Positions 1 through 64,000 of a stretch of DNA of 64,000 bases are shown one piece after another (positions within the stretch are counted from its first letter, which is position 1; the number at the start of each line of letters is the position of its first letter). Location: positions 1,984,001 through 2,048,000 of the forward strand of contig NZ_JAMZDZ010000001.1 of the NCBI RefSeq assembly GCF_024172085.1, given 5' to 3'. Below the pieces are notes generated by a model. That model saw nothing but the letters and a program-made list of their open reading frames with translations, searched no databases and had not been told where the DNA came from. The stretch comes from Hamadaea flava. Its GTDB lineage: Bacteria; Actinomycetota; Actinomycetes; Mycobacteriales; Micromonosporaceae. Made by a program: the position numbers and the translations under genes.

Positions 1-853
1 TGTGACGCAGCCAGTGCATGGTGACTTGCTGAACGGTCACCCAGGGTAGGTTCCGGCCGAGTCGGTTCCACAGATAGTCGTACCGCCGTGTGGTCAGCGG
101 TCGGCCGTCGCGATAGCGCAGGAGAGCTGTTTGAGGATCTTCGTCTCCGCGCTCTGCGGCGTGTGCCCAGAGATGTCTCATGAGGGTTGGCGAAATCGGC
201 TGCCAGCGTTCGGTCTCGCCCTTCTCCCTCAGGCGGATGAGGCAATGGTCTTGGTCTAGGTCGCATCGGCGAAGTGCGAGTGCTCCCCCGCGTCGGCAGG
301 CTGTCTCGGAGTGCAGCCTGATCAGCAGTGCGTCCAGCTCGGGGTCGTTACCCGTCGTTGCTGCAATGTGGTTAACCTGCTCGAGCTGGCCGGCCAGCAA
401 CGCTCGGCGACGGCTCGCAAGGCGGCGTGGTTTGCTCACTTGAGCAGCGGGGTTGGCCCAAGGCGTGATGTATCCGTCCAGCTCTGCGTAGTGGTAGAGG
501 CATCGCAGGGCAGAGATCAGGTGCTCCGCTGCTGAGCGCCCGCCACGGGTGTTGCGCCGCACTAGCGCTGTCGCCTTGAACCGCTCCGCGAGCTGGACGA
601 TTTCCAGCGGCTTCGGCTCGTCGATCGGCCGGGTTCCCCATTCACGGCGTACCCGGTTCCAGTACGGTTCGTAGGCCCGCAGGCTGCCGCTCGGAACGGC
701 GAGCGCAATCCGGTCGATGTATTGGTCGAACGTCGGCGTTGATGCCGGCCTGGCTGCAGTCGTCAGGAGATGTTCGGCGGTGACGCCCAGGCGTTGCAGC
801 AGAACGCGGGCGGCTTCGACATCGGCGGCGTTAGGTGGCGGGCCGTCAGGCAT
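1..853 (-). CDS. Tyrosine recombinase/integrase 1 (C-terminus off window)
   Basis: An open frame runs on the minus strand from ATG at 853 and off the left edge (about 284 codons visible). It is closely related to the complete integrase at 38181-39218: both share an N-terminal SAM-like core-binding region, the ETACRRGGAL catalytic-arginine motif, the LIRLREKG strand and HWLRH, where the visible part ends. The second catalytic histidine and the tyrosine lie outside the window. It begins 8 bp inside the end of the AbrB-like gene, so the two are probably translationally coupled. The family performs site-specific integration and excision of mobile elements. Its position next to conjugation genes suggests it is an ICE integrase, but no tRNA-type att sequence was seen nearby. 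Confidence 0.88.
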   Translation of the reverse strand, partial: MPDGPPPNAADVEAARVLLQRLGVTAEHLLTTAARPASTPTFDQYIDRIALAVPSGSLRAYEPYWNRVRREWGTRPIDEPKPLEIVQLAERFKATALVRRNTRGGRSAAEHLISALRCLYHYAELDGYITPWANPAAQVSKPRRLASRRRALLAGQLEQVNHIAATTGNDPELDALLIRLHSETACRRGGALALRRCDLDQDHCLIRLREKGETERWQPISPTLMRHLWAHAAERGDEDPQTALLRYRDGRPLTTRRYDYLWNRLGRNLPWVTVQQVTMHWLRH

Positions 854-1298
854 CGTCCGGTCCGATCTCGGTGACGCCACATGTGGCCAGCATGTGGTGC
901 AACATAGGCATCGTAAGGATGATGAGCGTGTCCTGGTGAGGTTTCGCGCCGACCAGGACCTTGTCTCCGGGTGATAACCGAAGCAGGGCGCGTACGGCGG
1001 CAGGCAGCCGGAGGTGACCCTGGCTGGTCAGCGCGTTGGGGCCACCCCGATGGATGTTCAAGGCTCGTGAACGTCGCACGATGATCTCGATTGATTCACC
1101 CGGCCGCCAGCCGAGGAAGACAAGGTATGAACGGTCGGCCAGTCGCCCACGCCGGTCGACTCGGGTGATGACGAAGTCGATCGGCGCGGTCGATGTTTGG
1201 TTGGTCAGGGTAACCATCGGCAGGCCCGCGGTCGCCCGGTATTGAGGTGGGTTCGCCTGGGGTGAGATGGAGGCGCCGTGGGTGTCATGTACGTTCAT
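846..1298 (-). CDS. AbrB/SpoVT-like DNA-binding protein coupled to integrase 1
   Basis: This 150-residue protein has two swapped-hairpin-like segments, one around residues 45-80 (VDRRGRLADRS...LGWRPGESIEI) and one around 92-130 (GHLRLPAAVRALLRLSPGDKVLV). That pattern is typical of AbrB/MazE/SpoVT transcription regulators. It overlaps the integrase start by 8 bp. The same gene order, AbrB-like then tyrosine recombinase, recurs at 39667-38181 and 44868-44034, so the pair is a conserved module. I infer it controls integrase expression or acts as an accessory recombination factor. The ATG at 1298 is the only convincing start. Sequence conservation with the other two copies is low outside the GRI/GRL strand and LGW-PG motif. 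Confidence 0.75.
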   Translation of the reverse strand: MNVHDTHGASISPQANPPQYRATAGLPMVTLTNQTSTAPIDFVITRVDRRGRLADRSYLVFLGWRPGESIEIIVRRSRALNIHRGGPNALTSQGHLRLPAAVRALLRLSPGDKVLVGAKPHQDTLIILTMPMLHHMLATCGVTEIGPDDA

Positions 1299-1452
1299 GA
1301 ATCAATCGCCAGCTCGTGCGGGTGCCTCGACTCCAACGGCGCGACTGGTTCGCGTGTGACGTGGTGTGGATAGGCATGGCTGCTCCGTTTCGGTTGGGTG
1401 GCGCGGAAGTTCCGCCGGCGAGCTGGCCGACGGATCGGGATGTGTTTGTGCG

Positions 1453-3300
1453 CTAGGGCCGTTCTCTGGGTAGCTCCAGGAACCGTCCGAGTGTCCCTGG
1501 CTGTATTGCGCTGAACGCGATGCTGAGCGTCTTGCGTAGCCACCAGATGGCAGCGGCCGTGAGGTAAATGGTGATGAGGGTGGCGTCGGTGTGGTACGTG
1601 TACACGGCGGCGAAGCTGAGTGCGAGCACTGCGGCCAGAATGATTCTGAACAGTCCGGGCCCTAGGAGGGTCCAGGCGACCGCGATGCCGAGGATTCCCG
1701 CGCCGGCGTGCCCCTGTACGGTCGGCGAGAGCAGGCTGGTGGTCAATGGCTGCGGCAGCAGTAGGTAATGCGAATCGGCCTGGATCATGCCGGTGATGCC
1801 TACTGCGGCCAGCAGTGCGCTGGTGGCGGGCTGGTTCAGCCGTTGCGCCCACGCTGACCTGCTCAATGCGGGCACCAGTGGCACGATGAGTCCAATGGCG
1901 ATGCACAGCGCTGCCGGGGCGATCGTCCCGGCGACGGAGGCCAGCAGATAGTTGGGTGTCAGGCCAGATCTGTGTCCCAGGATCGTGTCGGTGAGTAGTC
2001 CGAGGAAGCCGGCGCCGACGAGTCCGATCGTCGCGGCGAAGGCGATGGCTCGTCCGGCCCTAGTCGCGCTGTGCCCCGGTCGATTTCGATCGATGTCGTC
2101 CAGATGCCAGGCGGTCGCCAAGCGCGTCCCGAGCCCGATGATTGGGGCGGCCACCATGAGCCCGGCCGCAGCAAGAGTTGGCCCGTCGAAGAAGTAGCTG
2201 ACGAGTTCGAGGGAGGTGGTGCCGATCGTGGTTCTTGCGATCCAGGTCAAGCGCTGGATCTCCTGAGACAGGATGAATGGTCCAGCTGCCCCGACCACGA
2301 TGAAGGGAATGATCTGGCGTAGGCGCAGCGAGCGCCAGGAAGCCGCGTCGCCGCTCGGCTGAACCGGCGGTGGGGCCGCAGGTGAGACGAGGTCGAGTGC
2401 TCCGAGCGGCACGGCGAGGATCGGCTCGGCCACTGCCACCGGTTCCACGTTGCAGCGCGCGGCGACAAGGTCGCTGACGCCGATGACCGTTGCCGCATGC
2501 CCGAGCACGATAGCGGTGGTCAAGATGGTCATGTCGATGTCTGCGGCGTCGATGACATCGCTGATCGCGGCTCCGAGGTGCTGACGCATTTTCTCGACTA
2601 CGGGCGTGAGGTCAGCTGGGCCAACGACGACCGGCAGGTAAGGCTCAGGCAGCGCTATCGCCCATCGTTGCCCGGCTGCGATGGCCGGCAGCGCCGCTTC
2701 GACATTGCTCGCCGTTTCGTGTCGTGCGGCTTCATCGGCAATGTCGGCGCAGACGAGGTCGGTCAGTTGCGTCAACAGAATGGTCCCCGTCGCTTCAGGC
2801 ACCGGGCGGGTGGCCAAGATTGACCAGCCAGAGTCCTGCCGCTGTACGACAGTCACTTCCGTACGGCGGGCGCCAACGTCGCACACGACCACACAGTTGC
2901 TGGCTTCAACCGGCGCGCGACTTGCGGCGTAGGCGGCGGCCGCGATCGGCTCCGCCACGATGGTCGGTTCCGGGAGGTCGGCTTCGGCCGCCGCTGAGCG
3001 CAGCAACTCGTGCCGCCGAGGACCCCACGCAGCGGGCGCGGTCAGGACCAACTGATCAACGGTGCCCGCCGCACGCCTGGCGTACGTGGCGACAAGCCGA
3101 AGATGGCGTGCCATCGCCGAGACGGCTGGTCCGACGGTGTCGCCCTGCGCGGATGCCAACGCCGTCTTGATGTCCTCACCAGGTGCAGACCGAAACTCAG
3201 GCTGCCCGTCGATGGTGACCGGGAGTCGCCGATCGCCGACCGCCACGACCGCGGTTGTGGTGTGACTTCCGACGTCGATGGCAAGCCGGACTGTGTCCAT
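1453..3300 (-). CDS. Hsp70/actin-like ATPase fused to polytopic membrane domain
   Basis: The frame is open much further upstream, but that part overlaps the divergent gene at 3412. ATG at 3300 begins a clean Hsp70-like N-terminus (IDVGSHTTTAVV, phosphate-1 motif), giving 615 residues. VVAEPIAAAAYAA is the connect-1 helix and CDVGARRTEVTVV the phosphate-2 motif. The ATPase-like part covers about residues 1-320. No substrate-binding domain follows; instead residues about 330-600 hold roughly seven to eight hydrophobic segments, with charged loops between them. This is therefore a membrane-anchored actin/Hsp70-fold protein. It is divergent from the LysM-BTAD membrane protein, 111 bp away, suggesting a shared regulatory region and perhaps a shared envelope task. 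Function unknown. Confidence 0.8.
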   Translation of the reverse strand: MDTVRLAIDVGSHTTTAVVAVGDRRLPVTIDGQPEFRSAPGEDIKTALASAQGDTVGPAVSAMARHLRLVATYARRAAGTVDQLVLTAPAAWGPRRHELLRSAAAEADLPEPTIVAEPIAAAAYAASRAPVEASNCVVVCDVGARRTEVTVVQRQDSGWSILATRPVPEATGTILLTQLTDLVCADIADEAARHETASNVEAALPAIAAGQRWAIALPEPYLPVVVGPADLTPVVEKMRQHLGAAISDVIDAADIDMTILTTAIVLGHAATVIGVSDLVAARCNVEPVAVAEPILAVPLGALDLVSPAAPPPVQPSGDAASWRSLRLRQIIPFIVVGAAGPFILSQEIQRLTWIARTTIGTTSLELVSYFFDGPTLAAAGLMVAAPIIGLGTRLATAWHLDDIDRNRPGHSATRAGRAIAFAATIGLVGAGFLGLLTDTILGHRSGLTPNYLLASVAGTIAPAALCIAIGLIVPLVPALSRSAWAQRLNQPATSALLAAVGITGMIQADSHYLLLPQPLTTSLLSPTVQGHAGAGILGIAVAWTLLGPGLFRIILAAVLALSFAAVYTYHTDATLITIYLTAAAIWWLRKTLSIAFSAIQPGTLGRFLELPRERP

Positions 3301-3411
3301 AGAGGGCAGTCTTGTCGATGTGTGCAACTCCGCGCTATCGAGAATGGTATTGGCACACGTCGACTCTTCGGCCAGGATGGAGGCTAATGGACCTGGGGGA
3401 AGGTCGACACG

Positions 3412-5856
3412 GTGAGTGGAATGCGACGACTTGGAAGTGCGCTCGCGGCTGTGACGCGCGCGCTCATTCTCCTCATCGGCCTTCCGATCGCACTCGTCCG
3501 AGTTGGCTGGCCGCTCCCCCAGCCGGTGCCCCTGAGCCAGGGCCAACTCGTCGAACTCTTCCAGATGCCGATGACCGGCACTCGACTGCTCAAGCTGGCC
3601 GCATGCGTCGGCTGGGTCATATGGTTGATCCTTTTGTATGCCGCGGCGGTGGAGATCGGAGGCCGGCTGTCGAACACGCGGCTGCCTCGCCTGCAACTGC
3701 CCGCACCACTGCAACTCGCAGCCGCAGGACTTGTCGGCGCGACCGCTCTGCCAGCCGCGGCCGTCGCGAGCCCTGGCCACCAGAGTGTCGCGGTCGCCAC
3801 CGCTACGCCCAACGTCTCGACGACACCACCAGTCAAGATTGTCAAAGGCCGTGCGGATCAGACGGTCACCTTCGTCGTACGCGGGCAGCGCTATCACGCC
3901 ATCGTCCGCAAACGCGACACACTGTCGAAGATCGCGAAGTTGTGGCTTGGTGACGCCAACCGGTGGCCGGAGATCTGCGCCCTGAATCGGCATCGACATT
4001 TCGAACGAGTCGGTGGCACGCTCCGGGACTGCGACCTGATCTACCCCGGCTGGGACTTGCGCCTGCCACACGACGCCGTCGCGCCCCCCGGAGCCCGGAT
4101 GGCCGGGGCATCGACGACCCGGCCTAGCCCACCGGCAGTGGTCCCGGCACCCATCACACCAGCCCAGCCCAGCCCTGCCAGCTCTACTCCGCCGACCAAC
4201 ACACATGAACAAGCAGATCAGACCGGAGTGACACTGCCGGACGGCAGCTGGATCCCATGGGCCCTCGCGGCCTCGTTGACCGCCGCCGCGGCGATGATCT
4301 GGCTTCAGCGCCGACGACGCTATGTCCCAGGGGATCCGGTCGACGACGACCTGCCGCAGCCGATCAGGCAGATAAGACGCCAGGTCTTGAGCCTCCCCCG
4401 CGTTGAGGAACCAGCAGAAGACGCGCACGCTCCCGGCGCGGCACCGATTGAGGTCGCGCCGCGGGCAAGCGGCACGGGCCTCGTAGGCGAAGGCGCGTAC
4501 GCCGCCGCACGCGCCGCCATCGTCGCAGCGCTCGCGTCAGACGCTGCCACGAATGCGCAGCACCGCAGCGAAGTGCTAATCGACGGCGCCACACACTCGC
4601 TGCTGTTCGAAGGCGAGGACGCTAACGCCCAGCTGCCCCAGCTACGCGTGGTTGAAAACACCGAGCAAGCCCTCACAGCCATGGAGACCGAACTCCTTCG
4701 CCGAAGCCGACTCCTCGATGAACAGTCCGCAGGCATCGCAGATGTCCCGCAAGAAAAGGCATCGGGCACGGCGGTTGTTACGGCACTGCTGCTGGTCATG
4801 CAGGCGCCCTCGGAGGGCGCCGCTTTGCGTACGCGGGCGTGCGCAAGCTTGGGGGTCGAGTTGAACGTCTCGACCCTCCTCGTCGGTGAATGGGTACACG
4901 GCACCACACTTCACATCGGCGTCGACGGCCATGTGACGGACGGGGCCGCCGGCATGGACCCCGCACGGCCCGACCGGCTCGCGGTGATGAGCCTTGATGC
5001 AGCAGTGGCCGCCATGGTCGCACTCCGAGAAGCCCAAACCGGCGAATCTCCCTCGCCGACACCTGGGCACCCAAGGTCGCAAACGCCGCGGATCCATCAT
5101 TCATCTACGACAGTCCACGAGCCGTCGATCGCGAAAGCGCAACTCAGGATGCTCGGTGCCGTCGAAATACCCGACGCCAGCCGCCCGGTCCGAGCCAAGG
5201 CCCTTGAACTTGCTGTCCTGCTCGCCTGCCATCCTGACGGCCTGAGCACGCGGGACATCGGGGAGCACCTCGAACCGGACGCCCGGCTGTCTCAGTCCGA
5301 TCAACGCGTCCACACAAACGCGAGCAACCTACGGCTCGCCTTGGCACGACCCGGGTTCGACGGGAAGCACTATCTGATCAAGACAGGCGGACGGTACCGG
5401 CTCAACCCAGCCACAGTCGACGTTGATCTATGGAAGTTTTACGAACTGGTCAGCGCGGCGAAACGTTCTGATGGCGAGGCGCGAGTAGCACTCCTGCGTG
5501 AAGCGGTCGACCTCTCTCACGGTCCGCTCGCCGGCGATCACGCCTACGACTGGATCATGCCTCACCGCGAATCCGCCCGGCGGTCTCTGATCGACGTACA
5601 CGTGATGCTGGCCGAGCTCCTACTTACTGCGGACCCAGACGGAGCGTCGGACGTCCTCACCGACAGCATCGCGATCGACCCCTACAACGAAGAGCTATAT
5701 CGGCGGGCGATGCGCGCCCGGCATGGGCTGGGCGACGCCGACGGCGTCCGCCAACTCCTGCGCGCACTGCAAGCGAACCTACGAGACCTGGACGCCGAGC
5801 CAACCCCGGAGACCCAGGCTCTTGTCGCTCAGCTACTCCAGGACCGCAAGCGCTGA
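3412..5856 (+). CDS. Membrane LysM protein with C-terminal BTAD (SARP-type) domain
   Basis: This 814-residue protein starts at GTG 3412 (GGGGGAAGG upstream; ATG at 3421 is an alternative). The N-terminus has hydrophobic segments near residues 16-36, 60-80 and 100-120. A LysM module sits at about 150-220 (HAIVRKRDTLSKIAKLWLG), then a proline-rich linker and another membrane segment at about 283-300 followed by RRRRR-like basic residues. The C-terminal 240 residues form a winged helix plus bacterial transcriptional activator (BTAD) TPR-like region (LSTRDIGEHLEPD; NEELYRRAMRARHGLGDADG). LysM binds peptidoglycan and BTAD is usually found in SARP regulators, so this may transmit an envelope signal. 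Similar LysM-BTAD proteins are known in actinobacterial mobile elements. It is divergent from the Hsp70-like gene. Confidence 0.85.
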   Translation: MSGMRRLGSALAAVTRALILLIGLPIALVRVGWPLPQPVPLSQGQLVELFQMPMTGTRLLKLAACVGWVIWLILLYAAAVEIGGRLSNTRLPRLQLPAPLQLAAAGLVGATALPAAAVASPGHQSVAVATATPNVSTTPPVKIVKGRADQTVTFVVRGQRYHAIVRKRDTLSKIAKLWLGDANRWPEICALNRHRHFERVGGTLRDCDLIYPGWDLRLPHDAVAPPGARMAGASTTRPSPPAVVPAPITPAQPSPASSTPPTNTHEQADQTGVTLPDGSWIPWALAASLTAAAAMIWLQRRRRYVPGDPVDDDLPQPIRQIRRQVLSLPRVEEPAEDAHAPGAAPIEVAPRASGTGLVGEGAYAAARAAIVAALASDAATNAQHRSEVLIDGATHSLLFEGEDANAQLPQLRVVENTEQALTAMETELLRRSRLLDEQSAGIADVPQEKASGTAVVTALLLVMQAPSEGAALRTRACASLGVELNVSTLLVGEWVHGTTLHIGVDGHVTDGAAGMDPARPDRLAVMSLDAAVAAMVALREAQTGESPSPTPGHPRSQTPRIHHSSTTVHEPSIAKAQLRMLGAVEIPDASRPVRAKALELAVLLACHPDGLSTRDIGEHLEPDARLSQSDQRVHTNASNLRLALARPGFDGKHYLIKTGGRYRLNPATVDVDLWKFYELVSAAKRSDGEARVALLREAVDLSHGPLAGDHAYDWIMPHRESARRSLIDVHVMLAELLLTADPDGASDVLTDSIAIDPYNEELYRRAMRARHGLGDADGVRQLLRALQANLRDLDAEPTPETQALVAQLLQDRKR

Positions 5857-6022
5857 TCGAACTTCACGTCCTACAGCCAACGCGGAGCTTATGCGCAGGC
5901 GAACAGGCTGGGCGGGCGCTGTGCTTCGGGAGTTCCAACGGCTGCCGGGCATATCCGCCGACCGAATCGGCAATCCGGGCCGCTCGATTCTTCGGGTCGC
6001 ACCTTCACATCCCGTAGAGCGT

Positions 6023-6043
6023 CCTAGGCCGATAAGGCCTAGG
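6023..6043. terminator. Perfect 8-bp hairpin (CCTAGGCC/GGCCTAGG)
   Basis: The inverted repeat CCTAGGCC-GATAA-GGCCTAGG lies 167 bp after the LysM-BTAD stop in an otherwise gene-poor 429-bp gap (5857-6285). There is no long T tract, so it could be a terminator or a protein-binding palindrome. Confidence 0.45.
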
Positions 6044-6243
6044 GGGTTGCTACCAGATACAACCGCCAGCGGTCTCGATGGTCGCCGCGGCGCAGCCGGC
6101 GCCCACTCGGCGAGCGGCTGGCAGCTAGCCGGACGCGATAGGTACGAACTACGGCCGAAGCGGCGTCACGCCCAAGCGGCTATCACCGGATTCCCGACCA
6201 CCAACGACGTCCATGATCATTTAGTGTGCAGCAACAAAGGCTG

Positions 6244-6282
6244 GAATGTGCGAGGCCGAGACATACTCGGCCTCGCACATTC
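6244..6282. terminator. Strong bidirectional terminator-like hairpin
   Basis: A perfect 17-bp stem (GAATGTGCGAGGCCGAG and its complement) with a 5-nt loop ACATA lies just past the stop codon of the minus-strand gene ending at 6286. It also faces the end of the plus-strand gene ending at 5856. The position between convergent genes suggests termination in both directions. Confidence 0.7.
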
Positions 6283-6285
6283 GTA

Positions 6286-7299
6286 TCAGGCGCTGGTGAC
6301 GGTGAACGGTGTCTCTCCGATGACGCGGGCCTTGCCGGTCTTCACGAGTGTGTGGCACGCGTTGGCGACGGCGCCGCTGCTGATCGAGCGACCGAGCTGC
6401 GATTCGAGTTCCTTGGTGATGGTCTGTGGGCTGAAGATGTGCCCGGCGTGGGCTCCGAGAAAGCCCTCGACTGCTGTGGCGAGTTCGCCGGGGGCGAACT
6501 TGGCGCTGCCGTCGTTGTTGACGCCGGGGGCGCCAGATCCTGCGTGCAGCTGGTTCGTTCGCGCTTGCTTGATGGTCTGACCGCAGGTGGGGCAACGTGG
6601 TGGCTCGGGGTTGGGGTCGACTGCAGCGAGGTCACCGGGTCCCATCCGCCACAGCCCTGGGGTTCCGGCTTCGGCATCCTCCGGCTGGTAGATCGCGGCC
6701 TCGGCCTGCGCCATGGCTTGCAGCAAGCGCACGACGGTGGCTGGATTGAGGCCGCTGATCGCGGTGATGGTGTCTGAGGTGGCGCCTGCCGGCTGGCTGC
6801 CGAGTACGCCCGCCAGGATGAGGACCTTGCGGTCCGGGGTACGTGTGCGGATTCCGGCGACGGGTTGCTCGGTCGCAGATGCGGACTCGTTGACGACGTC
6901 GAACTCCCTGGACTCAAGATCCAGGCTGTCGGGGCCGCCGGTCGGATGTTCGTCCGTGACCATTCTCTGCTCCTCGGGCACACCACCTGCGGTCCCAGAG
7001 TCGCCGATCTCAGCCTGCTCCTCTGTCGGAGCGCCGTTCGTGTCCGGTCGGTCCTGCTGATCGGGTGAATCGGGCTGGCTCTGGTCGTTAGCTTCGACGG
7101 CTTGCCAGCGTTCAGGGGCGTTTTCGTCGGGACCGCGGTCGCCCGGTGCGATGAGGCCGGCGTCGGCGAGTTGGCGGATGGCCCGCTCGACCGAGGTACG
7201 GCTCTTGCTGACCCGAGAGGCGAGGTCGTCAACGGTGCTGGTGCCGTGTTCGGCGAGGGCGTCGAGGACTGCTTGTGTCGCTGGTGCGAGTTTGCCCAT
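6286..7299 (-). CDS. Three-winged-helix regulator, MarR/helicase-like wHTH
   Basis: ATG 7299 follows an AAGGAGG Shine-Dalgarno sequence, giving 337 residues (a longer frame upstream lacks support). Residues about 5-55 form a winged helix (STVDDLASRVSKSRTSVERA), followed by an acidic, Gln/Pro-rich low-complexity linker (about 60-150). A second wHTH lies near 165-215 (SDTITAISGLNPATVVRLL), then a CPTCG half zinc motif near residue 247. A third wHTH-like segment ends the protein (SPQTITKELESQLGRSISSG). Only one CxxC pair is visible, so a zinc site would need a partner. It is probably a DNA-binding regulator or partition-like protein of the ICE. A hairpin at 7340-7366 separates it from the upstream gene of the same strand. 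Confidence 0.75.
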   Translation of the reverse strand: MGKLAPATQAVLDALAEHGTSTVDDLASRVSKSRTSVERAIRQLADAGLIAPGDRGPDENAPERWQAVEANDQSQPDSPDQQDRPDTNGAPTEEQAEIGDSGTAGGVPEEQRMVTDEHPTGGPDSLDLESREFDVVNESASATEQPVAGIRTRTPDRKVLILAGVLGSQPAGATSDTITAISGLNPATVVRLLQAMAQAEAAIYQPEDAEAGTPGLWRMGPGDLAAVDPNPEPPRCPTCGQTIKQARTNQLHAGSGAPGVNNDGSAKFAPGELATAVEGFLGAHAGHIFSPQTITKELESQLGRSISSGAVANACHTLVKTGKARVIGETPFTVTSA

Positions 7300-7339
7300 T
7301 GTCTGGTTCCTCCTTGAGACGTGGCTGTGGTCGTGACAA

Positions 7340-7366
7340 AGCCCGGCGCCATATGGCTGCCGGGCT
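7340..7366 (-). promoter_or_regulatory. Intercistronic hairpin ahead of the wHTH gene
   Basis: AGCCCGGC and its complement GCCGGGCT form a stem containing an inner GCC/GGC pair, between the stop at 7380 and the start at 7299. It may attenuate or stabilise the transcript. It resembles the hairpins between genes of the 31-35 kb operon. Confidence 0.5.
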
Positions 7367-7379
7367 GGTGTGGTGTGGG

Positions 7380-7967
7380 TCAGGCGGTGCGGCGCAGGAT
7401 GTAGGGCTGCCCGTTGGTGGGGCTGATGAAGACCCCCGCTTCGAGGTGCTGCAGGACGATCTGGCTCTCGGCGTCGTCGTCGAGTAGCTCTACCGTGTCG
7501 CCGAGCAATCGGGCCGGCACGACCCAACCGGCGATGCCGCGCTTGCGGCAGGCTTCGGTGTGTGGCAGCCGGACGGTGAATCGCTGGCCCTGCTCGACGA
7601 TGGTTCGTCGCAGGGGCAGCGCTGGATGGTCTGCGGCGTAGTACCGCCGCTCCGGGTCGTCCATCAGCTCGTGGAGCTGGCGGAGGCAGTGGCGGTATTC
7701 GGCGGCCGCGTTCGCCAGCCCGTCGAGGAGCCGACCGATGTCGCTCTCATCGCTCAAGTCGCAGGCGCTGATGAGGGCGGATCGAAGGTCGTCCGCCGCG
7801 ATGACGAGTTCGGCACGCCATCCGCGCACTTTCTCTGCGGCTAGCGGGATGGCAGCGGCTGCTGGGATCGGATCGAAGGCATGCTGGTCTGGTGTCCGGC
7901 CTGTGCGTCGGTGGATCAGGCGTTCCACCGGATCCGTCCAGGTGGGAGCGATGCCTGAAGCAGGCAT
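7380..7967 (-). CDS. Conserved hypothetical ICE protein
   Basis: The ATG at 7967 has an AAGGAG ribosome-binding site 8 bp upstream; the open frame extends further but without a start signal. The 195-residue product is soluble, with an alpha-helical N-terminal half (AAEKVRGWRAELVIAADDLRSAL, residues about 50-110). Its C-terminal half is beta-rich (QRFTVRLPHTEACRKRGIAGWVVPARLLGDTVELLDDD, quoted only as landmarks at about 130-175). I do not recognise a named family. It is first in a two-gene unit with the wHTH regulator at 6286-7299, and its upstream region carries a cluster of CTGTCAG boxes shared with other ICE operons, implying common control. Confidence 0.7.
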   Translation of the reverse strand: MPASGIAPTWTDPVERLIHRRTGRTPDQHAFDPIPAAAAIPLAAEKVRGWRAELVIAADDLRSALISACDLSDESDIGRLLDGLANAAAEYRHCLRQLHELMDDPERRYYAADHPALPLRRTIVEQGQRFTVRLPHTEACRKRGIAGWVVPARLLGDTVELLDDDAESQIVLQHLEAGVFISPTNGQPYILRRTA

Positions 7968-8164
7968 GGTTGAGCTCCTTTCGAGGTGCGAGTGACATGG
8001 GGAATGGCCCCGTGAGGCAGGCATCAGCCCGGGTGGCCGAACGGAGAGGTGCGACTGCGACGACGTTGCCAACCGGACGGTGGGCGTTGGTCTCGCATGG
8101 CGCGCGAGTTCGGGTGGGCGTATGCCAGAGAAAGATGAACTACCCGCCACGCTAAGAGCGCGAC

Positions 8165-8312
8165 CTGACAAGGCGTTTCGCACGAGGCCCGGTTGAGCTG
8201 GGCTGTCAGGACCTGTCGCATGGCAATGACCGCTTGTCAGAGCTGTCAGGTCTGAGTGAGCCTGGCCTAGTCCTCAGGAACATCTACTTCAACAAATGTC
8301 AGTGCCCGTCAG
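8165..8312. promoter_or_regulatory. Cluster of CTGTCAG boxes
   Basis: The 480-bp gap 7968-8447 between divergent genes contains CTGTCAG at 8203-8209 and 8243-8249, with close variants TTGTCAG at 8234-8240, its complement CTGACAA at 8165-8171, CTGTCGC at 8213-8219, ATGTCAG at 8296-8302 and CCGTCAG at 8306-8312. Two boxes at 8234 and 8243 are 9 bp apart. Similar clusters precede other ICE units (20734, 24873, 30975). It is probably an operator region for an ICE-encoded regulator. Confidence 0.6.
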
Positions 8313-8447
8313 ATCAGCGATCATGGCCGCGTCGGCCAGAGCACGAGACTGGCGGTTTCGCAGTTGCCGCCGAACTTGGTCGTCTGATCACCGTCGCATG
8401 GGCAGCCTGTCAATAACTTCGCCGCCTGCGCTGGGCTGGCTGCGTGT

Positions 8448-9860
8448 ATGTTCACCTGCGTGAAGGCGGATCTGGTCAACGAGATCACGGCTCTGGACGA
8501 GCTGACGTCGACTCCAGCGGGGTGGTTCGTCGAGCAGTTGACGCACTCGAGCTCACGGGCAAGGTATTACGCCCTGATGGCGTTGGCGCGTCGCCGGTCC
8601 TCGGTGGACCACTCACTCGGCGCGCTGTCGGCATCGTTGATAGCTGATGCGGGCGAAGGGCTACAGCAGTCGGAGGGGCCGTGGGCCGGACGCTGGCCGG
8701 CTTGTCGACTCGCCGACCGGTTGGCCGAGTTCCATCCGGAGCAAAGTGCTTGCTTTCTGATGGCTGTCTCCCGACATCGCAGCGCAAAGGTCCGGCACGA
8801 TGTGCCGCAGGCGGTCGCACGACTGACCTCGTTGTGGCGTGCACCGATGCACGACCTGTGGACCGCGGTCGCAGACGCGCTCGCTGAAGACAATCCACTA
8901 ATCGGCTGGCAGGCCGCAGAGGCGTTGGCTAACGCCGGCGCGGCGGCTCGTCCTCACGCGGACGCTCTCGTCGCGTATGCCGACAGGTCGGACGACGGTT
9001 TCGGCTATGCCGTGGCCGCTCTGGCTCGCATCGGCGATCCAAGGGCGGTCCGGTTCCTTCGTCGTCGTCCGGTGCATCGATGGTGGCCGACCGTTTGTCG
9101 GCCGGTGAGCGTGCTGGCAGGCCTGCGCGCGCAGGCTGGCGAGCTGCTGCCGGCGCTCCGGAAGGCGCTCTCACCGGCGACTGAGGCAGATGTGGTGCCT
9201 ATTCTCGCCGCGTGGGGCCCGGCCAGTGGCGATGCAGTGCCCGAGCTGGTGTCCCTGCTGGACGGCCCGCGGACGTTCCGAGCTTCGGCAGCCCTTGGCT
9301 TGATCGGTCCTCAGGCCCAGGCTGCAGCGCCCAGACTCGCGCGCCTGGCGTTGGATCCAGAGGCACGGGTTCGATGCCCGTCCAACCAGGCCGCGGCCTG
9401 GGCGCATTGGCGGATTACCGGTGACCCCGAGTTGGCGCTGCATGTGATGGGCGCTGCCGACGATTGCCAGTGCATGAGTCATCCAGCCTTGCGGTACCTT
9501 GCCGAGCTCGGGCCGCTCGCTCATGCGAGCAGCGGAAGCGTCCGAGGCTTGCTTGCTTCTGCGGGTGCGTGGACGCAGGTCGAGGCCGCCTACGCATTGT
9601 GGCGGATCACGGGCGATCCCGCACCATCCGTGCCCGTGCTCATGGCGGCGCTGGTTCCACGGCCGGTGCACCGCTGGCACGAGCTTGCCATCGCGAGCGC
9701 AGGCTACCTGGCCGAGATGGGCGACGCGGCAACAGCCGCGACTCCCCTCTTGGAGCGGCTGTGCGCAGGCGATCGCCGCTTGGTCCACAACATAATCTGG
9801 GATGAAGCGCTGACCGAGGCGGCTTCATCAGCGCTGACGATGCTGACCCGACCAGCCTAG
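8448..9860 (+). CDS. HEAT-repeat protein
   Basis: This 470-residue alpha-solenoid protein is built from repeated helix pairs. Landmarks include GWQAAEALANAGAAARPHADAL (near 160), FGYAVAALARIGDPRAVRFL (near 185) and two near-identical units AHWRITGDPELAL and ALWRITGDPAPSV (near 320 and 385). There is no signal peptide or catalytic motif. HEAT solenoids are protein-interaction scaffolds; no specific role can be read. ATG 8448 was taken, although the ribosome-binding site is weak and GTG 8460 is possible. It stands alone on the plus strand between minus-strand ICE genes, so it is probably cargo. Confidence 0.75.
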   Translation: MFTCVKADLVNEITALDELTSTPAGWFVEQLTHSSSRARYYALMALARRRSSVDHSLGALSASLIADAGEGLQQSEGPWAGRWPACRLADRLAEFHPEQSACFLMAVSRHRSAKVRHDVPQAVARLTSLWRAPMHDLWTAVADALAEDNPLIGWQAAEALANAGAAARPHADALVAYADRSDDGFGYAVAALARIGDPRAVRFLRRRPVHRWWPTVCRPVSVLAGLRAQAGELLPALRKALSPATEADVVPILAAWGPASGDAVPELVSLLDGPRTFRASAALGLIGPQAQAAAPRLARLALDPEARVRCPSNQAAAWAHWRITGDPELALHVMGAADDCQCMSHPALRYLAELGPLAHASSGSVRGLLASAGAWTQVEAAYALWRITGDPAPSVPVLMAALVPRPVHRWHELAIASAGYLAEMGDAATAATPLLERLCAGDRRLVHNIIWDEALTEAASSALTMLTRPA

Positions 9861-10054
9861 GTCCGGTTCCGACTGATCTGCCTCGGGTCCGTGAGGCCAC
9901 GCGCGATGACCGAACAGTCCGCCCACATCTTTGATGTACGCCGAGCGCTTCGATGGATGCAATGAGACAGTGCCGGGCTCTGGCCTTTTCGTTAATCAGA
10001 TTCGGTGAGGCGCCGTGGCCCCATGTCCTGCTGGATGTGCGCACAGGACTGGCG

Positions 10055-10948
10055 TCATCGATCAGATCTGTTGAGACGGGACAGGTGCTGTTCTTCGACC
10101 TGGTCTGACAGATCCAAGACGCCGTCGACCCAGTTGGGGTTGCGTATGTGATCGAGGCCGTGGTCACAGTCGATGTCGGCGATGCGCAGCCGACGCTGGG
10201 TGGCGGCTGACCACCAGACCCGTTCAGCTGGATCTAGGTCGTGAGTCGAGGTCAGTACCTGGACTCCGGGCTTCGCGTTGGCGACAAGCTTGGCGAGGTG
10301 TCGCTCGCGGCGGACATTCGGTAGCCAGAACAACACCGGGTAGACCGGTCCGCCCATGCGGATCATCTGCTCGTACGCGGGCAGCTTGTTGATCAGGCGT
10401 GGGAGGTTCTCCGTGCCCATGTCGGTTTCGAGGAAGAAGCCAACGGCGCGCCGATCGTCGTGCCACACACCGTGGCCGTCCGGGCGTATGGCCAGGAAGC
10501 GTGCAAGTGTGTCGTTCTCCGGCCACCACCGCAACAGCTCGGTGGCCGAGTCCTGGCGTGTGCGTGCGGCGAGCCGTACGAAGAACTCATTCGTCATCAC
10601 ACGGTGCGTGAGTGTGCTAGTGGCCGACAGGCGCAGGATGCGCTCGCGATGGGAGCGTTCGGTAGGGCTGGCTCGCCCGGTCGCCGCTGCCTGCCATCGT
10701 GCGCCGGCCAGGCCGAGCGTCCAATGCCACGGATCGCTGCCCCCGTCGAGCCGGGCGTACCGGAACGCGTCGAGAATCCCGAGCTTGCGCAGTGCTGCAA
10801 GCCTGATCTGGCATGTACGGACGGCGTTGAAGAACAGTCGGTGGATTTGCCCGGTGGTGAGCACCTGGTGCCGGTCGAGAAGTCGTATCAGAAGCCGGTC
10901 TCGGTCGGTCAGATGCGGCAGGATACCGAGCATATTGAAATTCGCCAT
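10055..10948 (-). CDS. Replication-relaxation family protein
   Basis: This 297-residue protein has an N-terminal winged helix (LTDRDRLLIRLLDRHQVLTTGQI, residues about 13-60, and RLAALRKLGILDAF). The middle carries a nuclease-like sheet with FFLETDMGTENLPRLINKL and YPVLFWLPNVRRE, the conserved signature of the replication-relaxation family common on actinobacterial plasmids and ICEs. The family is proposed to act in DNA processing or initiation of transfer; here it is the only relaxase-like candidate in the window. It lies 283 bp downstream of the VirD4-like gene on the same strand. A small perfect hairpin (10969-10985) sits 20 bp before its start. Confidence 0.85.
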   Translation of the reverse strand: MANFNMLGILPHLTDRDRLLIRLLDRHQVLTTGQIHRLFFNAVRTCQIRLAALRKLGILDAFRYARLDGGSDPWHWTLGLAGARWQAAATGRASPTERSHRERILRLSATSTLTHRVMTNEFFVRLAARTRQDSATELLRWWPENDTLARFLAIRPDGHGVWHDDRRAVGFFLETDMGTENLPRLINKLPAYEQMIRMGGPVYPVLFWLPNVRRERHLAKLVANAKPGVQVLTSTHDLDPAERVWWSAATQRRLRIADIDCDHGLDHIRNPNWVDGVLDLSDQVEEQHLSRLNRSDR

Positions 10949-10968
10949 GGTTGTCCCCTGAAGAGATG

Positions 10969-10985
10969 GACTCCCAGCGGGAGTC
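10969..10985 (-). promoter_or_regulatory. Hairpin just upstream of the replication-relaxation start
   Basis: GACTCCC-AGC-GGGAGTC is a perfect 7-bp stem 20 bp upstream of the ATG at 10948. A second, larger imperfect stem (GCAGGTGAGC at 11021-11030 with GCTCGCCTGC at 11056-11065) lies further upstream in the gap after the VirD4 gene. Either could be a terminator, attenuator or mRNA stabiliser. Confidence 0.45.
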
Positions 10986-11231
10986 TGGATGTCCGGAGCT
11001 GGCTTGCGTCGTGAGCTGTAGCAGGTGAGCGGCCCCGTGGGCTCCTCGTCTGGCTGCTCGCCTGCTAGCTAGGCGACCCGAGCGAGGACACGAGCACGGC
11101 GACGAGCGGCCAAACGAGAATCTTGACCACAATCGGTCTACCGTTCCGGCTGACTCACAGGCGCTGGCTGTGTGCAGGCAGCGGCACGATCTCCCGCACA
11201 GGCTGGGCGAATGAGATGCCCTGGTCGTTGA

Positions 11232-13598
11232 TCAGGTTCCCTGGCTGCCGGATCGGCGCTGCAATGCACGGCGGGCGACCTTCTGGAGCGGTGGCTCCTC
11301 GCCGATCGCGGCATGTTTCGCGGCGCATGCTTGGCGGATCGCTGTGGCCTCGCCGATGACCGGCGGCGGTGGCGTCGTGACGAAGGTGAACGCAGGCATT
11401 TCCCTGCCGGCGACCAGTAGCCGTGCTGCCGCGGTGTAGACGTCGAGACGCGCGAGGTCGTAGGCGTCGATTTCCGGGGTCGTGTGCTGCGCCAACACAC
11501 GAGCGTCGGATGGGTCGACGTTAAAGATCACTTTCGTGCGGGCGTTTGCCGAGATGGCGGCCGAGGTCTCCCTGGGTAATTGTGCGTCGTTCTGGTGGGC
11601 CAGCACGAGGCCGAGCCGGAAGATGCGCGCCTCAGCCAGGACGTCCTCGACGGCGCTGGGCAAGGTGAGGAAGTTTTGCACCTCGTCGATGTAGAGGGTG
11701 GCGTCGCGGCGCTGTTCCTCTGGGGTGGCGGCGCGGGCAAGCGCGGTTTGCCACGTGCGGGCGACGATCAGCGATCCGAGGATCTTGGCGGTTTCCTCGC
11801 CGAGGACGCCCTTGGGCAGCCGGCAGAGCAGGAGTCCGCCGCCGTTGAGGACGTCGGTCATTCGGAATGAGGAGCTGGGCTGGCCTATGGCGTTCTTGAC
11901 GAAGTCACGCAAAAGGAAGTGCCGCAGGCGAGCCAATACGGGACCGATGACTTGTGCACGAGTGCCTTCGTTCATCGAGTCGTACCACTGCCAGAAGCCG
12001 CCCAGGCCTTCGGGGTCGGCGAGGTCGTGGACGAATCGTGCCCGGAACTGGCGGTCTGACAGCAGCGGAGGAACCAGCGACAGGGTCGGCCGGGCGTGGC
12101 GCATGAGCGTCAGCAGGGCGACTCGGAAACAATCGTCCATACGCGGGCCCCAGTGCCGTTGGAAGATCTTCGCAAAGATCCCGACGACGTTATCGACGGT
12201 GAGGTTGGGATCGTCGCTGTCCTCGAGCGGATTGAAGTGCGCCGAGTGGGGTTGGTCTGGGTCGATGATGACGATGCGGTCGGCCATAGTGGCGGGTAGC
12301 CGGTTGAGGATGTCGGTTACCAGGTCGCCTCGCGGGTCGATGACTACCGCTCCTCGGCCTGCGTGCGCGTCGGAGAGGATCATGTTCAACAACAGGGTGC
12401 TCTTCCCCGTGCCCGTTTTGCCAATCAGATGGACGTGTTGACGGGCATCGGCCACTGCGAGTCCGACCGAGTGGCCCCCGATCTGCGCTCTGCCCAGGAC
12501 TTTCACGGATCGCCCACCGGACGGAATCGCGACCGGAGCTGGCATCGCCTTCGCTCGAGCCCGTTCTAGTCCGGGCACCGCCAGGTCGAGTGGCAGACCC
12601 GCGATGGCGGCCAGCTCCTCGGCGGTGGCCAGGAATCCACGCGACAGCCGACGGCTGGCCAGGACTTGCACCGGCCGCCGCATCTTCATCCGGCGTAACC
12701 GGTTCGGTCCGGCGTAGATGGCCGCCGCCGATGCCATGGTATGGGCCAGCCCAGCCAGCCGCTCGGTCCGATCGAGCATGTCAGTGCCCACGGCATACCG
12801 GATGGCGATCTCGAAATGCGGTCGGCTTACGGCCTTGTCCACACGAGCACGACGATCACGGTCGCCGACTGGGTCTTGGCTTGCCCGCGTCTCTACGACA
12901 CCTGCTTTCCCCGGCAGCAGCGCATCGACGGCCGCCCACAGCACCTTCAGCACACCGGACACCGTGCTGCCAAACGGGCCGGCTGGTGCCGTCGTACTGG
13001 CAGCCACGTTCCGTCGAGCCACTCGAACGCGCCGCGGAGAGGCTGGACGAACCAGTACTTGGAAGCAGCCGTACTCGCGGGTCTGGATCGCGGCGCCCGC
13101 CGCGAGCAGAGCGCGGACTGGGTCCGCGTTATGTGCTGATCGAAGTGGCATCGTGTCCACGTAGTGCGGCCAGAGCGCTCCGCCGACAGCCTGGCCGGCC
13201 GGCGCGATCGGCGCGGCTGCCTCGGTTGCCGAGATGGTCGCGCCGGGCCATGCCGCGCGTATCGCAGCCTCGACGCTGCTACGTGGGACTACGGCTGGAA
13301 CCCAGGCGCAGATCGTGAGGGTCCGGCCAGCCCAGGCGTATTCCCAGGCCATGTGCGGCGTGCCGTACAGAATGCGGCGCCACGTTGACGGTGTCAGTGC
13401 TCCGGAGATGATTCGCCAGAAGTCAGCAGCAGCTTCGCTGCTGACCTCCGGTGGGGGCGCGATAGTCAGGGTGTATCCGCTGCTGGTCAGTCGTCGCTGA
13501 CGCCATGAGCGGACGAGGTGCGCCAATGCCAGGCTCACGATCGTCACGGTCAGGATCAGAGAAGCGAGCCACGGCCCAGGCCCTCCGTGATGAGGCAT
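11232..13598 (-). CDS. VirD4/TraG-like conjugative coupling ATPase
   Basis: This 788-residue protein begins with one membrane segment (about residues 10-27) and a variable N-terminal domain. An AAA/FtsK-HerA-type ATPase follows: Walker A GKTGTGKST near 393, VVIDPRGDLV near 415, FNPLEDSDDPNLTVDNV, and Walker B TLYIDEVQNFL near 633. It ends with the conserved LVLAHQNDAQL region. ATG 13598 follows a GGAAAGGA ribosome-binding site. It should bring the relaxase-DNA complex to the transfer channel and power DNA export. It is separated from the VirB4 operon by cargo genes on the plus strand, and a hairpin (13646-13664, AGGCCGA/TCGGCCT) lies about 50 bp upstream. Confidence 0.9.
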   Translation of the reverse strand: MPHHGGPGPWLASLILTVTIVSLALAHLVRSWRQRRLTSSGYTLTIAPPPEVSSEAAADFWRIISGALTPSTWRRILYGTPHMAWEYAWAGRTLTICAWVPAVVPRSSVEAAIRAAWPGATISATEAAAPIAPAGQAVGGALWPHYVDTMPLRSAHNADPVRALLAAGAAIQTREYGCFQVLVRPASPRRVRVARRNVAASTTAPAGPFGSTVSGVLKVLWAAVDALLPGKAGVVETRASQDPVGDRDRRARVDKAVSRPHFEIAIRYAVGTDMLDRTERLAGLAHTMASAAAIYAGPNRLRRMKMRRPVQVLASRRLSRGFLATAEELAAIAGLPLDLAVPGLERARAKAMPAPVAIPSGGRSVKVLGRAQIGGHSVGLAVADARQHVHLIGKTGTGKSTLLLNMILSDAHAGRGAVVIDPRGDLVTDILNRLPATMADRIVIIDPDQPHSAHFNPLEDSDDPNLTVDNVVGIFAKIFQRHWGPRMDDCFRVALLTLMRHARPTLSLVPPLLSDRQFRARFVHDLADPEGLGGFWQWYDSMNEGTRAQVIGPVLARLRHFLLRDFVKNAIGQPSSSFRMTDVLNGGGLLLCRLPKGVLGEETAKILGSLIVARTWQTALARAATPEEQRRDATLYIDEVQNFLTLPSAVEDVLAEARIFRLGLVLAHQNDAQLPRETSAAISANARTKVIFNVDPSDARVLAQHTTPEIDAYDLARLDVYTAAARLLVAGREMPAFTFVTTPPPPVIGEATAIRQACAAKHAAIGEEPPLQKVARRALQRRSGSQGT

Positions 13599-13645
13599 CT
13601 GAGGTTCCTTTCCAGCTGTTGCCTGCCTTCATGCCATTCGGTCCA

Positions 13646-13664
13646 GGCCGAGCTGTTCGGCCTG
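13646..13664 (-). promoter_or_regulatory. Hairpin in the VirD4-like gene leader
   Basis: AGGCCGA-GCTGT-TCGGCCT lies about 50 bp upstream of the coupling ATPase start. The rest of the 524-bp gap 13599-14122 shows no convincing gene. Confidence 0.4.
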
Positions 13665-14122
13665 ACCGCTGAAGGTGCGATTCCTAATGGCGTCGTTCGG
13701 CGCGACCTTCCAAGCGATGTATTGCCGGCCGTGCGTCGGTCGGAGACCGACGGGCGGCGCCGAGACGTGAGGACGCAGTCGTTGAGGTTGCCTGGACTAC
13801 GCCCGTGACCGACTTCACACAGGGAGACTTCCGGCGATTGCGGCCAATGACGTTGCTACATGCCGCGATGTCGGCGTGAGTGGCCGTAAGAGGCGGCCCA
13901 GATAGGAGGGTGCTCGGGGGCGCATTTCTGACCGCTGAGTCTTTCTCAGGCGGTCGACTCCTTCTGGCTGAGCTGCGTCCTCGCTCGACCCGTCCCTAGC
14001 ATGTGGCCCACCGTGAGAGGAGAGCCGATGGATCAGAAGGCCTTCTGCCGCCACGCAAAACTCGTCACTCGCGAAGCGCACATAGCTTTCGCGACGACAG
14101 ACGCCGGTGAAGGGGTACGCGG

Positions 14123-15103
14123 ATGAGCACGACGCGGCCCCTGCCTCGCCGATTGGATGCCACTGATGACGATCTAGCGCGCGCCCACAGCGCCGCTCAC
14201 ACGATCGCCACAGCTACCCAAGGCCGCGACCCCGGCCTCATGACGACCGCCGCAAGCATGTCCCACTACGTCTACATCGGGGCGGACGTTGTTGTGAAGC
14301 TCGTCGACGCTGGCGGCCACAACCGGCTGGATCTGGAGATCGCTCTCGCACAGCACCTGCCGACAGGCCTCGGCGCGCCGCTGCTGGCCAGCGGTCGCCG
14401 CCGCCTGAAAGACTGCGACGTCCGCTACGCCTGCTTCACCCGCCTGCCGGGAACCTCGCCCGGTGTCGGCCTGCCCGACGCAGACGCTGCAACCGCGCGA
14501 CGGTGGGCCGAGCAGGCCGTCCAACGGCTTGACGCCCTGCACACCTGGACGCCCACCGGCCCCGCCGAGCAGGCATTGAAGCAGCCGCCGGTCCACGAGG
14601 GATTCACCGGCCGCGCCGCACTCCTTGACCATATCGAGGGCGTACTCGCCGCAGACCGCGACACCGTCATTCCCCGAACGCTGACCACCGGGTTAACCAC
14701 GATCGCTCAGAACGCGCCCCTGCACGCCGAATTTGACACCCCCGTGCACGCCGACTGCGACTGGGGCAACTGGCTCGCCGACGACCAGAACGTCACCGCG
14801 TTGCTGGACTTCGAACGGGCGCGCTTCGGCGCACCGGCTGACGACTGGGTGCTCCTGGCTGCCACCAGCGGACCGCACATTGCCCTGGTTCTCGACGTCA
14901 TCGCCGAGCAGACGGCAAGTTCACCGGAAATCCTCCGCGCCGCGTGCGAACTACGTGACGCGGCCTTCCTCGCCGAGGATCTGCGCTACGCGCTCGAACT
15001 GCCCGCGCCGCCGCCATGGATGGCTCGACGCGTACGTGAACTCGAAGGCCTCGTCCTCGGACAGCGCTGGTGGCAGCCCGCCGGGCCGCGTCGGTCGCCG
15101 TGA
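14123..15103 (+). CDS. APH-fold phosphotransferase (aminoglycoside phosphotransferase family)
   Basis: This 326-residue protein has the kinase-like APH fold. The Brenner-type catalytic loop HADCDWGNW (residues about 210-218) fits HxDxxxxN, followed by the metal-binding aspartate in LLDFERARFG near 231. The N-terminal lobe has VVVKLVDAGG, consistent with the ATP-binding lysine. The family phosphorylates antibiotics or small metabolites; nothing here fixes the substrate, so a resistance claim is not supported. It is a cargo gene inserted between the VirD4 and VirB4 genes. ATG 14123 has GGTGAAGGGG upstream. Confidence 0.8.
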   Translation: MSTTRPLPRRLDATDDDLARAHSAAHTIATATQGRDPGLMTTAASMSHYVYIGADVVVKLVDAGGHNRLDLEIALAQHLPTGLGAPLLASGRRRLKDCDVRYACFTRLPGTSPGVGLPDADAATARRWAEQAVQRLDALHTWTPTGPAEQALKQPPVHEGFTGRAALLDHIEGVLAADRDTVIPRTLTTGLTTIAQNAPLHAEFDTPVHADCDWGNWLADDQNVTALLDFERARFGAPADDWVLLAATSGPHIALVLDVIAEQTASSPEILRAACELRDAAFLAEDLRYALELPAPPPWMARRVRELEGLVLGQRWWQPAGPRRSP

Positions 15104-15187
15104 CCAAAGGCCCGGACGTGGTACGAGGGCTGCCCGGTATCGCGCGTGATCCAATGCGAGGACATGCCGCACGCCTGGATGGCAGGC

Positions 15188-15742
15188 CTATTGCAGCAGT
15201 ACACAAGCGCGGTACTGCAGAAGTTCGTCAGCGAGGTCCTGGGCTGACTCCATGACACCGACCGCCAACAGCGCCCTTTTCACTATGCCCGGCACTTGCC
15301 CTGGCACTGTGCTGTCACCCATGGCGGGCAGGGACAGGAGTAGATGGACTGGCTCATCCGGTAGTAACTTCCATGGAAGCCCTGGACCCGCGAAGAAGCC
15401 ACCCTGTTCCTCGACAAGTCGGTCCACGGCTGCCTCTGCTTCACGGTCGAGCACCCAATCGATTCCGTGGTCGTCTGCCAAGTTGCGCACGACCAGGTGC
15501 ATCGTGCCGCCACCAAACGGCGTCGAGAACACCGGCCACCTGTCGGGGTCATCGAACCTGTCGAGATACGCATCCAGGTCTGCAAGGTCCGCACCAAACC
15601 GATCCGGCGCTGAGCGAGCCAGACCCACTTGAAGGAGAAACGCTGGCCAGAACAGCTCATCCTCGACCCAGGTCATCGCATCAACCAGTGGCGACGACAC
15701 TAACGGAGGCACGAAGCCGTCCAGATACCCAGGATTGTGCAC
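15188..15742 (-). CDS. Hypothetical protein, possible immunity-type
   Basis: This 184-residue acidic protein starts at GTG 15742. It is rich in Trp, Leu and Asp (MTWVEDELFWPAFLLQ near 23; GLPWKLLPDEPVHLLLSLP near 122) and has no signal peptide or catalytic motif. I do not recognise the family. Its size, acidity and place beside other cargo resemble small immunity proteins, but that is only a contextual guess. It is divergent from the hypothetical gene at 15851. Confidence 0.6.
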   Translation of the reverse strand: MHNPGYLDGFVPPLVSSPLVDAMTWVEDELFWPAFLLQVGLARSAPDRFGADLADLDAYLDRFDDPDRWPVFSTPFGGGTMHLVVRNLADDHGIDWVLDREAEAAVDRLVEEQGGFFAGPGLPWKLLPDEPVHLLLSLPAMGDSTVPGQVPGIVKRALLAVGVMESAQDLADELLQYRACVLLQ

Positions 15743-15850
15743 GACACATGGTAGGTCTCACATAGCCCAGCCACACTCACTTCAGGAGGCGACCGGACAA
15801 GGCTTCCGCAGACCAGATGGCTGCGACGCGACAGAGGAAGCTGTGTCTTC

Positions 15851-16582
15851 GTGCATGATTGGCCGATGCAGGACTGGGCCGACGGAGATCTTCACGCGGA
15901 ACTCGAGCAGCGGCTCGACGAGCTACTGGCGGAACTATGTCCCGCATGGCAGCCTGCAGAATTGCCCGACCCATACCGCAACAACGAACGCTTCGTGGCA
16001 TATCACCGCAGGAACCTCAAGCGGATACAAGTCGGAGACCAGCTGACGGCCCAGCCCGATCGGGCCGCGAATCTCGCCGAGCGCGTGCTGGACACGATCG
16101 TCTGCGATGAGGACGTGTCCTTCAACAAGCAGCTGATCTACCCGCTACTGGATTCCATCGGGCGGCGCCGTGTTCAGCGCTACCTGATCTCGGTAATCGA
16201 GACTGGGCCAGCGTCCAAGAAGGTATGCGCGGTTCGTGCTTGGTACTGGTCCCAGGTCAGTCTGGTCTACAACTCGATGGATGCCCTCCAGCAGGGCTGG
16301 CCCACCGATGCCAGCCGCGCGGCCGATGACGATGTTGCTGACCTGCGCGGCCAGTATCGGGCGGCTTGCCTAGCGGCGTTCGTCGCCTGCGATCACGTTC
16401 TCACGCGGGAATGGCTGGCCCAAGGATTCATCCTCAAAGATGAGTTCTACCCGCCGAACCTGCTGGACCTCGTGGCCCAGGCTCGGGCAATCGCTGAATC
16501 AGACCCCAGTCGATTCAAGGAGCTGCTTGCCAAGAACGAGGATGGGACGAACATGGCACAGGTCGACTTCGGTACCCGTTAG
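15851..16582 (+). CDS. Hypothetical alpha-helical protein
   Basis: This 243-residue soluble protein has recurring helical segments (RAANLAERVLDTIV, FNKQLIYPLLDSIGRRRVQRYLI, CLAAFVACDHVL), giving a HEAT/ARM-like impression without clear repeats. ATG 15851 was chosen because the sequence begins in-frame with MHDWPMQDWADGDLH; no good ribosome-binding site distinguishes it from ATG 15866. It is cargo between conjugation genes and its function is unknown. Confidence 0.65.
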   Translation: MHDWPMQDWADGDLHAELEQRLDELLAELCPAWQPAELPDPYRNNERFVAYHRRNLKRIQVGDQLTAQPDRAANLAERVLDTIVCDEDVSFNKQLIYPLLDSIGRRRVQRYLISVIETGPASKKVCAVRAWYWSQVSLVYNSMDALQQGWPTDASRAADDDVADLRGQYRAACLAAFVACDHVLTREWLAQGFILKDEFYPPNLLDLVAQARAIAESDPSRFKELLAKNEDGTNMAQVDFGTR

Positions 16583-16709
16583 CGGCCGCTTACAGCAGGC
16601 CCGGGTCCCGCCCTGCGGAGAGGTCGACGTGAGCCTCATGTTCGGCCAACTCTGGGGCGGGCCTGGCACACCTACCTCGAACCCACCCAGAGTCCGGCCA
16701 GGAATTTCG

Positions 16710-18476
16710 TTAGGCTTCGTTCAGCCCAAGGCCAGTCAGGGCGAGTTGGTGTTCCACGGGTGATGCGACGGCTCGGAAGCCGACCCGCTCTCGCCCCGCT
16801 ACCAGAAGCCCTTCGCCTCGATCCGCCGTCAGCAGCAGCCGCGCCTCCCGGCCGGTGAGCTGGAAGGCGGACCTGATCGCCTCGATGGCTTGGGGTGCCT
16901 GACGCATCAGGATCTGAGTTGCCGCATTGGCGAGCACGATTTGGCCGAGCGGAGAGTCCAGGAAGTCGACGGTGTCTTGGCTGATCACGCTCAGGCCGGC
17001 CCTGCGCTTGCGGAAGGACTTTGCCGTTCGCGCGAGGAACTTCGCGCCTTCGACGTCTCGCATGAGCTGCCAGGCCTCGTCAACGACAACCAGGCAGCGT
17101 TGCGCTGTCGCGCCGTCGGATGGTTCGTCGATGGAGGACCAGATGTGGGTAAGTGCGAGGAGCATAGCGACTGGCCGCAGTTCGTCGGGCAGGTGTCGCA
17201 GCGACCAGACAACGAGGTGGTTATGCGGTATGGCTCTGCCTGGTCCGTCGAAGAGGCTTGAGAGGTTTCCGGTGATCCACGGCGTGAGTCGTCCGGCAAG
17301 CTCGCGGCCCGCGGGTTCCGGGTCGCCGGCGAGCACCGCGGCCAGGTCAGCCATAAGGGGAGCAGGGCGGGTCCAGGTGGCCGGGTCAGAAGTGATGCCA
17401 GCGCTGGCGTAGGTCGTCGTGATCGCTCGGTCGATGGTGTGGCGTACCGGCTCGTAAGCATGGGCGTCGGACCTGCCGAGCATCGCGGCGAGGATCGCGT
17501 GGAGTTCGACGCCTCTACGGGTCAGCGTGTCGGGACGGCGGCGGTCTATGGGCAGGTCGAAAGGGTTGATCTTGACGTCGGTTTCCCCGAGTTGGATGAC
17601 ATTCCCACCGACGTGGTCAGCGAGCGCCCGGTATTCGTCCTCGGGGTCGATGACGATGACTTTGACGCCTTGGTAGAGCGACCGTAGTACTTCGAGTTTG
17701 CCGAAGTACGACTTGCCTGCGCCTGATCTGGCGAGGATGACCGAGTTGTGATTGTCGCGACGCCAGCGGTTCCACATCAGGACCCCGGCGGCGCTGCTCG
17801 TGACGCCGTACAGGATGGCATCGGTCGGTGGTCGTGTTCCCGGCAGCGGAGTCGTCAGGCCGGGCCCGGCGAACGGGAAGCTCGCCGCGAGCGCTTCGGT
17901 GTCGAGCACACGAGTTAGGCCGAGACGGTCGACGCCGAATGGCCTGGTGGATTCCCAGCCTTGCTGGTGTCGGAAGGTCACGGGCTGCAGATCTAGCAAC
18001 GCTCCGGCAGCTGCCGTCTGCACCGCTGCTGCGGTGGCATTCAGTTCGCCGAGCGACCGAGCGTGGATCGTGATGTAGATGCCCGTGTGGAAGAGCCTGC
18101 TGGCGCCACGTGCTACTCGCTCGGCCAGGTCGGCGGCGTCCTCCGCGGCGGCATCGACGCCGGGATCGCCGAGCCGTCCTCGGTCCGCGTCCAGCCGTCG
18201 GCTGGATTCCAAACGGGCGCGCTGTCTCTTCAGTAGTTGAGCCGCGATGGGCGCCGTAACGGGTTCGGTGTGGATGGCCACGTCGATTCGCCCTGGCTGG
18301 CTGAGCAGCGGATCGAGCCAGCCGGGGTCGACCTCTGCGGGATAACCGCAGACGGCGTAGGTAGCTGTGTAGCTGTCGCCAACGCGTGCGTACTGGCGTG
18401 TGCTCTCGATGATCTCGGGGGCGGGCGTGGCCGATGAGGCCGCCTGTGTCCTGGACAAGCCGATAAGGCGTTTCAT
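16710..18476 (-). CDS. VirB4-like conjugation ATPase
   Basis: This 588-residue ATPase has Walker A ARSGAGKSYFGK near residue 250, then IVIDPEDEYRAL and a motif for INPFDL; Walker B LVVVDEAWQLM is near 464 and ISQDTVDFL near 490. The order and motifs match VirB4/TraC ATPases that energise type IV secretion. The N-terminal region (about 1-200) is the channel-binding part. It overlaps the PrgI gene by 4 bp (ATGA), making it the last gene of the operon pilin-VirB6-PrgI-VirB4. The stop is 127 bp from the convergent gene ending at 16582. Confidence 0.92.
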   Translation of the reverse strand: MKRLIGLSRTQAASSATPAPEIIESTRQYARVGDSYTATYAVCGYPAEVDPGWLDPLLSQPGRIDVAIHTEPVTAPIAAQLLKRQRARLESSRRLDADRGRLGDPGVDAAAEDAADLAERVARGASRLFHTGIYITIHARSLGELNATAAAVQTAAAGALLDLQPVTFRHQQGWESTRPFGVDRLGLTRVLDTEALAASFPFAGPGLTTPLPGTRPPTDAILYGVTSSAAGVLMWNRWRRDNHNSVILARSGAGKSYFGKLEVLRSLYQGVKVIVIDPEDEYRALADHVGGNVIQLGETDVKINPFDLPIDRRRPDTLTRRGVELHAILAAMLGRSDAHAYEPVRHTIDRAITTTYASAGITSDPATWTRPAPLMADLAAVLAGDPEPAGRELAGRLTPWITGNLSSLFDGPGRAIPHNHLVVWSLRHLPDELRPVAMLLALTHIWSSIDEPSDGATAQRCLVVVDEAWQLMRDVEGAKFLARTAKSFRKRRAGLSVISQDTVDFLDSPLGQIVLANAATQILMRQAPQAIEAIRSAFQLTGREARLLLTADRGEGLLVAGRERVGFRAVASPVEHQLALTGLGLNEA

Positions 18477-19366
18477 TGGCTGCTCCGGAGGGTGACGGGC
18501 TCGCCGGGCAGCGCCCGCGCGCCGGTGGCCGTAGGTGATCGGAACTGGTCCGCCGACGCTGTGAGGACGGACATCACCTGGGAGCCGTCCAGGACGTCGG
18601 CCGAGACGCCAGTCCGCGCAAGCGACCGCGCAGCGTTGTCACCGCCTCGGGTTCCGCTGACGACAGTGATGATCTGCCGGCGGAGTGGCTCACGTTGCTC
18701 GTTGAGGTCGAGGAGGAAGGACGCGTAGTCCGCGGCGGCGTTGCGTAGCGCGTGATCGGGCAGGCTCGTCGAGAGCTCCACCACCATCTCGGCAATGGGA
18801 GTTAGGTCATCGCGCTGCGTGGAGATCACGATTTGTGCCGGGGCACTAAGGCTGTTGAGGAACTGACCGTGAGCCTCCAGAAGGGCTTCTTGTTCCTCTC
18901 CCGTGCGCAGATGGAGGTTGGTGGTGCCGCAGGCGATCATGCGCCGGTCGAGGTTGTCGCTGACGAACGTGCCGGCCGCCGTGATGCCGGTGATCACCGG
19001 TTGTAGTAGTTCGGGCATGACTGGATTCGCGGTGCTCGCCGTCAAGGGCAGCTGGGGCCGGCCGGGTGTCTGGATCTTCGGGCTTGCCGCGAAGGTGATG
19101 GCGTCGAGCAGCCACGCGTCTAGGGGCCGGCCGTCGCGGCGGCCGAGCGCGATGGTCATGGTGAGTCCGGCGACGGCCACCGCCAGAATGAGCCACACCA
19201 GTGGCGGGAGCAGACGGCTGAGCGAGCGATAGATGAGCCAGCAGGGCACGGCGACGCTGCCGACGATCGCAAGCTGGCGGAAGGTGAGACCGAAGGCGAT
19301 CCGGTCGGGGGTTCCGATGTCGGCTGGCACGCGCGTGCGGGGGATGTCGTCATACATCGCCGTCAC
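18473..19366 (-). CDS. PrgI/VirB3-like conjugation membrane protein
   Basis: The 297-residue protein begins with RVPADIGTPDRIAFGLTFRQLAIV, the PrgI-family signature, followed by two membrane helices (about 28-66). A cytoplasmic domain then runs to the end (LRTGEEQEALLEAHGQFLNSL; AQIVISTQRDDL) and resembles the N-terminal domain of VirB4 proteins. The combination VirB3-like plus VirB4-N-like is usual in actinobacterial conjugation modules. GTG 19366 overlaps the VirB6 stop by 4 bp; ATG 19357 is the alternative start. The end overlaps the VirB4 start, so it is an operon member with tight coupling. Confidence 0.85.
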   Translation of the reverse strand: MTAMYDDIPRTRVPADIGTPDRIAFGLTFRQLAIVGSVAVPCWLIYRSLSRLLPPLVWLILAVAVAGLTMTIALGRRDGRPLDAWLLDAITFAASPKIQTPGRPQLPLTASTANPVMPELLQPVITGITAAGTFVSDNLDRRMIACGTTNLHLRTGEEQEALLEAHGQFLNSLSAPAQIVISTQRDDLTPIAEMVVELSTSLPDHALRNAAADYASFLLDLNEQREPLRRQIITVVSGTRGGDNAARSLARTGVSADVLDGSQVMSVLTASADQFRSPTATGARALPGEPVTLRSSQ

Positions 19367-20340
19367 CTTGAAGCCTCAGCAGAGCCACGTCCGCCTCGGC
19401 TGCTGGCGGGGCCGACGTCGCGGCGTGTCACGCGGGTCCGTGGACTGGGACGGTTGCGACGCAGGATATTTCGGGTCACGGCTTGGAACGTCAGTGCCCT
19501 CACGATCCCGGCTGCCGAGTTGCCGCTTGATCGGCGGGCGCCGAGCCGCTGCAGGAATGAGGGGATCTTGATGGTCACCCAGAGGACGATGACCACCATC
19601 AGCAGGTTCGGTACGTCGCTGCCGGGCAGGCCGAGGATCACCGGCAGGTTCGCCGCCGGGTCGAGCAGCAGATGTACGCCGAGGGACAGCGAGATCGCCT
19701 GCAAGACGGCTGTGCCGAGGCAGCCCACGATGGTGCGCCACCAGAGTTCGGCTATGCCCGCCGTGTATGGCAGGCCGTAGCAGGCGAGCGCGATCGGTGC
19801 CACGCCGGCGCAGATGACAAGGATGGCGACCCGGGTCAGCCATGACCCCAGCAGCATGATGAGCAGTGCCAGGATGAGGGATCGGACGAGACCGCCGACG
19901 ATGAGGGTCGTCGGGTCGGTGATCGAGGCCCATGCGTGTGACCGTGACATCGTGACCATGCCGGGTACCGGAGCGTTCGCGCCGACCATCGCGACGATCA
20001 ACGAGTTGGCGATCTCGATGAGAGCCGAACACAACGGCAGTGCGAACGCGGACAACACGAATCCGGTGGCCAATCGTGGCAGCAGGTCCTTGGCCTGGTA
20101 GCGGACCTCGACGGTGCCGGAGGTCATCACGACGACGCCCGCGACAATGATCGCCAGGACGTACGCCGAGTTGACCACCATCGACGAGGTGCCCGCAATG
20201 TCACGCACCTGGGGCAGGACGGTGACATCCGGCGATAGGAACAGCGACGACTGAAGGTACTGGAGAATCAACCCCAGCATGTCGTCGATGCGGTGTGCGG
20301 TCCAGGTGAGATAGCTCAGCATGAACAGCTCGATCATCAT
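19363..20340 (-). CDS. VirB6/TrbL-like polytopic conjugation protein
   Basis: The open frame extends upstream across the pilin gene, but ATG 20340 (MMIELFMLSYLTW), two bases after the pilin stop, is the sensible start and gives 325 residues. At least six hydrophobic segments are visible (VVNSAYVLAIIVAGVVVM, TGFVLSAFALPLCSALI, SLILALLIMLLG, VAILVICAGVAPIALACYG, NLLMVVIVLWVTI). The C-terminal tail is basic and Arg-rich. VirB6 proteins form the inner-membrane part of the transfer channel. It overlaps PrgI by 4 bp. Confidence 0.82.
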   Translation of the reverse strand: MMIELFMLSYLTWTAHRIDDMLGLILQYLQSSLFLSPDVTVLPQVRDIAGTSSMVVNSAYVLAIIVAGVVVMTSGTVEVRYQAKDLLPRLATGFVLSAFALPLCSALIEIANSLIVAMVGANAPVPGMVTMSRSHAWASITDPTTLIVGGLVRSLILALLIMLLGSWLTRVAILVICAGVAPIALACYGLPYTAGIAELWWRTIVGCLGTAVLQAISLSLGVHLLLDPAANLPVILGLPGSDVPNLLMVVIVLWVTIKIPSFLQRLGARRSSGNSAAGIVRALTFQAVTRNILRRNRPSPRTRVTRRDVGPASSRGGRGSAEASR

Positions 20341-20342
20341 CG

Positions 20343-20639
20343 CTAGCTCCCGGACCCTACGATGCCCTGCAGGACGGCCAGGATCAGCGGCGCCAGCACG
20401 GCGAGCGCGTATCCGACCAGCGCGTTGCGAAGGTTCGCCTTGGCCTGCTCCACCTGACCGGGATCGCCACCGGCGGTGATGTAACGCAAGCCGCCAATGA
20501 CCAGGAAGAGGCTCGCGACAGCAGCGAGAATACCGATGATCCACTTTTTGAGGTTGTCGATGACCTGATCGATCGAGGCCGGCGCTTGGGCAGGCACCGA
20601 AAGGACGAGGTCGACCGCGTTGTGCAGAACGGGGTTCAT
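20343..20639 (-). CDS. Type IV secretion pilin (VirB2/TrbC-like)
   Basis: ATG 20639 gives 98 residues; the frame continues upstream without a ribosome-binding site. It has an N-terminal amphipathic stretch and two membrane helices (IIGILAAVASLFLVIGGLRYI and ALVGYALAVLAPLILAVL) joined by the loop TAGGDPGQVEQAKANLRN, the characteristic G-G-D-P-x-x-x-x-x-A-K signature of T4SS pilins. It is the first gene of the conjugation operon, and the 336 bp upstream contain CTGTCAG boxes. It likely forms the transfer pilus or channel subunit. Confidence 0.88.
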   Translation of the reverse strand: MNPVLHNAVDLVLSVPAQAPASIDQVIDNLKKWIIGILAAVASLFLVIGGLRYITAGGDPGQVEQAKANLRNALVGYALAVLAPLILAVLQGIVGSGS

Positions 20640-20733
20640 GGCGGGACTCCACTTATGAGGTGGTCCGCCGCGGCGAGTTTGTGACACCGTTGGCCAGGGC
20701 GGGGGCGCTCCTCCTCGCTCTCGTCAAGGTCGG

Positions 20734-20888
20734 CTGTCAGTACGCCTTCTCCGGAACCCGGCCTTTGGTGTCACGTGGTGCGGCTCGGCCGCGGCGGGCG
20801 CGTCGTAAATGACGCGCACCCGAATAGCCCGACCTGTCAGGTGAATCGAATCGACGTCGGCACACGGAGATCTAACAGCACCTGACAC
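20734..20888. promoter_or_regulatory. CTGTCAG boxes upstream of the conjugation operon
   Basis: CTGTCAG occurs at 20734-20740 and 20834-20840, with opposite-strand variants CTAACAG at 20872-20878 and CTGACAC at 20882-20888. The pilin start is at 20639, so these lie 95-250 bp upstream on the promoter side of the minus-strand operon. This is one of four such clusters in the ICE. Confidence 0.55.
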
Positions 20889-20921
20889 CGCCGCCCAGCA
20901 CGTCCGGCTGAGCCGCTGTTC

Positions 20922-20992
20922 TTCCTCAGTTGACCTGCGCCGTTCTCAGTCTTTCTGCTCCGACCGGCGGATTTCTCAGCCAATCTGCTCCG
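20922..20992 (+). repeat. Three copies of a 20-bp TTCTCAG...CTGCTCCG repeat
   Basis: Copies start at 20922 (degenerate: TTCCTCAG...CTGCGCC), 20943 and 20973. The last two fit TTCTCAG-6 nt-CTGCTCCG, with T before CTGCTCCG in both. The third copy contains the stop codon of the PH-domain gene (20976-20978). They are in opposite orientation to the copies on the far side of that gene (21713-21851). Confidence 0.75.
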
Positions 20993-21533
20993 CTTGGTCA
21001 GTCCTCGGCGAGGTCGGCAACTCCCCGGCTTTGGCGTAATTGCGCATCTCACGTAGAAAGAGCAAGGTGGCGTCGAAGTCAGCCTGCCCGAGCACCGGCC
21101 CGATGTTCTTGCGTATTCCGCCGGTGAACCTGCCTGTCTGGCGTTGCACTGGCGTCTCCAACCTGTCGCCGTTGGCGAGGTTGAGGTAGATCGCGTTGCG
21201 CGCCGTTGCCCAACCGCCCAACATCGCAGGCTCGCTGGTGATATCCGCGATGTCGTTCCATGCGACGACCCGGTTCCGCCACGGGTACACGACGCGGACC
21301 GCCTCGTCAGAGACGTAGAGGCCGGTGCGGTACAGACGCCACGCGAGTCCGGTCCACAGGGTCAGGAAGCCATAGATGCCCAGGATCCCGACGATGGGGT
21401 TGACGACCCAGTGGCCGGTGCCTGCGACGGTAGCGATGGTGATCACGGCTGCGAGCCCGAGGCCGATGATGACGAAAACGAGCGCCATCACCGTGGAGAT
21501 GCCAACGGGCTCGGCGCGACGCCAGGCTGCCAT
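20976..21533 (-). CDS. Small membrane protein with PH-like domain
   Basis: ATG 21533 gives 185 residues (MAAWRRAEPVGIST); longer starts at 21673 or upstream are possible but would run through the repeat cluster. Two membrane helices (VMALVFVIIGLGLAAVITIATV and NPIVGILGIYGFLTLWTGLAW) are followed by a beta-rich bacterial PH-like domain (YVSDEAVRVVYPWRNRVVAW...DIADI). A basic C-terminal tail completes it. PH-like proteins of this two-helix type are common and of unknown function. The gene is framed on both sides by inverted copies of the TTCTCAG/CTGCTCCG repeat, which is unusual and suggests specific control or an origin/resolution site. Confidence 0.7.
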   Translation of the reverse strand: MAAWRRAEPVGISTVMALVFVIIGLGLAAVITIATVAGTGHWVVNPIVGILGIYGFLTLWTGLAWRLYRTGLYVSDEAVRVVYPWRNRVVAWNDIADITSEPAMLGGWATARNAIYLNLANGDRLETPVQRQTGRFTGGIRKNIGPVLGQADFDATLLFLREMRNYAKAGELPTSPRTDQAEQIG

Positions 21534-21712
21534 GACCCACAGTGTGCCGCACGGCGCAAGTCCCAGCGCATCATCGACGATTTTGTAGCCCGCGACCCAA
21601 ACATCACCCGATGGCAGATCTGGGAACACGTCATCGACCGAACACGGCGCCGAACTCTCTACGGCTCCGTCAGCCATACATCCGCGAGAGAAATCGCAGC
21701 CGCACCGTCCCG

Positions 21713-21851
21713 CGGAGCAGAAAGACTGAGAAACCCCGACGCAAACGCGCCAGCGGAGCAGAACACCTGAGAACATCCGACCCCCCACATTCTCAATCAA
21801 ACTGATCCGCCCAGCTCAGAGCCTCCCGACCTGGGGCAGGTTAACTGAGAA
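21713..21851 (-). repeat. Four further copies of the TTCTCAG...CTGCTCCG repeat
   Basis: Minus-strand copies lie at 21713-21732 and 21754-21773 (CGGAGCAG...CTGAGAA) and a weaker one at 21832-21851 (GGGGCAGG...CTGAGAA). A plus-oriented variant lies at 21790-21809 (TTCTCAATCAAACTGATCCG). Together with the three copies at 20922-20992 they bracket one gene as a large inverted arrangement. The rest of 21534-21951 has no gene. Confidence 0.72.
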
Positions 21852-21951
21852 AGGACAGCCGCCTTGCCGATGTGTTGGGCTACGGGTATTCGGTGCTGCG
21901 CCGCCAAAAAGGCGTCTCGATCTTGAAGTCTGCCCCGGGTAGGGTCGCGGA

Positions 21952-23226
21952 GTGACGACGAGCACGGGTGCCGAGGCTGACCTTCCGCCGGAGCACCGGC
22001 GGCCGATGCAGGCGTACTCGGTTGATGCGCGCTGGCTGCTTCTGGGCGATGTTGGCTTCGACTGCACATACGAGGACGACATTCCGCTGGCGCGGTGCGC
22101 GGAGATCGAAGGACTGTTTGTCGATCAGCTACCCCGGCCGCGGGAGCGGTTCACGCTGGTCGGCTGCGCCCCGGACGGCGCGCTTGCCAATCTGCTCGAC
22201 CGCCTGCCGGCCGAGGCACTGGGCACCGAACGAGCCTGGTTGGGGAGCGTCAGTGTGACGGAGCCTGCCCCACCGCAAGGCGTTGCGCCGTCCTGGTGGG
22301 GCGAGGACCTCGGTGACGTCGTCGTGCTCGCTCAGCGGCCGAACGTCTCGATACCGGGAACCCTCGACATCGACCTCGACGGCTTCGTCCACGTCTACGA
22401 CCGCACGGACGCGGTGGTGCGCCCCAGCAGCGTCACCGAGTTCGTCCTGCGGGGCCCGGACGAAATCCCTTACGGCACCTGCCAGGACGTCACTGGCGTG
22501 TTCCGTGAGCAAGCCGCGCCACCCGTGCCGCAGGTCCGGCTGCTCGGCTGCCATCCGGAGTCCCCGCTGCTGACCGCGCTCTGTGCTGTCGGGCAGGCGA
22601 CCGAGGCCGGCCTACGGCGTCGTCGGATCCGCGCGGTGGTCCACCTGATCGCGGCCGATGGATCAGTCAGCGCGGTGACCGGGGCGGTGGTGTCCGGAAC
22701 AGTCCGCGCAGGCGAACCGTCGCAACACGGTGCCGGGCTCCTCGACATCACGGTCGACAGCGAACCGCAGGAACCGCTGCCGACGGGAGTCCTCGGCATC
22801 CTGGAACACTGGCACACCGGACGGGCCGCCGAGAAGAATCTGTGGGCTGGCTACGACCGGGAGCTACGCGACCATTGGGCCGGAATGGCGCTCGCCAACC
22901 GATCCGGGACCTCGGACCAGCCAGCCGGCACCACATACAACCTTGACGGCCGGTTCGTGACTGACATCGAAGGTTTCTATTGCGCGATCGGCGAGGCGAT
23001 CAACGGTCCGGGCGGATACTTCGGCTGCAACCTCGACGCCCTCGACGACTGTCTGCGCGGCAGGTTCGGCGCACAGGCACCGTTTCGGCTCATGTGGCAC
23101 GACTCGGCGGTGGCCCGCGAGCACCTCGTCGCCGGCTACGATCGGCGTCGGCTGAGCCCCGCGGTCACCCTCGAATACCTGTTGGACATGCTCACGGAGC
23201 ACGATGTCGAGGTGGACCTGCGTTAA
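21952..23226 (+). CDS. Barstar-domain protein with duplicated N-terminal modules
   Basis: This 424-residue protein starts at GTG 21952. The C-terminal ~90 residues carry the Barstar signature: FYCAIGEAINGPGGYFGCN followed by LDALDDCLRG. Barstar proteins inhibit barnase-type ribonucleases by covering their active site. Ahead of it are two related modules (residues about 25-85 and 145-200), each with a WLLLGD/FVLRGP strand, a C-x-D/E-x-x-G/V-F helix and LVGC/LLGC. So the protein is much longer than classical Barstar (~90 residues). No barnase-like toxin is adjacent. I infer an orphan or multi-target immunity protein carried as ICE cargo. Confidence 0.8.
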   Translation: MTTSTGAEADLPPEHRRPMQAYSVDARWLLLGDVGFDCTYEDDIPLARCAEIEGLFVDQLPRPRERFTLVGCAPDGALANLLDRLPAEALGTERAWLGSVSVTEPAPPQGVAPSWWGEDLGDVVVLAQRPNVSIPGTLDIDLDGFVHVYDRTDAVVRPSSVTEFVLRGPDEIPYGTCQDVTGVFREQAAPPVPQVRLLGCHPESPLLTALCAVGQATEAGLRRRRIRAVVHLIAADGSVSAVTGAVVSGTVRAGEPSQHGAGLLDITVDSEPQEPLPTGVLGILEHWHTGRAAEKNLWAGYDRELRDHWAGMALANRSGTSDQPAGTTYNLDGRFVTDIEGFYCAIGEAINGPGGYFGCNLDALDDCLRGRFGAQAPFRLMWHDSAVAREHLVAGYDRRRLSPAVTLEYLLDMLTEHDVEVDLR

Positions 23227-23495
23227 GCCACGAGGCTGCCTGAGCTCGGGTCAAAGCTCGATCCCTTCGGGGCTCGGCGCCGAGGTGTCCCGCCGCGTCA
23301 AGGTCATGAAGGACAACGGGCATGGTGTTTCGATGGAGCGGGTGCCCGCAGGGAAGTAGTGGTTGCTGCGATACCGCGATGGTCACCTCGCTGTCGACGG
23401 CCTGGCTCCGGCGGCGCAGCCGCCGCGAAGCTGATTCTGCGGAATACTTCCCGAGGCTTGGCGGTCGGCGGCGACCTGGGCGTGCCGGTGCTGCT

Positions 23496-24041
23496 CACGC
23501 CCTGACCGCCGAGGACTGAGTATCCGGTGGAGTACGGACACTGACCTGCGATGCTGTGCCGGTGACCGCCATCCACTCCGTGATCCTCGCGGGACTGTTC
23601 CCAGCGAAAGACCGCGACTACGCGGACCGCCTCGACGAGCTGCAAGCACAGGTCACGGCGCTGGGAGGTCAGGTACTGGGCCGATTCGTTCAGCGCCGGG
23701 GTGTCTCCGATGGCGGTGTACGACTGATGTCCTCTCCGCTGTCACGCCGTTTCCTCATCGGCCGGGGGAAGCTCGACGAGATCGTCACGACCCGTTCGAG
23801 TACGAACGCCGACGCCGTCGTCTTCATCAATGATCTGACCAGCTATCAGCGCCGGTGGCTATCAACCCGCCTCGGGTGCCCGGTGCTCACGCAGGCCGAC
23901 CTTGCACAAGGCTTGGCCTGCCCAACGGAGTCACAACATCGTGCCAGCCACGGCCATAAGCCCAATCGCCGCCGCGCGTAACAGCATCTCCTGACGAGCC
24001 GCGGTGCATCTGACCGCGACTCCTCAAACACTCACTCAGTT
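23496..24041 (+). mobile_element. Remnant of an IS5-like element (right end plus passenger gene)
   Basis: From about 23496 to the end at 24041 this segment matches 58830-59369, the 3' part of the intact IS at 57871-59369. It includes the HflX-N-like gene, the CCTGACGAGCCGCGGT trailer and a right terminal repeat CTCAAACACTCACTCAG (24023-24039). No transposase and no left terminal repeat were found, so it is a 5'-deleted copy. The segment 23227-23495 to its left (329-bp gap to the passenger gene) shows no convincing gene. Confidence 0.7.
23562..23981 (+). CDS. HflX N-terminal-domain-like protein, IS passenger, copy 1
   Basis: About 139 residues from GTG 23562. The sequence resembles the nucleotide/ribosome-facing N-terminal domain of the GTPase HflX: SVILAGLF, DRLDELQAQVTALGGQV, FVQRRGVSDGG, FLIGRGKLDEI, ADAVVFINDLTSYQRRWL. 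It stops before any GTPase motif, ending in a basic tail GHKPNRRRA. A second copy at 58893-59312 is about 85 percent identical, with many changes at third codon positions, suggesting that the protein sequence is conserved. It lies in an IS remnant; the second copy lies inside a complete IS. The role of a stand-alone HflX N-domain is unknown. Confidence 0.72.
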   Translation: MTAIHSVILAGLFPAKDRDYADRLDELQAQVTALGGQVLGRFVQRRGVSDGGVRLMSSPLSRRFLIGRGKLDEIVTTRSSTNADAVVFINDLTSYQRRWLSTRLGCPVLTQADLAQGLACPTESQHRASHGHKPNRRRA

Positions 24042-24806
24042 CGACATAGATCTCCGGCCCAACGCGACGCTGCCACGCTCTCGACTCCGGCTAGACTCCG
24101 TGTCCAGAGGCCTTCCCAACGCTGCGGCGATCTTGAGTTCAGCCCGACGACGGCGCATCCGGAGAACCGCTGGCGAGACCTCGGCGTCGGCCGCGAGCTG
24201 TTCGATGTGAACACCGCCGAATCGGGTGGCGGATATGAGTTCAGCCTGTTCAGCCGTCAGGACGCCCGCCGCGACGGCTCGGCCGAGAACAAGGTCGGGA
24301 TGCCCGTACGGTGGTAGGGGCGTACGCGACCCGCTGTCGCGTTCTGGTGGCAGTTCGCTGGTTTCGTCGGCGCGAACCGCGTTCTTCGCCGATCGCCAAG
24401 CCGCCCAGCACCATCGCTGCCACAACCGGGGCCGGTCGAGGTCGCTCATCCTCAACTCGTGCAGGAAGGCCATCAGCAGCTCGGCCTCGATATCGGCGGC
24501 GTGCCGCGGATGCGCCGAGCCGAGCCTGCTAGCCATCCGGCGTAGACCCGGCAGCGCGACACCAAGTGCCCCGACCACCCACTGAGGATCCCCGTGTCTG
24601 GCGTTGGCGGAAAGGCGGCGCCACACGACGTCAACCGAGTCGGGCGGGATCTTTCCTTCCCTAAGCAGATCGCGGAGCCGGTCGAGTGGCATCGAGGCAC
24701 CGGGAAGGCCCACGATCGACCTTGTCTCCAGAGCCAGAGGCTTGGGGCCGGTCGTGAGGGCGGTAAATGTGATCTGAAGGCTGGCCATGGCGGATGTGGG
24801 ACGCAT
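24036..24806 (-). CDS. Sigma-factor-like HTH protein, 3' end replaced by IS remnant
   Basis: ATG 24806 follows AGGAGA. The 256-residue product has a long helical region (RLWQRWCWAAWRSAKNAVR near 130) and a C-terminal HTH like sigma region 4 (LTAEQAELISATRFGGVHIEQLAADAEVSPAVLRMRRRRAEL, about residues 180-225). Its stop codon lies at 24036-24038, inside the terminal repeat of the adjacent IS remnant. The natural C-terminus may therefore have been lost and the tail is IS-encoded. CTGTCAG boxes lie upstream. It is probably an ICE or accessory regulator; whether it still works is unclear. Confidence 0.65.
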   Translation of the reverse strand: MRPTSAMASLQITFTALTTGPKPLALETRSIVGLPGASMPLDRLRDLLREGKIPPDSVDVVWRRLSANARHGDPQWVVGALGVALPGLRRMASRLGSAHPRHAADIEAELLMAFLHELRMSDLDRPRLWQRWCWAAWRSAKNAVRADETSELPPERDSGSRTPLPPYGHPDLVLGRAVAAGVLTAEQAELISATRFGGVHIEQLAADAEVSPAVLRMRRRRAELKIAAALGRPLDTESSRSRERGSVALGRRSMSN

Positions 24807-24872
24807 GAGTGTCTCCTGGAGATTGGCTCGCCGAATGGTGAAACGGCCTGGCCCTCAGTGGAGCGCCGTGTC

Positions 24873-24989
24873 CTGACAGTGAGCCTCTCTGTCAGATTTG
24901 ATCGACTCGCGCCACCTGACAGAGCTCCGTGCAACACACGCCCTGAACGCTGTCAGGTCGAGACGCAGCTCAGCTGCCTGCGCTGTTAG
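24873..24989. promoter_or_regulatory. Dense cluster of CTGTCAG boxes in divergent promoter region
   Basis: Between genes starting at 24806 (minus) and 25082 (plus) are CTGACAG at 24873-24879, CTGTCAG at 24889-24895, CTGACAG at 24916-24922, CTGTCAG at 24950-24956 and CTGTTAG at 24983-24989. Five boxes in 117 bp make this the clearest of the four clusters. It is a likely operator array controlling both directions. Confidence 0.65.
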
Positions 24990-25081
24990 ACCGAACGGCC
25001 TGTCCGAGTGTTCGATCCGGCTCACAGACCCGTCTCAGAGGAGTCAGTACGCCAGTCCGGATTCCGGGGGCCATACCGCCG

Positions 25082-25666
25082 ATGGTCCAAGCACGTCGCA
25101 ACGAGTCCGCACCCATCCCGACTGGAGACGTCATTCCCGGCGATCCACCGGTCCCGATCACCGTCTGGCACGAGGCCAGGGAACCCTCAGGCGAACTGGT
25201 TTCGTTCAGCCTCGCCCACCGGCTCATCATCAACATGACCCACCGCGGCCAGCTCATCATCGACATGACCGAGGGCACCCAGCTCGCCCGCGCCGTTCTC
25301 ATGACCGGCCGGCACAGCACGCTGCATGCCCCAACTGCCCTATCTACCGGAGCCGAACACGCCGCACTCATCGTCACCGGCTGGCCGGTCACCGACGTCG
25401 ACGCCCGGGACTTCTTCGACGTGGCAGACGATCGGCTTCTACCTGGCGGGTGCGTCGTGGTGGTCCTTCCGCACGCCGATCCGGCAGGGTATGCCGAGAT
25501 CGTCCGAGCCGCCCACGACGTCGGCCTGCGATATCTGCAACATATCGTCGTCGCGCATCAGCTCGACTCAGCAGGTCAGAGCCTCCAGGATGACGGAAGA
25601 CATCTCCGTATTCACACCGACCTGCTGCTGCTGACCGCCGAGCGGGAGCAGGACCGCGATGGATGA
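25082..25666 (+). CDS. Methyltransferase-like companion protein
   Basis: This 194-residue protein starts at ATG 25082. It has alternating strands and helices with LLPGGCVVVVLPHADPAGY (near 120), which resembles the post-motif-IV strand of SAM methyltransferases, and a central AALIVTGWPVTDVDARDFF in the place of a catalytic loop. No DPMCGSGT or TSPPY motif is present, so it is probably catalytically inactive or only distantly related. Its end overlaps the start of the active-looking methyltransferase gene by 8 bp, implying a functional pair such as a heterodimer or specificity subunit. I am not sure of the family. Confidence 0.6.
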   Translation: MVQARRNESAPIPTGDVIPGDPPVPITVWHEAREPSGELVSFSLAHRLIINMTHRGQLIIDMTEGTQLARAVLMTGRHSTLHAPTALSTGAEHAALIVTGWPVTDVDARDFFDVADDRLLPGGCVVVVLPHADPAGYAEIVRAAHDVGLRYLQHIVVAHQLDSAGQSLQDDGRHLRIHTDLLLLTAEREQDRDG

Positions 25667-26495
25667 ACCATCCGTCAGCTCGGTCTGGCTCACCTGCCAG
25701 CAGCCTGCCCGAGATCAGCGGCGCGGCCGATACGTACCGGAGACGTCGACACATCCCGCCAAGATGTTGCCAGCGCTGGCAGCGCACGCGATCGTCACCT
25801 ACACAGCTCCTGGGGACCTTGTTCTCGATCCCATGTGCGGATCAGGCACCACGCTCGTCGAAGCCGTGCACGCCGGCCGAAACGCGATAGGCATCGACAT
25901 CGAGCCCCGCTACACCGCGCTGGCGGAGGCCAACCTCGCGCTCGCCGCCTCGCAGGGTGCAAGCGGTGTTGGCCAGGCGGTAACCGGAGACGCGACGGCA
26001 ATGCCGTCACTGCTGCCCGCCTCGCTGCAAGGAACTGTCGGGCTCGTCCTGACGTCGCCGCCGTACGGACGCGCCACGCACGGTCTGGTGCGACTCACAG
26101 AGACCGGTGTCCGCAAGCACGACCACATGTACGGTGACCGCCAGATCGGTAACCTCGCCTACGCGGGCTGGGATGGTTTGCTTACCGGCTTTGCACAGAT
26201 CATGAGCGCGTGTGCAGCGCTGCTGCGGCCCGGAGGCACCGTCGTCATCACCTGCCGGCCCGTACGCCGGAAGCCCGACGACTTCATCGACCTGCCAGGC
26301 GAGCTACTTCGGATCGCCGCAAACGCCGGCCTCCAAACGGTGGACCGATGCGTGGCGCTGCTTGCCGCGGTTCGAGGAGACAAGATCGTGCACCGCGCAT
26401 CCATGTTCGGGCTCATGGCCGCGCGGCGGGCACGTGCTGACGGTATCCCCGCAGCGCTCGTCGCCCACGAGGACGTGCTGGTGCTGCGACGCTGA
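25659..26495 (+). CDS. DNA methyltransferase (N4/N6-type, TSPPY motif)
   Basis: This 278-residue protein has the SAM-binding motif DPMCGSGTTLVEA near residue 53 and IGIDIEPRY near 75. The catalytic motif TSPPYG is near 130, then a LRPGGTVVITCRPVR strand. The order (SAM motif before catalytic motif) fits the beta-type or TRM11-like amino-methyltransferases acting on DNA or tRNA. No restriction endonuclease is adjacent, so it is an orphan, perhaps protecting or marking the ICE. It overlaps the upstream companion by 8 bp. A hairpin (26502-26546) follows the stop. Confidence 0.82.
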   Translation: MDEPSVSSVWLTCQQPARDQRRGRYVPETSTHPAKMLPALAAHAIVTYTAPGDLVLDPMCGSGTTLVEAVHAGRNAIGIDIEPRYTALAEANLALAASQGASGVGQAVTGDATAMPSLLPASLQGTVGLVLTSPPYGRATHGLVRLTETGVRKHDHMYGDRQIGNLAYAGWDGLLTGFAQIMSACAALLRPGGTVVITCRPVRRKPDDFIDLPGELLRIAANAGLQTVDRCVALLAAVRGDKIVHRASMFGLMAARRARADGIPAALVAHEDVLVLRR

Positions 26496-26501
26496 CTGAA
26501 C

Positions 26502-26546
26502 CCGCAGGTTCGCTCTAACTCCGGGTGACTTCGCCGGAACCTGCGG
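26502..26546 (+). terminator. Hairpin after methyltransferase gene
   Basis: CCGCAGGTTC (26502-26511) pairs exactly with GAACCTGCGG (26537-26546), starting 7 bp after the stop. The loop is long (25 nt). Remaining sequence up to 26814 shows no gene. Confidence 0.45.
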
Positions 26547-26814
26547 ATCCGTTCAAGCCAGCATGCCTCAACGGAACCGCGGGTTCACGGCAACTCGCCG
26601 ACCAGCCCCGCTCACCCGACCGCTCCAGCGGCGGGTCAGGTAAGCCAGCCGTTGTCGCGTGACCGCGAGTCGCACGGTCATGCCGATGGGGTGGCCGGTG
26701 TTGAGCCGTGTCTTTCACGGTGATGCGGAGGCAGCCGGGATGCCTGCGGCGTCCAGGGTGTACCGGATGACGGGGCGGAACCTTTGTCGTTGCCCGATCA
26801 GGGATGATCACGGG

Positions 26815-27567
26815 GTGGCTGACTTGATCGAACACCTGGAGTCGTTCCTCGGGCCTATCGCAGGTGGAAGCCGAGGAGATGATGCGACGCCTGAGGGCGT
26901 TCAAGTGGCGTGGTTCGGCCCTGACGTACCGTTCGGCGGAGTCACGACCCTGGTGACCATCGGGCTGTCGCGGCGCCATCTCGGTCTGCCGAACGGTGAG
27001 GCTTTGCATCAGGAGTTGGTGATGCATGTTCCCACCGATGACTACCCGGCCCGCGCGGCAGGATTGATGTTCCAGGTGGCAGGCGAGATGGTTCGCCGTA
27101 GGGCCGGGCTGCAGCAGGGGCAGGTGATCGGTCCACGTGGGCACCTCTTCCCGGGCGGTCACACCACCGCCATGGTCGCAACCAGCCCAAGGTACCTGCC
27201 GGAGTCCTTCGCCGTCTGCCACACCGAGTCCGTAGCCGTGGTCCTGGCGTGGCTGATTCCCATCACTACCGGCGAGGCCGAGGTGATCCAGGTACTGGGG
27301 TGGGAGGCGCTGGAGCAAGCGTTCGCGGCGCAGAATCCAGACCTAGCCGACCCGGCTCGGACGGAAGTCACGCTCGACCAGGCCTCGACTGGCGGCCCGC
27401 GTGCCAGCGGCGAACCCACGGCATATCACACAGATTCCACGCTTAGGAGCGTGGCGCATCGGCCGGCGCAGGGACTCGAGGGTTCATCGGGCCGATCAGC
27501 GCCCGCCCTCGGGTCTCGCGGTTTCGACGGCTGCGCCGCTACACCGGTTGCGCCAGGTCCTGAATGA
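26815..27567 (+). CDS. SUFU-domain (suppressor of fused) protein
   Basis: GTG 26815 gives 250 residues; the open frame begins earlier at 26659 but the homologous part starts at VADLIEHLESFLG. Family landmarks are FGGVTTLVTIGLSRRHLGLP, QELVMHVPTDDYPA, GPRGHLFPGG and VVLAWLIPITTGEAE. Bacterial SUFU proteins are frequent immunity proteins in polymorphic toxin systems. The last ~60 residues are low in family character and Gly/Ser-rich. No toxin gene is adjacent. The gene converges on the PLD gene and overlaps it by 29 bp. Confidence 0.8.
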   Translation: MADLIEHLESFLGPIAGGSRGDDATPEGVQVAWFGPDVPFGGVTTLVTIGLSRRHLGLPNGEALHQELVMHVPTDDYPARAAGLMFQVAGEMVRRRAGLQQGQVIGPRGHLFPGGHTTAMVATSPRYLPESFAVCHTESVAVVLAWLIPITTGEAEVIQVLGWEALEQAFAAQNPDLADPARTEVTLDQASTGGPRASGEPTAYHTDSTLRSVAHRPAQGLEGSSGRSAPALGSRGFDGCAATPVAPGPE

Positions 27568-28645
27568 TGCGTTCGATCTCGGCGAGCGCGTACGCGGCCA
27601 GTTGCTGTTGGGCGGTTTCGGCCCGCGCATTGGTCTCTTCAAGGTCGCCGAGGACGACGATGTTCTCGTCGTTGATGGTGTTCGCCGGGTCGGTGTAGTT
27701 GAAGCTGCCAATGATGACCAGGCGGCTGTCGATGACCATCAGCTTGTGGTGGACTTTGCGCACACCGGTGCCGGGCCGGTTCGTGAACAGCTCCGCTCCC
27801 GCCGCCTTGAGTGGTGCGGTGGCAGCCCAGGTGTGTACCCCCTGGCCGCGGTCCAGGACACCACGGATACGCGCGATCGACGGCAGCAGTCGCAGCATAG
27901 TGTCGTCGATGCCGGAGCTTTGCGAGAACGTGTACATCGCGAAGTCGATGCTGTGCTGGGCCTTGAGCATCTGCTTCATGATCTCCATCTCGGGCCCGTG
28001 CATCGGCGCGAACAGCGGTTTCACACGCACCCGACCGAGCCGGAACTCCCCCGGTTTCGGTTCGAGGCGCTCATGGAGCTCACCGAACGTGCCCGAGCGC
28101 ATCCGCATGAACTCCCTCAAGTACTGCCCGGCGGCGGAGTCGCCGCGCAGGATGACTACGTGGTTGAGGTTGTTGCCTTTTGCCAACGCCGGGCTGGTGA
28201 TCGTGTTGATGCCGGTGTCTGTTTGGGTGAAGTTCGTCGAGCCCGTCAGCACCGCTGCGGTCGACTGGCCAGGATCGCGCACGACGAACTTCTGATGAAA
28301 GATCCCCGGGTTAAGGTCACTGACCACATCCAGGCCGGCGCGCAGCAGCGCGGCATGGATGGTGCGGTTGACTTCGTTGGCGCCTCCGGGCTGCCACGGG
28401 TCGGCGAGTGGCTCATCTACCTCACGGAGGTAGTCGCCTTCCAGGATCAGCTGCACCCGGACACCGCGGGCTTTGGCGGCGAGGACCGCCCGTCCGATGG
28501 GTTCGGAGTCCAGTTCCTGGACGGCGATGAACAGGCTGTGCTTGGCACCGTCGAGGAAGGTGCGGATGACTTGGTCGAGATCATCCGGACCGCCCAGCAC
28601 GGTCGGGCCAGCGTAGAACTCCAGCGACCCCAGCTTGATGCCCAT
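27539..28645 (-). CDS. Phospholipase D-family phosphodiesterase
   Basis: ATG 28645 gives 368 residues. Two PLD active-site modules are visible. The first is FHQKFVVRDPG...LTGSTNFT (about 165-195), with Asp replaced in a usual HxK(x)4D spacing by D in VVRD. The second is VHHKLMVIDSRLVIIGSFN with the trailing NINDEN-like ENIVVLG (about 300-335). The fold is that of secreted or cytosolic phosphodiesterases; no signal peptide is seen, so a cytosolic nuclease or lipase is possible. Ending Ala/Gln-rich helices may be a coiled coil. It converges on the SUFU gene with a short overlap. Confidence 0.85.
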   Translation of the reverse strand: MGIKLGSLEFYAGPTVLGGPDDLDQVIRTFLDGAKHSLFIAVQELDSEPIGRAVLAAKARGVRVQLILEGDYLREVDEPLADPWQPGGANEVNRTIHAALLRAGLDVVSDLNPGIFHQKFVVRDPGQSTAAVLTGSTNFTQTDTGINTITSPALAKGNNLNHVVILRGDSAAGQYLREFMRMRSGTFGELHERLEPKPGEFRLGRVRVKPLFAPMHGPEMEIMKQMLKAQHSIDFAMYTFSQSSGIDDTMLRLLPSIARIRGVLDRGQGVHTWAATAPLKAAGAELFTNRPGTGVRKVHHKLMVIDSRLVIIGSFNYTDPANTINDENIVVLGDLEETNARAETAQQQLAAYALAEIERIIQDLAQPV

Positions 28646-29170
28646 CGCCCGACCTCGTTTCGATCGACCTGAGATCAGTGTGACGCCGACACGGCAATCA
28701 GGGTTGCGAATTGACTGGATTTGGATAGCGAGAGGGTTAGCCCGCACCCGGCGGATCAGAGCAACGTGTCCAGACCCGCGCGCAGGATGTCGCCGATCGG
28801 GGTTGAACGAGTCAAGCTTCGACGCCCACGCTGGCAGCGACTTACACGGCTGCGGCCGGGCCGATGCAAAGCCGCCCGGACTGTGCAACGACTAACCTGG
28901 TACTTCAACGCGACAGCACGGCCGGGCAGCAGCCCCCAACGAGCGTCACGTCGGACCGCCGCATACAGATGAAGCTTTTACACGGGGGCCTTCGCCAAGC
29001 CCGTCCGACCAGCCGATATTCCCGTCCCGCAGGCGAGCCGAAACTCGCGATCCCCCCGACCGGGAACCCCGCCTATGGCGCCCAAACTGTTAAACAACCT
29101 CCTGATCAGCGGGCCGCGAGAGAATGCGCGCTGGTCTGACTCGCATCGCCTTCTTGCAAGATGCGGCCTC
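28646..29170. other. Gene-poor gap
   Basis: I see no coding region with a credible start or codon pattern here. It ends at an IS terminal repeat (29172). Confidence 0.5.
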
Positions 29171-29171
29171 T

Positions 29172-29192
29172 AGGTTCTGTCTCGCGGATCAT
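29172..29192 (+). repeat. Solo left terminal repeat of an IS5-like element
   Basis: AGGTTCTGTCTCGCGGATCAT here is the exact reverse complement of 30163-30183. A second left-type copy with mismatches lies at 29649-29669, directly before the transposase remnant. CTAG borders all three ends. Confidence 0.75.
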
Positions 29193-29295
29193 CCGATCAC
29201 GTCCAGTCGGAGTAGTCTTTCGCCGACATCCTGGACGGCCTGTCTCATGACCGAGCGCCTGACCGACTGGGCTGGATTCGGGTGGGGGCGGCAGC

Positions 29296-29649
29296 GTGAT
29301 CGGCATCGACCAGTTCATCGCGGAGATGACGTGTCGCTTCCCCGGACTTCAGGGCGAGGTCGACGCTCACGTTGAGAACAACGATGGCCTGCTGGCGCAC
29401 GTGCTCTTCTGGGACATCACCAGCGATGTCTTAGTGGCGTTCCGTGGCGATGATGACGGGCTGAGTTGGCGCGATGCGCTCGCGTTCTTCGATGAAAGCT
29501 ATCTCCGTGGCGACCGGGAAGTGCGGGAAGTCCTCGTCACGTCGTTTCTGCTGAACCTGCCGTGGCCGGATCAACCGGGGTACGAGATCGTTGGTCATCT
29601 CGGGCCGGTGCTGGCGGAGAGATTCGTCGCGGTGCGGCCGAATGGCTAG
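29296..29649 (+). CDS. Small acidic hypothetical protein between IS ends
   Basis: This 117-residue protein starts at GTG 29296. Landmarks are IDQFIAEMTCRFPGLQGEVDAH, an acidic centre, and a C-terminal GYEIVGHLGPVLAERF. It looks like small cytosolic proteins of the DUF7674 type (recollection, not verified), often found beside toxin or immunity genes. It is bounded by an IS terminal repeat on the left and by a second terminal repeat overlapping its stop codon (29649). It may thus have been moved as a passenger or have been disrupted at its 3' end. Confidence 0.6.
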   Translation: MIGIDQFIAEMTCRFPGLQGEVDAHVENNDGLLAHVLFWDITSDVLVAFRGDDDGLSWRDALAFFDESYLRGDREVREVLVTSFLLNLPWPDQPGYEIVGHLGPVLAERFVAVRPNG

Positions 29650-30183
29650 GTTCCCACTCGCGGATCATGAGTCTCGCTCGTTGGACGGACATGGCCCGTG
29701 GAGACCTGAGCAACGCCGAGTGGGCTGTGCTGGAGCCGATGCTTCCGGCGCAGGCCGCTCGTGGTGGCCAGTGGCGTGACCACCGGCAGGTCGTCAATGC
29801 GATCTGCTGGATCATGCGCACCGGGTCGCCGTGGCGCGACCTGCCCGAACGCTACGGCCCGTGGAAGACCGCGTACCAGCGGTTCCGGCGCTGGGCCGCC
29901 GACGGCACGTGGGCCATGCTCAAGAAGCAGGTCATCGCCCTGGCCGAAGCAGACGGCGACATCGACTGGGACGCCCAGATCGACTCCACGATCGTGCGGG
30001 TGCACCAGCATGCCGCCGGTGCGCGAAAAGGGGGCTCGACCCCGACGAATCCAAGCACTGGCGCGGCCTGGCCACCCGCTTCGACAAACTGGCCAGCCAC
30101 TACCGAGCCACACTCGACCTCGTCGAGACTCTGGACTGGCTACGCGCCGTGCCCGACGGACATGATCCGCGAGACAGAACCTA
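29648..30183 (+). mobile_element. Internally deleted IS5-like element
   Basis: The left end at 29648 (TAGGTTCCCACTCGCGGATCAT) and right end at 30163-30183 (ATGATCCGCGAGACAGAACCT) form imperfect terminal repeats around a deleted transposase. Only about 535 bp remain, compared with roughly 850 or more for a complete element. Confidence 0.75.
29691..30183 (+). pseudogene. IS5-family transposase, internal deletion and frameshift
   Basis: From ATG 29691 the N-terminal DUF4096-like part is intact (LSNAEWAVLEPMLP, WIMRTGSPWRDLPERYGPW, QIDSTIVRVHQHAAGARKGG). At about 30035 the frame changes and the sequence jumps to the family's C-terminal end (ESKHWRGLATRFDKLASHY...RDRT). The catalytic middle is missing, so it cannot be active. 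Confidence 0.85.
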
Positions 30184-30196
30184 GGCCCAATGGCCA

Positions 30197-30622
30197 TCAG
30201 ATCTCTATACGTCGCTGCCACCACGGCAGGTCACATGGCGCAAACGGGTCGTTGACAGTCCGCGCTACCACACGCTCGTCGATAGGATCAACCGCAAGGC
30301 GCAGCTCTCGACGTGCCTTGCCCCGCAGGTACCAAATCGCTCGTTCCAACAGCGTCCTGACGTGATCCATAGGTGAGTCGCTATATCCGTAACGCCAGCC
30401 TTCGGCGTTGCGCGGACGTCGAGCTCGTTGGCTCCAGCGGTTGAAAGTTCGCGCGACATAGCCTGGCGGCAGCTGATGACGGCGCTCGAAGCAAGCGATC
30501 TGACGATTGGTGGAAGCCGAAAGGCCGCGAATGACCGGCGGGCGACGCGTAACCGCCGTCGAATGTCGGCTGACGTGGAGCGGCAGGTGTTTCCGAATCT
30601 CGCCCGGTGATCGGCGAGGCAT
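30197..30622 (-). CDS. Hypothetical basic protein
   Basis: ATG 30622 has AGGAAG 6 bp upstream; 141 residues. It is Arg-rich at the start (MPRRSPGEIRKHLPLHVS) and has Trp-containing segments WRYGYSDSPMDHV and AIWYLRGKARRELRLAVDP. No family recognised. The codon pattern is high-GC and regular, supporting a real gene. The stop lies 14 bp from the IS end at 30183, so the natural C-terminus may have been changed by the insertion. Confidence 0.5.
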   Translation of the reverse strand: MPRRSPGEIRKHLPLHVSRHSTAVTRRPPVIRGLSASTNRQIACFERRHQLPPGYVARTFNRWSQRARRPRNAEGWRYGYSDSPMDHVRTLLERAIWYLRGKARRELRLAVDPIDERVVARTVNDPFAPCDLPWWQRRIEI

Positions 30623-30974
30623 GAGTACTTCCTGTTGGCCAGCGGCCTTCGTAGGCGCGCAAAGACTAGTGCCGACCATACTGCAGACCCGCGCCCGTTG
30701 ACGCCACTCAGACGAGCTGCCCCATTACCGCCATTTCGGCTGTTTAATGCCTCGGGCCGGTAGCGCGCACGGCCAATCGTCAGTGCGGATCAGCATCGAT
30801 CACGGAAAGTCGGCCAGAACCCCGATCTGACGAACATAATCAAGCAGTCGAGTGTGACCTCGCGATCATGCGAAACGTGTAGGACCCTCCACCGGCCGGC
30901 CCTCCCCCTTCCGTTGGCGCTGGTGGCCGTCGCCACCGGCCCCAGCGAGGCGAGAAGGTCGCGGTTCAGCTCGG

Positions 30975-31024
30975 CTGTCAGAGTCTGTTAGAGCACCTGG
31001 CCACGAGCGGAGTGATCCTGTTAG
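30975..31024 (+). promoter_or_regulatory. CTGTCAG/CTGTTAG boxes before the small-protein operon
   Basis: CTGTCAG at 30975-30981, CTGTTAG at 30985-30991 (10 bp apart, one helical turn) and CTGTTAG at 31018-31024. They lie 180-230 bp upstream of the first gene start at 31205. The rest of the 582-bp gap 30623-31204 shows no gene. Confidence 0.6.
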
Positions 31025-31204
31025 GTGGCGGCGCTACGGTCGCCCCATCTCATCTCTCTAAGCCTCGCGGCCAGCTCATCACCGGTTTGTTCGGTACAAC
31101 GCCCACCTTCAGGTCGGCTGTCCTCCGTCTACGGAGCACCGGACTCTCCGCGCTTCACCAGCCCGCCGCGCAGGGCTTCCCATCTCCATCACAGGAGGAC
31201 GTCC

Positions 31205-31648
31205 ATGCTGAAACCTGCCTGGTATCTGGCGGATCTCGACTTCTACGGCGAGACGCGCGCCGTCCCGACGCCAGCTTTCCTGCCCGGTGGACTGCCAGAG
31301 TTGCTGTCCGGCGACGAGCAGCCGCTGACACCAGCACGGGTCATCCAGTCCCTGCGCATAGCTGTCGCCGCGGTCGAGCACGTCCACGACGCCACCGGGC
31401 ACACCGTCCAACTCCTGCGCAAGCCAGAGGACACACGCCGGGTCCTGCTCGGCGTCAACCTGCTGGCGGCGCACCTCGCGCAGCTGCTGCCTGGCCTGGC
31501 CGACCACGTCGACCGCCAGCTCCCCGAGAACCATGGACGGCCGGCTGGTCCCGAGTTGCGTCAGGCCGCCGCGATGGCCGAGCAAGTCGCCGCTCACGCC
31601 AGCGAGGCTGAGTTGGCGCTGCGGGCTGTCGAGGAACGCCAGCGCTAG
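31205..31648 (+). CDS. Hypothetical ICE operon protein 1
   Basis: ATG 31205 follows a strong AGGAGG. 147 residues, mostly helical: LTPARVIQSLRIAVAAVEHVH, LLGVNLLAAHLAQLLPGLADHV and AAMAEQVAAHASEAELALR. No known motif. It is the first gene of a seven-gene operon (31205-35091). The operon layout, small soluble proteins separated by hairpins, is typical of ICE early or maintenance regions, but no specific role can be read. Confidence 0.75.
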   Translation: MLKPAWYLADLDFYGETRAVPTPAFLPGGLPELLSGDEQPLTPARVIQSLRIAVAAVEHVHDATGHTVQLLRKPEDTRRVLLGVNLLAAHLAQLLPGLADHVDRQLPENHGRPAGPELRQAAAMAEQVAAHASEAELALRAVEERQR

Positions 31649-31705
31649 CCGACAGCTCTCCCCCACCATCTGCCCGCCCACCTGGTGGGCTTCGTCATTT
31701 CCGCC

Positions 31706-31738
31706 AAAGGGGGCGCACCGACTCGGTGCGCCCCCTTT
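31706..31738 (+). terminator. Perfect 15-bp hairpin between operon genes 1 and 2
   Basis: AAAGGGGGCGCACCG and its exact complement flank a 3-nt loop ACT. The stem ends in TTT, as in an intrinsic terminator, yet the next ribosome-binding site (GAAGGAG) starts 12 bp later. Could act as a partial terminator. Confidence 0.7.
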
Positions 31739-31762
31739 CGTCGTTTCCGAAGGAGTCATCTG

Positions 31763-32362
31763 ATGACGATCCTTGTGATCTCGCATGCGCACGCGCGTTG
31801 GGATCCGCTCGCTCTGGCCACGTGGCCAACCAGGATCCGGCAAGCTGTATCCAACAGCCTCAGCAAACAGCGCGGCCATCGGCCGGCAGCCGAGACGCTT
31901 GCGCTCGTTGGTCTCATCGGCGAGTTCGGCGTCCGGACGCTGCCGTGCCCGCCGCACGTGCTGGCTCACGATCTGGTCACTCTCGCCGACACCGTCCCCC
32001 TGGGGTTGCTCGAGGACGTTGATGCTGCCCGTGTCGTCGCGGCAGCCGCTCGGGTCATGGGCGCCGATACCCTGGCGCACCCGGACGGGCTTGAACTGGT
32101 CGCCGCCCGTGCGCACTTCGCGATCATCGCCGACACGATCGGCCTTCTCCCAAACTGGTTCGCCGATATACGCGTCGTACAACGCCTGCGTTCACGGTTC
32201 GCCGACGCCGTGGTTCGTGGACTTCGACGGGCGGCGCTCAGCACCTACGCCGCCGAACTGGATGCACTCGGCAAACCACTCGCAGCGTCGGCGGGCGTTC
32301 GCGACCTCGCTGTCGCCCGAGCGGCCGAGGAAGCCGGATGGTGGCGGAGGGCCGGGCGATGA
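31763..32362 (+). CDS. Hypothetical ICE operon protein 2
   Basis: ATG 31763 with GAAGGAG upstream; 199 residues. Helical and Ala/Leu-rich, with LALVGLIGEFGVRTLPCPPHVLAHDLVTLAD (residues about 45-75) and many DxxxAARxVAAA-like segments. Ends with GWWRRAGR. No recognised domain. Its stop overlaps the next start (ATGA at 32359), so genes 2 and 3 are translationally coupled. Confidence 0.72.
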   Translation: MTILVISHAHARWDPLALATWPTRIRQAVSNSLSKQRGHRPAAETLALVGLIGEFGVRTLPCPPHVLAHDLVTLADTVPLGLLEDVDAARVVAAAARVMGADTLAHPDGLELVAARAHFAIIADTIGLLPNWFADIRVVQRLRSRFADAVVRGLRRAALSTYAAELDALGKPLAASAGVRDLAVARAAEEAGWWRRAGR

Positions 32363-32976
32363 TCCAAGCCCTGTGTGGTGCGTGCGCCGGCCAACTCGTC
32401 TCGGACCTGGGCCTGGTTCGCGGCTACGGTTTGCCCCAGTGGCGGCATCTAGACGAGACATCCTGCCCCGGGGATCCGGTTGTCGATCTTCAGGCCAGCA
32501 CGATGGAGCCGAATGAGGATCTACTGCCTGACGAGGTCGCGTCGTTCACCGTCGACTTCGAGCGCGACTTCGGCACCGTCATGACGTCAGCGGCAGTGGC
32601 AGCGCAGCTGAGCAGATGGCTTGCCCATGCGACCACGGATGCGTGGGCGCCTCGTATTGATCCGGTGCAGGTTCTTCCCCTGCTCGGGGCGATGCTGCCG
32701 CATCTATCGGACCTTGCCATGAACCTCAGCCGACACCTGGCCCGGGAAGACCGCGAACGGCGGCGTACCCAGCTCGCTGGCAACGCCGAAGGGGCACGGC
32801 GCGACTCACGGTTGACCGTTGGCGCGCGCCAGGACCTCATCGCGGTCGCCGAGTTGCTCACCGACGCGGCCATCCGAGCCAGTAACGCCTTCACCTTGGC
32901 GGCCATCGGCAGCCCTGACCGTCCGTCTCCCTGGGGCACTGACGACGGCATGGCTCCGCGGAGGGAGGACTCATGA
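32359..32976 (+). CDS. Hypothetical ICE operon protein 3
   Basis: ATG 32359 overlaps the upstream stop by 4 bp; ATG 32338 is an in-frame alternative. About 205 residues. The N-terminus has one CxxC pair (LCGACAGQL), then a mostly helical body (VAAQLSRWLAHATTDAW; LSDLAMNLSRHLAREDRERRRTQL). With only one CxxC pair a zinc site would need more ligands. Its stop overlaps gene 4 by 4 bp (ATGA at 32973). Confidence 0.72.
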   Translation: MIQALCGACAGQLVSDLGLVRGYGLPQWRHLDETSCPGDPVVDLQASTMEPNEDLLPDEVASFTVDFERDFGTVMTSAAVAAQLSRWLAHATTDAWAPRIDPVQVLPLLGAMLPHLSDLAMNLSRHLAREDRERRRTQLAGNAEGARRDSRLTVGARQDLIAVAELLTDAAIRASNAFTLAAIGSPDRPSPWGTDDGMAPRREDS

Positions 32977-33347
32977 CCCACACCGAGTTCCGTCTCCTCG
33001 TCGTCCACCCAACCGGGCGGGCCGCCTTGCATGTGTACCGCGAGCTTCGCAAGGAAGACATCGGAGCCGTTCTCAACGCCGCAGTCGCCGGGCCGCTGGA
33101 GCTGCTCGCCGACGACGGGGCGATCACGACCTGGTGCAACGAGGAGGGAGCACGCCGTGGCCAGGCACCGAACCGGCCCGGGTCGGCGCTCGCTCAGCGC
33201 TACGGAGCGTCCGGCGACGTCCGTGCTGGCCTGATCGCGTTCAGCGGGAGCGACGGCAACGAGACGGTCAACCTGACCGACAGGCAGATCGACCTGCTGC
33301 TGGACCGGCTCGCAGCTATCAACGCTTGCCACGACAGCCAACAGTAG
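32973..33347 (+). CDS. DUF3846-like protein
   Basis: 124 residues. The pattern FRLLVVHPTG...VLNAAVAGPLELLADDGAIT, then WCNEEG, a conserved NRPGSALA and a final GLIAFSG matches DUF3846 proteins found on phages and plasmids. In other family members the NEEG and NR motifs are conserved. Biochemical role unknown. ATGA overlap with gene 3. Confidence 0.72.
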   Translation: MTHTEFRLLVVHPTGRAALHVYRELRKEDIGAVLNAAVAGPLELLADDGAITTWCNEEGARRGQAPNRPGSALAQRYGASGDVRAGLIAFSGSDGNETVNLTDRQIDLLLDRLAAINACHDSQQ

Positions 33348-33368
33348 CGGCTCAGCTCAGGCATTCCA

Positions 33369-33396
33369 GGCCCGCAGCCTTCATCGGCTGCGGGCC
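33369..33396 (+). promoter_or_regulatory. Perfect 11-bp hairpin between operon genes 4 and 5
   Basis: GGCCCGCAGCC and its complement with a TTCATC loop, ending 22 bp before ATG 33418. Confidence 0.65.
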
Positions 33397-33417
33397 GCTT
33401 CTGTTGAAAGGAGTCCC

Positions 33418-33900
33418 ATGTCCACCATCGACACCCTCGCAACCTGGCCCGCAGCGCTGCGCGCACCGGCGCTGGGCCGCCGAATCTGGGCGCGGACGGT
33501 TCGCCGTCTCGCGACCCGGCTGTTCGGCCTGTCCTGGCAGCTGCACCTGATCGCCGCAGCCGATGTCGCCCTGCCCACCGGCAACCGCCGCGAGGCTCTC
33601 GACCTCCTCACCGCAGCCGGATTCACGATCGAACTCGTCGTCAAAGGCCGGACCCGTCTCGTCCTCACGCCGGCCGCTGCCAGGGCGCGGCGGCTCGGAC
33701 GCCACGACAACGGCTGGTCCTGGCGAATCATGTTCGACACCCACGTCGCCGTCGATCCCGCCGACCACGTCGACGCGCGCATCCCGATGGACACCATCCG
33801 GTCGGACGTCATCTCAGTACTCGGTCCACCAGTCGTGTACGAGCTGGCCAGCGAAGCCGTGATCGACATGGGCAGCACTGCGAGTGCCCCAAAAGGGTGA
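33418..33900 (+). CDS. Hypothetical ICE operon protein 5
   Basis: ATG 33418 follows GAAAGGAG; 160 residues. The N-terminus is basic (ALGRRIWARTVRRLATRLFGL), followed by GNRREALDLLTAAGFTIEL and a C-terminal beta-rich part (SWRIMFDTHVAVDPADHVDARIP). No recognised domain. Basic residues in the first 50 positions could bind nucleic acid, but that is speculative. Confidence 0.68.
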   Translation: MSTIDTLATWPAALRAPALGRRIWARTVRRLATRLFGLSWQLHLIAAADVALPTGNRREALDLLTAAGFTIELVVKGRTRLVLTPAAARARRLGRHDNGWSWRIMFDTHVAVDPADHVDARIPMDTIRSDVISVLGPPVVYELASEAVIDMGSTASAPKG

Positions 33901-33926
33901 GGGCAGACGCGGCAACGTCTGCCCTC
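33899..33926 (+). promoter_or_regulatory. Perfect 11-bp hairpin between operon genes 5 and 6
   Basis: GAGGGCAGACG and its complement with loop CGGCAA; the first stem base overlaps the stop codon of gene 5. The ribosome-binding site GGAGGA of gene 6 follows. Confidence 0.65.
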
Positions 33927-33955
33927 GAGACCGCCGGAGCGATCGGAGGACTTCA

Positions 33956-34630
33956 GTGAATCCCTTCCTTGCCATAAGTGCAAGCGGAACTATCGCCGGG
34001 CTCATCGCGGCGCTCGCCGTCGCTCTGCACAATCTTCGCCGCCTGCGGGGCGCGCTCGTCGAACTGACCTGGCGAGCCGACCACGACCAGCTCACCCGGC
34101 TACCGAACCGGCACGTCCTGCATGCCACGCTCGGCCTGTGGCTGCAACGGCGACGCCCGGTCGCAGTCGCCATGCTTGACCTCGACGACTTCAAACAGAT
34201 CAATGACGACTACGGGTACGCCGCTGGCGACACCGTCTTGGTCTTCGCCGCCGACCGCGTCGCACGCGCTGCCAGCTACACCGGCGGCGTGGCCGCCCGG
34301 CTAGGCGGCGACGAGTTCGTGATCACCTGGTCCGATGTCGACCACGACACTGCCGCTCGGCATGCGGCCGCCGTGCTGGAGACCGTCACACGTGATCCTG
34401 TCCTCGTCCGCCACAGGGAGCTCCCGCTACCAGCATCGGTCGGTCTCGTCGTGAGCAACGGGCTCGACGACTACAGCGTCTCGCGCCTCCTCGCGCAAGC
34501 CGATGAAGCCCGAAGCCACGCCAAGGCGACAGGCAAGAACCGCCTCGTCGTCTGGCACGGCCAACTACCGGCCGCCGAAGGCCGCATCCGCGGAGGACGC
34601 CCCAACATCCGACTCCGCGACACCAACTAA
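33956..34630 (+). CDS. GGDEF diguanylate-cyclase-like protein
   Basis: GTG 33956 has GGAGGA 6 bp upstream (a longer frame from 33884 lies across the hairpin). 224 residues: one membrane helix (about 8-27, SGTIAGLIAALAVALHNL), then a GGDEF domain (DHDQLTRLPNRHVLHA, LDLDDFKQINDDYGYAAGD, RLGGDEFVI, KATGKNRLVVWHG). The catalytic GGDEF signature and metal-binding aspartates are intact. Such enzymes make c-di-GMP, a second messenger of surface growth and development. Its place inside an ICE operon is notable. The sensory part is absent. Confidence 0.88.
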   Translation: MNPFLAISASGTIAGLIAALAVALHNLRRLRGALVELTWRADHDQLTRLPNRHVLHATLGLWLQRRRPVAVAMLDLDDFKQINDDYGYAAGDTVLVFAADRVARAASYTGGVAARLGGDEFVITWSDVDHDTAARHAAAVLETVTRDPVLVRHRELPLPASVGLVVSNGLDDYSVSRLLAQADEARSHAKATGKNRLVVWHGQLPAAEGRIRGGRPNIRLRDTN

Positions 34631-34644
34631 GCCAGCAAGCCAAA

Positions 34645-34676
34645 TGCGCCCAGGACCGTGAGCGGTCCTGGGCGCA
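34645..34676 (+). promoter_or_regulatory. Perfect 14-bp hairpin between operon genes 6 and 7
   Basis: TGCGCCCAGGACCG and its complement with a 4-nt loop TGAG; gene 7 starts 23 bp later. Confidence 0.68.
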
Positions 34677-34698
34677 CCCGTTCGAGAAGAGAGTTCAC

Positions 34699-35091
34699 AT
34701 GTGGCTGCGTTACGACCTCGCCGACCTTCGCCGTTTCGTCCTGGAAGAGATCGCCGAGTGGGATCCTTCTGACAGCTCCGAGTTCATGGCCGACCTCGAC
34801 ATCATGTTCCACGACCTCCTGCACAACGGGCTTATCCAGATCGACCACCCGTACGTTCGGGACGTCCAGTTCGGTGAGCACGGCGACAACAACGAACGGC
34901 TCGAAATCGTCCTGGAACTCGCGAACGAGATCGGCATAGTCAGCACCGCCACACTGCCACTCGACGAGGAAGTAGTTGGGGGGCACACAGGACTCGACGC
35001 CCTCATCCACGCCCTCGCGTACATAAGCCACGCAGGCTCAGACCTGCTCCAGCGGCTCGACGCTCTGATCAACTCAGCGCGGTCGACCTGA
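34699..35091 (+). CDS. Hypothetical acidic ICE operon protein 7
   Basis: ATG 34699 after AGAAGAGAG; 130 residues, strongly acidic. Landmarks are YDLADLRRFVLEEIAEWDPSD and GLDALIHALAYISHAGSDLL. No domain recognised. Last gene of the operon. It converges on the XRE gene (ending at 35107), with only a 15-bp gap. Confidence 0.7.
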   Translation: MWLRYDLADLRRFVLEEIAEWDPSDSSEFMADLDIMFHDLLHNGLIQIDHPYVRDVQFGEHGDNNERLEIVLELANEIGIVSTATLPLDEEVVGGHTGLDALIHALAYISHAGSDLLQRLDALINSARST

Positions 35092-35106
35092 CCTTCCCAG
35101 CCAGGG

Positions 35107-35802
35107 TCACCGCACCCGGGCCGTCACGACTTCAGTCGCGGCTGTCCGGGTGCGGGCGGTCTTCCTCGGCGTACGGACCGGCACAGCGTCCGCCCATGCC
35201 AATCGGAACGCATCCGTGAAGGCAGCGAACATCCCGCCGCCCCTGATCCGTTGTAGCCGGAGCACCGGCGACGCGGCAGAATCTGCCTGGTCGTAGAGGA
35301 CCAGCATCACGCCGCCGAAGATCACCACTCGCGGTCCCGTGAACGGGCCTTCCGGGCGACGTATCGCCACCCTTCGCGGTGTTGGCATCTGATGCTCGAC
35401 CGCCAGAAGCAGACGAACATCGACCTTCGCGCTCGCCCGTTCCCGCAGCAACGACATCATCCCGCCGAGAACATCGACAATGTGTGGATCGTCAGTGCTG
35501 ACCCAGATCCGGTCTTCAGCTTCGGCGGCGAATCGCCGCCAGTCTGCTGTCGCTACAGCCGACAAACCCGAATACACGCTAGCTACTTCATTCTGGGCTG
35601 GCACTGCGACCATCCCGGGCCAGAGCCAAGTGGGATCCTGCCCGAGCGACGCAGCTGCAGCCGAGCCAGCCCGGCGACGAGGAGTACGCCCCTCGTAGAA
35701 CCACCGTTGGGCCGTCTTCATGTTGACGTTAGCGAGGTGAGCAAGATCTGAGAAGCTAAGCCCCGCCTCTCTCATCGCCGTGCCGAGCCGTTCATTACGC
35801 AT
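35107..35802 (-). CDS. XRE-like HTH regulator with PLD-like C-terminal domain
   Basis: ATG 35802 has GGAGGA at a proper distance (GTG 35808 is too close). 231 residues. The N-terminus is an HTH (GTAMREAGLSFSDLAHLANVNMKTAQRWFYEGRTPRRR). The C-terminal part from about 80 on (IWVSTDDPHIVDVLGGMM...VRLLLAV, RVVIFGGVMLVLYDQAD) resembles the single-domain PLD-like sensors attached to actinobacterial XRE proteins. Divergent from the GntR gene, with a 22-bp palindrome in the gap. A good candidate for the ICE control switch. Confidence 0.82.
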   Translation of the reverse strand: MRNERLGTAMREAGLSFSDLAHLANVNMKTAQRWFYEGRTPRRRAGSAAAASLGQDPTWLWPGMVAVPAQNEVASVYSGLSAVATADWRRFAAEAEDRIWVSTDDPHIVDVLGGMMSLLRERASAKVDVRLLLAVEHQMPTPRRVAIRRPEGPFTGPRVVIFGGVMLVLYDQADSAASPVLRLQRIRGGGMFAAFTDAFRLAWADAVPVRTPRKTARTRTAATEVVTARVR

Positions 35803-35919
35803 ATCCACCGTCCTCCGGGCCGCGGAACTCGATCTTTGACGTTGCGGCCCCGCCCAGCAGGACGGAACCGCAACGCAAACCGCGCCCGGGTTGCGGACCA
35901 GACGGCGGCAGATCGGAAG

Positions 35920-35941
35920 TTAGGGCATGTACATGTCCTAA
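35920..35941. promoter_or_regulatory. 22-bp palindromic operator
   Basis: TTAGGGCATGTACATGTCCTAA is a palindrome with one mismatched pair, between divergent XRE and GntR genes (118 bp from each start approximately). It probably binds one of these two regulators. Confidence 0.7.
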
Positions 35942-36037
35942 GCAAGCACAACTTTTGCCGCTACTCGCACTACGCGCTTGCACCGTCGGCTGGCCTCGTG
36001 ATGCACTTCGAGACGCGGACCAGAAGGCAGGGCTTGG

Positions 36038-36280
36038 GTGGCACCTCTCTCGAAGACTCAGCAGATGATCAACGACCTGACTGGCCAGATCACATCTGGG
36101 CAGCTCAAGCCGGGAGACCAGCTTCCGACCAACAACCAGCTAAGGAAGCAGTACGGCGTCTCGATCACCGTTGTCCGAGCCGCTCTCCAGTGGCTCAAAG
36201 CGCGCGGGCTCATCGAAGGCGTACATGGCGTCGGCGTATTTGTCACCAACATCCCAGAAGAACCGCCGAGTTCAGGCTAA
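36038..36280 (+). CDS. Short GntR-family regulator (HTH only)
   Basis: GTG 36038, 80 residues: a complete GntR winged helix (QMINDLTGQITSGQLKPGD, LPTNNQLRKQYGVSITVVRAAL, LKARGLIEGVHGVGVFV) without the usual effector-binding domain. Actinobacterial ICEs often carry such short or long GntR repressors near the integrase. It overlaps the end of the convergent nuclease gene by 9 bp. Confidence 0.85.
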   Translation: MAPLSKTQQMINDLTGQITSGQLKPGDQLPTNNQLRKQYGVSITVVRAALQWLKARGLIEGVHGVGVFVTNIPEEPPSSG

Positions 36281-36853
36281 TTCGTCGATTGTCGATGAGC
36301 CGGCGTCTGCTGGCCAGTCGCCGCGCGTCGGAGCCCCAAGCTGCCCCGTGGCGTAGGCGCGCAGGTAGCGGCGGTGAAGAAGCTGAACGAAGTCGGCGAT
36401 TCCTTCGAGCCGCCGGAGATCATCGCTGGTTACAACGATCATCTTGATACCCCGAGGCGCAGCGCCAATCCCCAACGCCTGCGAGTGTCGGCCATTAATG
36501 AGATCGCCCGTGACACCATTGGCTGCCACAAGAATGCCAAGTTCAACTGACCGACTAGCAAGAATATTGAAGAAGTATCCCACCGTCTGGCTGTCAGCAG
36601 GCTGGTCCCAGTTCTTGCACTCCACGAGGAAAATTGGTGGCAGGAGCCCAAGCCCCTCGGGTACCCGAAGATTGCCCACCGCGATGTCGATCTGTTCGGT
36701 ATCGAACACACTGGTAAGATCTCGTTCTACTAGGCAGCCCGGCACCTGGCCAAACAGGTAGCACACAAGATCCTCATAGGCTCTACCTTTTGCCTGGCTG
36801 TGCGGTGCTTTCTCGGCGGCCTTCAGATGCTCCGCAACGACTTGGGGCTTCAC
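36272..36853 (-). CDS. Predicted Mrr/PD-(D/E)XK nuclease, defence-like operon gene 2
   Basis: 193 residues from ATG 36853. Restriction-endonuclease-like core: glutamate in GRAYEDLVCYLFG (about 25), DIAVGN (about 57), then FLVECKNWDQPADSQTVGYF (about 75), i.e. D...ExK with trailing Q. A helical C-terminal part follows (DFVQLLHRRYLRAYATG). Its start lies 2 bp after the stop of the upstream gene, so the two are an operon. I infer a nuclease of a two-component defence or conflict system. No methyltransferase is paired with it. Confidence 0.75.
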   Translation of the reverse strand: MKPQVVAEHLKAAEKAPHSQAKGRAYEDLVCYLFGQVPGCLVERDLTSVFDTEQIDIAVGNLRVPEGLGLLPPIFLVECKNWDQPADSQTVGYFFNILASRSVELGILVAANGVTGDLINGRHSQALGIGAAPRGIKMIVVTSDDLRRLEGIADFVQLLHRRYLRAYATGQLGAPTRGDWPADAGSSTIDELA

Positions 36854-36855
36854 GC

Positions 36856-37734
36856 TTACGCTCCATGGACAGCGCGGTTGCGGGCGTCGCGCAAGATTGA
36901 CTCAAGCCTTCCGGCGCGCACCACTTCCTGGAGCTGTGTAAGTGTCAGCAGCACGATTCCGCGTTGCGTCACGGTGGTCGCGTCATGTACGGGCCGGTCG
37001 GTAACCAGCAGACCGAGATCGGCGCGGGTCCTCACTACGTGCGATGACAGTTGGCTCACAGCGTGTTCCAGTTGCTGCTCCGGTCTCACCGTCTTGACCT
37101 CGACCACCACAACGATGGCTTTTGCGGGATCACCGATCGAGAATGCGAGATCAACTCCGTCGTCGATTCCGAGTCGACGACGCGGTTCGCCTCGGGCCAG
37201 CATCGACGCGGATCCTCGCAGTAGATCGGCCACCTGCCATTCGAGCCGAGACCCAGTTTGCTCTGGAGGAGGTGCAGTTTCGAGTTCCGCTGTCCTAGCG
37301 TGCCTCTTTAGGTCGAACCAGTGCTCAGCCAGGCGCGGCCGAGGTTGTCGATACTCCGCTGCACGAACGAACATCCCCACGTGCAATCGAAGAGTATCGA
37401 TATCCGATAGCCCGGCGCGCACGTACTGCTGACCAGACAGAGCCGGCGGAAGCTCGTGGCCCCGAGGAACTATCGTCAGGAGCGGAATGTCGGTGCCAAG
37501 GCAGATGCCGGCCTCAACCATCAGAGCAGACCAGCCCGAGGCCTCGTTACCACCGGGCGGCAGAATTGCGATGGCGACGCCGAGGTCCGACGGCATGCCC
37601 TTCGCCAAGTAGGCACCCGCACCAAGCATGCCGCTTATCACCACGCCGACGTTCTGCGAGGCCAAGATCTCTACGAGCGGCACCAATTCGGGGTCGTCGA
37701 CATCTCGAAACGTCGTGACAATTAGCGCTCGCAT
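36856..37734 (-). CDS. Rossmann-type sensor domain fused to PD-(D/E)XK nuclease, defence-like operon gene 1
   Basis: 292 residues from ATG 37734. The N-terminal ~125 residues look like a nucleoside-deoxyribosyltransferase/TIR-like Rossmann unit: LIVTTFRDVDDPEL, VISGMLGAGAYLAKG, VAIAILPPGGNEASGWS, then an MVEAGICLGTDIPLLTIVP helix-strand with a conserved-type glutamate. The C-terminal half (about 165-292) is a restriction-endonuclease fold: SRLEWQVADLLRG, DDGVDLAFSIGD, VVVVEVKTVRPEQQLEHAV (D...ExK...Q). Directly followed by the second nuclease gene (2-bp gap). Fusion of a nucleotide-sensing or cleaving fold to a nuclease, with a second nuclease, suggests a phage-defence module. The N-terminal assignment is tentative. 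Confidence 0.72.
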   Translation of the reverse strand: MRALIVTTFRDVDDPELVPLVEILASQNVGVVISGMLGAGAYLAKGMPSDLGVAIAILPPGGNEASGWSALMVEAGICLGTDIPLLTIVPRGHELPPALSGQQYVRAGLSDIDTLRLHVGMFVRAAEYRQPRPRLAEHWFDLKRHARTAELETAPPPEQTGSRLEWQVADLLRGSASMLARGEPRRRLGIDDGVDLAFSIGDPAKAIVVVVEVKTVRPEQQLEHAVSQLSSHVVRTRADLGLLVTDRPVHDATTVTQRGIVLLTLTQLQEVVRAGRLESILRDARNRAVHGA

Positions 37735-38180
37735 ATAGACAGCTTAGGAGGACGCCTCCACGAGTATCGACGGGACATGCAAGTTTGTAAACGCATCTAC
37801 CCAGCCAGTCGATGGAGCCCTTCATCAAAATGCTGAGGACACAGGAATCTCGGACGAATCAGACGATTAGCTTGCATAGAGGTGTCCCCAACACGCAACT
37901 AACTGAAGCGCCATCCATAACACGAGAAGTAGCTTCGCGGCTCCTACCCGAGGGGTTCGTGCACATTCGCAATGTCCGCCCCGACGTTCCGACGACAGAC
38001 CAGGCCCAGCAGATACGCCAGCGTGACGGACACTGACGGCTTCTGGTCACCGGACGCCGCCAACGTGGACTGATGCCAACTCCTTCCGAGATGATCATCG
38101 CATTCGGCGCACGACGCCGGCCGCCCACATGAGACGATAATCATCGATATTGCAGGTGAGCGCGCGTCGCAGGCACTGGT
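37735..38180. other. Gap with no convincing gene
   Basis: Between the predicted defence operon and integrase 2. Short frames exist but lack start signals and codon regularity. Base composition is noticeably more AT-rich around 37740-37930 than elsewhere. Confidence 0.5.
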
Positions 38181-39218
38181 TTAGATCGATGCGGCGGGGT
38201 GAGCCTCATTAGTCAGTGCAGCAAGAGCACCGGCTACCTCCTGAACATCGGCTCTCACGTAGGTAGTGGTCGACCCAGCCTCTCCGCGAGCATCGGTGTG
38301 ACCTGCGAAGGCCCGAGCGACGGCATATCCGAAGTTCCGCTCAACCCAAGTCAGCACGGTGTGGCGGAGCCAGTGCGCGCTGATTCCCTGCGTGGCGACC
38401 CACGGTAAGTGCCGCCCGATCCGCACCCAGAGTCCGTCGTACCGGCGGTAGGTGATCGGGCGTCCGTTGCGATACCGCAGGAGTTGGCCGTCGTGGGGCG
38501 CTCCGCGGCGGAGCACGTGCTCTTGGAGATGCGCCATCAAGGTGGGCGACACCGGCTGCCAGCGCTCGGTTCCGCCCTTCTCTCGCAGCCGAATCAAGCA
38601 CTGCTGTTCGTCGAGGTCCATGGGGCGCAGCTTCAGGGCCCCGCCCCGGCGGCAGGCGGTCTCCAGGTGGATGCGGAGGAGCAGCGAGTCCAGCTCCGGG
38701 TCGTCTCCGGTGGTCGCGGCCACGGTGCTGATCTCAGCAAGCCGTGCATCCGGCAACGCCCGCCTCGTGCTGGGCAGCCGACGTGGTTTGGCGACCTTAA
38801 TCGCCGGGTTGTCCGCCTCGCGGATCAACCCGTTGGCGACGGCACGCCGGTAGAGACAGCGCAGTGCGGCGATGTAGTTTTCCACCGCTCCGCGGCCGTC
38901 TCGCCCGTTACGCCGAACGGTACGGCTGCTACGAATGCGTTCGCCGAACTGCTGAATTTCGAGCGGTGTCGGCTCGTCGATCGCCCGACTACCCCACGCA
39001 TCGACGACTCGATTCCAATAGCTCCCGTACGCTTTCAACGTCCCAGCCGACACGGTCGCAGCGACCTGCGGAACGAACTCGGCGAACGTCGGCACCGCCG
39101 TACCGGCGCCAGCGTCGCCGGCCGCGAGATCGCTGGGGCTCACGCCGAGATGCCGCAGCAGCACCAACGCCGCCTCGATCTCTGCCCGTCCCACGTGGCC
39201 TGCGCTAGTAACGGTCAT
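38181..39218 (-). CDS. Tyrosine recombinase/integrase 2 (complete)
   Basis: 345 residues. Core-binding domain at about 40-140 (TFAEFVPQVAATVSAGTLKAYGSYWNRV; GAVENYIAALRCLYRRAV). Catalytic residues: Arg in ETACRRGGALKL (about 190), HWLRHTV (about 285), AGHTD (about 308) and tyrosine in TTTYVRAD (about 320). ATG 39218 overlaps the AbrB-like stop (TGATG). The tRNA-Leu-derived repeat at 39762 lies 95 bp past the AbrB start, so this is the likely integrase acting at that att site, and probably the ICE integrase. Confidence 0.9.
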   Translation of the reverse strand: MTVTSAGHVGRAEIEAALVLLRHLGVSPSDLAAGDAGAGTAVPTFAEFVPQVAATVSAGTLKAYGSYWNRVVDAWGSRAIDEPTPLEIQQFGERIRSSRTVRRNGRDGRGAVENYIAALRCLYRRAVANGLIREADNPAIKVAKPRRLPSTRRALPDARLAEISTVAATTGDDPELDSLLLRIHLETACRRGGALKLRPMDLDEQQCLIRLREKGGTERWQPVSPTLMAHLQEHVLRRGAPHDGQLLRYRNGRPITYRRYDGLWVRIGRHLPWVATQGISAHWLRHTVLTWVERNFGYAVARAFAGHTDARGEAGSTTTYVRADVQEVAGALAALTNEAHPAASI

Positions 39219-39667
39219 CAGAGATCACCCGACTCAGCTTCGGCAAGCGAACCGACGAGGGATTCAAGGAACCCGACCGGAAACAGGACCAGCCGATCGT
39301 TGCTGCTATCGGCGGCAAGAAGGACCTGCGTGCCCTCATGTTCGAGACCGAGTCGACGGCGGAGGCCACAGGACAGGAAGAGATGACTGGCAGCGTTGAC
39401 GGCATGCGGACCGTCAAGTAGCGGCGAGAAGATGGCTGCACCCTGGGTGACACGCAGTCCCAACTGGGTGCCCGGCACCCAGCCGAGGAGCGTCTTGATG
39501 GCGCGGAAGGCGATCCGGCCGCGGCGGTCGAGCCTATTCAGGCCGTAGACCACCGAGCTGTCGGTAGAAGCGGTCAGCGCCGGGAGAGTAAGACTCGACG
39601 CAGCCACGGCGGTCCGGGCCGAGAGGAGTGGGGGCAACGTCAGGCCCCGAATGACCCGGCTAGTCAT
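39218..39667 (-). CDS. AbrB-like protein coupled to integrase 2
   Basis: ATG 39667 (the open frame is longer upstream). 149 residues. The segment GLNRLDRRGRIAFRAIKTLLG matches VDRRGRLADRSYLVFLGW of the copy at 846-1298, and RLGLEHEGTQVLLAADSSNDRLVLFP matches its C-terminal AbrB-like hairpin. Stop and integrase start share a base (TGATG). Same module as the other two. Confidence 0.72.
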   Translation of the reverse strand: MTSRVIRGLTLPPLLSARTAVAASSLTLPALTASTDSSVVYGLNRLDRRGRIAFRAIKTLLGWVPGTQLGLRVTQGAAIFSPLLDGPHAVNAASHLFLSCGLRRRLGLEHEGTQVLLAADSSNDRLVLFPVGFLESLVGSLAEAESGDL

Positions 39668-39761
39668 GACGACCACCGGCCAGGGTGCTGGATGCGACGT
39701 CCAGGTGTTCGAAGGGCATCGAACACGGGACACGGAAATGGTGCATTGGTGCGACAAATTT

Positions 39762-39919
39762 GTGTCCGAGGGGGGACTTGAACCCCCACGGCCGTGATGC
39801 ACGCCCCCATGGACGTGTTCATGTGGTGCAATCTATGGGCTGACCTGCAACGACATCAAGTCACTGTCCATAGCAGACAAGGAGCGCCCGGCGGTGGTTC
39901 GTCTCCTACTTGAACACCA
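39762..39919. repeat. att-type direct repeat A with tRNA-Leu 3' end
   Basis: The first ~29 bp read on the minus strand as the T-arm and acceptor 3' strand of a tRNA-Leu (GGGGGTTCAAGTCCCCC then CTCGGACAC). The 5' half of the tRNA is absent, so this is an att remnant and not a tRNA gene. The next ~130 bp are repeated with small changes at 45011-45168. The gap 39920-40136 shows nothing recognisable. Confidence 0.8.
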
Positions 39920-40136
39920 CTCTCTGCTGCGTGAGTCTGACCCCGCGGCTCGGTTCGCCGGCCAGCCGATCACGCGAGCTTGCGGCAGAGCTGCGGTGGG
40001 TCGACTGTCCAGTGGGGCGTTCAAGGCCGTCGCACGGGCGTGGCGTGCTTCGAGGAGTTCCCATCCGGCGGCGAGCAGGATCGGCTCGACGCCGCTAGCG
40101 CCTGCCGCATGAAGGAGGTCTGCTCCCGCTATGGGC

Positions 40137-41335
40137 TGTAGGGGCTCTTTACTTCCGTTACGGCGTTGACCAGCGGCAACGTGTGGTAGGTCGGTTGAGG
40201 AATGATGGTCTACTGTGTCGCCTCGCCTGCTGTATCTGATCTTCTGCCGGGTGCTCGGTTGGCTCGTGCTGCTCACGCGAACGACTGCCGCGAAGGACGC
40301 CGAGATCCTCGTTCTGCGCCACGAGGTAGCGATCCTGCGGCGGCGGCATCCGAGGCCGCGCTTGTCCTGGTCCGATCGTGCCGTCCTCGCGGCGTTGATC
40401 CGGCTGCTACCCAGGCAGTTGCAGGCCTGGCGGCTGGTGACCCCGGCGACCGTGCTCGCCTGGCATCGACGACTGGTCGCCAGGAAGTGGACCTACCCCA
40501 ACCGCGGTGGCCGGCCCCGCCTGAGCGGTGAACTCGCCGACCTGATCGCACGACTCGCGGACGAGAACTCGACCTGGGGCTACGTCCGGATCCAGGGCGA
40601 GTTGCGCAAGCACGGGCACCATGTCAGCCGGGCCGCCATCCAGCGACTACTGCGCGGACGGCGCATCCCGCCCGCGCCACAGCGTGCGCAGGCCACGTGG
40701 CGGCAGTTCCTGCGTACCCAGGCGGAGACGGTGCTGGCCTGCGACTTCCTGCATGTCGACTGCGCGGTGACGCTCAAGCGGGTGTACGTGTTCTTCGTGA
40801 TCGAGGTGGCGAGCCGCTATGTCCACGTGCTGGGTGTCACGACGAACCCCGACGGAGCCTGGACCGCGCAGGCTGCCCGCAACCTCCTGATGGACCTCGG
40901 CGACCACGCGGACAGGTTCGGGTTCCTTGTTCGCGACCGCGGCGGCCAATTCACCAACATGTTCGACGCGGTCTTCACCGCCGCCGGCATCGAAGTGATC
41001 AAGACCCCGCCGCGCTGTCCACGGGCCAACGCCTACGCCGAACGATGGGTCAGGACACTACGCAGCGAGCTCACCGACCGGATGCTCATCTTCGGCCAAC
41101 GACACCTGCGCCATGTCCTGGCCGAGTACGTGTGACGCACTACAACCACAGTCGGCCGCACCGGGCCCTGGATCTGTCACCGCCACGCCCACCGGCCACC
41201 GTCATCGATCTTGATAAGCGGCGGCGGATACGCCGAAGACCGATCCTCGGTGGGCTGATCAACGAGTACGAACGAGCCGCATAGATCATCAAGAAGCCGC
41301 AGGTCACCACAGGTACGAGGTTATGAGCCCCTACA
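40137..41335 (+). mobile_element. Insertion sequence A (IS481/IS3-like DDE type)
   Basis: Ends are TGTAGGGGCTC (40137-40147) and its exact complement GAGCCCCTACA (41325-41335); 1199 bp. Contains one transposase, frameshifted. Closely related to copy B (42862-44038). Confidence 0.85.
40215..41284 (+). pseudogene. IS A transposase, frameshifted near the 3' end
   Basis: Reads in one frame from 40215 to the stop at 41135 (rve/DDE integrase core: ACDFLHVDCAV, FLVRDRGGQF, CPRANAYAERWVRTL). Compared with the intact copy at 42925, two bases are gained just after GAGTACGTG (about 41132), so the last ~50 residues (HYNHSRPHRALDLSP) are in another frame. Confidence 0.85.
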
Positions 41336-41612
41336 GGGCCTCGATGAGGCCCACCCATAGAGCCATTGGGCTCAGTCCATGTCAACGGTGACACCAGTTC
41401 GGGCCTACATCCCGGGCACGCCGATGCGCGGTCCTCTATGCGCTGCGATGTTGGCTCAGGTGATCGACCTCGGCCTCGGTCTGCGGGCCGAGTGCCCTTT
41501 GACGGCTTTTGCGTGAAGGTTGCCGCCGTGACCGGGGACGTCAAGGGACACTTTTGCCGACGCCGCAGTGGTACAGCGGCGTCGGTGCGCGGCGAGCTGC
41601 CGGTGGGCGCGG
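41336..41612. other. Gap with no convincing gene
   Basis: Sequence between IS A and the MerR-like gene; open frames are short shadows. Confidence 0.4.
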
Positions 41613-41917
41613 TCAGCTGGGGTTTTGGGGCTGGTTGAGGCGTAGGGCTTCCTGAAGTTGGTCTTCGAGGATGATGATGCGGCAGGCGGCGTCGAGGGCG
41701 GTGCCCTGATCGACGAGTTCGCGGGCGCGGGCTGCGAGGCGCAACTGGTAGCGGGAGTAGCGGCGGTGGCCGCCCTCGGAGCGTTGCGGGGTGATGAGTT
41801 CCGCCTCGTCGAGGCTGCGCAGGAAGCCGGGCGTGGTGCCGAGCATTTCGGCGGCGCGGCCCATGGTGTAGGCCGGGTAGTCGTCGTCGTCGAACATTTC
41901 CTGAGTGGTCTGACTCA
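41613..41917 (-). CDS. MerR-family regulator
   Basis: ATG 41917 has AAGGTGAG upstream (ATG 41930 is the alternative). 101 residues: MerR HTH (AYTMGRAAEMLGTTPGFLRSLDEAELITPQRSEGGHRRYSRYQLRLA) and a short C-terminal coiled coil (CRIIILEDQLQEALRLNQ), but no effector-binding domain. Similar short MerR proteins accompany heat-shock genes in actinobacteria. A 12-bp perfect hairpin (41936-41963) lies in its leader. Confidence 0.85.
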
Positions 41918-41935
41918 TTCTCACCTTCATGACGA

Positions 41936-41963
41936 GGGCCCCGGCGCGCAAGCGCCGGGGCCC
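41936..41963 (-). promoter_or_regulatory. 12-bp GC-rich hairpin in MerR leader
   Basis: GGGCCCCGGCGC and its exact complement with a GCAA tetraloop, 19 bp upstream of the MerR start on the minus strand. Could be a terminator of an upstream minus-strand gene or a 5' leader structure. The gap 41964-42493 shows no convincing gene. Confidence 0.6.
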
Positions 41964-42493
41964 GGGGTTACGGGTAGAACACCATCACCAGCGACATGAC
42001 GCCGGTTTGTCGTTCCGCGCGGGCTGCCATGAACGGCGCCAGGCGCGGGGATCGCATAAGCGTGACCGAGACCACCTTTCGTGCGGATGGGAACATCGGT
42101 GACCGCCAGACTCGAAGCAGCCTGAAACGGGCGATCCAACGGTGTACCAGCCCTCCCTTTCCTCTGCTAACCGGTAATTCCTTACATGGTGCTGTCGTGC
42201 TGTCGGATCTTCCGCCGGTGCTGGAACCCCACGCGAATTTCATGGCCCCTGCACGTTCGGCAGATCTTGCTCCGGCGAAGCCCCACTCACCTACATGGCC
42301 TCACCGGCGACGCCCGGGTCTATGCAGCAACCCGGTTGGTGCTCGATCCGTACTGCCTTGGGCGGTGCGCTGCCCAGAGCAGCTCCAGCTCGATGTTTCG
42401 TGGTCCAGTACCAGCATGGGCTGGCAATGTTACGTCGGCGTCTTCATGTTCCTTTGTTGCTTACTTCAGGAACTCTAACCAACCTCTCTCCGA

Positions 42494-42861
42494 ATGTCTA
42501 CTCCCGGCACCATAGATTTTCTGAGCAACGTCCTACATGCCCCGTAGCGTGGCGGCCTCGCGGTAGTCGCCGCCCTGCAGCTGTTGGCGAGCACCGCCGC
42601 TCACCTGCGGTATGGCGTCGACATTGCCATGGCGATCAAACTGATCGTTCACGACGTGAAGTCCCGCACGCTGGTAGGTGACCTCGGCCGGATCGCACGA
42701 GACTGCCAGCTTGATGAGGCAGGTCTGCGTGAATATCTGAGTGAGCAGCACATCCCTGCGGACGTGCGCGACCTGCTGCAGTACGTCCAAGGCGGAGACC
42801 GTCACAAGCTTCGCGAAATGGTGAAAACAGGATCCGCGACTGCACAAGCCCGTCTCAGCAG
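42494..42861 (+). pseudogene. Small helical gene with in-frame amber stop, truncated by IS B
   Basis: ATG 42494 reads MSTPGTIDFLSNVLHAP, then TAG at 42545, and the same frame continues openly for over 100 codons (RGGLAVVAALQLLAS, AIKLIVHDVKSRTLVGDLGRIARDC, LREYLSEQHIPADVRDLLQYVQ). It runs into IS B at about 42861. So the gene has one nonsense change and a lost 3' end. Family unknown. TTG at 42584 is a poor alternative start. Confidence 0.55.
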
Positions 42862-44038
42862 CGTCCGTTGTGGCGCTGACCAGCGGTGACATGGCAGGTC
42901 GGGCTGGGGGGATGATGGTGCATTGTGTCGCCTCGTCTGCCGTACCTGATCTTCTGCCGGGTGCTGGGTTGGCTGGTGCTGATCACCCGAACCAGTGCTG
43001 CCAAGAACGCCGAGATCCTTGTGCTACGGCACGAGGTGGCGCTCCTACGGCGGCAAGGCGCGAAGCCGCGCTTGAGTTGGCCTGACCGTGCCGTCCTCGC
43101 CGCGTTGATCCGGTTGCTGCCCAAGCAGTTGCAAGCGTGGCGGCTGGTGACCCAGGCGATGGTGCTGACCTGGCATCGTCGCCTTGTCGCGAGAAAGTGG
43201 ACGTATTCCAACTACGCCGGGCGACCGCCGGTGAGCGCGGACCTCGCCGATCTGATCAGACGGCTCGCCGTCGAGAATCCATCCTGGGGCTACGTCCGGA
43301 TCCAGGGTGAACTGCGTAAGCTCGGCCATCACGTCAGCCGTACCACCATCCAGCGACTACTACGCCGCCGCCGCATCCCACCGGCACCGCAGCGCGCGCA
43401 GACCACATGGCAACATTTCCTGCGCACCCAGGCGCAGACGGTGCTGGCCTGCGACCTCCTGCACGTCGACTGCGCGCTCACCCTCAAACGCGTGTATGTG
43501 TTCTTTGTGATGGAGGTCGGGACCCGCTACGTTCACGTGCTGGGAGTCACGACCAACCCCGACGGGGCCTGGACCGCGCAGGCGGCCCGCAACGTGCTGA
43601 TGGACCTCGGTGAGCGCACCGGTAGGTTCCTCATCCGCGACCGCGGCGGCCAGTTCCCGAACGTGTTCGCCGCGATCTTCACCGGTGCCGACATCGAAGT
43701 GATCAAGACCCCGGCGCGCTGCCCGCGGGCGAACGCCTACGCCGAACGGTGGGTGAGAACACTACTCAGCGAACTCACCGACCGGATGCTCATCTTCGGG
43801 CAGCGACATCTTCGCCACGTCCTGGCCGAGTACGTGCGACACTACAACCACAGCCGGCCGCATCGGGCCCTTGACCTGTCACCGCCACGCCCACCGGCCA
43901 CCGTCATCGACCTTGCCGAACAGCGGCGGATACGCCGAAAACCGATCCTCGGCGGGCTGATCAACGAGTACGAACGCGCCGCGTAGATCATCAAGAAGCC
44001 GCAGGTCACCGCAGGTACGGGGGTATTGAGCCCCTACA
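42862..44038 (+). mobile_element. Insertion sequence B, left terminal repeat lost
   Basis: Homologous to IS A from about 42862 (CCGTTGTGGCGCTGACCAGC) to the right end GAGCCCCTACA (44028-44038). The left TGTAGGGGCTC is missing. The right end lies within the third recombinase gene and supplies its stop codon. Confidence 0.82.
42925..43986 (+). CDS. IS B transposase (DDE, intact)
   Basis: 353 residues from GTG 42925. N-terminal HTH region (NAEILVLRHEVALLRRQ; RRIPPAPQRAQTTW) and rve core: first Asp in VLACDLLHVDCAL, second in RFLIRDRGGQF, Glu in NAYAERWVRTLLSE; C-terminal YNHSRPHRALDLSPP. Complete reading frame. Since the IS lacks its left terminal repeat it is probably not mobile by itself but could act on copy A. 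Confidence 0.88.
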   Translation: MSPRLPYLIFCRVLGWLVLITRTSAAKNAEILVLRHEVALLRRQGAKPRLSWPDRAVLAALIRLLPKQLQAWRLVTQAMVLTWHRRLVARKWTYSNYAGRPPVSADLADLIRRLAVENPSWGYVRIQGELRKLGHHVSRTTIQRLLRRRRIPPAPQRAQTTWQHFLRTQAQTVLACDLLHVDCALTLKRVYVFFVMEVGTRYVHVLGVTTNPDGAWTAQAARNVLMDLGERTGRFLIRDRGGQFPNVFAAIFTGADIEVIKTPARCPRANAYAERWVRTLLSELTDRMLIFGQRHLRHVLAEYVRHYNHSRPHRALDLSPPRPPATVIDLAEQRRIRRKPILGGLINEYERAA

Positions 44039-44390
44039 GGTTGTAGAAGGCGCGGGCGGCGGCGATCACGTGTTCTCCGGCGTGCCGGCCGTGCCGGCTG
44101 TTGCGCCGCGACACCGCCGATTCTGCGGTCTCGTGGCGCAGCGTTTCGATGTCGGTGGCGGTGACCTCGTCCAGGCGCCGGTCGCCCCACATCGCGCCCA
44201 TCCGTGTCCAGTAGTTGCCGTAGGTGCGCCGTGCGCCCGGTCCGGCCGCCGCCGCGACCACCGGCAGATACTCCTTCACTGTCGGCATCGGGTGCCGGGC
44301 CCGCAGGTCGTCACGCAGGTCGGTGATGGTGACGCCGAGGTCGGCGAGCATCCGCCACGCGTCCGCGACCCGGTCAGCCGGGGCGGCCAT
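44034..44390 (-). pseudogene. Tyrosine recombinase 3, N-terminal fragment cut by IS B
   Basis: ATG 44390 (overlapping the AbrB-like gene by 17 bp) gives 118 codons: VADAWRMLADLGVTITDLR, VKEYLPVVAAAAGPGARRTYGNYW and HAGEHVIAAARAFYNL. These correspond to the core-binding domain of integrase 2 (GTLKAYGSYWNRV; NYIAALRCLYRR). Its stop is the TAG of the IS terminal repeat. The catalytic domain is missing. Confidence 0.85.
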
Positions 44391-44868
44391 CGCGTCCCCT
44401 GACGATCTGGCCGTGGCGGCGGGCCAACTGCCGGTCGATCCTCGCGATCGGATGGACCACGAGCAGACCAGCGTCGGGCAGCGCGGCGAGAAGAACCTGC
44501 GAGCCGGTGAGAATGGCGCACATCCGCCGGGCCGCAATCGGCAGCACCAGGGACCCACCCGCGCCGATCGGGCGGCCGCCGTGATCGGCCAGGGCGGCGA
44601 CGATGCAGCCGTGCTCGACGGTGAAGGCGACCCGATCGTGCGGCAGCCAGCTGAGTGCGGTGAGGACCTTGCCGGCCCGGATCACGCCGGACGGGGTCAG
44701 GCGCGCGCAGGCGTACGCCGTGACATCGCCGTCGCCCTGGGGGGTGGGCGGCAGATCGCCCACCGGGGCAGGTTCAGGCCGCGCTCGCGGCAGGGCTGCG
44801 GGGATGAGCGCGGCGATCGGCTGTTCGGGTGGGCAGTCGGATGGTGGCACGCGCCTCATGCTCGCCAC
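44374..44868 (-). CDS. AbrB-like protein coupled to recombinase 3
   Basis: 164 residues from GTG 44868 (ATG 44859 alternative). Contains CARLTPSGVIRAGKVLTALSWLPHDRVAF and SLVLPIAARRMCAILTGSQVLLAAL, equivalent to the two hairpin segments of the other AbrB-like copies, then a basic tail RIDRQLARRHGQIVRGR. Same position relative to the recombinase, and the att repeat B lies 143 bp upstream, as for module 2. Confidence 0.68.
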   Translation of the reverse strand: MASMRRVPPSDCPPEQPIAALIPAALPRARPEPAPVGDLPPTPQGDGDVTAYACARLTPSGVIRAGKVLTALSWLPHDRVAFTVEHGCIVAALADHGGRPIGAGGSLVLPIAARRMCAILTGSQVLLAALPDAGLLVVHPIARIDRQLARRHGQIVRGRDGRPG

Positions 44869-45010
44869 CGGCCCATGGGGTCGGCGAGGCGTTTACCGAG
44901 GGAGTGACCCTCGATCGGAGTATGACGGCGTGCATCCCGAGTGCTCCACGGTGATGGCCTGCGACCAGCTACGATTCGCGGAAGCCGATGTTCGTTTCGC
45001 GTGGATCGTG

Positions 45011-45168
45011 GTGTCCGAGGGGGGATTGAACCCCCACCGTCGTGATGCACGCCCCGTAGGACGTGTTCATGTGGTGCAATCTATGGGCTGACCTGCAACG
45101 CCATCAAGTCACTGTCCATAGCAGACACGCAGCGCCCGGCGGTGGTTCTTCTCCTACTTGAACACCGC
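45011..45168. repeat. att-type direct repeat B with tRNA-Leu 3' end
   Basis: Nearly the same ~158 bp as repeat A (39762-39919) in the same orientation, 5249 bp away. The T-loop has lost one base (GGGGGTTCAATCCCCC). Probably the outer end of a second, decayed element carrying recombinase 3. Confidence 0.78.
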
Positions 45169-45298
45169 TGTTCGCAGTGCGAGCCGCAATGACGCCGTGA
45201 GCCATTAGCGAGATCCGCGCAATTGGCATGGCGAAGCGACTGTCGTCACTCGCGCGCAGCCCACGGGTGCGCGTCCACACTGCCCGTCGCCACTCCCA

Positions 45299-46477
45299 CT
45301 ATTCGTGTCGATGACCTACGAAGGTCGCTCCGCCTTGCCATGGTGCCCGGCCGAAGAATACGCCTGTTTGGTCGCGCTGCCCGCAGTATTTCAGCAGGAA
45401 GGAGCTGAAGGAGAGCTCGTCGTGGAAGATCGTGTTGAAGTTCGGGGCGATCATGGCAACTGTCCACAGGTTGGGATCGTTCTGCAGCGTGCGCCAGACG
45501 CAGATCCATCCGTCTGCTGTCACTCCCCAGGGAATGACGCCAGCCGGCTGGGGATGGTAGGCAGCCATCACGCCCGCGTGTGACGCGGCGACACGCGCCG
45601 CTTCGACGGCGAGGACGGTAGTCAGGTTGAAGTCTGGACACGGGTCGGGTCCAAGAATGCGAATGTCACAGAAGACGCCGACGCCAACGTGGTCGACGAT
45701 GGTCTGGTAGTCGGTCGGCAGGTCTACGCCGAGGATTTTCGCGACTTGGGTCCAATCGGCGGACGGAGCCGCTGGAGCATCGCCGATCACGGCTAGTAGC
45801 TCGGCGGACTCGTTCTGCGGCGGCTGTCTCCCCCAAAGTGGCGCAGCTGTTCCGGGTTGTGTTGGAGTAGCCGCAACTGCAGTCGATGGTTGAGCACCGA
45901 TCGGCCGGAACGCCGGCGCTGCCGATCCGACGGCTGTCGCAGGATCGAACGGACTAGGGATGGTTCCCTCGACTAGCGCGCTGAGAAAGCGGCACATCGG
46001 TCCAGGGTATTCCTGCCATTGCAGGAAGTCGCGATCAGCGGACACGACAGGCCATGCATCTGGATCACCTGAATTGGTCAGCCAGAAGCACATCTCGCCG
46101 CCCGGGCCTTCGGCGAATGGAAGTAGGCCAGCCGGCTCTGGGTGGATAGGGTACGGAAAGAGTCCGTCGCCGTCGGCGCGCCATTGGCGCATGTCCTCTA
46201 GCCAGTTGGCGTAGAACCCGAGGTAATCGGTTCGAGGACTACCGACGTCGCCCGGGCGTATGATCCTGACGAGGTCCCGGAACTTCCCATCTGGGAACGT
46301 CTGTATGAGTCTCTTGTAGTCGCTGGGCAAGGTGAGGCCAGCGAGCGATGTTTCGATCGCGGCCCAGTCGTAGGTTTGAGATGACACAGGTGATATCCCG
46401 GCCAGATCGGCTAGCTGGGTCACGCAGTCGTCGCGGCCTTGCACGATGGAAGCCTCCCCATATCGCCCGTTTCTCAT
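45299..46477 (-). CDS. SUKH-family protein with two SMI1/KNR4-like domains, likely immunity
   Basis: 392 residues from ATG 46477. Two SUKH-like units: residues about 35-165 (WAAIETSLAGLTLPSDYKRLIQTFPDG...EMCFWLTNSGDPDAWPVV) and about 240-385 (WTQVAKILGVDLPTDYQTIVDHVGVGVF...GWICVWRTLQNDPNLWTV), joined by a Pro/Ala/Thr-rich linker. SUKH proteins are the largest class of immunity proteins against contact-dependent and RHS nuclease toxins. It follows the RHS toxin gene by 64 bp on the same strand. A perfect hairpin covers the gap and its ribosome-binding site. Confidence 0.82.
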   Translation of the reverse strand: MRNGRYGEASIVQGRDDCVTQLADLAGISPVSSQTYDWAAIETSLAGLTLPSDYKRLIQTFPDGKFRDLVRIIRPGDVGSPRTDYLGFYANWLEDMRQWRADGDGLFPYPIHPEPAGLLPFAEGPGGEMCFWLTNSGDPDAWPVVSADRDFLQWQEYPGPMCRFLSALVEGTIPSPFDPATAVGSAAPAFRPIGAQPSTAVAATPTQPGTAAPLWGRQPPQNESAELLAVIGDAPAAPSADWTQVAKILGVDLPTDYQTIVDHVGVGVFCDIRILGPDPCPDFNLTTVLAVEAARVAASHAGVMAAYHPQPAGVIPWGVTADGWICVWRTLQNDPNLWTVAMIAPNFNTIFHDELSFSSFLLKYCGQRDQTGVFFGRAPWQGGATFVGHRHE

Positions 46478-46482
46478 ACCTT

Positions 46483-46533
46483 ATCCCTCGCGTGGTCCGA
46501 CACCATCGCCTGCTGCCGGACCACGCGAGGGAT
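46483..46533 (-). promoter_or_regulatory. Perfect 17-bp hairpin between toxin and immunity genes
   Basis: ATCCCTCGCGTGGTCCG and its exact complement flank a 17-nt loop. On the minus strand the 3' arm ends in GAGGGAT, part of the GAGGGATAAGG ribosome-binding region of the SUKH gene (ATG 46477). It may be a toxin-transcript terminator or a translational switch. Confidence 0.72.
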
Positions 46534-46541
46534 TTGGCCAG

Positions 46542-49500
46542 TTAGGGCATGTTATACACCTGGATGTGAGCGAACCCGCTCGCGCTTAAAATGTAAACAT
46601 CGATCTTGTACGGCACGTAGTCGACAGCGTTGGAGCTGTATCGGGGAATGGCGGCGTAGAAGACGCGTTCGTTGCGGTCCAGGCGGGCCCTGACTTGCTG
46701 TTCTACGCCTTCCATGCCGGTCCAGCCGTTGGCATGGGGATACATGGGGACGATGTTTTCCAGGTCACTGGAGCCGCCGAACTGGCGAGCAATCAGATGT
46801 CCGCGCTCGTGGGTGCCTGACAGGTAGCCCCTCGGGGTTCGTGGGGCACGGCTGTCGATGGCGGTGGCGCTGGGCGTTAGGCAGGCGAATGCTCCGCGCG
46901 CTCGGCCGTGGTCGTCCAGTGGCAGGTACTCGATCGTCGACAGTGAGTTCGTCTGCCCGGCGCAGCCACGTTCCTTGTCCTCGATCTCGGTATCGGTCAC
47001 GTAGCGGGGATCGGGTGCCGAATCGCCGCCGAGCATCATCAGCAGAACCAGTGTCGGGGCCATTCGGAGCCACAGGGGTGGGACGGGTGGGGGTTCCACG
47101 GGCGCCGCCGGTGGTGGCGCGAACGGCAGCGGTGGCAGAGCGGGCGGGGCGAGCGGCGGAGCAACGAGCTGGGGTCGCTGGCCTTCACAGCTCGCGCTCA
47201 TCATGTTGGTCGCGGTGCAGAGGGTTGGTCGGCTGCCGCCGGCTCCGCCGTCGTCGAACCGGTGGCCATCGAGTTCAACGTTGGTAATTGGATTGCCGGC
47301 CCCGAACGCGTACCGGTTGCCGGTCCAAGGGTCCTGGCAGAGGTTGAGGTCGGATAGCGCACCGTTGTACGCGTCGCGGGTGAGGAACCTGTTGAGGCCC
47401 GGGTCATAGTCACGGAAGCCCATGTCGTAGGTCCCGCTTTGCTGGTCCCAACGTTTTGAGTTGAACCGGTACGGGTTGTACGGCTCCTTAGTCGGGTCCG
47501 TGGGGTTGGGCTTGTCGATTCCGGTGAATTGGGAGTCGTCGTTGGCTCCGTACGCGGTGTAGCCGTAGGTGGCCTTGGTGTCGCCAGAGTTGTCGGTTAG
47601 CTGCTCTACGTCGGTGTGCGGGTTGTATCCGTAGTAGCCGTCTTCGGATCCGCCGCTATCGCTGGTCGTGGTTTGGGAAAGCCGCTCACCCCAGGGCGAG
47701 TACTGGTAGGACTTCGAGATCTTCCCGGCGGATTCTTCGTTGAGCACGTCCGTCGTCAGGCCGAGGTAGTTGAATGCGGTGGTCTTCTCCTTCGACGTAC
47801 CGACATCCGTGGTCTTGGCCGCTGTGCGATCGAGTGGATCGAAGGTCGAGCGGGTGACGGCGGTGCTGGTGCCGAGGTTCTTGCGGTTTTCCACGATGTG
47901 GTCGAAGCCGTCGTAAATGTTGCGCTCGATGAGCGTGCCGTTGGCGGTAACGGTGTCGAGCCGCCCGAAGGGGTCGTAGTTGTAGGCAGAGGTCGTGCCG
48001 GCGCTTGTGGTGGTGATGAGCCGGTTGCGGTTGTAGGTGGACGTCGTGGTGATGCCCTTGATCGTCTGAGATACCACGTTGTTGTTTGCGTCGTGCACGT
48101 ACGTCTCGGATCCGGCGCCGTCCCCAGTAGTGGTGGAGTTGGCAATGCGGTCGCGTGGGTCGTAGGTGTAGTCGGCTGTGGTGGTCAGGTACACGCCGTG
48201 GTTGTCGGCGTTCATCTTCTTGGTGACCTCGTGCGTTCGGTTGCCGTTGAGGTCGTAGTCGATGGCGTGGTCAGAGACGAGTGTGCCGTCGGGCCTCTTC
48301 TCGGTTTGGGTCCTCAGGAGTCCGTCGAAGAAGTATGTGTATGCGACGGTGTTGCCGTTGCCCTTGGCTTCGCTCAGCCGTTCGGTCTTGTCGGTGTAGG
48401 TGAACGTAGTGATCTTGGGAGCGGGGTCTGAGGCCGACGTTCCGTTGGTGACTTTGCTCAGCAAGTCGCGCGCATCGTATTCATACGAGTTGTACGCGGT
48501 GTCGTGGGTTTGGGTGGCGGGTGCGCCGTTCTCGTTGTAGGTGAACGAGCTTGTGTTCAGAAGTGTCGACCCATGTCTTTCGGCAACGGTCTTGACTTGA
48601 TTCAGCTGCGTGTAATCGACGGTGTAGGCGTCGACCCGCGCACTGGGGGACGCATCGGCGATCGTGATCAGGTTTCCGTTGGGATCGTAGAGATAGCTGT
48701 AGTCGTGCTTCTCGCTGTCGGTCTCCCCGGTGTTGTCGCGCACCAGCTTGACCGCGTCGGCGACGACTGTGCCGCCGGCTTGGTCGGACAGCGTGATCTT
48801 CTTGTCTGAGCCCTCATTGAACGGGTACGAGCCGAGGCTGGTCCAGGCGCCGCCGCCGGTGGATTGGTTGACGGTCTTGGCTGTGGTGCCACTCGCGTTC
48901 TCGACGGCGAATTTGGCGTCGGTCGCAGCTCCGCTGACCTGTGGGTAGCGTACGAAGACCTCATAGGTGCCGGTCTGCGGGATGTTGAGCTTCCAGGCGA
49001 ACGTGTTGGTGCCTGAGCCGGCGGCATGCGTCTGGTGGTCGTAGCCGTACTGCCCACCCGTGGCCGCTGTGGGCCAGGTGCCAGTAGCGGTCACATTCTG
49101 CGCGTCGGCGTTGTCGACAAGCACAACCTGCTTACCCACCGGGACACCGTCATCTGCCCGGGTCTTCTGCTTCCCGTCTGGGTAGTACTGCCATGTCATC
49201 GTGCGCGTAGAGGAACCTCCCGCGCTCGTCAGTTGCCGTAGCGTCTGCTTGCCAAGATTGTCATAGTCGTACGAGGTCACGATGTCCCACGAGTCGGTCG
49301 ACGTGCGCGTCCATCCGTTGTCGTAGTACGTGAGAGCGGTGTCGTTGCGTACTGCCTGACCGTTAGACGGAGGCGCTGACACTCTGACTAGGCGACCGGC
49401 ATCGTCGTACGAGTAGAAGGTCGAGTCGGCGGACGCATAGCGAGAGTCGTCCTTGTCGTAGGCCGAGCGGACTTCCTTCTTGCGGTTGAGCTGGTCGTAG

Positions 49501-52500
49501 ACGATGACTTCGGCGAAATCGTCAGGGTCATCCGTCGTGGCGCCCCCGCGTGGCGTGGTGACCTTGACGATGTTGCCCGCCTGGTCGTATTCGGTGCGTG
49601 TAGTTCTGTACTGCAAACTGCCCGCGTTGACGTGCGGCACCTTCAATTCGATGGGCTTGCCGCGGGCGTCGAGGATCTTGATGGTTGTGTTGCCAGCCTG
49701 ATCGGTGGTGGCGATGATCAGGCCGTCCTTGTCATAGGTGTTCGTCGTGAACTTGCCGATCGCGTCGGTGACCTTCGTGCCGCGGTGTGCGGTGTCGTAC
49801 TCGTACTTGCGGGTGAAGTCGTTGGGATCCGCGGATGCGTTTGTCCTCGCGTCGATCATCGTGGCCACGTTGCCGACGTTGTCGTAGGTGTATGTGAGCT
49901 TCTTTCCGTCGGCGTTGGTGATCTCGGTGAGCTGATAGAGCTCGTCGTATGCGTTGATCGTGCTGTAGTCGCCCACGGTTGGAGTCAGGTTTCCCATCGG
50001 CTCCGTGGTAGTGATCAAGTTGCCGACCCTGTCGTACGTATAGGAGGTCTTGCGCTCAGGATCGCCGGCATTGTCCAGCGGAGCCGTCGAGGAGGTGACG
50101 CGATCTGCGTTGTCGTACACCGCGGTGCTGGTAGCCCCGTTAGCGGCAACGCTGACGGTGACGTTGTCATTGGCGTCGTACGCGGGTGCCGGCGTGGTGA
50201 TCAATTTGCCAGCAGCTTGATCCTTGGGTTCAGTCTTGACGAGTGGACGGCCGAAGGCGTCGTAGTCTTGCGTCGTCTCCTTGCCCAACGGGTCGGTGAC
50301 CGTGCGGACGTTGCCTCGCACGTCGTAGGCGAAGTGAGTCGTCTTCGTCAGTGCGTCCGTGATTACCGTCGGGTACCCGTTGGGGTCGAAGCCGCTGTAG
50401 CTGGTGGTGTTCCCATTTGGATCCTTCGCTGATTGCAGCTGGCCCCACGAGTCGTAGGTGTTCACGGTGGTGTAGTCGCCGTCAGCGGGGGTGCTGGTGC
50501 CGATGGGATCAGTCACTGTGGTGAGGTTGCCCTCGGTGTCATATCCGAAGGTCCAACGCCGGCCCTCCGAGGATTGCTTGGCGATCAGGTCGGCCCAGTG
50601 GCCGTTGAGCCCGGTCTGGTACGCGAAGGTGGTGCCGGGCCAGCCGTTCTTGACCTGCTCGGCGTCCTTGATCGCGGTGGGGTAGCCGGTCTTCGGGTCG
50701 TACGCCCAGGTAGACACGGCGCCGTTGGCTTCTTCAAGCCGAATGACGTTGTGGTCGGTATCCCAGCCGAGCTTGGTGGTTTCGTTCTTGGCGTTGGTGG
50801 TCTGGAACGGCCGTCCGAATCCGTCGGTCAAGCGTGTAGTCGAGTGATGTTCCGGGTCGACGACCGCTGTGGAGATTGTGTCACCGGCCTGCCCGTCGGG
50901 ATCGGTGTAGGCGAACGAGGTCGGGTTGCCGAGCCGGTCGGAGTAGCTCTTGGTCGCCCAATGGAATTTGGGGTCGTCGTCGGGCAGGTCATAGTAGGCG
51001 ATGCCCGTGCCATGCCCGCGTGGGTCGGTGACCTTGACGAGCTTGACGTTCTTGTTGCCTTGGGTCATGTCGTATTGGAAGCCGAACACCTTCGGCTGGG
51101 CAGCGCCCGCTCCATCGACAATCTCGCCGAGTAGTCCCTTGTCGGTGTAGGTGAGGTTCAGCGTGCGGCCTGATATGTCGGTGATCGCGCGTACATGGTC
51201 AATGATCTTGGGGTTGGTCAGATTGTTCTGCCCGGTGACCTTGGTCCACGTTGTGTCGTTGACGTAATCGTAGGTGTCGCCTTTGGCCCAGTAGGCGATG
51301 GTGAGGGTCTGCCGTCCGGCGGCGTCGGTGATGTATCGCAGGAACTTTGTGGGTTTGTTCTGCGATCGGCGGACCTCGTATGTGAAGGTCATGAGGTTGC
51401 CGTTGTTATCTTCAATCGACGACAGATACCCGTCACAGTCGTAGTAGAAGACGGTCCGGTCCGGCCGGGTGATCGTCCAGGCGCGAGACTGCTCGGTCTG
51501 CGGCGTGCATGGTACGAGCTGCTGCAGGTACAGGTGCACGCCCTTGGGTGAGATCCACTCCCCCGCTGTCGCATTCCATGTAAATGTGTGTGTTGTGCCG
51601 TCGCCGTCGGTGAGTTTCACCGTCGTCGGGTTCGGGTTGGGGTGGAAGTCCAAGGGGGTGCCTAGGCGCATCAGCGACGACGCCTGAACCGACCATCCGT
51701 AACCGGCGACGCTGTCGGTGGTGTCCTGCGAGTTGTAGGCCATCCGCACGAACGTCGACAGTCCGCGCGACGGATTGGTGAACGCATTGTAGGACCATAC
51801 GGTGTTTCCGGCGTGCAGATTGTTCATCAGCGTGGAGCCCGCGCCGGTGTTGGTCCCGGTGTAGGCGTAAAACTTCTCCAGACCCAACTGGTCTGAGGTC
51901 GGCTCTTCCACCGCGACCTTCTGGTCGAGTGGCGCGATGCCGTTACTGGCGGACAACCATTGGCCGGTGGTCTTGTTGTGCAGCTCCCAGCGCAGCACGT
52001 AGTCGGTGCGTTTGTTCGCCGGATCCGACGACGCCGGGGTCTTGACGGTGGCGGCGACGTCGGCCGTCGACCCGGCGGTGATGTCGCGGGGCAACGCGGT
52101 CGCGACCTGGTTGCCGCTGGTGGTGACGTCGGTGCCGTCGGGCAGCGTCCAGTGGTAGGACAGCTCCCAGTTCGCGGCCGACCACGCCACGCCCGTGGGA
52201 TTGGATACTGAGACGGTGACGGGGTAGGTGCTGGCGGGTGTCATCAGCCCGGCCGTTGCCGGCGCGTAGTAGGTCGACTCGGCTGTGGGCTCGAGGTAGG
52301 TGACCCGCAGTGTGGGGCGCAGCATCGGCTCGGCGGCCTCGCTGGACAGCAGCATGTTGCGCTGGGTCGACACCGACTCGTCGCGCATCTTGAGCAGGAA
52401 GCCGTAGTTCGACGTCGGCGTTGTCAGCCAGCTCTTGACGGTGTTGGTGACCGTCCACGACTCCCACTCGGGGTCGTTGGTGAATCCGTCGAAGTAGGAC

Positions 52501-55142
52501 TCGGCGGTCGGGTCGTAGTCGCCACCAGGCGTGGTCCAGGCCGTGCCTGAGGCGGCGCTGTTCCAGGTGGCTGTAGTCTCGTCGAAGGCACGGGTGAGCC
52601 GGTGGACGTCGGCCTTGCCGTTGGTAACGTCCCCGGGATACAGATAGGTGTTCCACATCTCCAGTTCGGCGCCGACCACGTTCGCATTCGCCGGGACGCC
52701 CGTCAGATTGGTGAATTTCACCAGGCCCCGGGTGTCGCCGTACACGCTGGAGTTGTTGCCCGGGGACACGTATGGATCGCCGTCGTAGACGTTGACGTTG
52801 GTGGTCGGCTGCGCCGCCGACAGCGTCGTGTCAGGCACCTGGTTGGCCGACGCTTCCCGGAACACCTTGGTGATGCGACCAGCCTTGGGCAGCAGCACAC
52901 CCTGGGTCGGCCCGGCGATCACTTGACCGTCGGCGGTCTTCACCGCGATCATGTAGTAGTAGAAGTGCCGCTTGAGCGGATCTGTCTCGTCCGTCGGCGT
53001 CGGCGTCGCGGTCGTGTCCTGATAAGCCAGCGACGTCTTGCCCACCGGGGCGACCAAGGTCGCGGCTGACGGGACGAAAGTCTGGTTGACGCTGCGGTGC
53101 ACCTGGTACTCGACGATGTCGTCCCCGGTCGCCGTCGACGGGTCGGTGTAAGCCGGCCATGTCAAAGCTGCGCCTGTCGCAGTGATGGTGGTCGGTGGAT
53201 CCACTGCGACGGCCGGTCGGCCGAAGGTCACCACCAGCTTCGGCAGGTTGTAATCACGGCGGTTGTTGTCGTACGCGTACTCCGACGCCTCGTAGACCGG
53301 ACCACCCCGGCCCTTGTCGGCCTCGTCGACGGCCTTGACCATGAAGCCGTAGTTGGGCTGCGTGCCGTTGACCCAATCCTGCACGACGTTGCGCACGGGG
53401 AAGCTGCTCCAGACGCTGGAGACGCCACGCTTCTTGGTGGTGGTGCCCCACTTGGTGAACCGCACGGCGTCGGCGATGACGGACTTGTTCGCCACGTCGC
53501 CGAGCACGACCTTGCCGGTGGTGCCCGCCGCGAACGGATGCACCCCAAGAGTCTTCCACACGCCGTCGGCCGCACCGGTCTGGTCCACCGTGTACGCCTT
53601 CGACCCGCCGTTGTAGAACACCGTGTACGGGGTCGCGGTCGACCGGTCGGACTCCGACGTGAAGTGCACCTCGACCTGATAGTCCCCGGCCTCGGTGATC
53701 GTCGGCGTCCACGTGTGCGTGTTGCCGGCCGTCGCGTCGTTGTTGTACCGGTAGTCCGCGCCGATCGCCTTGGCCGTCAACGCGTTCGCCGAGTACGGCC
53801 AGGTGCCCGAGAACGAGGTCCCGGCGTCGCCGTCGTCGACCACGATCACGTTCCCCGCGGGCTGCGCCGCCATCGCCGTGTTGATACTCCCCCAGGTCGC
53901 CGTCGACTCGTCCCAGGAACTGGTCACCCGACGCGCTTCGAGAGCCACGTCGTACGACCAGTCCCAGTGCGTCTGCGAGTAGTACAGCTGCAACTGCGCG
54001 TCGTCGATCGGCGTACCAGCCGGAATGCCCGTCAGCGGGAACCGCAGCAGCGACCGCCACGTGTTGACCGACTCGGTGCCGACCCGCAACTGGTAGGTGC
54101 CGTTATAGTTCGCGTTCTGAGATCCCGAGTAGATCTCGACGTCCTGCCCGTCCGACGGCACCGGCTGGATCTTGACCGTGGGGTCGATCGTCACCGGATA
54201 CCGCCGCGCCGGGTCGGCCAACCAGGCCGCGTCCGGCACGATCGTGATCTCCGCCGTCGAACCGTGCTGCGTCAGCGTCTGCGCCACGCTGCGCGACATC
54301 GTCTTACCGACGTCGGACTTCGCGTCGTCCTTCGAGTCGAACATGTACGGCGCGGGCATCACGAACAGCACCCGGCCGCCGTCCGGCCCGGTGAACTCGA
54401 TCAACCCATCGGCCGCCTGGCGCGCAATCAAACCGCCGGTCTTGATCGACATCGTCACCGCGAACGGCTCCACCGGCGCCTTCGCCAGGACGAAGTCCTC
54501 CTGCAGCGTCGTCGGCGTTACTTCGTAGACCACGTCCGCGCCACTCGCCGCGCCCGGGTACGTGATCGTCGAGCCGGCGACCTTCGGCGTCAGGTCCGCG
54601 GGCACTCCCGCCAGACCCAGCTCGAGGTGCCGGCCACCGGACTCGAACCGCACCAGCTTGTCGCTGCGGTCACCGAAACGCGAGGTGAACGCGTTGGCGA
54701 CATTCTGGTACGCCCAACCGCCCGACCCGGTACGCACGGTGAGGTCGATCGGCTTCCAGGTACGACCGTCGCGGTAGTTCAGCGGAGTCTGCGACACCTC
54801 GGCCTGCATCCGGCCGTCCGACAGCTGATAGAACCGCGCGTTCTGCGTACGCCGAGCGGTCAGCTCCTTGACCCGCTTGGCCGGCGCCCACGCCTTGCCC
54901 TTCGTCGCCGGGTCGTCGTGCGGCACCCCGTCCAGCTTGAGGTCGACCGACTTCCGCGGCTCCTTCGGCCGAGGCGCGGTGCTCACCCCGAACAAGCGGC
55001 GAACCGGATCCCAGAACCCGCCCGGATCATCCGCGGGCTGCTGGGCACTCGACGGTGCGGCGAACGCCGGCACACCCGAACCCATGATCATGACGATGCT
55101 CAATGCGCCGGCCAACAGCCAGCGACAGCTCCCGTTTCGCAA
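46542..55142 (-). CDS. Secreted RHS/YD-repeat polymorphic toxin with C-terminal nuclease
   Basis: 2866 residues from TTG 55142 (GGGGAGG 8 bp upstream) with a signal peptide (LLAGALSIVMIMGSGVPAFAA). Domains in order: N-terminal region (about 40-330); DNRLRE-type beta domain (about 335-425); golvesin-like lectin domain (about 430-570); a second DNRLRE block (about 730-950); DUF6531-like start and many YD repeats (about 1150-2500) with a second golvesin-like insert; RHS core with YRFNSKRWDQQSGTYDMG and FLTRDAYN (about 2560-2600). The last ~170 residues contain THERGHLIARQFGG and SDLENIVPMYPHANGW, matching DNA/RNA non-specific endonucleases. The next gene is the probable SUKH immunity. Confidence 0.9.
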   Translation of the reverse strand: MRNGSCRWLLAGALSIVMIMGSGVPAFAAPSSAQQPADDPGGFWDPVRRLFGVSTAPRPKEPRKSVDLKLDGVPHDDPATKGKAWAPAKRVKELTARRTQNARFYQLSDGRMQAEVSQTPLNYRDGRTWKPIDLTVRTGSGGWAYQNVANAFTSRFGDRSDKLVRFESGGRHLELGLAGVPADLTPKVAGSTITYPGAASGADVVYEVTPTTLQEDFVLAKAPVEPFAVTMSIKTGGLIARQAADGLIEFTGPDGGRVLFVMPAPYMFDSKDDAKSDVGKTMSRSVAQTLTQHGSTAEITIVPDAAWLADPARRYPVTIDPTVKIQPVPSDGQDVEIYSGSQNANYNGTYQLRVGTESVNTWRSLLRFPLTGIPAGTPIDDAQLQLYYSQTHWDWSYDVALEARRVTSSWDESTATWGSINTAMAAQPAGNVIVVDDGDAGTSFSGTWPYSANALTAKAIGADYRYNNDATAGNTHTWTPTITEAGDYQVEVHFTSESDRSTATPYTVFYNGGSKAYTVDQTGAADGVWKTLGVHPFAAGTTGKVVLGDVANKSVIADAVRFTKWGTTTKKRGVSSVWSSFPVRNVVQDWVNGTQPNYGFMVKAVDEADKGRGGPVYEASEYAYDNNRRDYNLPKLVVTFGRPAVAVDPPTTITATGAALTWPAYTDPSTATGDDIVEYQVHRSVNQTFVPSAATLVAPVGKTSLAYQDTTATPTPTDETDPLKRHFYYYMIAVKTADGQVIAGPTQGVLLPKAGRITKVFREASANQVPDTTLSAAQPTTNVNVYDGDPYVSPGNNSSVYGDTRGLVKFTNLTGVPANANVVGAELEMWNTYLYPGDVTNGKADVHRLTRAFDETTATWNSAASGTAWTTPGGDYDPTAESYFDGFTNDPEWESWTVTNTVKSWLTTPTSNYGFLLKMRDESVSTQRNMLLSSEAAEPMLRPTLRVTYLEPTAESTYYAPATAGLMTPASTYPVTVSVSNPTGVAWSAANWELSYHWTLPDGTDVTTSGNQVATALPRDITAGSTADVAATVKTPASSDPANKRTDYVLRWELHNKTTGQWLSASNGIAPLDQKVAVEEPTSDQLGLEKFYAYTGTNTGAGSTLMNNLHAGNTVWSYNAFTNPSRGLSTFVRMAYNSQDTTDSVAGYGWSVQASSLMRLGTPLDFHPNPNPTTVKLTDGDGTTHTFTWNATAGEWISPKGVHLYLQQLVPCTPQTEQSRAWTITRPDRTVFYYDCDGYLSSIEDNNGNLMTFTYEVRRSQNKPTKFLRYITDAAGRQTLTIAYWAKGDTYDYVNDTTWTKVTGQNNLTNPKIIDHVRAITDISGRTLNLTYTDKGLLGEIVDGAGAAQPKVFGFQYDMTQGNKNVKLVKVTDPRGHGTGIAYYDLPDDDPKFHWATKSYSDRLGNPTSFAYTDPDGQAGDTISTAVVDPEHHSTTRLTDGFGRPFQTTNAKNETTKLGWDTDHNVIRLEEANGAVSTWAYDPKTGYPTAIKDAEQVKNGWPGTTFAYQTGLNGHWADLIAKQSSEGRRWTFGYDTEGNLTTVTDPIGTSTPADGDYTTVNTYDSWGQLQSAKDPNGNTTSYSGFDPNGYPTVITDALTKTTHFAYDVRGNVRTVTDPLGKETTQDYDAFGRPLVKTEPKDQAAGKLITTPAPAYDANDNVTVSVAANGATSTAVYDNADRVTSSTAPLDNAGDPERKTSYTYDRVGNLITTTEPMGNLTPTVGDYSTINAYDELYQLTEITNADGKKLTYTYDNVGNVATMIDARTNASADPNDFTRKYEYDTAHRGTKVTDAIGKFTTNTYDKDGLIIATTDQAGNTTIKILDARGKPIELKVPHVNAGSLQYRTTRTEYDQAGNIVKVTTPRGGATTDDPDDFAEVIVYDQLNRKKEVRSAYDKDDSRYASADSTFYSYDDAGRLVRVSAPPSNGQAVRNDTALTYYDNGWTRTSTDSWDIVTSYDYDNLGKQTLRQLTSAGGSSTRTMTWQYYPDGKQKTRADDGVPVGKQVVLVDNADAQNVTATGTWPTAATGGQYGYDHQTHAAGSGTNTFAWKLNIPQTGTYEVFVRYPQVSGAATDAKFAVENASGTTAKTVNQSTGGGAWTSLGSYPFNEGSDKKITLSDQAGGTVVADAVKLVRDNTGETDSEKHDYSYLYDPNGNLITIADASPSARVDAYTVDYTQLNQVKTVAERHGSTLLNTSSFTYNENGAPATQTHDTAYNSYEYDARDLLSKVTNGTSASDPAPKITTFTYTDKTERLSEAKGNGNTVAYTYFFDGLLRTQTEKRPDGTLVSDHAIDYDLNGNRTHEVTKKMNADNHGVYLTTTADYTYDPRDRIANSTTTGDGAGSETYVHDANNNVVSQTIKGITTTSTYNRNRLITTTSAGTTSAYNYDPFGRLDTVTANGTLIERNIYDGFDHIVENRKNLGTSTAVTRSTFDPLDRTAAKTTDVGTSKEKTTAFNYLGLTTDVLNEESAGKISKSYQYSPWGERLSQTTTSDSGGSEDGYYGYNPHTDVEQLTDNSGDTKATYGYTAYGANDDSQFTGIDKPNPTDPTKEPYNPYRFNSKRWDQQSGTYDMGFRDYDPGLNRFLTRDAYNGALSDLNLCQDPWTGNRYAFGAGNPITNVELDGHRFDDGGAGGSRPTLCTATNMMSASCEGQRPQLVAPPLAPPALPPLPFAPPPAAPVEPPPVPPLWLRMAPTLVLLMMLGGDSAPDPRYVTDTEIEDKERGCAGQTNSLSTIEYLPLDDHGRARGAFACLTPSATAIDSRAPRTPRGYLSGTHERGHLIARQFGGSSDLENIVPMYPHANGWTGMEGVEQQVRARLDRNERVFYAAIPRYSSNAVDYVPYKIDVYILSASGFAHIQVYNMP

Positions 55143-56028
55143 GGCCGAATCCTCCCCAGGACCAGGTGCTCAGCACCCGAATCGGCCCACCGCTCACAGA
55201 GCCAGACATCGTGCGAACGGCCCCCGTGCCGGTGGAGTCTTCAGTTGTCGCGCCGCCGATCCAGCGTCATCGCATCGACCGGCATGCAACTTGCATGTGT
55301 CCGGAGCCTTTCCCTTCCTGCCTGACGTGTCAACCCTGGGGAGGGAGACTCAAACAACGAAGCAGTCCGCCGATCGATTGCCGACCACCTGCAGAAACGT
55401 AGCGCGGACCATCGGCCTTCACATCGAGATCCGACGTTATCTGTTCGTTATGCTTGCCACTGCATTGATGTCATGTGGCCCGTGACGCGACAGTCACCTG
55501 GCGCGTCACATAAGAGTTGGCCTATGTCGCAGGTACGCCAGCGGGACGTAGTGGTGGCGGCGGGACACGCAGTCGCGCGTGGCACCCTCTGCGCGGACGT
55601 GGTCCATGTACACCTGGACTCGGCTCACTATGCGTCGCCCGCCACCGGTCATCGGCATCTGACCCCGAGTTGGGGGCGCCGCCTGTCGCCGGGGAGGGAA
55701 AGGGGCGCTTCACCTCAAAGGGCGGCGATAGCGAGAGTGCAGCGAAACCCGCCGAGCGCGGCGCGCTCCTCGGGGCACCGCAGGGGTGGGCGATGACCGT
55801 CGCGTTCTCAGTTTGCCGACACGCCCCCGGGTCTCGATCGCGATCTCGTACTACTCGTCGGCGCGGCCAAATGACCGGGCAGTCATGTTTCTCCGGCGAG
55901 CCTCACACGCTTTCTTCCCACGTGCTCTTGAGGAATTTGGCCCTGTCGGTGGGTGCGGCTCCGTTCGTCGTTGACAGCCGCGCTCGCCGGGCCATGGCGT
56001 GCGGCAGGCGCCGAGGCAGTGGTGCGGA
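55143..56028. other. Leader and gap upstream of toxin gene
   Basis: 886 bp with no gene I can support. Frames present are Arg/Gly/Ser-rich shadows without starts. Contains the promoter for the toxin gene, not identifiable by eye. Confidence 0.45.
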
Positions 56029-56232
56029 TCAGTCGTAGATGGACGCGGCGCAGGTGCCGCACATGTGTGCCGGGCGCTGTGGTGGTGCCGGTTCGCCGTA
56101 GGCTGCCACGGCCGTGCCGCAGAAGGCGGTGGCAGCCCCGAACCGGGTCGTGGCGTGTTTGGTGCCGCCAGCGTCGCGGGTGGGTCTGGGCTGGGCGTAC
56201 GCCAGGACCGCCATCGTGCGTGAATGAGCCAT
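56029..56232 (-). CDS. Small Cys-containing protein
   Basis: 67 residues from ATG 56232. The C-terminus HMCGTCAASIYD and the FGAATAFCGTAVAAYG segment give three cysteines and one histidine that could bind zinc (C, H, CxxC). Similar short proteins occur in actinobacteria but I do not recall a name. The gap 56233-56551 shows no other gene. Confidence 0.5.
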   Translation of the reverse strand: MAHSRTMAVLAYAQPRPTRDAGGTKHATTRFGAATAFCGTAVAAYGEPAPPQRPAHMCGTCAASIYD

Positions 56233-56551
56233 GCCGGTCACCGTACGCCGCGACCTGGGCATGCTCCCCCGCAGCATCATCGCTGGGGCGATGGCTGCGC
56301 GTCCTCCGCGTCACGGCGACCGATGCCAACCGTCTCCACAGGGTTCGGCAGGTCGGCCGTTCGTCCACACTACGGATGCTGATGCGTCACGCATGGAATA
56401 CGTCGCCTCGGCCCCTACCGCGCGAGGGGCATTGGCGGGTCGGCTCGGTCCGGCCAGGGGTTTCACTCAAGGTGCGCTGCGGGCGGCCGATATATCGACG
56501 TGTCTCGCTGTCTCGCCGCAAGCGGCCAAGACAGGCGGGTGGATGCGCTTG

Positions 56552-57163
56552 CTACAGCAGCTCTTGGTCATGAGCGATGTCGAGGGCATGCCGACGGCTA
56601 CCAGCGCCGAGCTTGGCGTAGAGCCGGGCGATGTATGTACGCACTGTGGATACGCTCAGGTGCAGGTCGGCAGCGATCCCGTCGGTTGGTGTGCCGGCCT
56701 GCAGGTGGCACAGGATTTGCGCCTCCCGGCTGGTCAGCGTGGTCAAGCGAACGTCCTCGCGAGCGATGGCCCCCGCTAGGCCGCTGGCGGTGAACCCAGC
56801 CGGTGACACAGCGGCATGCCGGACGGTTGCGATGATCTGAGCAGGCGACGCCGACCATGACAGCAGCGCCGACAAGCCAGTCTGCAACGCCCACAGCAGC
56901 AGCGCATCGTCGGTGTCACCGATCAGCACGATGCCCAGCTGCGGATGCGCTCGACGCAACCGGACCGCAAGGTCGGCGGCGTCTGGAACAGCGATGGTGC
57001 TCAACGCCACCACGTCGGTGGGCTTCTCCGCGATCACCTGCCAGGCCTCGGCCTCGCTAGCCGGCTGAGCGACCAGTTCGATATCCGGCTCGTGGGCGAT
57101 CATGCTGAGGTATCCCAGGCGTATGAGGGTGTTCGATTCCACTGTGACCAACCGCACGATCAT
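56552..57163 (-). CDS. LuxR-type regulator with degenerate receiver domain
   Basis: 203 residues from ATG 57163. The receiver-like N-terminus (VRLVTVESNTLIRLGYLSMI; PTDVVALSTIAV) lacks the acidic pair and has Ser at the phosphorylation-site position, so phosphorylation control is unlikely. The C-terminal LuxR HTH is normal (LTSREAQILCHLQAGTPTDGIAADLHLSVSTVRTYIARLYAKLG). No sensor kinase is adjacent. Probably an orphan regulator. Confidence 0.85.
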   Translation of the reverse strand: MIVRLVTVESNTLIRLGYLSMIAHEPDIELVAQPASEAEAWQVIAEKPTDVVALSTIAVPDAADLAVRLRRAHPQLGIVLIGDTDDALLLWALQTGLSALLSWSASPAQIIATVRHAAVSPAGFTASGLAGAIAREDVRLTTLTSREAQILCHLQAGTPTDGIAADLHLSVSTVRTYIARLYAKLGAGSRRHALDIAHDQELL

Positions 57164-57870
57164 CGCAGCTTTGCCCCTTCCCCCGGCGGTGTCGCACCGT
57201 TGTCCGACGACGTGGGCTTCGCGACGGCCGGGGACGCACCCGGGTCGGTGGCCCGGGCATCGGATCGCGCTCCGGGGGGCGGATACGCTCGCACTGATGC
57301 CCGGGCCCGGTGAGGGTTCCGATCCGTGGCCGAGCCGTTCGTCCATGGGGGCGCGGACGAACACTCTCGATCTTGGACCCTACGGGTTGTTCTGAAAGCT
57401 GCGGGTCGCCCGTTAGGCCGGATGACGCGCATCATCGTGTCGCGAGTTCGTTGCGTGTTGACAGCCGGTGCGTGGCCTCGGCTGCGCGTCGCGATACAGC
57501 TGGTGGTATCAGTTGCCGTGCTCGGCAAAGGGGACCTTGCAGTTTTCTTGGCGAGCAAGCGCATCGGCCTACCCGGCGGGCACACCAGCCGAACGGCGTG
57601 ATGTTCTGCTGCACCGATAGGTGACAGGTGTCGGCTCGCGTGTTCCCCGCTCGGAGACTCGTCCTTCGTATTCTTGCGCCTGTAGGACCGCCAAGGCCCT
57701 CACCGCCATTGGCCGGTGCGGCTGGGCCAACTGCTCAACCTGGTTGGCTAGCTCCCGGATCCTAACGGGAGCTCTCGCACGTCGTCGGCCGCCAACGCCG
57801 CCGTCGACAAGCCTCCGAATCCACGAATTGAGGTTGAGCCCACGGAACTCATGCACTGGCAGGGCTGCCG
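57164..57870. other. Gap with no convincing gene
   Basis: 706 bp upstream of the LuxR gene. A minus-strand frame 57569-57856 is open, but without family resemblance. Confidence 0.4.
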
Positions 57871-57953
57871 CCCTCAGTGAGTGTTTGAGAAGTCGTTCTT
57901 GATCGTCCGTATGCCGGTTGTTCGATGCCTGTCGACTCGTCCATAGTGGTCGG

Positions 57954-58810
57954 GTGCCGCGCTCCCGCCGCTACCCTTCGGACCTGACCGATGCCCAGTG
58001 GGCGGTGATCGAGCCGCTGCTGCCGCAGGTGAAGACCGGTGGACGGCCGGAGAAGCACTCACGCCGCGACATCGTGGACGCGATCTTGTACGTGGTCCGG
58101 GCAGGGTGCTCATGGCGGCAGTTGCCGTTCGACTTCCCACCCTGGCAAACCGTCTACTGGTACTTCGTGCGCTGGGAAGAAGCCAAGGTCACCGAGCAGA
58201 TCATGGTTGCGCTGCGCCGGCGGGTCCGCGTTGCACAGGGGCGCCGGGAGGAGCCCTCCGCCGGAGTCATCGACTCCCAGAGTGTCAAGGGCGCCGACAC
58301 CGTACCGCGTCGGACCAGGGGCTACGACGCGAACAAGAAGATCAACGGCCGCCCAAGCGGGCCCGTGGCTCAGGCGCGGGTAAGCGGTTCATCGTCACCG
58401 ACACCCTCGGCCTGCTCCTGGTCGTGTGCGTGATGGCCGCCTCGGTCCAGGACCGCGACGGCGCGAAGACCACCCTGCTCAGCGTGTACCTGTTCACCCC
58501 GGTTCGGTTCGTCTACGCCGACGCCGGATTCGCCGGGCTGCTGGTCGAGTGGTGCCAGCGCATCCTGCGCACCACCCTGCACATCGTGCGCAAGGCCCCT
58601 GGCCAGAAGGGGTTCGCGGTGATCGCCCGCCGCTGGGTTGTCGAGAGGTCTCTGGCGTGGCTGACCTCCCACCGCAGGCTTGCCCGCGACTACGAACGCG
58701 ACCCGCGTACCTCGGAAGCGATGATCCGCTGGGCCGCGATCAGCGGCATGGTCCGCCGGTTGACTCGGGGCGGTCCGGCCACTCGCCCGCAGGCATGGAA
58801 CTTCGATTGA
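57954..58810 (+). pseudogene. IS5-family transposase, frame broken by a small insertion
   Basis: Frame 1 from GTG 57954 covers DUF4096-like YPSDLTDAQWAVIEPLLP, GCSWRQLPFDFPPWQTVYW and VIDSQSVKGAD...YDANKKINGR. The second frame continues from KRFIVTDTLGLLLVVCV through YADAGFAGLLVEWCQ to ERSLAWLTSHRRLARDYER. Between them (58352-58381) there are about 29 extra bases containing a partial duplicate of CCAAGCGG/TAAGCGG. This may be decay; programmed frameshifting, known in some IS5 groups, cannot be excluded. Confidence 0.75.
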
Positions 58811-58892
58811 TCACTGCCTCGTGGCTCACGCGCTGACCGTCGAGGCCTGAATATCAGGTGGCGTGTGGGCGCTGACCTGCGATGCTGTCCCG

Positions 58893-59312
58893 GTGACCGG
58901 CATCCACTCCGTGATCCTCGTGGGCCTGTTCTCGGCGAAAGACCGCGACTACCAGGACCGTCTCGACGCGCTGCAAGCACAGGTCACGGCACTAGGAGGC
59001 CAGGTACTGGACCGGTTTGTCCAGCGCCGGGGCGTCTCCGATGGCGGCGTACGACTGATGTCCGCGCCGCTATCGCGCCGCTTCCTCATCGGCCCAGGAA
59101 AGCTCGACGAGATCGTCACGACCCGTACGAGTAGGAACGCCGACGCCGTCGTCTTCATCAACGACCTGACCAGCTATCAGCGCCGGTGGCTGTCAACCCG
59201 CCTCGGGTGCCCCGTGCTCACCCAGGCCGACCTCATACACGGCCTGACCAGCCCAACCCAGTCACAACATCGCGCCGGCCACGGCCACAAGCCCAACCGC
59301 CGCCACGCGTAA
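58893..59312 (+). CDS. HflX N-terminal-domain-like protein, IS passenger, copy 2
   Basis: 139 residues from GTG 58893 (GTG 58863 upstream is possible). Nearly the same protein as 23562-23981: SVILVGLFSAKDRDYQDRLD, FVQRRGVSDGGVRLMSAPL, ADAVVFINDLTSYQRRWLST. It lacks the GTPase domain of HflX and ends with GHKPNRRHA. Lies wholly inside the IS terminal repeats. Confidence 0.75.
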   Translation: MTGIHSVILVGLFSAKDRDYQDRLDALQAQVTALGGQVLDRFVQRRGVSDGGVRLMSAPLSRRFLIGPGKLDEIVTTRTSRNADAVVFINDLTSYQRRWLSTRLGCPVLTQADLIHGLTSPTQSQHRAGHGHKPNRRHA

Positions 59313-59395
59313 CCGCATCACCTGACGAGCCGCGGTACATCTCACGACTTCTCAAACACTCACTCAGGGCGTCAAGCACCCTGTAACTGGGCGGA

Positions 59396-62300
59396 TCACG
59401 TGTCGGCGGCCAAGATCGCACCGGTGACTACAGCCGAGTCGTGCACGTCTAGTCCCGATAGGAGCTGGAGGATGGCTCGTGGTATCTCGTGCGGAGGTGC
59501 CTGAGTACCGCTGCCCACGAGGACTCGTAGTTTGCGAACGGCCACGGGAAGCGGGTCCACTTCGATTTCCGCGGGGGTGTCCGGGGGCAACGCTATGCGG
59601 ACCGCGTGACGTGCTGCGCCGACGAGTTGGACGCCGAGCCCCTCTTGCTGACCATGTGCAAGCAGGGTGCCGGCGAGCAGAGTTGCCGTCATCTCTACAG
59701 CGCTTCTTCCGGAGTTTCGGCTCATCGCGGCGCCGTAGACACCGGAGTAGAACCACTGCGACAGAGCGCTGGGGTTGGAGTCGTGACAATGTCTCAGGAG
59801 GGTCCTCAGGATCCCGGCTGTTCGAATGGGGTCTTGCCATGCTTGTGGCCGTGCGAGGGCCGCTGCAGCGGCACCGGCTTGCCAGCCTTCCTCGCTAGCA
59901 ATGGTGATGAGGTCTGCGATGTCGGGGGCAAAGTCGCCGACGCGCTCGCGAATCATGAGTCGCCGGAGGTCGTTGCGCTCGTGAAGCGAGAGCTGGCCAA
60001 CACGCAGCAGATGGTCGAGTACTGCGCTGGTTGAGAAGGAGGCGATGCCGATGTTTCGGACGAGCAGCCGTGTCGTCGCGTCGTCGCACCACAGTTGTAC
60101 CGATGTCATCGCTGCCAGGTGTAGCACCGATGTCTGCACCTTGAGCCTCGGGTTTACCCCGGTGTGGTCGACTCGAATCGACTGCCGTGGCAGTTCGGCG
60201 ACGAGCTTGCGCAACTGCTGAGTCTGGTCGATGAGGACTTGCCGATCCGCCTCGCTCAGCTCGGCAAGAGCGGGTCGATCGTTGTCGGGATCGTAGTAGA
60301 GCGTGCCCGCGTCCTTGGCGAGGCGTTCTTCATAGTCTCTGATGTCCCGGACGATCTCGTTGGTGATCCGGACGCGTCTGAATAGGCCCAGAGCCCTGTT
60401 GCGGATCGACTGCGGTAGCAGATTCATGACCACCAGCGCGCTCGTGTCGACGGCTACATCATGGTCGGTTGCCGCGGCGACCGTGGCGATGCATATGCCG
60501 TGCTCGCGAGGGTCGGGGTGTTCCGACGGAAGCGTACCCATGCCTCGCCGGATAAGGATCTCGGAGTACGGGCGCCCGGTGTAACCCGCCAGGACGATGA
60601 GCGGCTTCTCCCCGCGGCTGAGTTCGCGCGTCAAGCGACGCTGGTCGGCTGCGCGCTCCGGGCTGGGGCGAAGCGACTCGGTAAGAGCTTGGAGCATCGC
60701 CTCCTCGTCCTCGGTGCCGATGGCGTGTAGATAGCTGCTATCGGGCCAGCGGGTGAAGAATTCCTCGAACTTGCGCTGGTAGGCGCTCAGCAGGTCTGCG
60801 GGCACCTGATCTGAAGCAGCCGGAGTGATCAACGTTGCGCTAAGGACGTAAGCCGAGAACTCCTCGGAGTCGCCGAAACGCGTCAAGAGGGACAGGCAGC
60901 CGCGCATCAGAGATTCGGCGTTGGAGAACCGGCGATGCAACTCGATCCACATTTGCGCCGTGCCGACCGTGTCTGGTTCGAATGGCTCTGGTGCTGACGA
61001 CAACTCCGCCCAGGCGTCGGCGAAGTTGTCCTGAAGCATAAGCGCTTGAATCAGCGCCCACCGCAGTCCTGCGTCTTCCGGTAATGCTGCAAGTGCGGCC
61101 TGCGTGAACTCGAAGGCCTTCCTCAGGTCGGACCCATTGAGTGCCAGTTCGGCGGCGAGCTTGAGGGCAGTGGGACGATCGGGCCAGTCCGAGTCCTGGT
61201 CCGCCAGCAGCGCGGAGAGAATCGCCTCGGCACGCTCCGTCTGGCCCTCACGAGCCAGGGTATGTGCCGCCCACAGGCGCGGTTGTGGATCATTGAAGTC
61301 ATCGGCCGCATCAAGCAGTGTCTGCACGGCCGACTCAGTGTCTTCGATGTCACGGTAGGCATCTGCGAGCGTGACGGCGGCAGTGAGCGAGCGACGGCGT
61401 TCGGTTCGAAGGGCCGAGATCGCTTCGTTCGCGTTGCCAGCCGCCAACGCGGCGGTAGCTCGCACCTCGGCGGCTTCGTCCGGATGCGCTCGCTCAAGCT
61501 CGTCGATTCGAGGCAAGTCCGTCGCTCCGGTCTTCGCCAGCCCGATCAGCGCCAGCAGCAACAGGTAGTGGTCTTCCCCGGCTAGGGATATGGCCTCACG
61601 CCACGTCGGGGCCGAAAGGACGGCTTGACGGTCGAGGATCATCGCCCTGATCTGTGTCCGGCAGAACTTTGAGTCGACCTTTCCGGCAGCAGCCTCGGCG
61701 ATATCGATTCGTCCCAAGAACACGGCAGCGTAGGCGACTTGTTCCGCAACGTCGGAGGCATCGGCCTCTGTCGGTGTGGCCGTTCCGCCGGCCTCCGGGG
61801 CAAGGCCGAGGTGGAGGACCATTTTGAGGTCGCCGCGCATGTTCGCCGCCTGGCATGCCAGAGCAGCGGCCTCGCTGCTATCTCCCTGCCAGACTCGACG
61901 GTCGTTGCGGGCTCGGAGTGCCAGCGCCTGTGCCTCTGTGAGGTCCCGAAGGAGGGTGCGGGAGCGTCGCTGCCTCGCGCGCGTTATCAGGGCTCGCGAC
62001 CTCCAGATTGCCAGACCTGCAAACCAGAATCGGCTGAGCCAGGTGACGCTGCGCGACAGCGCGTTGTCGATTACCTCGGGGCTAAACGTCGTCGAGTCTG
62101 GATGTCCGAGTGCGACCTGCACGGACAACGTGGCGGCCGTGGCAAGTTCGTCCTTGGGAGGATCCCAGGCATCGAGTAGCTCGTCCGCACGTCGCAGGTC
62201 ACCCGCGAAGAGCGCGGCCATGGCCCGCGCGTAGGGGTGATCGCTCGCGGCGCAGCCGCTATATGCGGTGAGTGCTCGTTCTCGGGCGGACGAGTCTCCG

Positions 62301-63337
62301 ACGATCGAATAGAGCAGCGCTGCCTTGGCCAGCCAGAGATAGCGGGGCGGGGCGCCCTGATCGGCCATTCGAGTTAGGAGATCTGCTGCCAGTCGTTGCG
62401 CGCGGAAGGCGCTGGCAAGTTCGGACGCGGCCAGCTGCACGTCCCAGCCGGCCTGTTCAAGCCAGCCTGGCCGGTGCTGTTGCCAATCGGCAAGAACCGC
62501 CGCAGGTTTATCTTCGGAAGTCAGCAGAGTGACGAGTCGGCGTGCGTTGGCGGCGTCCGACTCGAACGCGGCTTCGATGTAGTGATGAAGTACTGGCGGG
62601 AACCGGCCGATCCGTCGATCGAGCCATGCCCTCTCTGACGTCGTGTGGTGCGATGGATCGACGGTCGCTGACGAGGCGGCCGGATACACGTCACGGTCGG
62701 CCAGGTACGCCCAGATGTCGCCCGGCGAGACCTCCTTATGGACGATCTCGTCGGCGTACTGCATCAAGGCATCTCCGGCTGCCTTGGTGTTCCCGCGGAC
62801 CATGGTGCGGATGGTGAGTTCGAGCAGCTTGTTGAGGTTTCGCTCATCCATTGTGTGCACGGTGACTAAGCGCAGGAACTCAAATGCCTCCTTCTCCGAA
62901 ACGCCCCGCCAGATCTTCCGGAGCACAGCGAAGTGCCTCTTCCTCACCTCCGACTTGAGAAATTCGCTCTTGAACTCCGCGAAGTCGGATGCATCGCTGG
63001 CTCGTTCGCACAGCTGGTATAGCTGATCGGCGCTGGTCATGGAAGCGAACTCGCACGGCTGAGCAGCACGCAGTTTGTCAACCCATGACTGAAGAAAGCC
63101 TTCCTTGCCCAACGATGCCAGGGTCCACACGCCGCTGTCGGTCTGTCGTTTGGACTGGGTCCACGACACCGTCGATCCGACAGTCAGCCGGAACTCTGCG
63201 CCGTCGCCGGCCTTGCCCGGTACCTCGACGCGAAGTGACCCGTCGCCGGCGGCCATCAAAGACAGCATCGCCCGAACGGTCCAGCGTCGTTCGTACCGGT
63301 TGCCAACCTTGTCGGCGCCACCGCCAGCCAAGGGCAT
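59396..63337 (-). CDS. Giant predicted conflict protein: nuclease-like N-terminus, TPR-like middle, PIN-like C-terminus
   Basis: 1313 residues from ATG 63337. N-terminal ~75 residues (GGADKVGNRYERRWTV; VEVPGK; WTQSKRQ) follow the pattern G-G...Y-E...E...Q-x-K of PD-(D/E)XK-like domains at the front of antiphage proteins. Residues about 80-240 are helical; about 240-900 are TPR-like helix pairs (ALRTERRRSLTAAVTLADAY, LAREGQTERAEAILSALLAD). From about 900 a Rossmann-like segment and a PIN-type domain: VAVDTSALVV (about 962), NEIVRDIRDYEE (about 995), CDDATTR (about 1083), then IGIASFSTSAVLDHLL. The PIN acidic residues are intact. No partner gene is obvious. I infer RNA or DNA cleavage upon sensing infection; this is tentative. 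Confidence 0.75.
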   Translation of the reverse strand: MPLAGGGADKVGNRYERRWTVRAMLSLMAAGDGSLRVEVPGKAGDGAEFRLTVGSTVSWTQSKRQTDSGVWTLASLGKEGFLQSWVDKLRAAQPCEFASMTSADQLYQLCERASDASDFAEFKSEFLKSEVRKRHFAVLRKIWRGVSEKEAFEFLRLVTVHTMDERNLNKLLELTIRTMVRGNTKAAGDALMQYADEIVHKEVSPGDIWAYLADRDVYPAASSATVDPSHHTTSERAWLDRRIGRFPPVLHHYIEAAFESDAANARRLVTLLTSEDKPAAVLADWQQHRPGWLEQAGWDVQLAASELASAFRAQRLAADLLTRMADQGAPPRYLWLAKAALLYSIVGDSSARERALTAYSGCAASDHPYARAMAALFAGDLRRADELLDAWDPPKDELATAATLSVQVALGHPDSTTFSPEVIDNALSRSVTWLSRFWFAGLAIWRSRALITRARQRRSRTLLRDLTEAQALALRARNDRRVWQGDSSEAAALACQAANMRGDLKMVLHLGLAPEAGGTATPTEADASDVAEQVAYAAVFLGRIDIAEAAAGKVDSKFCRTQIRAMILDRQAVLSAPTWREAISLAGEDHYLLLLALIGLAKTGATDLPRIDELERAHPDEAAEVRATAALAAGNANEAISALRTERRRSLTAAVTLADAYRDIEDTESAVQTLLDAADDFNDPQPRLWAAHTLAREGQTERAEAILSALLADQDSDWPDRPTALKLAAELALNGSDLRKAFEFTQAALAALPEDAGLRWALIQALMLQDNFADAWAELSSAPEPFEPDTVGTAQMWIELHRRFSNAESLMRGCLSLLTRFGDSEEFSAYVLSATLITPAASDQVPADLLSAYQRKFEEFFTRWPDSSYLHAIGTEDEEAMLQALTESLRPSPERAADQRRLTRELSRGEKPLIVLAGYTGRPYSEILIRRGMGTLPSEHPDPREHGICIATVAAATDHDVAVDTSALVVMNLLPQSIRNRALGLFRRVRITNEIVRDIRDYEERLAKDAGTLYYDPDNDRPALAELSEADRQVLIDQTQQLRKLVAELPRQSIRVDHTGVNPRLKVQTSVLHLAAMTSVQLWCDDATTRLLVRNIGIASFSTSAVLDHLLRVGQLSLHERNDLRRLMIRERVGDFAPDIADLITIASEEGWQAGAAAAALARPQAWQDPIRTAGILRTLLRHCHDSNPSALSQWFYSGVYGAAMSRNSGRSAVEMTATLLAGTLLAHGQQEGLGVQLVGAARHAVRIALPPDTPAEIEVDPLPVAVRKLRVLVGSGTQAPPHEIPRAILQLLSGLDVHDSAVVTGAILAADT

Positions 63338-63540
63338 ACGTCACGCTCCCAGCCGTAGCCGTCGAAGCATCATTATGCCCCCTTCTGGGAGGCGTCTTGT
63401 TCCCCGCCGCTACTCCTTGACTGCGCTGCTGCGCTACAGCACTACTGTGATCATCAGGCCGTCGACTGACGGCGACTTGATGGATCAGGCAGAGACGCGG
63501 GTACCGTCGATGGCGAGCTCTGGTCATGCGTCGGCCTTCT

Positions 63541-64000
63541 CTAGTCGCGCAAGCGTTGCATCGCGTTGCGGATAATCTCGTTGGCGGCCGCGCCAGTGAC
63601 GACGTCGAGCCAGAGTCTTTCCATGATGCGTAGGTATGCGGCCGACTCCGCGGACTCGAAGTAGGTCTCGCCGGCGAACGTTTCGATGACCGCCACGTTG
63701 TCGTAGATCTGGAAGGCGTTCTGCGGCGTCATGCCGAGGTGCCGGTCGAGCGGGACGATTCCGAATCGGACGTTCGGGAGTTCGGTGATCATGAGGAGCC
63801 GGTCAAATTGTGGGAGCAGTACGTCGTTGGGGACGGTGCGCCAGCGCAGGACCGGTTCGCACAAGATGAACTCGAACCGCTTGCTTGGGTCGTACAGGTG
63901 CGGCTGCCGGGCGAGCCTGGCGGCGACGGCGGAGTCTTCGTTGCGCACGTCGAGCACGTGCATGTTGGCCATCTCGGTGAAGACGGCTCTAGCGTAGGCC
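63541..64000 (-). CDS. XRE regulator C-terminal part with DUF5753 domain (N-terminus off window)
   Basis: The frame continues to the right edge (AYARAVFTEMANMHV visible). The 153 visible residues match DUF5753: AVAARLARQPHLYDPSKRFEFILCEPVLRW, VRFGIVPLD, NAFQIYDN, ETFAGETYFESAE, YLRIMERLW. This domain follows an XRE HTH in many actinobacterial developmental regulators, usually next to a DUF397 gene; none is seen downstream here. The gap 63338-63540 shows no gene. Confidence 0.82.
   Translation of the reverse strand, partial: AYARAVFTEMANMHVLDVRNEDSAVAARLARQPHLYDPSKRFEFILCEPVLRWRTVPNDVLLPQFDRLLMITELPNVRFGIVPLDRHLGMTPQNAFQIYDNVAVIETFAGETYFESAESAAYLRIMERLWLDVVTGAAANEIIRNAMQRLRD

Follow-up and report, generated by a model that had tools for sequence, protein, structure and literature searches.

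Nucleases joined to a sensor, for example Can2/Card1 and Cap4, are already known. Can2 and Card1 are CRISPR ancillary nucleases made of a CARF sensor and a PD-(D/E)XK nuclease, in which the CARF domain keeps the nuclease off until a ligand is bound, and Cap4 of CBASS couples a PD-(D/E)XK nuclease to a nucleotide sensor. The present analysis concerns a pair of adjacent genes (hereafter A and B) of Hamadaea flava that, judged from sequence, looks like an unnamed system of defence against viruses and other invading DNA. The original prediction knew of no described antiphage system with this combination. None was found in PADLOC (2023), where the best match over the window pair and 10 relatives has an E-value of 3.8e-6, or in the mostly open-access literature searched, including PMC9503650, PMC7159879, PMC10853773 and PMC9122126, whose consulted passages do not describe the pair. 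Since the two genes are annotated apart in both records inspected and have no strong match in PADLOC (2023), defence surveys may well miss this module.

The window, i.e. the whole stretch of 64,000 nucleotides that was analysed, corresponds to positions 1984001-2048000 of a single-contig genome of 8.86 Mb, in which a whole-genome search found one copy of the pair. Both ORFs lie on the reverse strand where they had been predicted: gene A (36856..37734, ATG start, 292 aa) encodes a Rossmann (TIR/NDT-like) domain fused to a PD-(D/E)XK nuclease, and gene B (36272..36853, GTG start, 193 aa) a stand-alone Mrr-like PD-(D/E)XK nuclease, with a gap of 2 bp between them (bases 36854-36855). Their G+C content by codon position is gene-like (0.73/0.46/0.66 for A and 0.69/0.44/0.63 for B), and that of the pair (0.605) is below that of the window (0.65), which fits cargo. 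As originally proposed, the pair is flanked by a GntR regulator gene (36038-36280, forward strand) and a tyrosine integrase gene (38181-39218, reverse strand); no cognate methyltransferase, as expected for a type II restriction-modification system, lies next to it, the methylase seen in the window being an N6_N4_Mtase (25659-26495). Elsewhere, the window carries a TraG-like ATPase, PrgI, Replic_Relax, a TrwB-like coupling protein and another tyrosine integrase gene (1-880) cut by its edge. It bears parts of an actinomycete conjugative element, and the A-B pair is on it. Our own HMMs for pAgo, Aga, GajA and dGTPase have no match in the window.

Other genes of the window were also recorded. A 1313-aa protein (59396-63337, reverse strand) with TPR repeats and PIN-TPR-GreABC (PF20698, above cut-off) is a second candidate conflict gene, whose N-terminus resembles, by eye only, a DUF4297-type nuclease. 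A single ORF of 2849 aa (46542-55091, reverse strand) with a secretion-signal-like start perhaps encodes an RHS/polymorphic-toxin type protein. Two ORFs of the same orientation, about 1.8 kb apart (40215-41135 and 42925-43986, forward strand), have near-identical starts, the first being an IS-type rve transposase. Two short ORFs (23556-23981 and 58863-59312, forward strand), alike by eye, are perhaps duplicate HflX fragments, the first matching GTP-bdg_N.

In window A, PF05014 (Nuc_deoxyrib_tr) has no match up to an E-value of 5 and neither have the TIR families (CAP12/PCTIR PF10137, TIR_2 PF13676); the matches to PF04471 (Mrr_cat) of A (19.2 bits) and B (18.7 bits) are both under the Pfam cut-off of 21. 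NCBIfam gave nothing for the window pair, and a PDB sequence search with A found no relative. Therefore, the domain names of the original prediction rest on relatives, motifs and fold models, which support them, and not on the window proteins themselves, which stay under the Pfam cut-offs or have no match. Among 10 diverse relatives of A, three exceed a Pfam cut-off at the N-terminus (PF05014 in L056 and L063; PF10137 in L045, where TIR_2 equals its cut-off), one exceeds that of Mrr_cat at the C-terminus, and one (L029) has no Pfam match. Mrr_cat is above cut-off in nine of 10 B or B-like relatives. The AlphaFold2 single-chain model of A (mean pLDDT 83.4, pTM 0.51) has a flavodoxin-like alpha/beta domain and a nuclease-type domain separated by a low-confidence linker near residues 132-160, and that of B is a compact domain (pLDDT 90.3, pTM 0.86). 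The first of these domains, the presumed sensor (residues 1-128, 37351..37734), has pLDDT values of 77-98 by ten-residue block, and its flavodoxin-like Rossmann fold agrees with the NDT/TIR-like domain that had been announced; the second (residues 157-292, 36859..37266) is Mrr-like. Foldseek matches are weak for both models. For A (best E 2.3e-4) they include generic receiver/flavodoxin folds first, then TIR domains (RPS4/RRS1, SARM1), the nucleases MspJI and BamHI and, among the weaker ones, Can2; for B (best E 2.9e-4) they include EcoT38I, RNA polymerase subunit 5, Can2 and Cdn1. Profiles in relatives, motifs and models agree in assigning both C-terminal parts to PD-(D/E)XK, as predicted. 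In a profile-profile comparison with hhalign, B aligns as a homologue of the nuclease domain of A (98% probability, E 2.3e-13); this homology could reflect common membership of a superfamily, not a duplication within the system.

A leave-out profile made from 22 non-actinobacterial A proteins was tested on 22 actinobacterial A proteins against 1000 shuffles. The C-terminal domain was found in all 22 (window E 1.1e-12, weakest 2.6e-4, best shuffle 2.2), and the N-terminal half beat the best shuffle in 15 (window E 0.0057 versus 0.34 for the shuffle). The other seven (L014, L020, L024, L025, L029, L032 and L033) did not beat the shuffles, so their N-terminus is presumably either fast-evolving or another domain.

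The recurrence of the pair was examined by scanning a genome collection with a pattern derived from the B alignment, which gave 145 stretches, 84 of them confirmed; the best 80 of these and three loci from a scan of IMG/VR with the B alignment make a set of 83 (80 from genomes and three from viral contigs). These loci were scored with A and B profiles that include the same sequences, and the figures are therefore a presence count, not a blind test. A full-length A lies directly upstream of B, abutting or overlapping it, in 45 of the 83 loci (43 full-length pairs if three like copies from Streptomyces apocyni are counted once). The two genes are thus conserved together, a point on which the original prediction had agreed beforehand to be judged. 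Five loci have a partial A: it is split between frames in L036, reaches contig ends in L046 and L053, is reduced to the nuclease domain in L062 and has another N-terminus in L091. Eight others have a good B match without A upstream; L018 lacks A, L022 has a partial B, L047 is at a contig end, L061 has an extended B, and in L057, L064, L065 and L079 a B-like domain ends a longer protein. The remaining 25 show weaker B-like domains, mostly in longer proteins. Chance ORFs are ruled out by the same two genes occurring in the same order in 45 of 83 loci, and a peculiarity of one element by the recurrence of the pair in other genomes.

Searches were also started from A. None of 54 pattern stretches was confirmed when window A was the single query of genome contigs. 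In 250 genomes of the family, the single sequence of A found two matches, both beside B, and B found seven, including two without A (L006, and L008, which is the same place as L018) and one (L010) with an A-type nuclease behind another N-terminus. Twenty whole genomes were chosen because they carry the pair; with the A profile, each of them yielded a single full-length A, adjoining the only strong B. In a phylum-wide profile sample of 346 genomes, full A and full B were found only in G000, with partial A in 34 others and partial or longer B-like matches in 17 others; one full pair in such a sample indicates that the module is sparse. Three plasmid records cover at least 80% of A, and both of those inspected have B next to A; in two records the genes are annotated as "nucleoside 2-deoxyribosyltransferase" and "hypothetical protein" or as "hypothetical protein" and "restriction endonuclease". 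Rhizobium plasmids give short N-terminal matches to A, and the one inspected (L146) has no B match; no plasmid matches window A or the A of L051. With the A of Allomuricauda, 19 plasmid records cover 27-47% of the protein, mostly the N-terminal domain, which therefore occurs in other proteins too. Neither window A nor the A of Pantoea has a match in 50,697 phage records; among the three B-like loci from IMG/VR, L092 has a full A and L091 the A-type nuclease with its different N-terminus. A search of E. coli with the DNA of the Pantoea pair found nothing, a DNA search that remote copies could escape.

The 44 aligned A-B pairs, window pair included, come from six phyla (Actinomycetota, Pseudomonadota, Bacillota, Bacteroidota, Cyanobacteriota and Methylomirabilota) and, doubtfully, from Campylobacterota. 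This last label is due to one record titled Helicobacter (L051), probably mis-binned since its B is very near that of Kangiella in the B tree. The contig in question is titled Helicobacter pylori PMSS1 MAG, and its pair is very close to those of Kangiella and of a viral contig (L051, L054 and L092). In the same tree, the nearest rows to the window are a Micromonosporaceae MAG and Frankia. Pairwise distances of the N-terminus of A, the nuclease domain of A and B are correlated (r close to 0.84 in all comparisons, a value that none of 2000 permutations attained), a correlation to which shared host-lineage descent contributes.

The D...ExK motifs foreseen in both proteins were read from the translations of window A (D195...E212-V-K214) and window B (D56...E78-C-K80), so that all D...(E/Q)xK active-site residues are present. 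In B, Asp56 (36686..36688), a predicted metal ligand, and Glu78-Cys79-Lys80 (36614..36622) are kept in all 44 rows. In A, Asp195 (37150..37152), likewise a predicted metal ligand, is also kept in 44 rows; in the motif Glu212-x-Lys214 (37093..37101), Glu212 is kept in 37 rows and replaced by Q in seven, and Lys214 is kept in 42. The E-x-K of the A-type nuclease domain of L010 looks degenerate; given this and the loss of Lys214 in two of 44 rows, the nuclease domain of A may sometimes be structural only.

The part in front of this domain is variable. L010 and L091 retain B and the A-type nuclease domain behind an N-terminus unlike that of A, which in L091 consists by eye of pentapeptide-like repeats. 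Thus, the two nucleases form the constant core, and the variation falls at the position expected of a sensor. In L062 (2505-3575, forward strand), A lacks its N-terminus; an NDT/TIR-like domain (A3 match, model positions 33-108) is encoded by a distinct gene further downstream and is possibly a sensor that has split off. No natural A-B fusion, which would have spoken for a complex, was found in the 28 loci whose B-like ORFs were read; in these loci the longer B-like ORFs have different parts in front of B, such as response-regulator-like ones. In L057-L090, B-like Mrr domains stand behind many other parts, including uncharacterised N-termini of 370 aa in several Clostridia, and would belong to a wider family of possible sensor-nuclease fusions.

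The neighbourhood of the pair was analysed from the six nearest ORFs of 20 pair loci (120 proteins), and 20 other regions of the same contigs supplied 118 control proteins. At 1e-15, the neighbours matched 119 PADLOC models and the control 68; the best 25 of these 68 bear three names (PD-T4-6, PDC-S02 and mad6). Names for the neighbours were drawn from the best 25 of 119 models. At least nine of the 20 loci have a short Argonaute, Gabija, SduA, dGTPase or Dpd-like gene nearby: (i) REase- or TIR-type Aga with pAgo in L015, L052 and L058, (ii) GajA in L054 (with GajB) and L044, (iii) SduA in L029, (iv) a DpdB-like gene in L050, and (v) dGTPase in L027 and L048. The GajA of L044 and the dGTPases of L027 and L048 were placed by similarity to two members counted by PADLOC. 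Our own HMMs added a pAgo/Aga system in L025, giving a total of four in 83 loci versus none in 20 control regions; the pAgo of L052, which is the ORF after an Aga identified by PADLOC, helped to build the pAgo HMM. These short Argonaute systems (L015 4140-8516, L052 7065-13612, L058 7063-11596 and L025 6752-14183) are on the same strand as the pair in three of the four loci, with a gap of about 45 bp in L015, and their position beside the pair could mean a functional link. On an Agrobacterium plasmid, DEAD/DEAH helicase and DUF1837 genes, which we take to be the Hachiman combination, begin roughly 2.3 and 4.9 kb past B. CD-NTase is not among the families listed for the 120 neighbour proteins (best 25 of 119 and 25 of 89). 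It should also be emphasized that islands hold passengers too, which weighs against a defence reading drawn from neighbours.

From these data, we see an even chance that A and B form, as its two subunits, a single defence nuclease gated by a Rossmann sensor. B would be a small PD-(D/E)XK nuclease, and A would carry a homologous PD-(D/E)XK domain preceded by a Rossmann fold; the nuclease domains, being related, would pair as a pseudo-symmetric heteromer cutting DNA, and the Rossmann domain of A would keep the complex inactive as long as it has bound neither a nucleotide-type ligand nor any other sign of infection, a gating that we liken to that of the CARF domain in Can2/Card1. The conservation of two homologous nuclease domains next to each other suggests a heteromeric nuclease, from which we infer a physical complex, and we take DNA as the putative substrate, ligand gating as the putative control and an antiphage effect as the putative outcome. 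This reading is backed by the recurrence of the pair, the homology of the two nuclease domains, the co-divergence of the parts, the near-invariant nuclease residues, the swappable N-terminus, the defence genes nearby and the Can2 and Cdn1 fold matches; against it stand the weak Foldseek matches, the B genes without A (L006, L018) and the N-terminal fragments of A without B (L146). A bolder version, a widespread and undescribed immune module of two genes whose TIR/NDT-related domain has turned from enzyme into receptor and gates an obligate heteromeric nuclease of homologous PD-(D/E)XK subunits, is possible but rather doubtful.

The best surviving alternative, which we nevertheless consider unlikely, is a modification-dependent (type IV-like) restriction, in which A-B cuts modified foreign DNA and the Rossmann domain is structural or regulatory. 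MspJI, which cuts modified DNA, is among the fold matches of A, both nuclease domains belong with Mrr_cat, and among the families listed for the 120 neighbour proteins no methylase family occurs in two or more, a D12 methylase occurring in one. However, in the window pair, 10 relatives of A and 10 B-like relatives, Pfam shows no domain known to read modified bases, and the usual extra domain is Rossmann-like, replaced in L091 by pentapeptide-like repeats.

Still less likely is an enzymatic role of the TIR/NDT-like domain, which would hydrolyse NAD+ or nucleotides and thereby kill or starve an infected cell, the nucleases being mainly sensors or helpers. The catalytic residue would be Glu74 of A (37513..37515), whose column we take to be the catalytic one from NDT and SARM1 on the basis of its E-x-G context. 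The original prediction expected a conserved Glu here, and this part did not hold: the residue is E in the window and 27 other rows (28 of 44), D in six, R in six and Q in four, i.e. R or Q in 10 rows; without the seven rows that fail against the shuffles, it is E in 27, D in six and Q in four of 37. Since Glu occurs in only 28 of 44 rows, a sensor role fits better than a NADase/NDT enzyme; moreover, what stays constant is the set of nuclease residues, and the N-terminal domain is replaceable. An enzyme would agree with the NDT/TIR profile matches of the relatives, with the Glu of the window and 27 other rows, and with the kinship of TIR, DRHyd and SLOG domains, which PMC7159879 describes along with the proposal that they generate signals. 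Finally, it is improbable that the pair works for the mobile element (in its stabilisation, in competing with other elements or in DNA processing during transfer) and not for the defence of the cell. The window pair does adjoin the integrase and GntR genes of a conjugative element, and plasmids carry some of the relatives; however, the relatives have several kinds of known defence genes as neighbours.

A sensor-gated pair of nucleases would be of interest because the module occurs across several phyla, can be cloned whole owing to its small size and leads to sharp predictions for point mutants. If its TIR/NDT-like domain is a receptor, it would directly test how such folds change, in immunity, from producing nucleotide signals to reading them and back.

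Among known systems, there is weak similarity of window B (E 0.0045) and of B of L056 (E 3.8e-6) to the nuclease part of PDC-S02, a PADLOC candidate whose S we take to mean single-gene; however, the models concerned, of 334 and 346 positions, exceed B in length, align with it only by their end and have no partner like A. Short Argonaute systems (TIR- or REase-bearing Aga with pAgo) share TIR-like and PD-(D/E)XK domains with the pair and lie within 8 kb of it at four loci, whereas A and B have no Aga or pAgo match, and 79 of the 83 loci and the window are devoid of pAgo according to our HMM. With Mrr and type IV nucleases, the pair shares the Mrr_cat profile of its relatives and the D-(E/Q)xK motif of A and B, but it consists of two regularly paired nuclease genes with a Rossmann domain instead of a reader of modified DNA. 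The match above cut-off of the L045 relative to CAP12-PCTIR_TIR points to the TIR-bearing CAP12/Pycsar effectors, and the PD-(D/E)XK nuclease beside a presumed sensor to CBASS Cap4; unlike them, A-B has no SAVED match, its TIR-like part is fused to a nuclease and no constant third gene was seen. Overall, Can2/Card1 offer a Rossmann-type N-terminal domain joined to a PD-(D/E)XK nuclease, as in A, and Can2 and Cdn1 are among the fold matches of B and Can2 among the weaker ones of A. The A-B pair differs from them in having no CRISPR gene among the neighbour matches listed, an N-terminus of A that is TIR/NDT-like and not CARF by any match, and a second nuclease gene as its usual partner.
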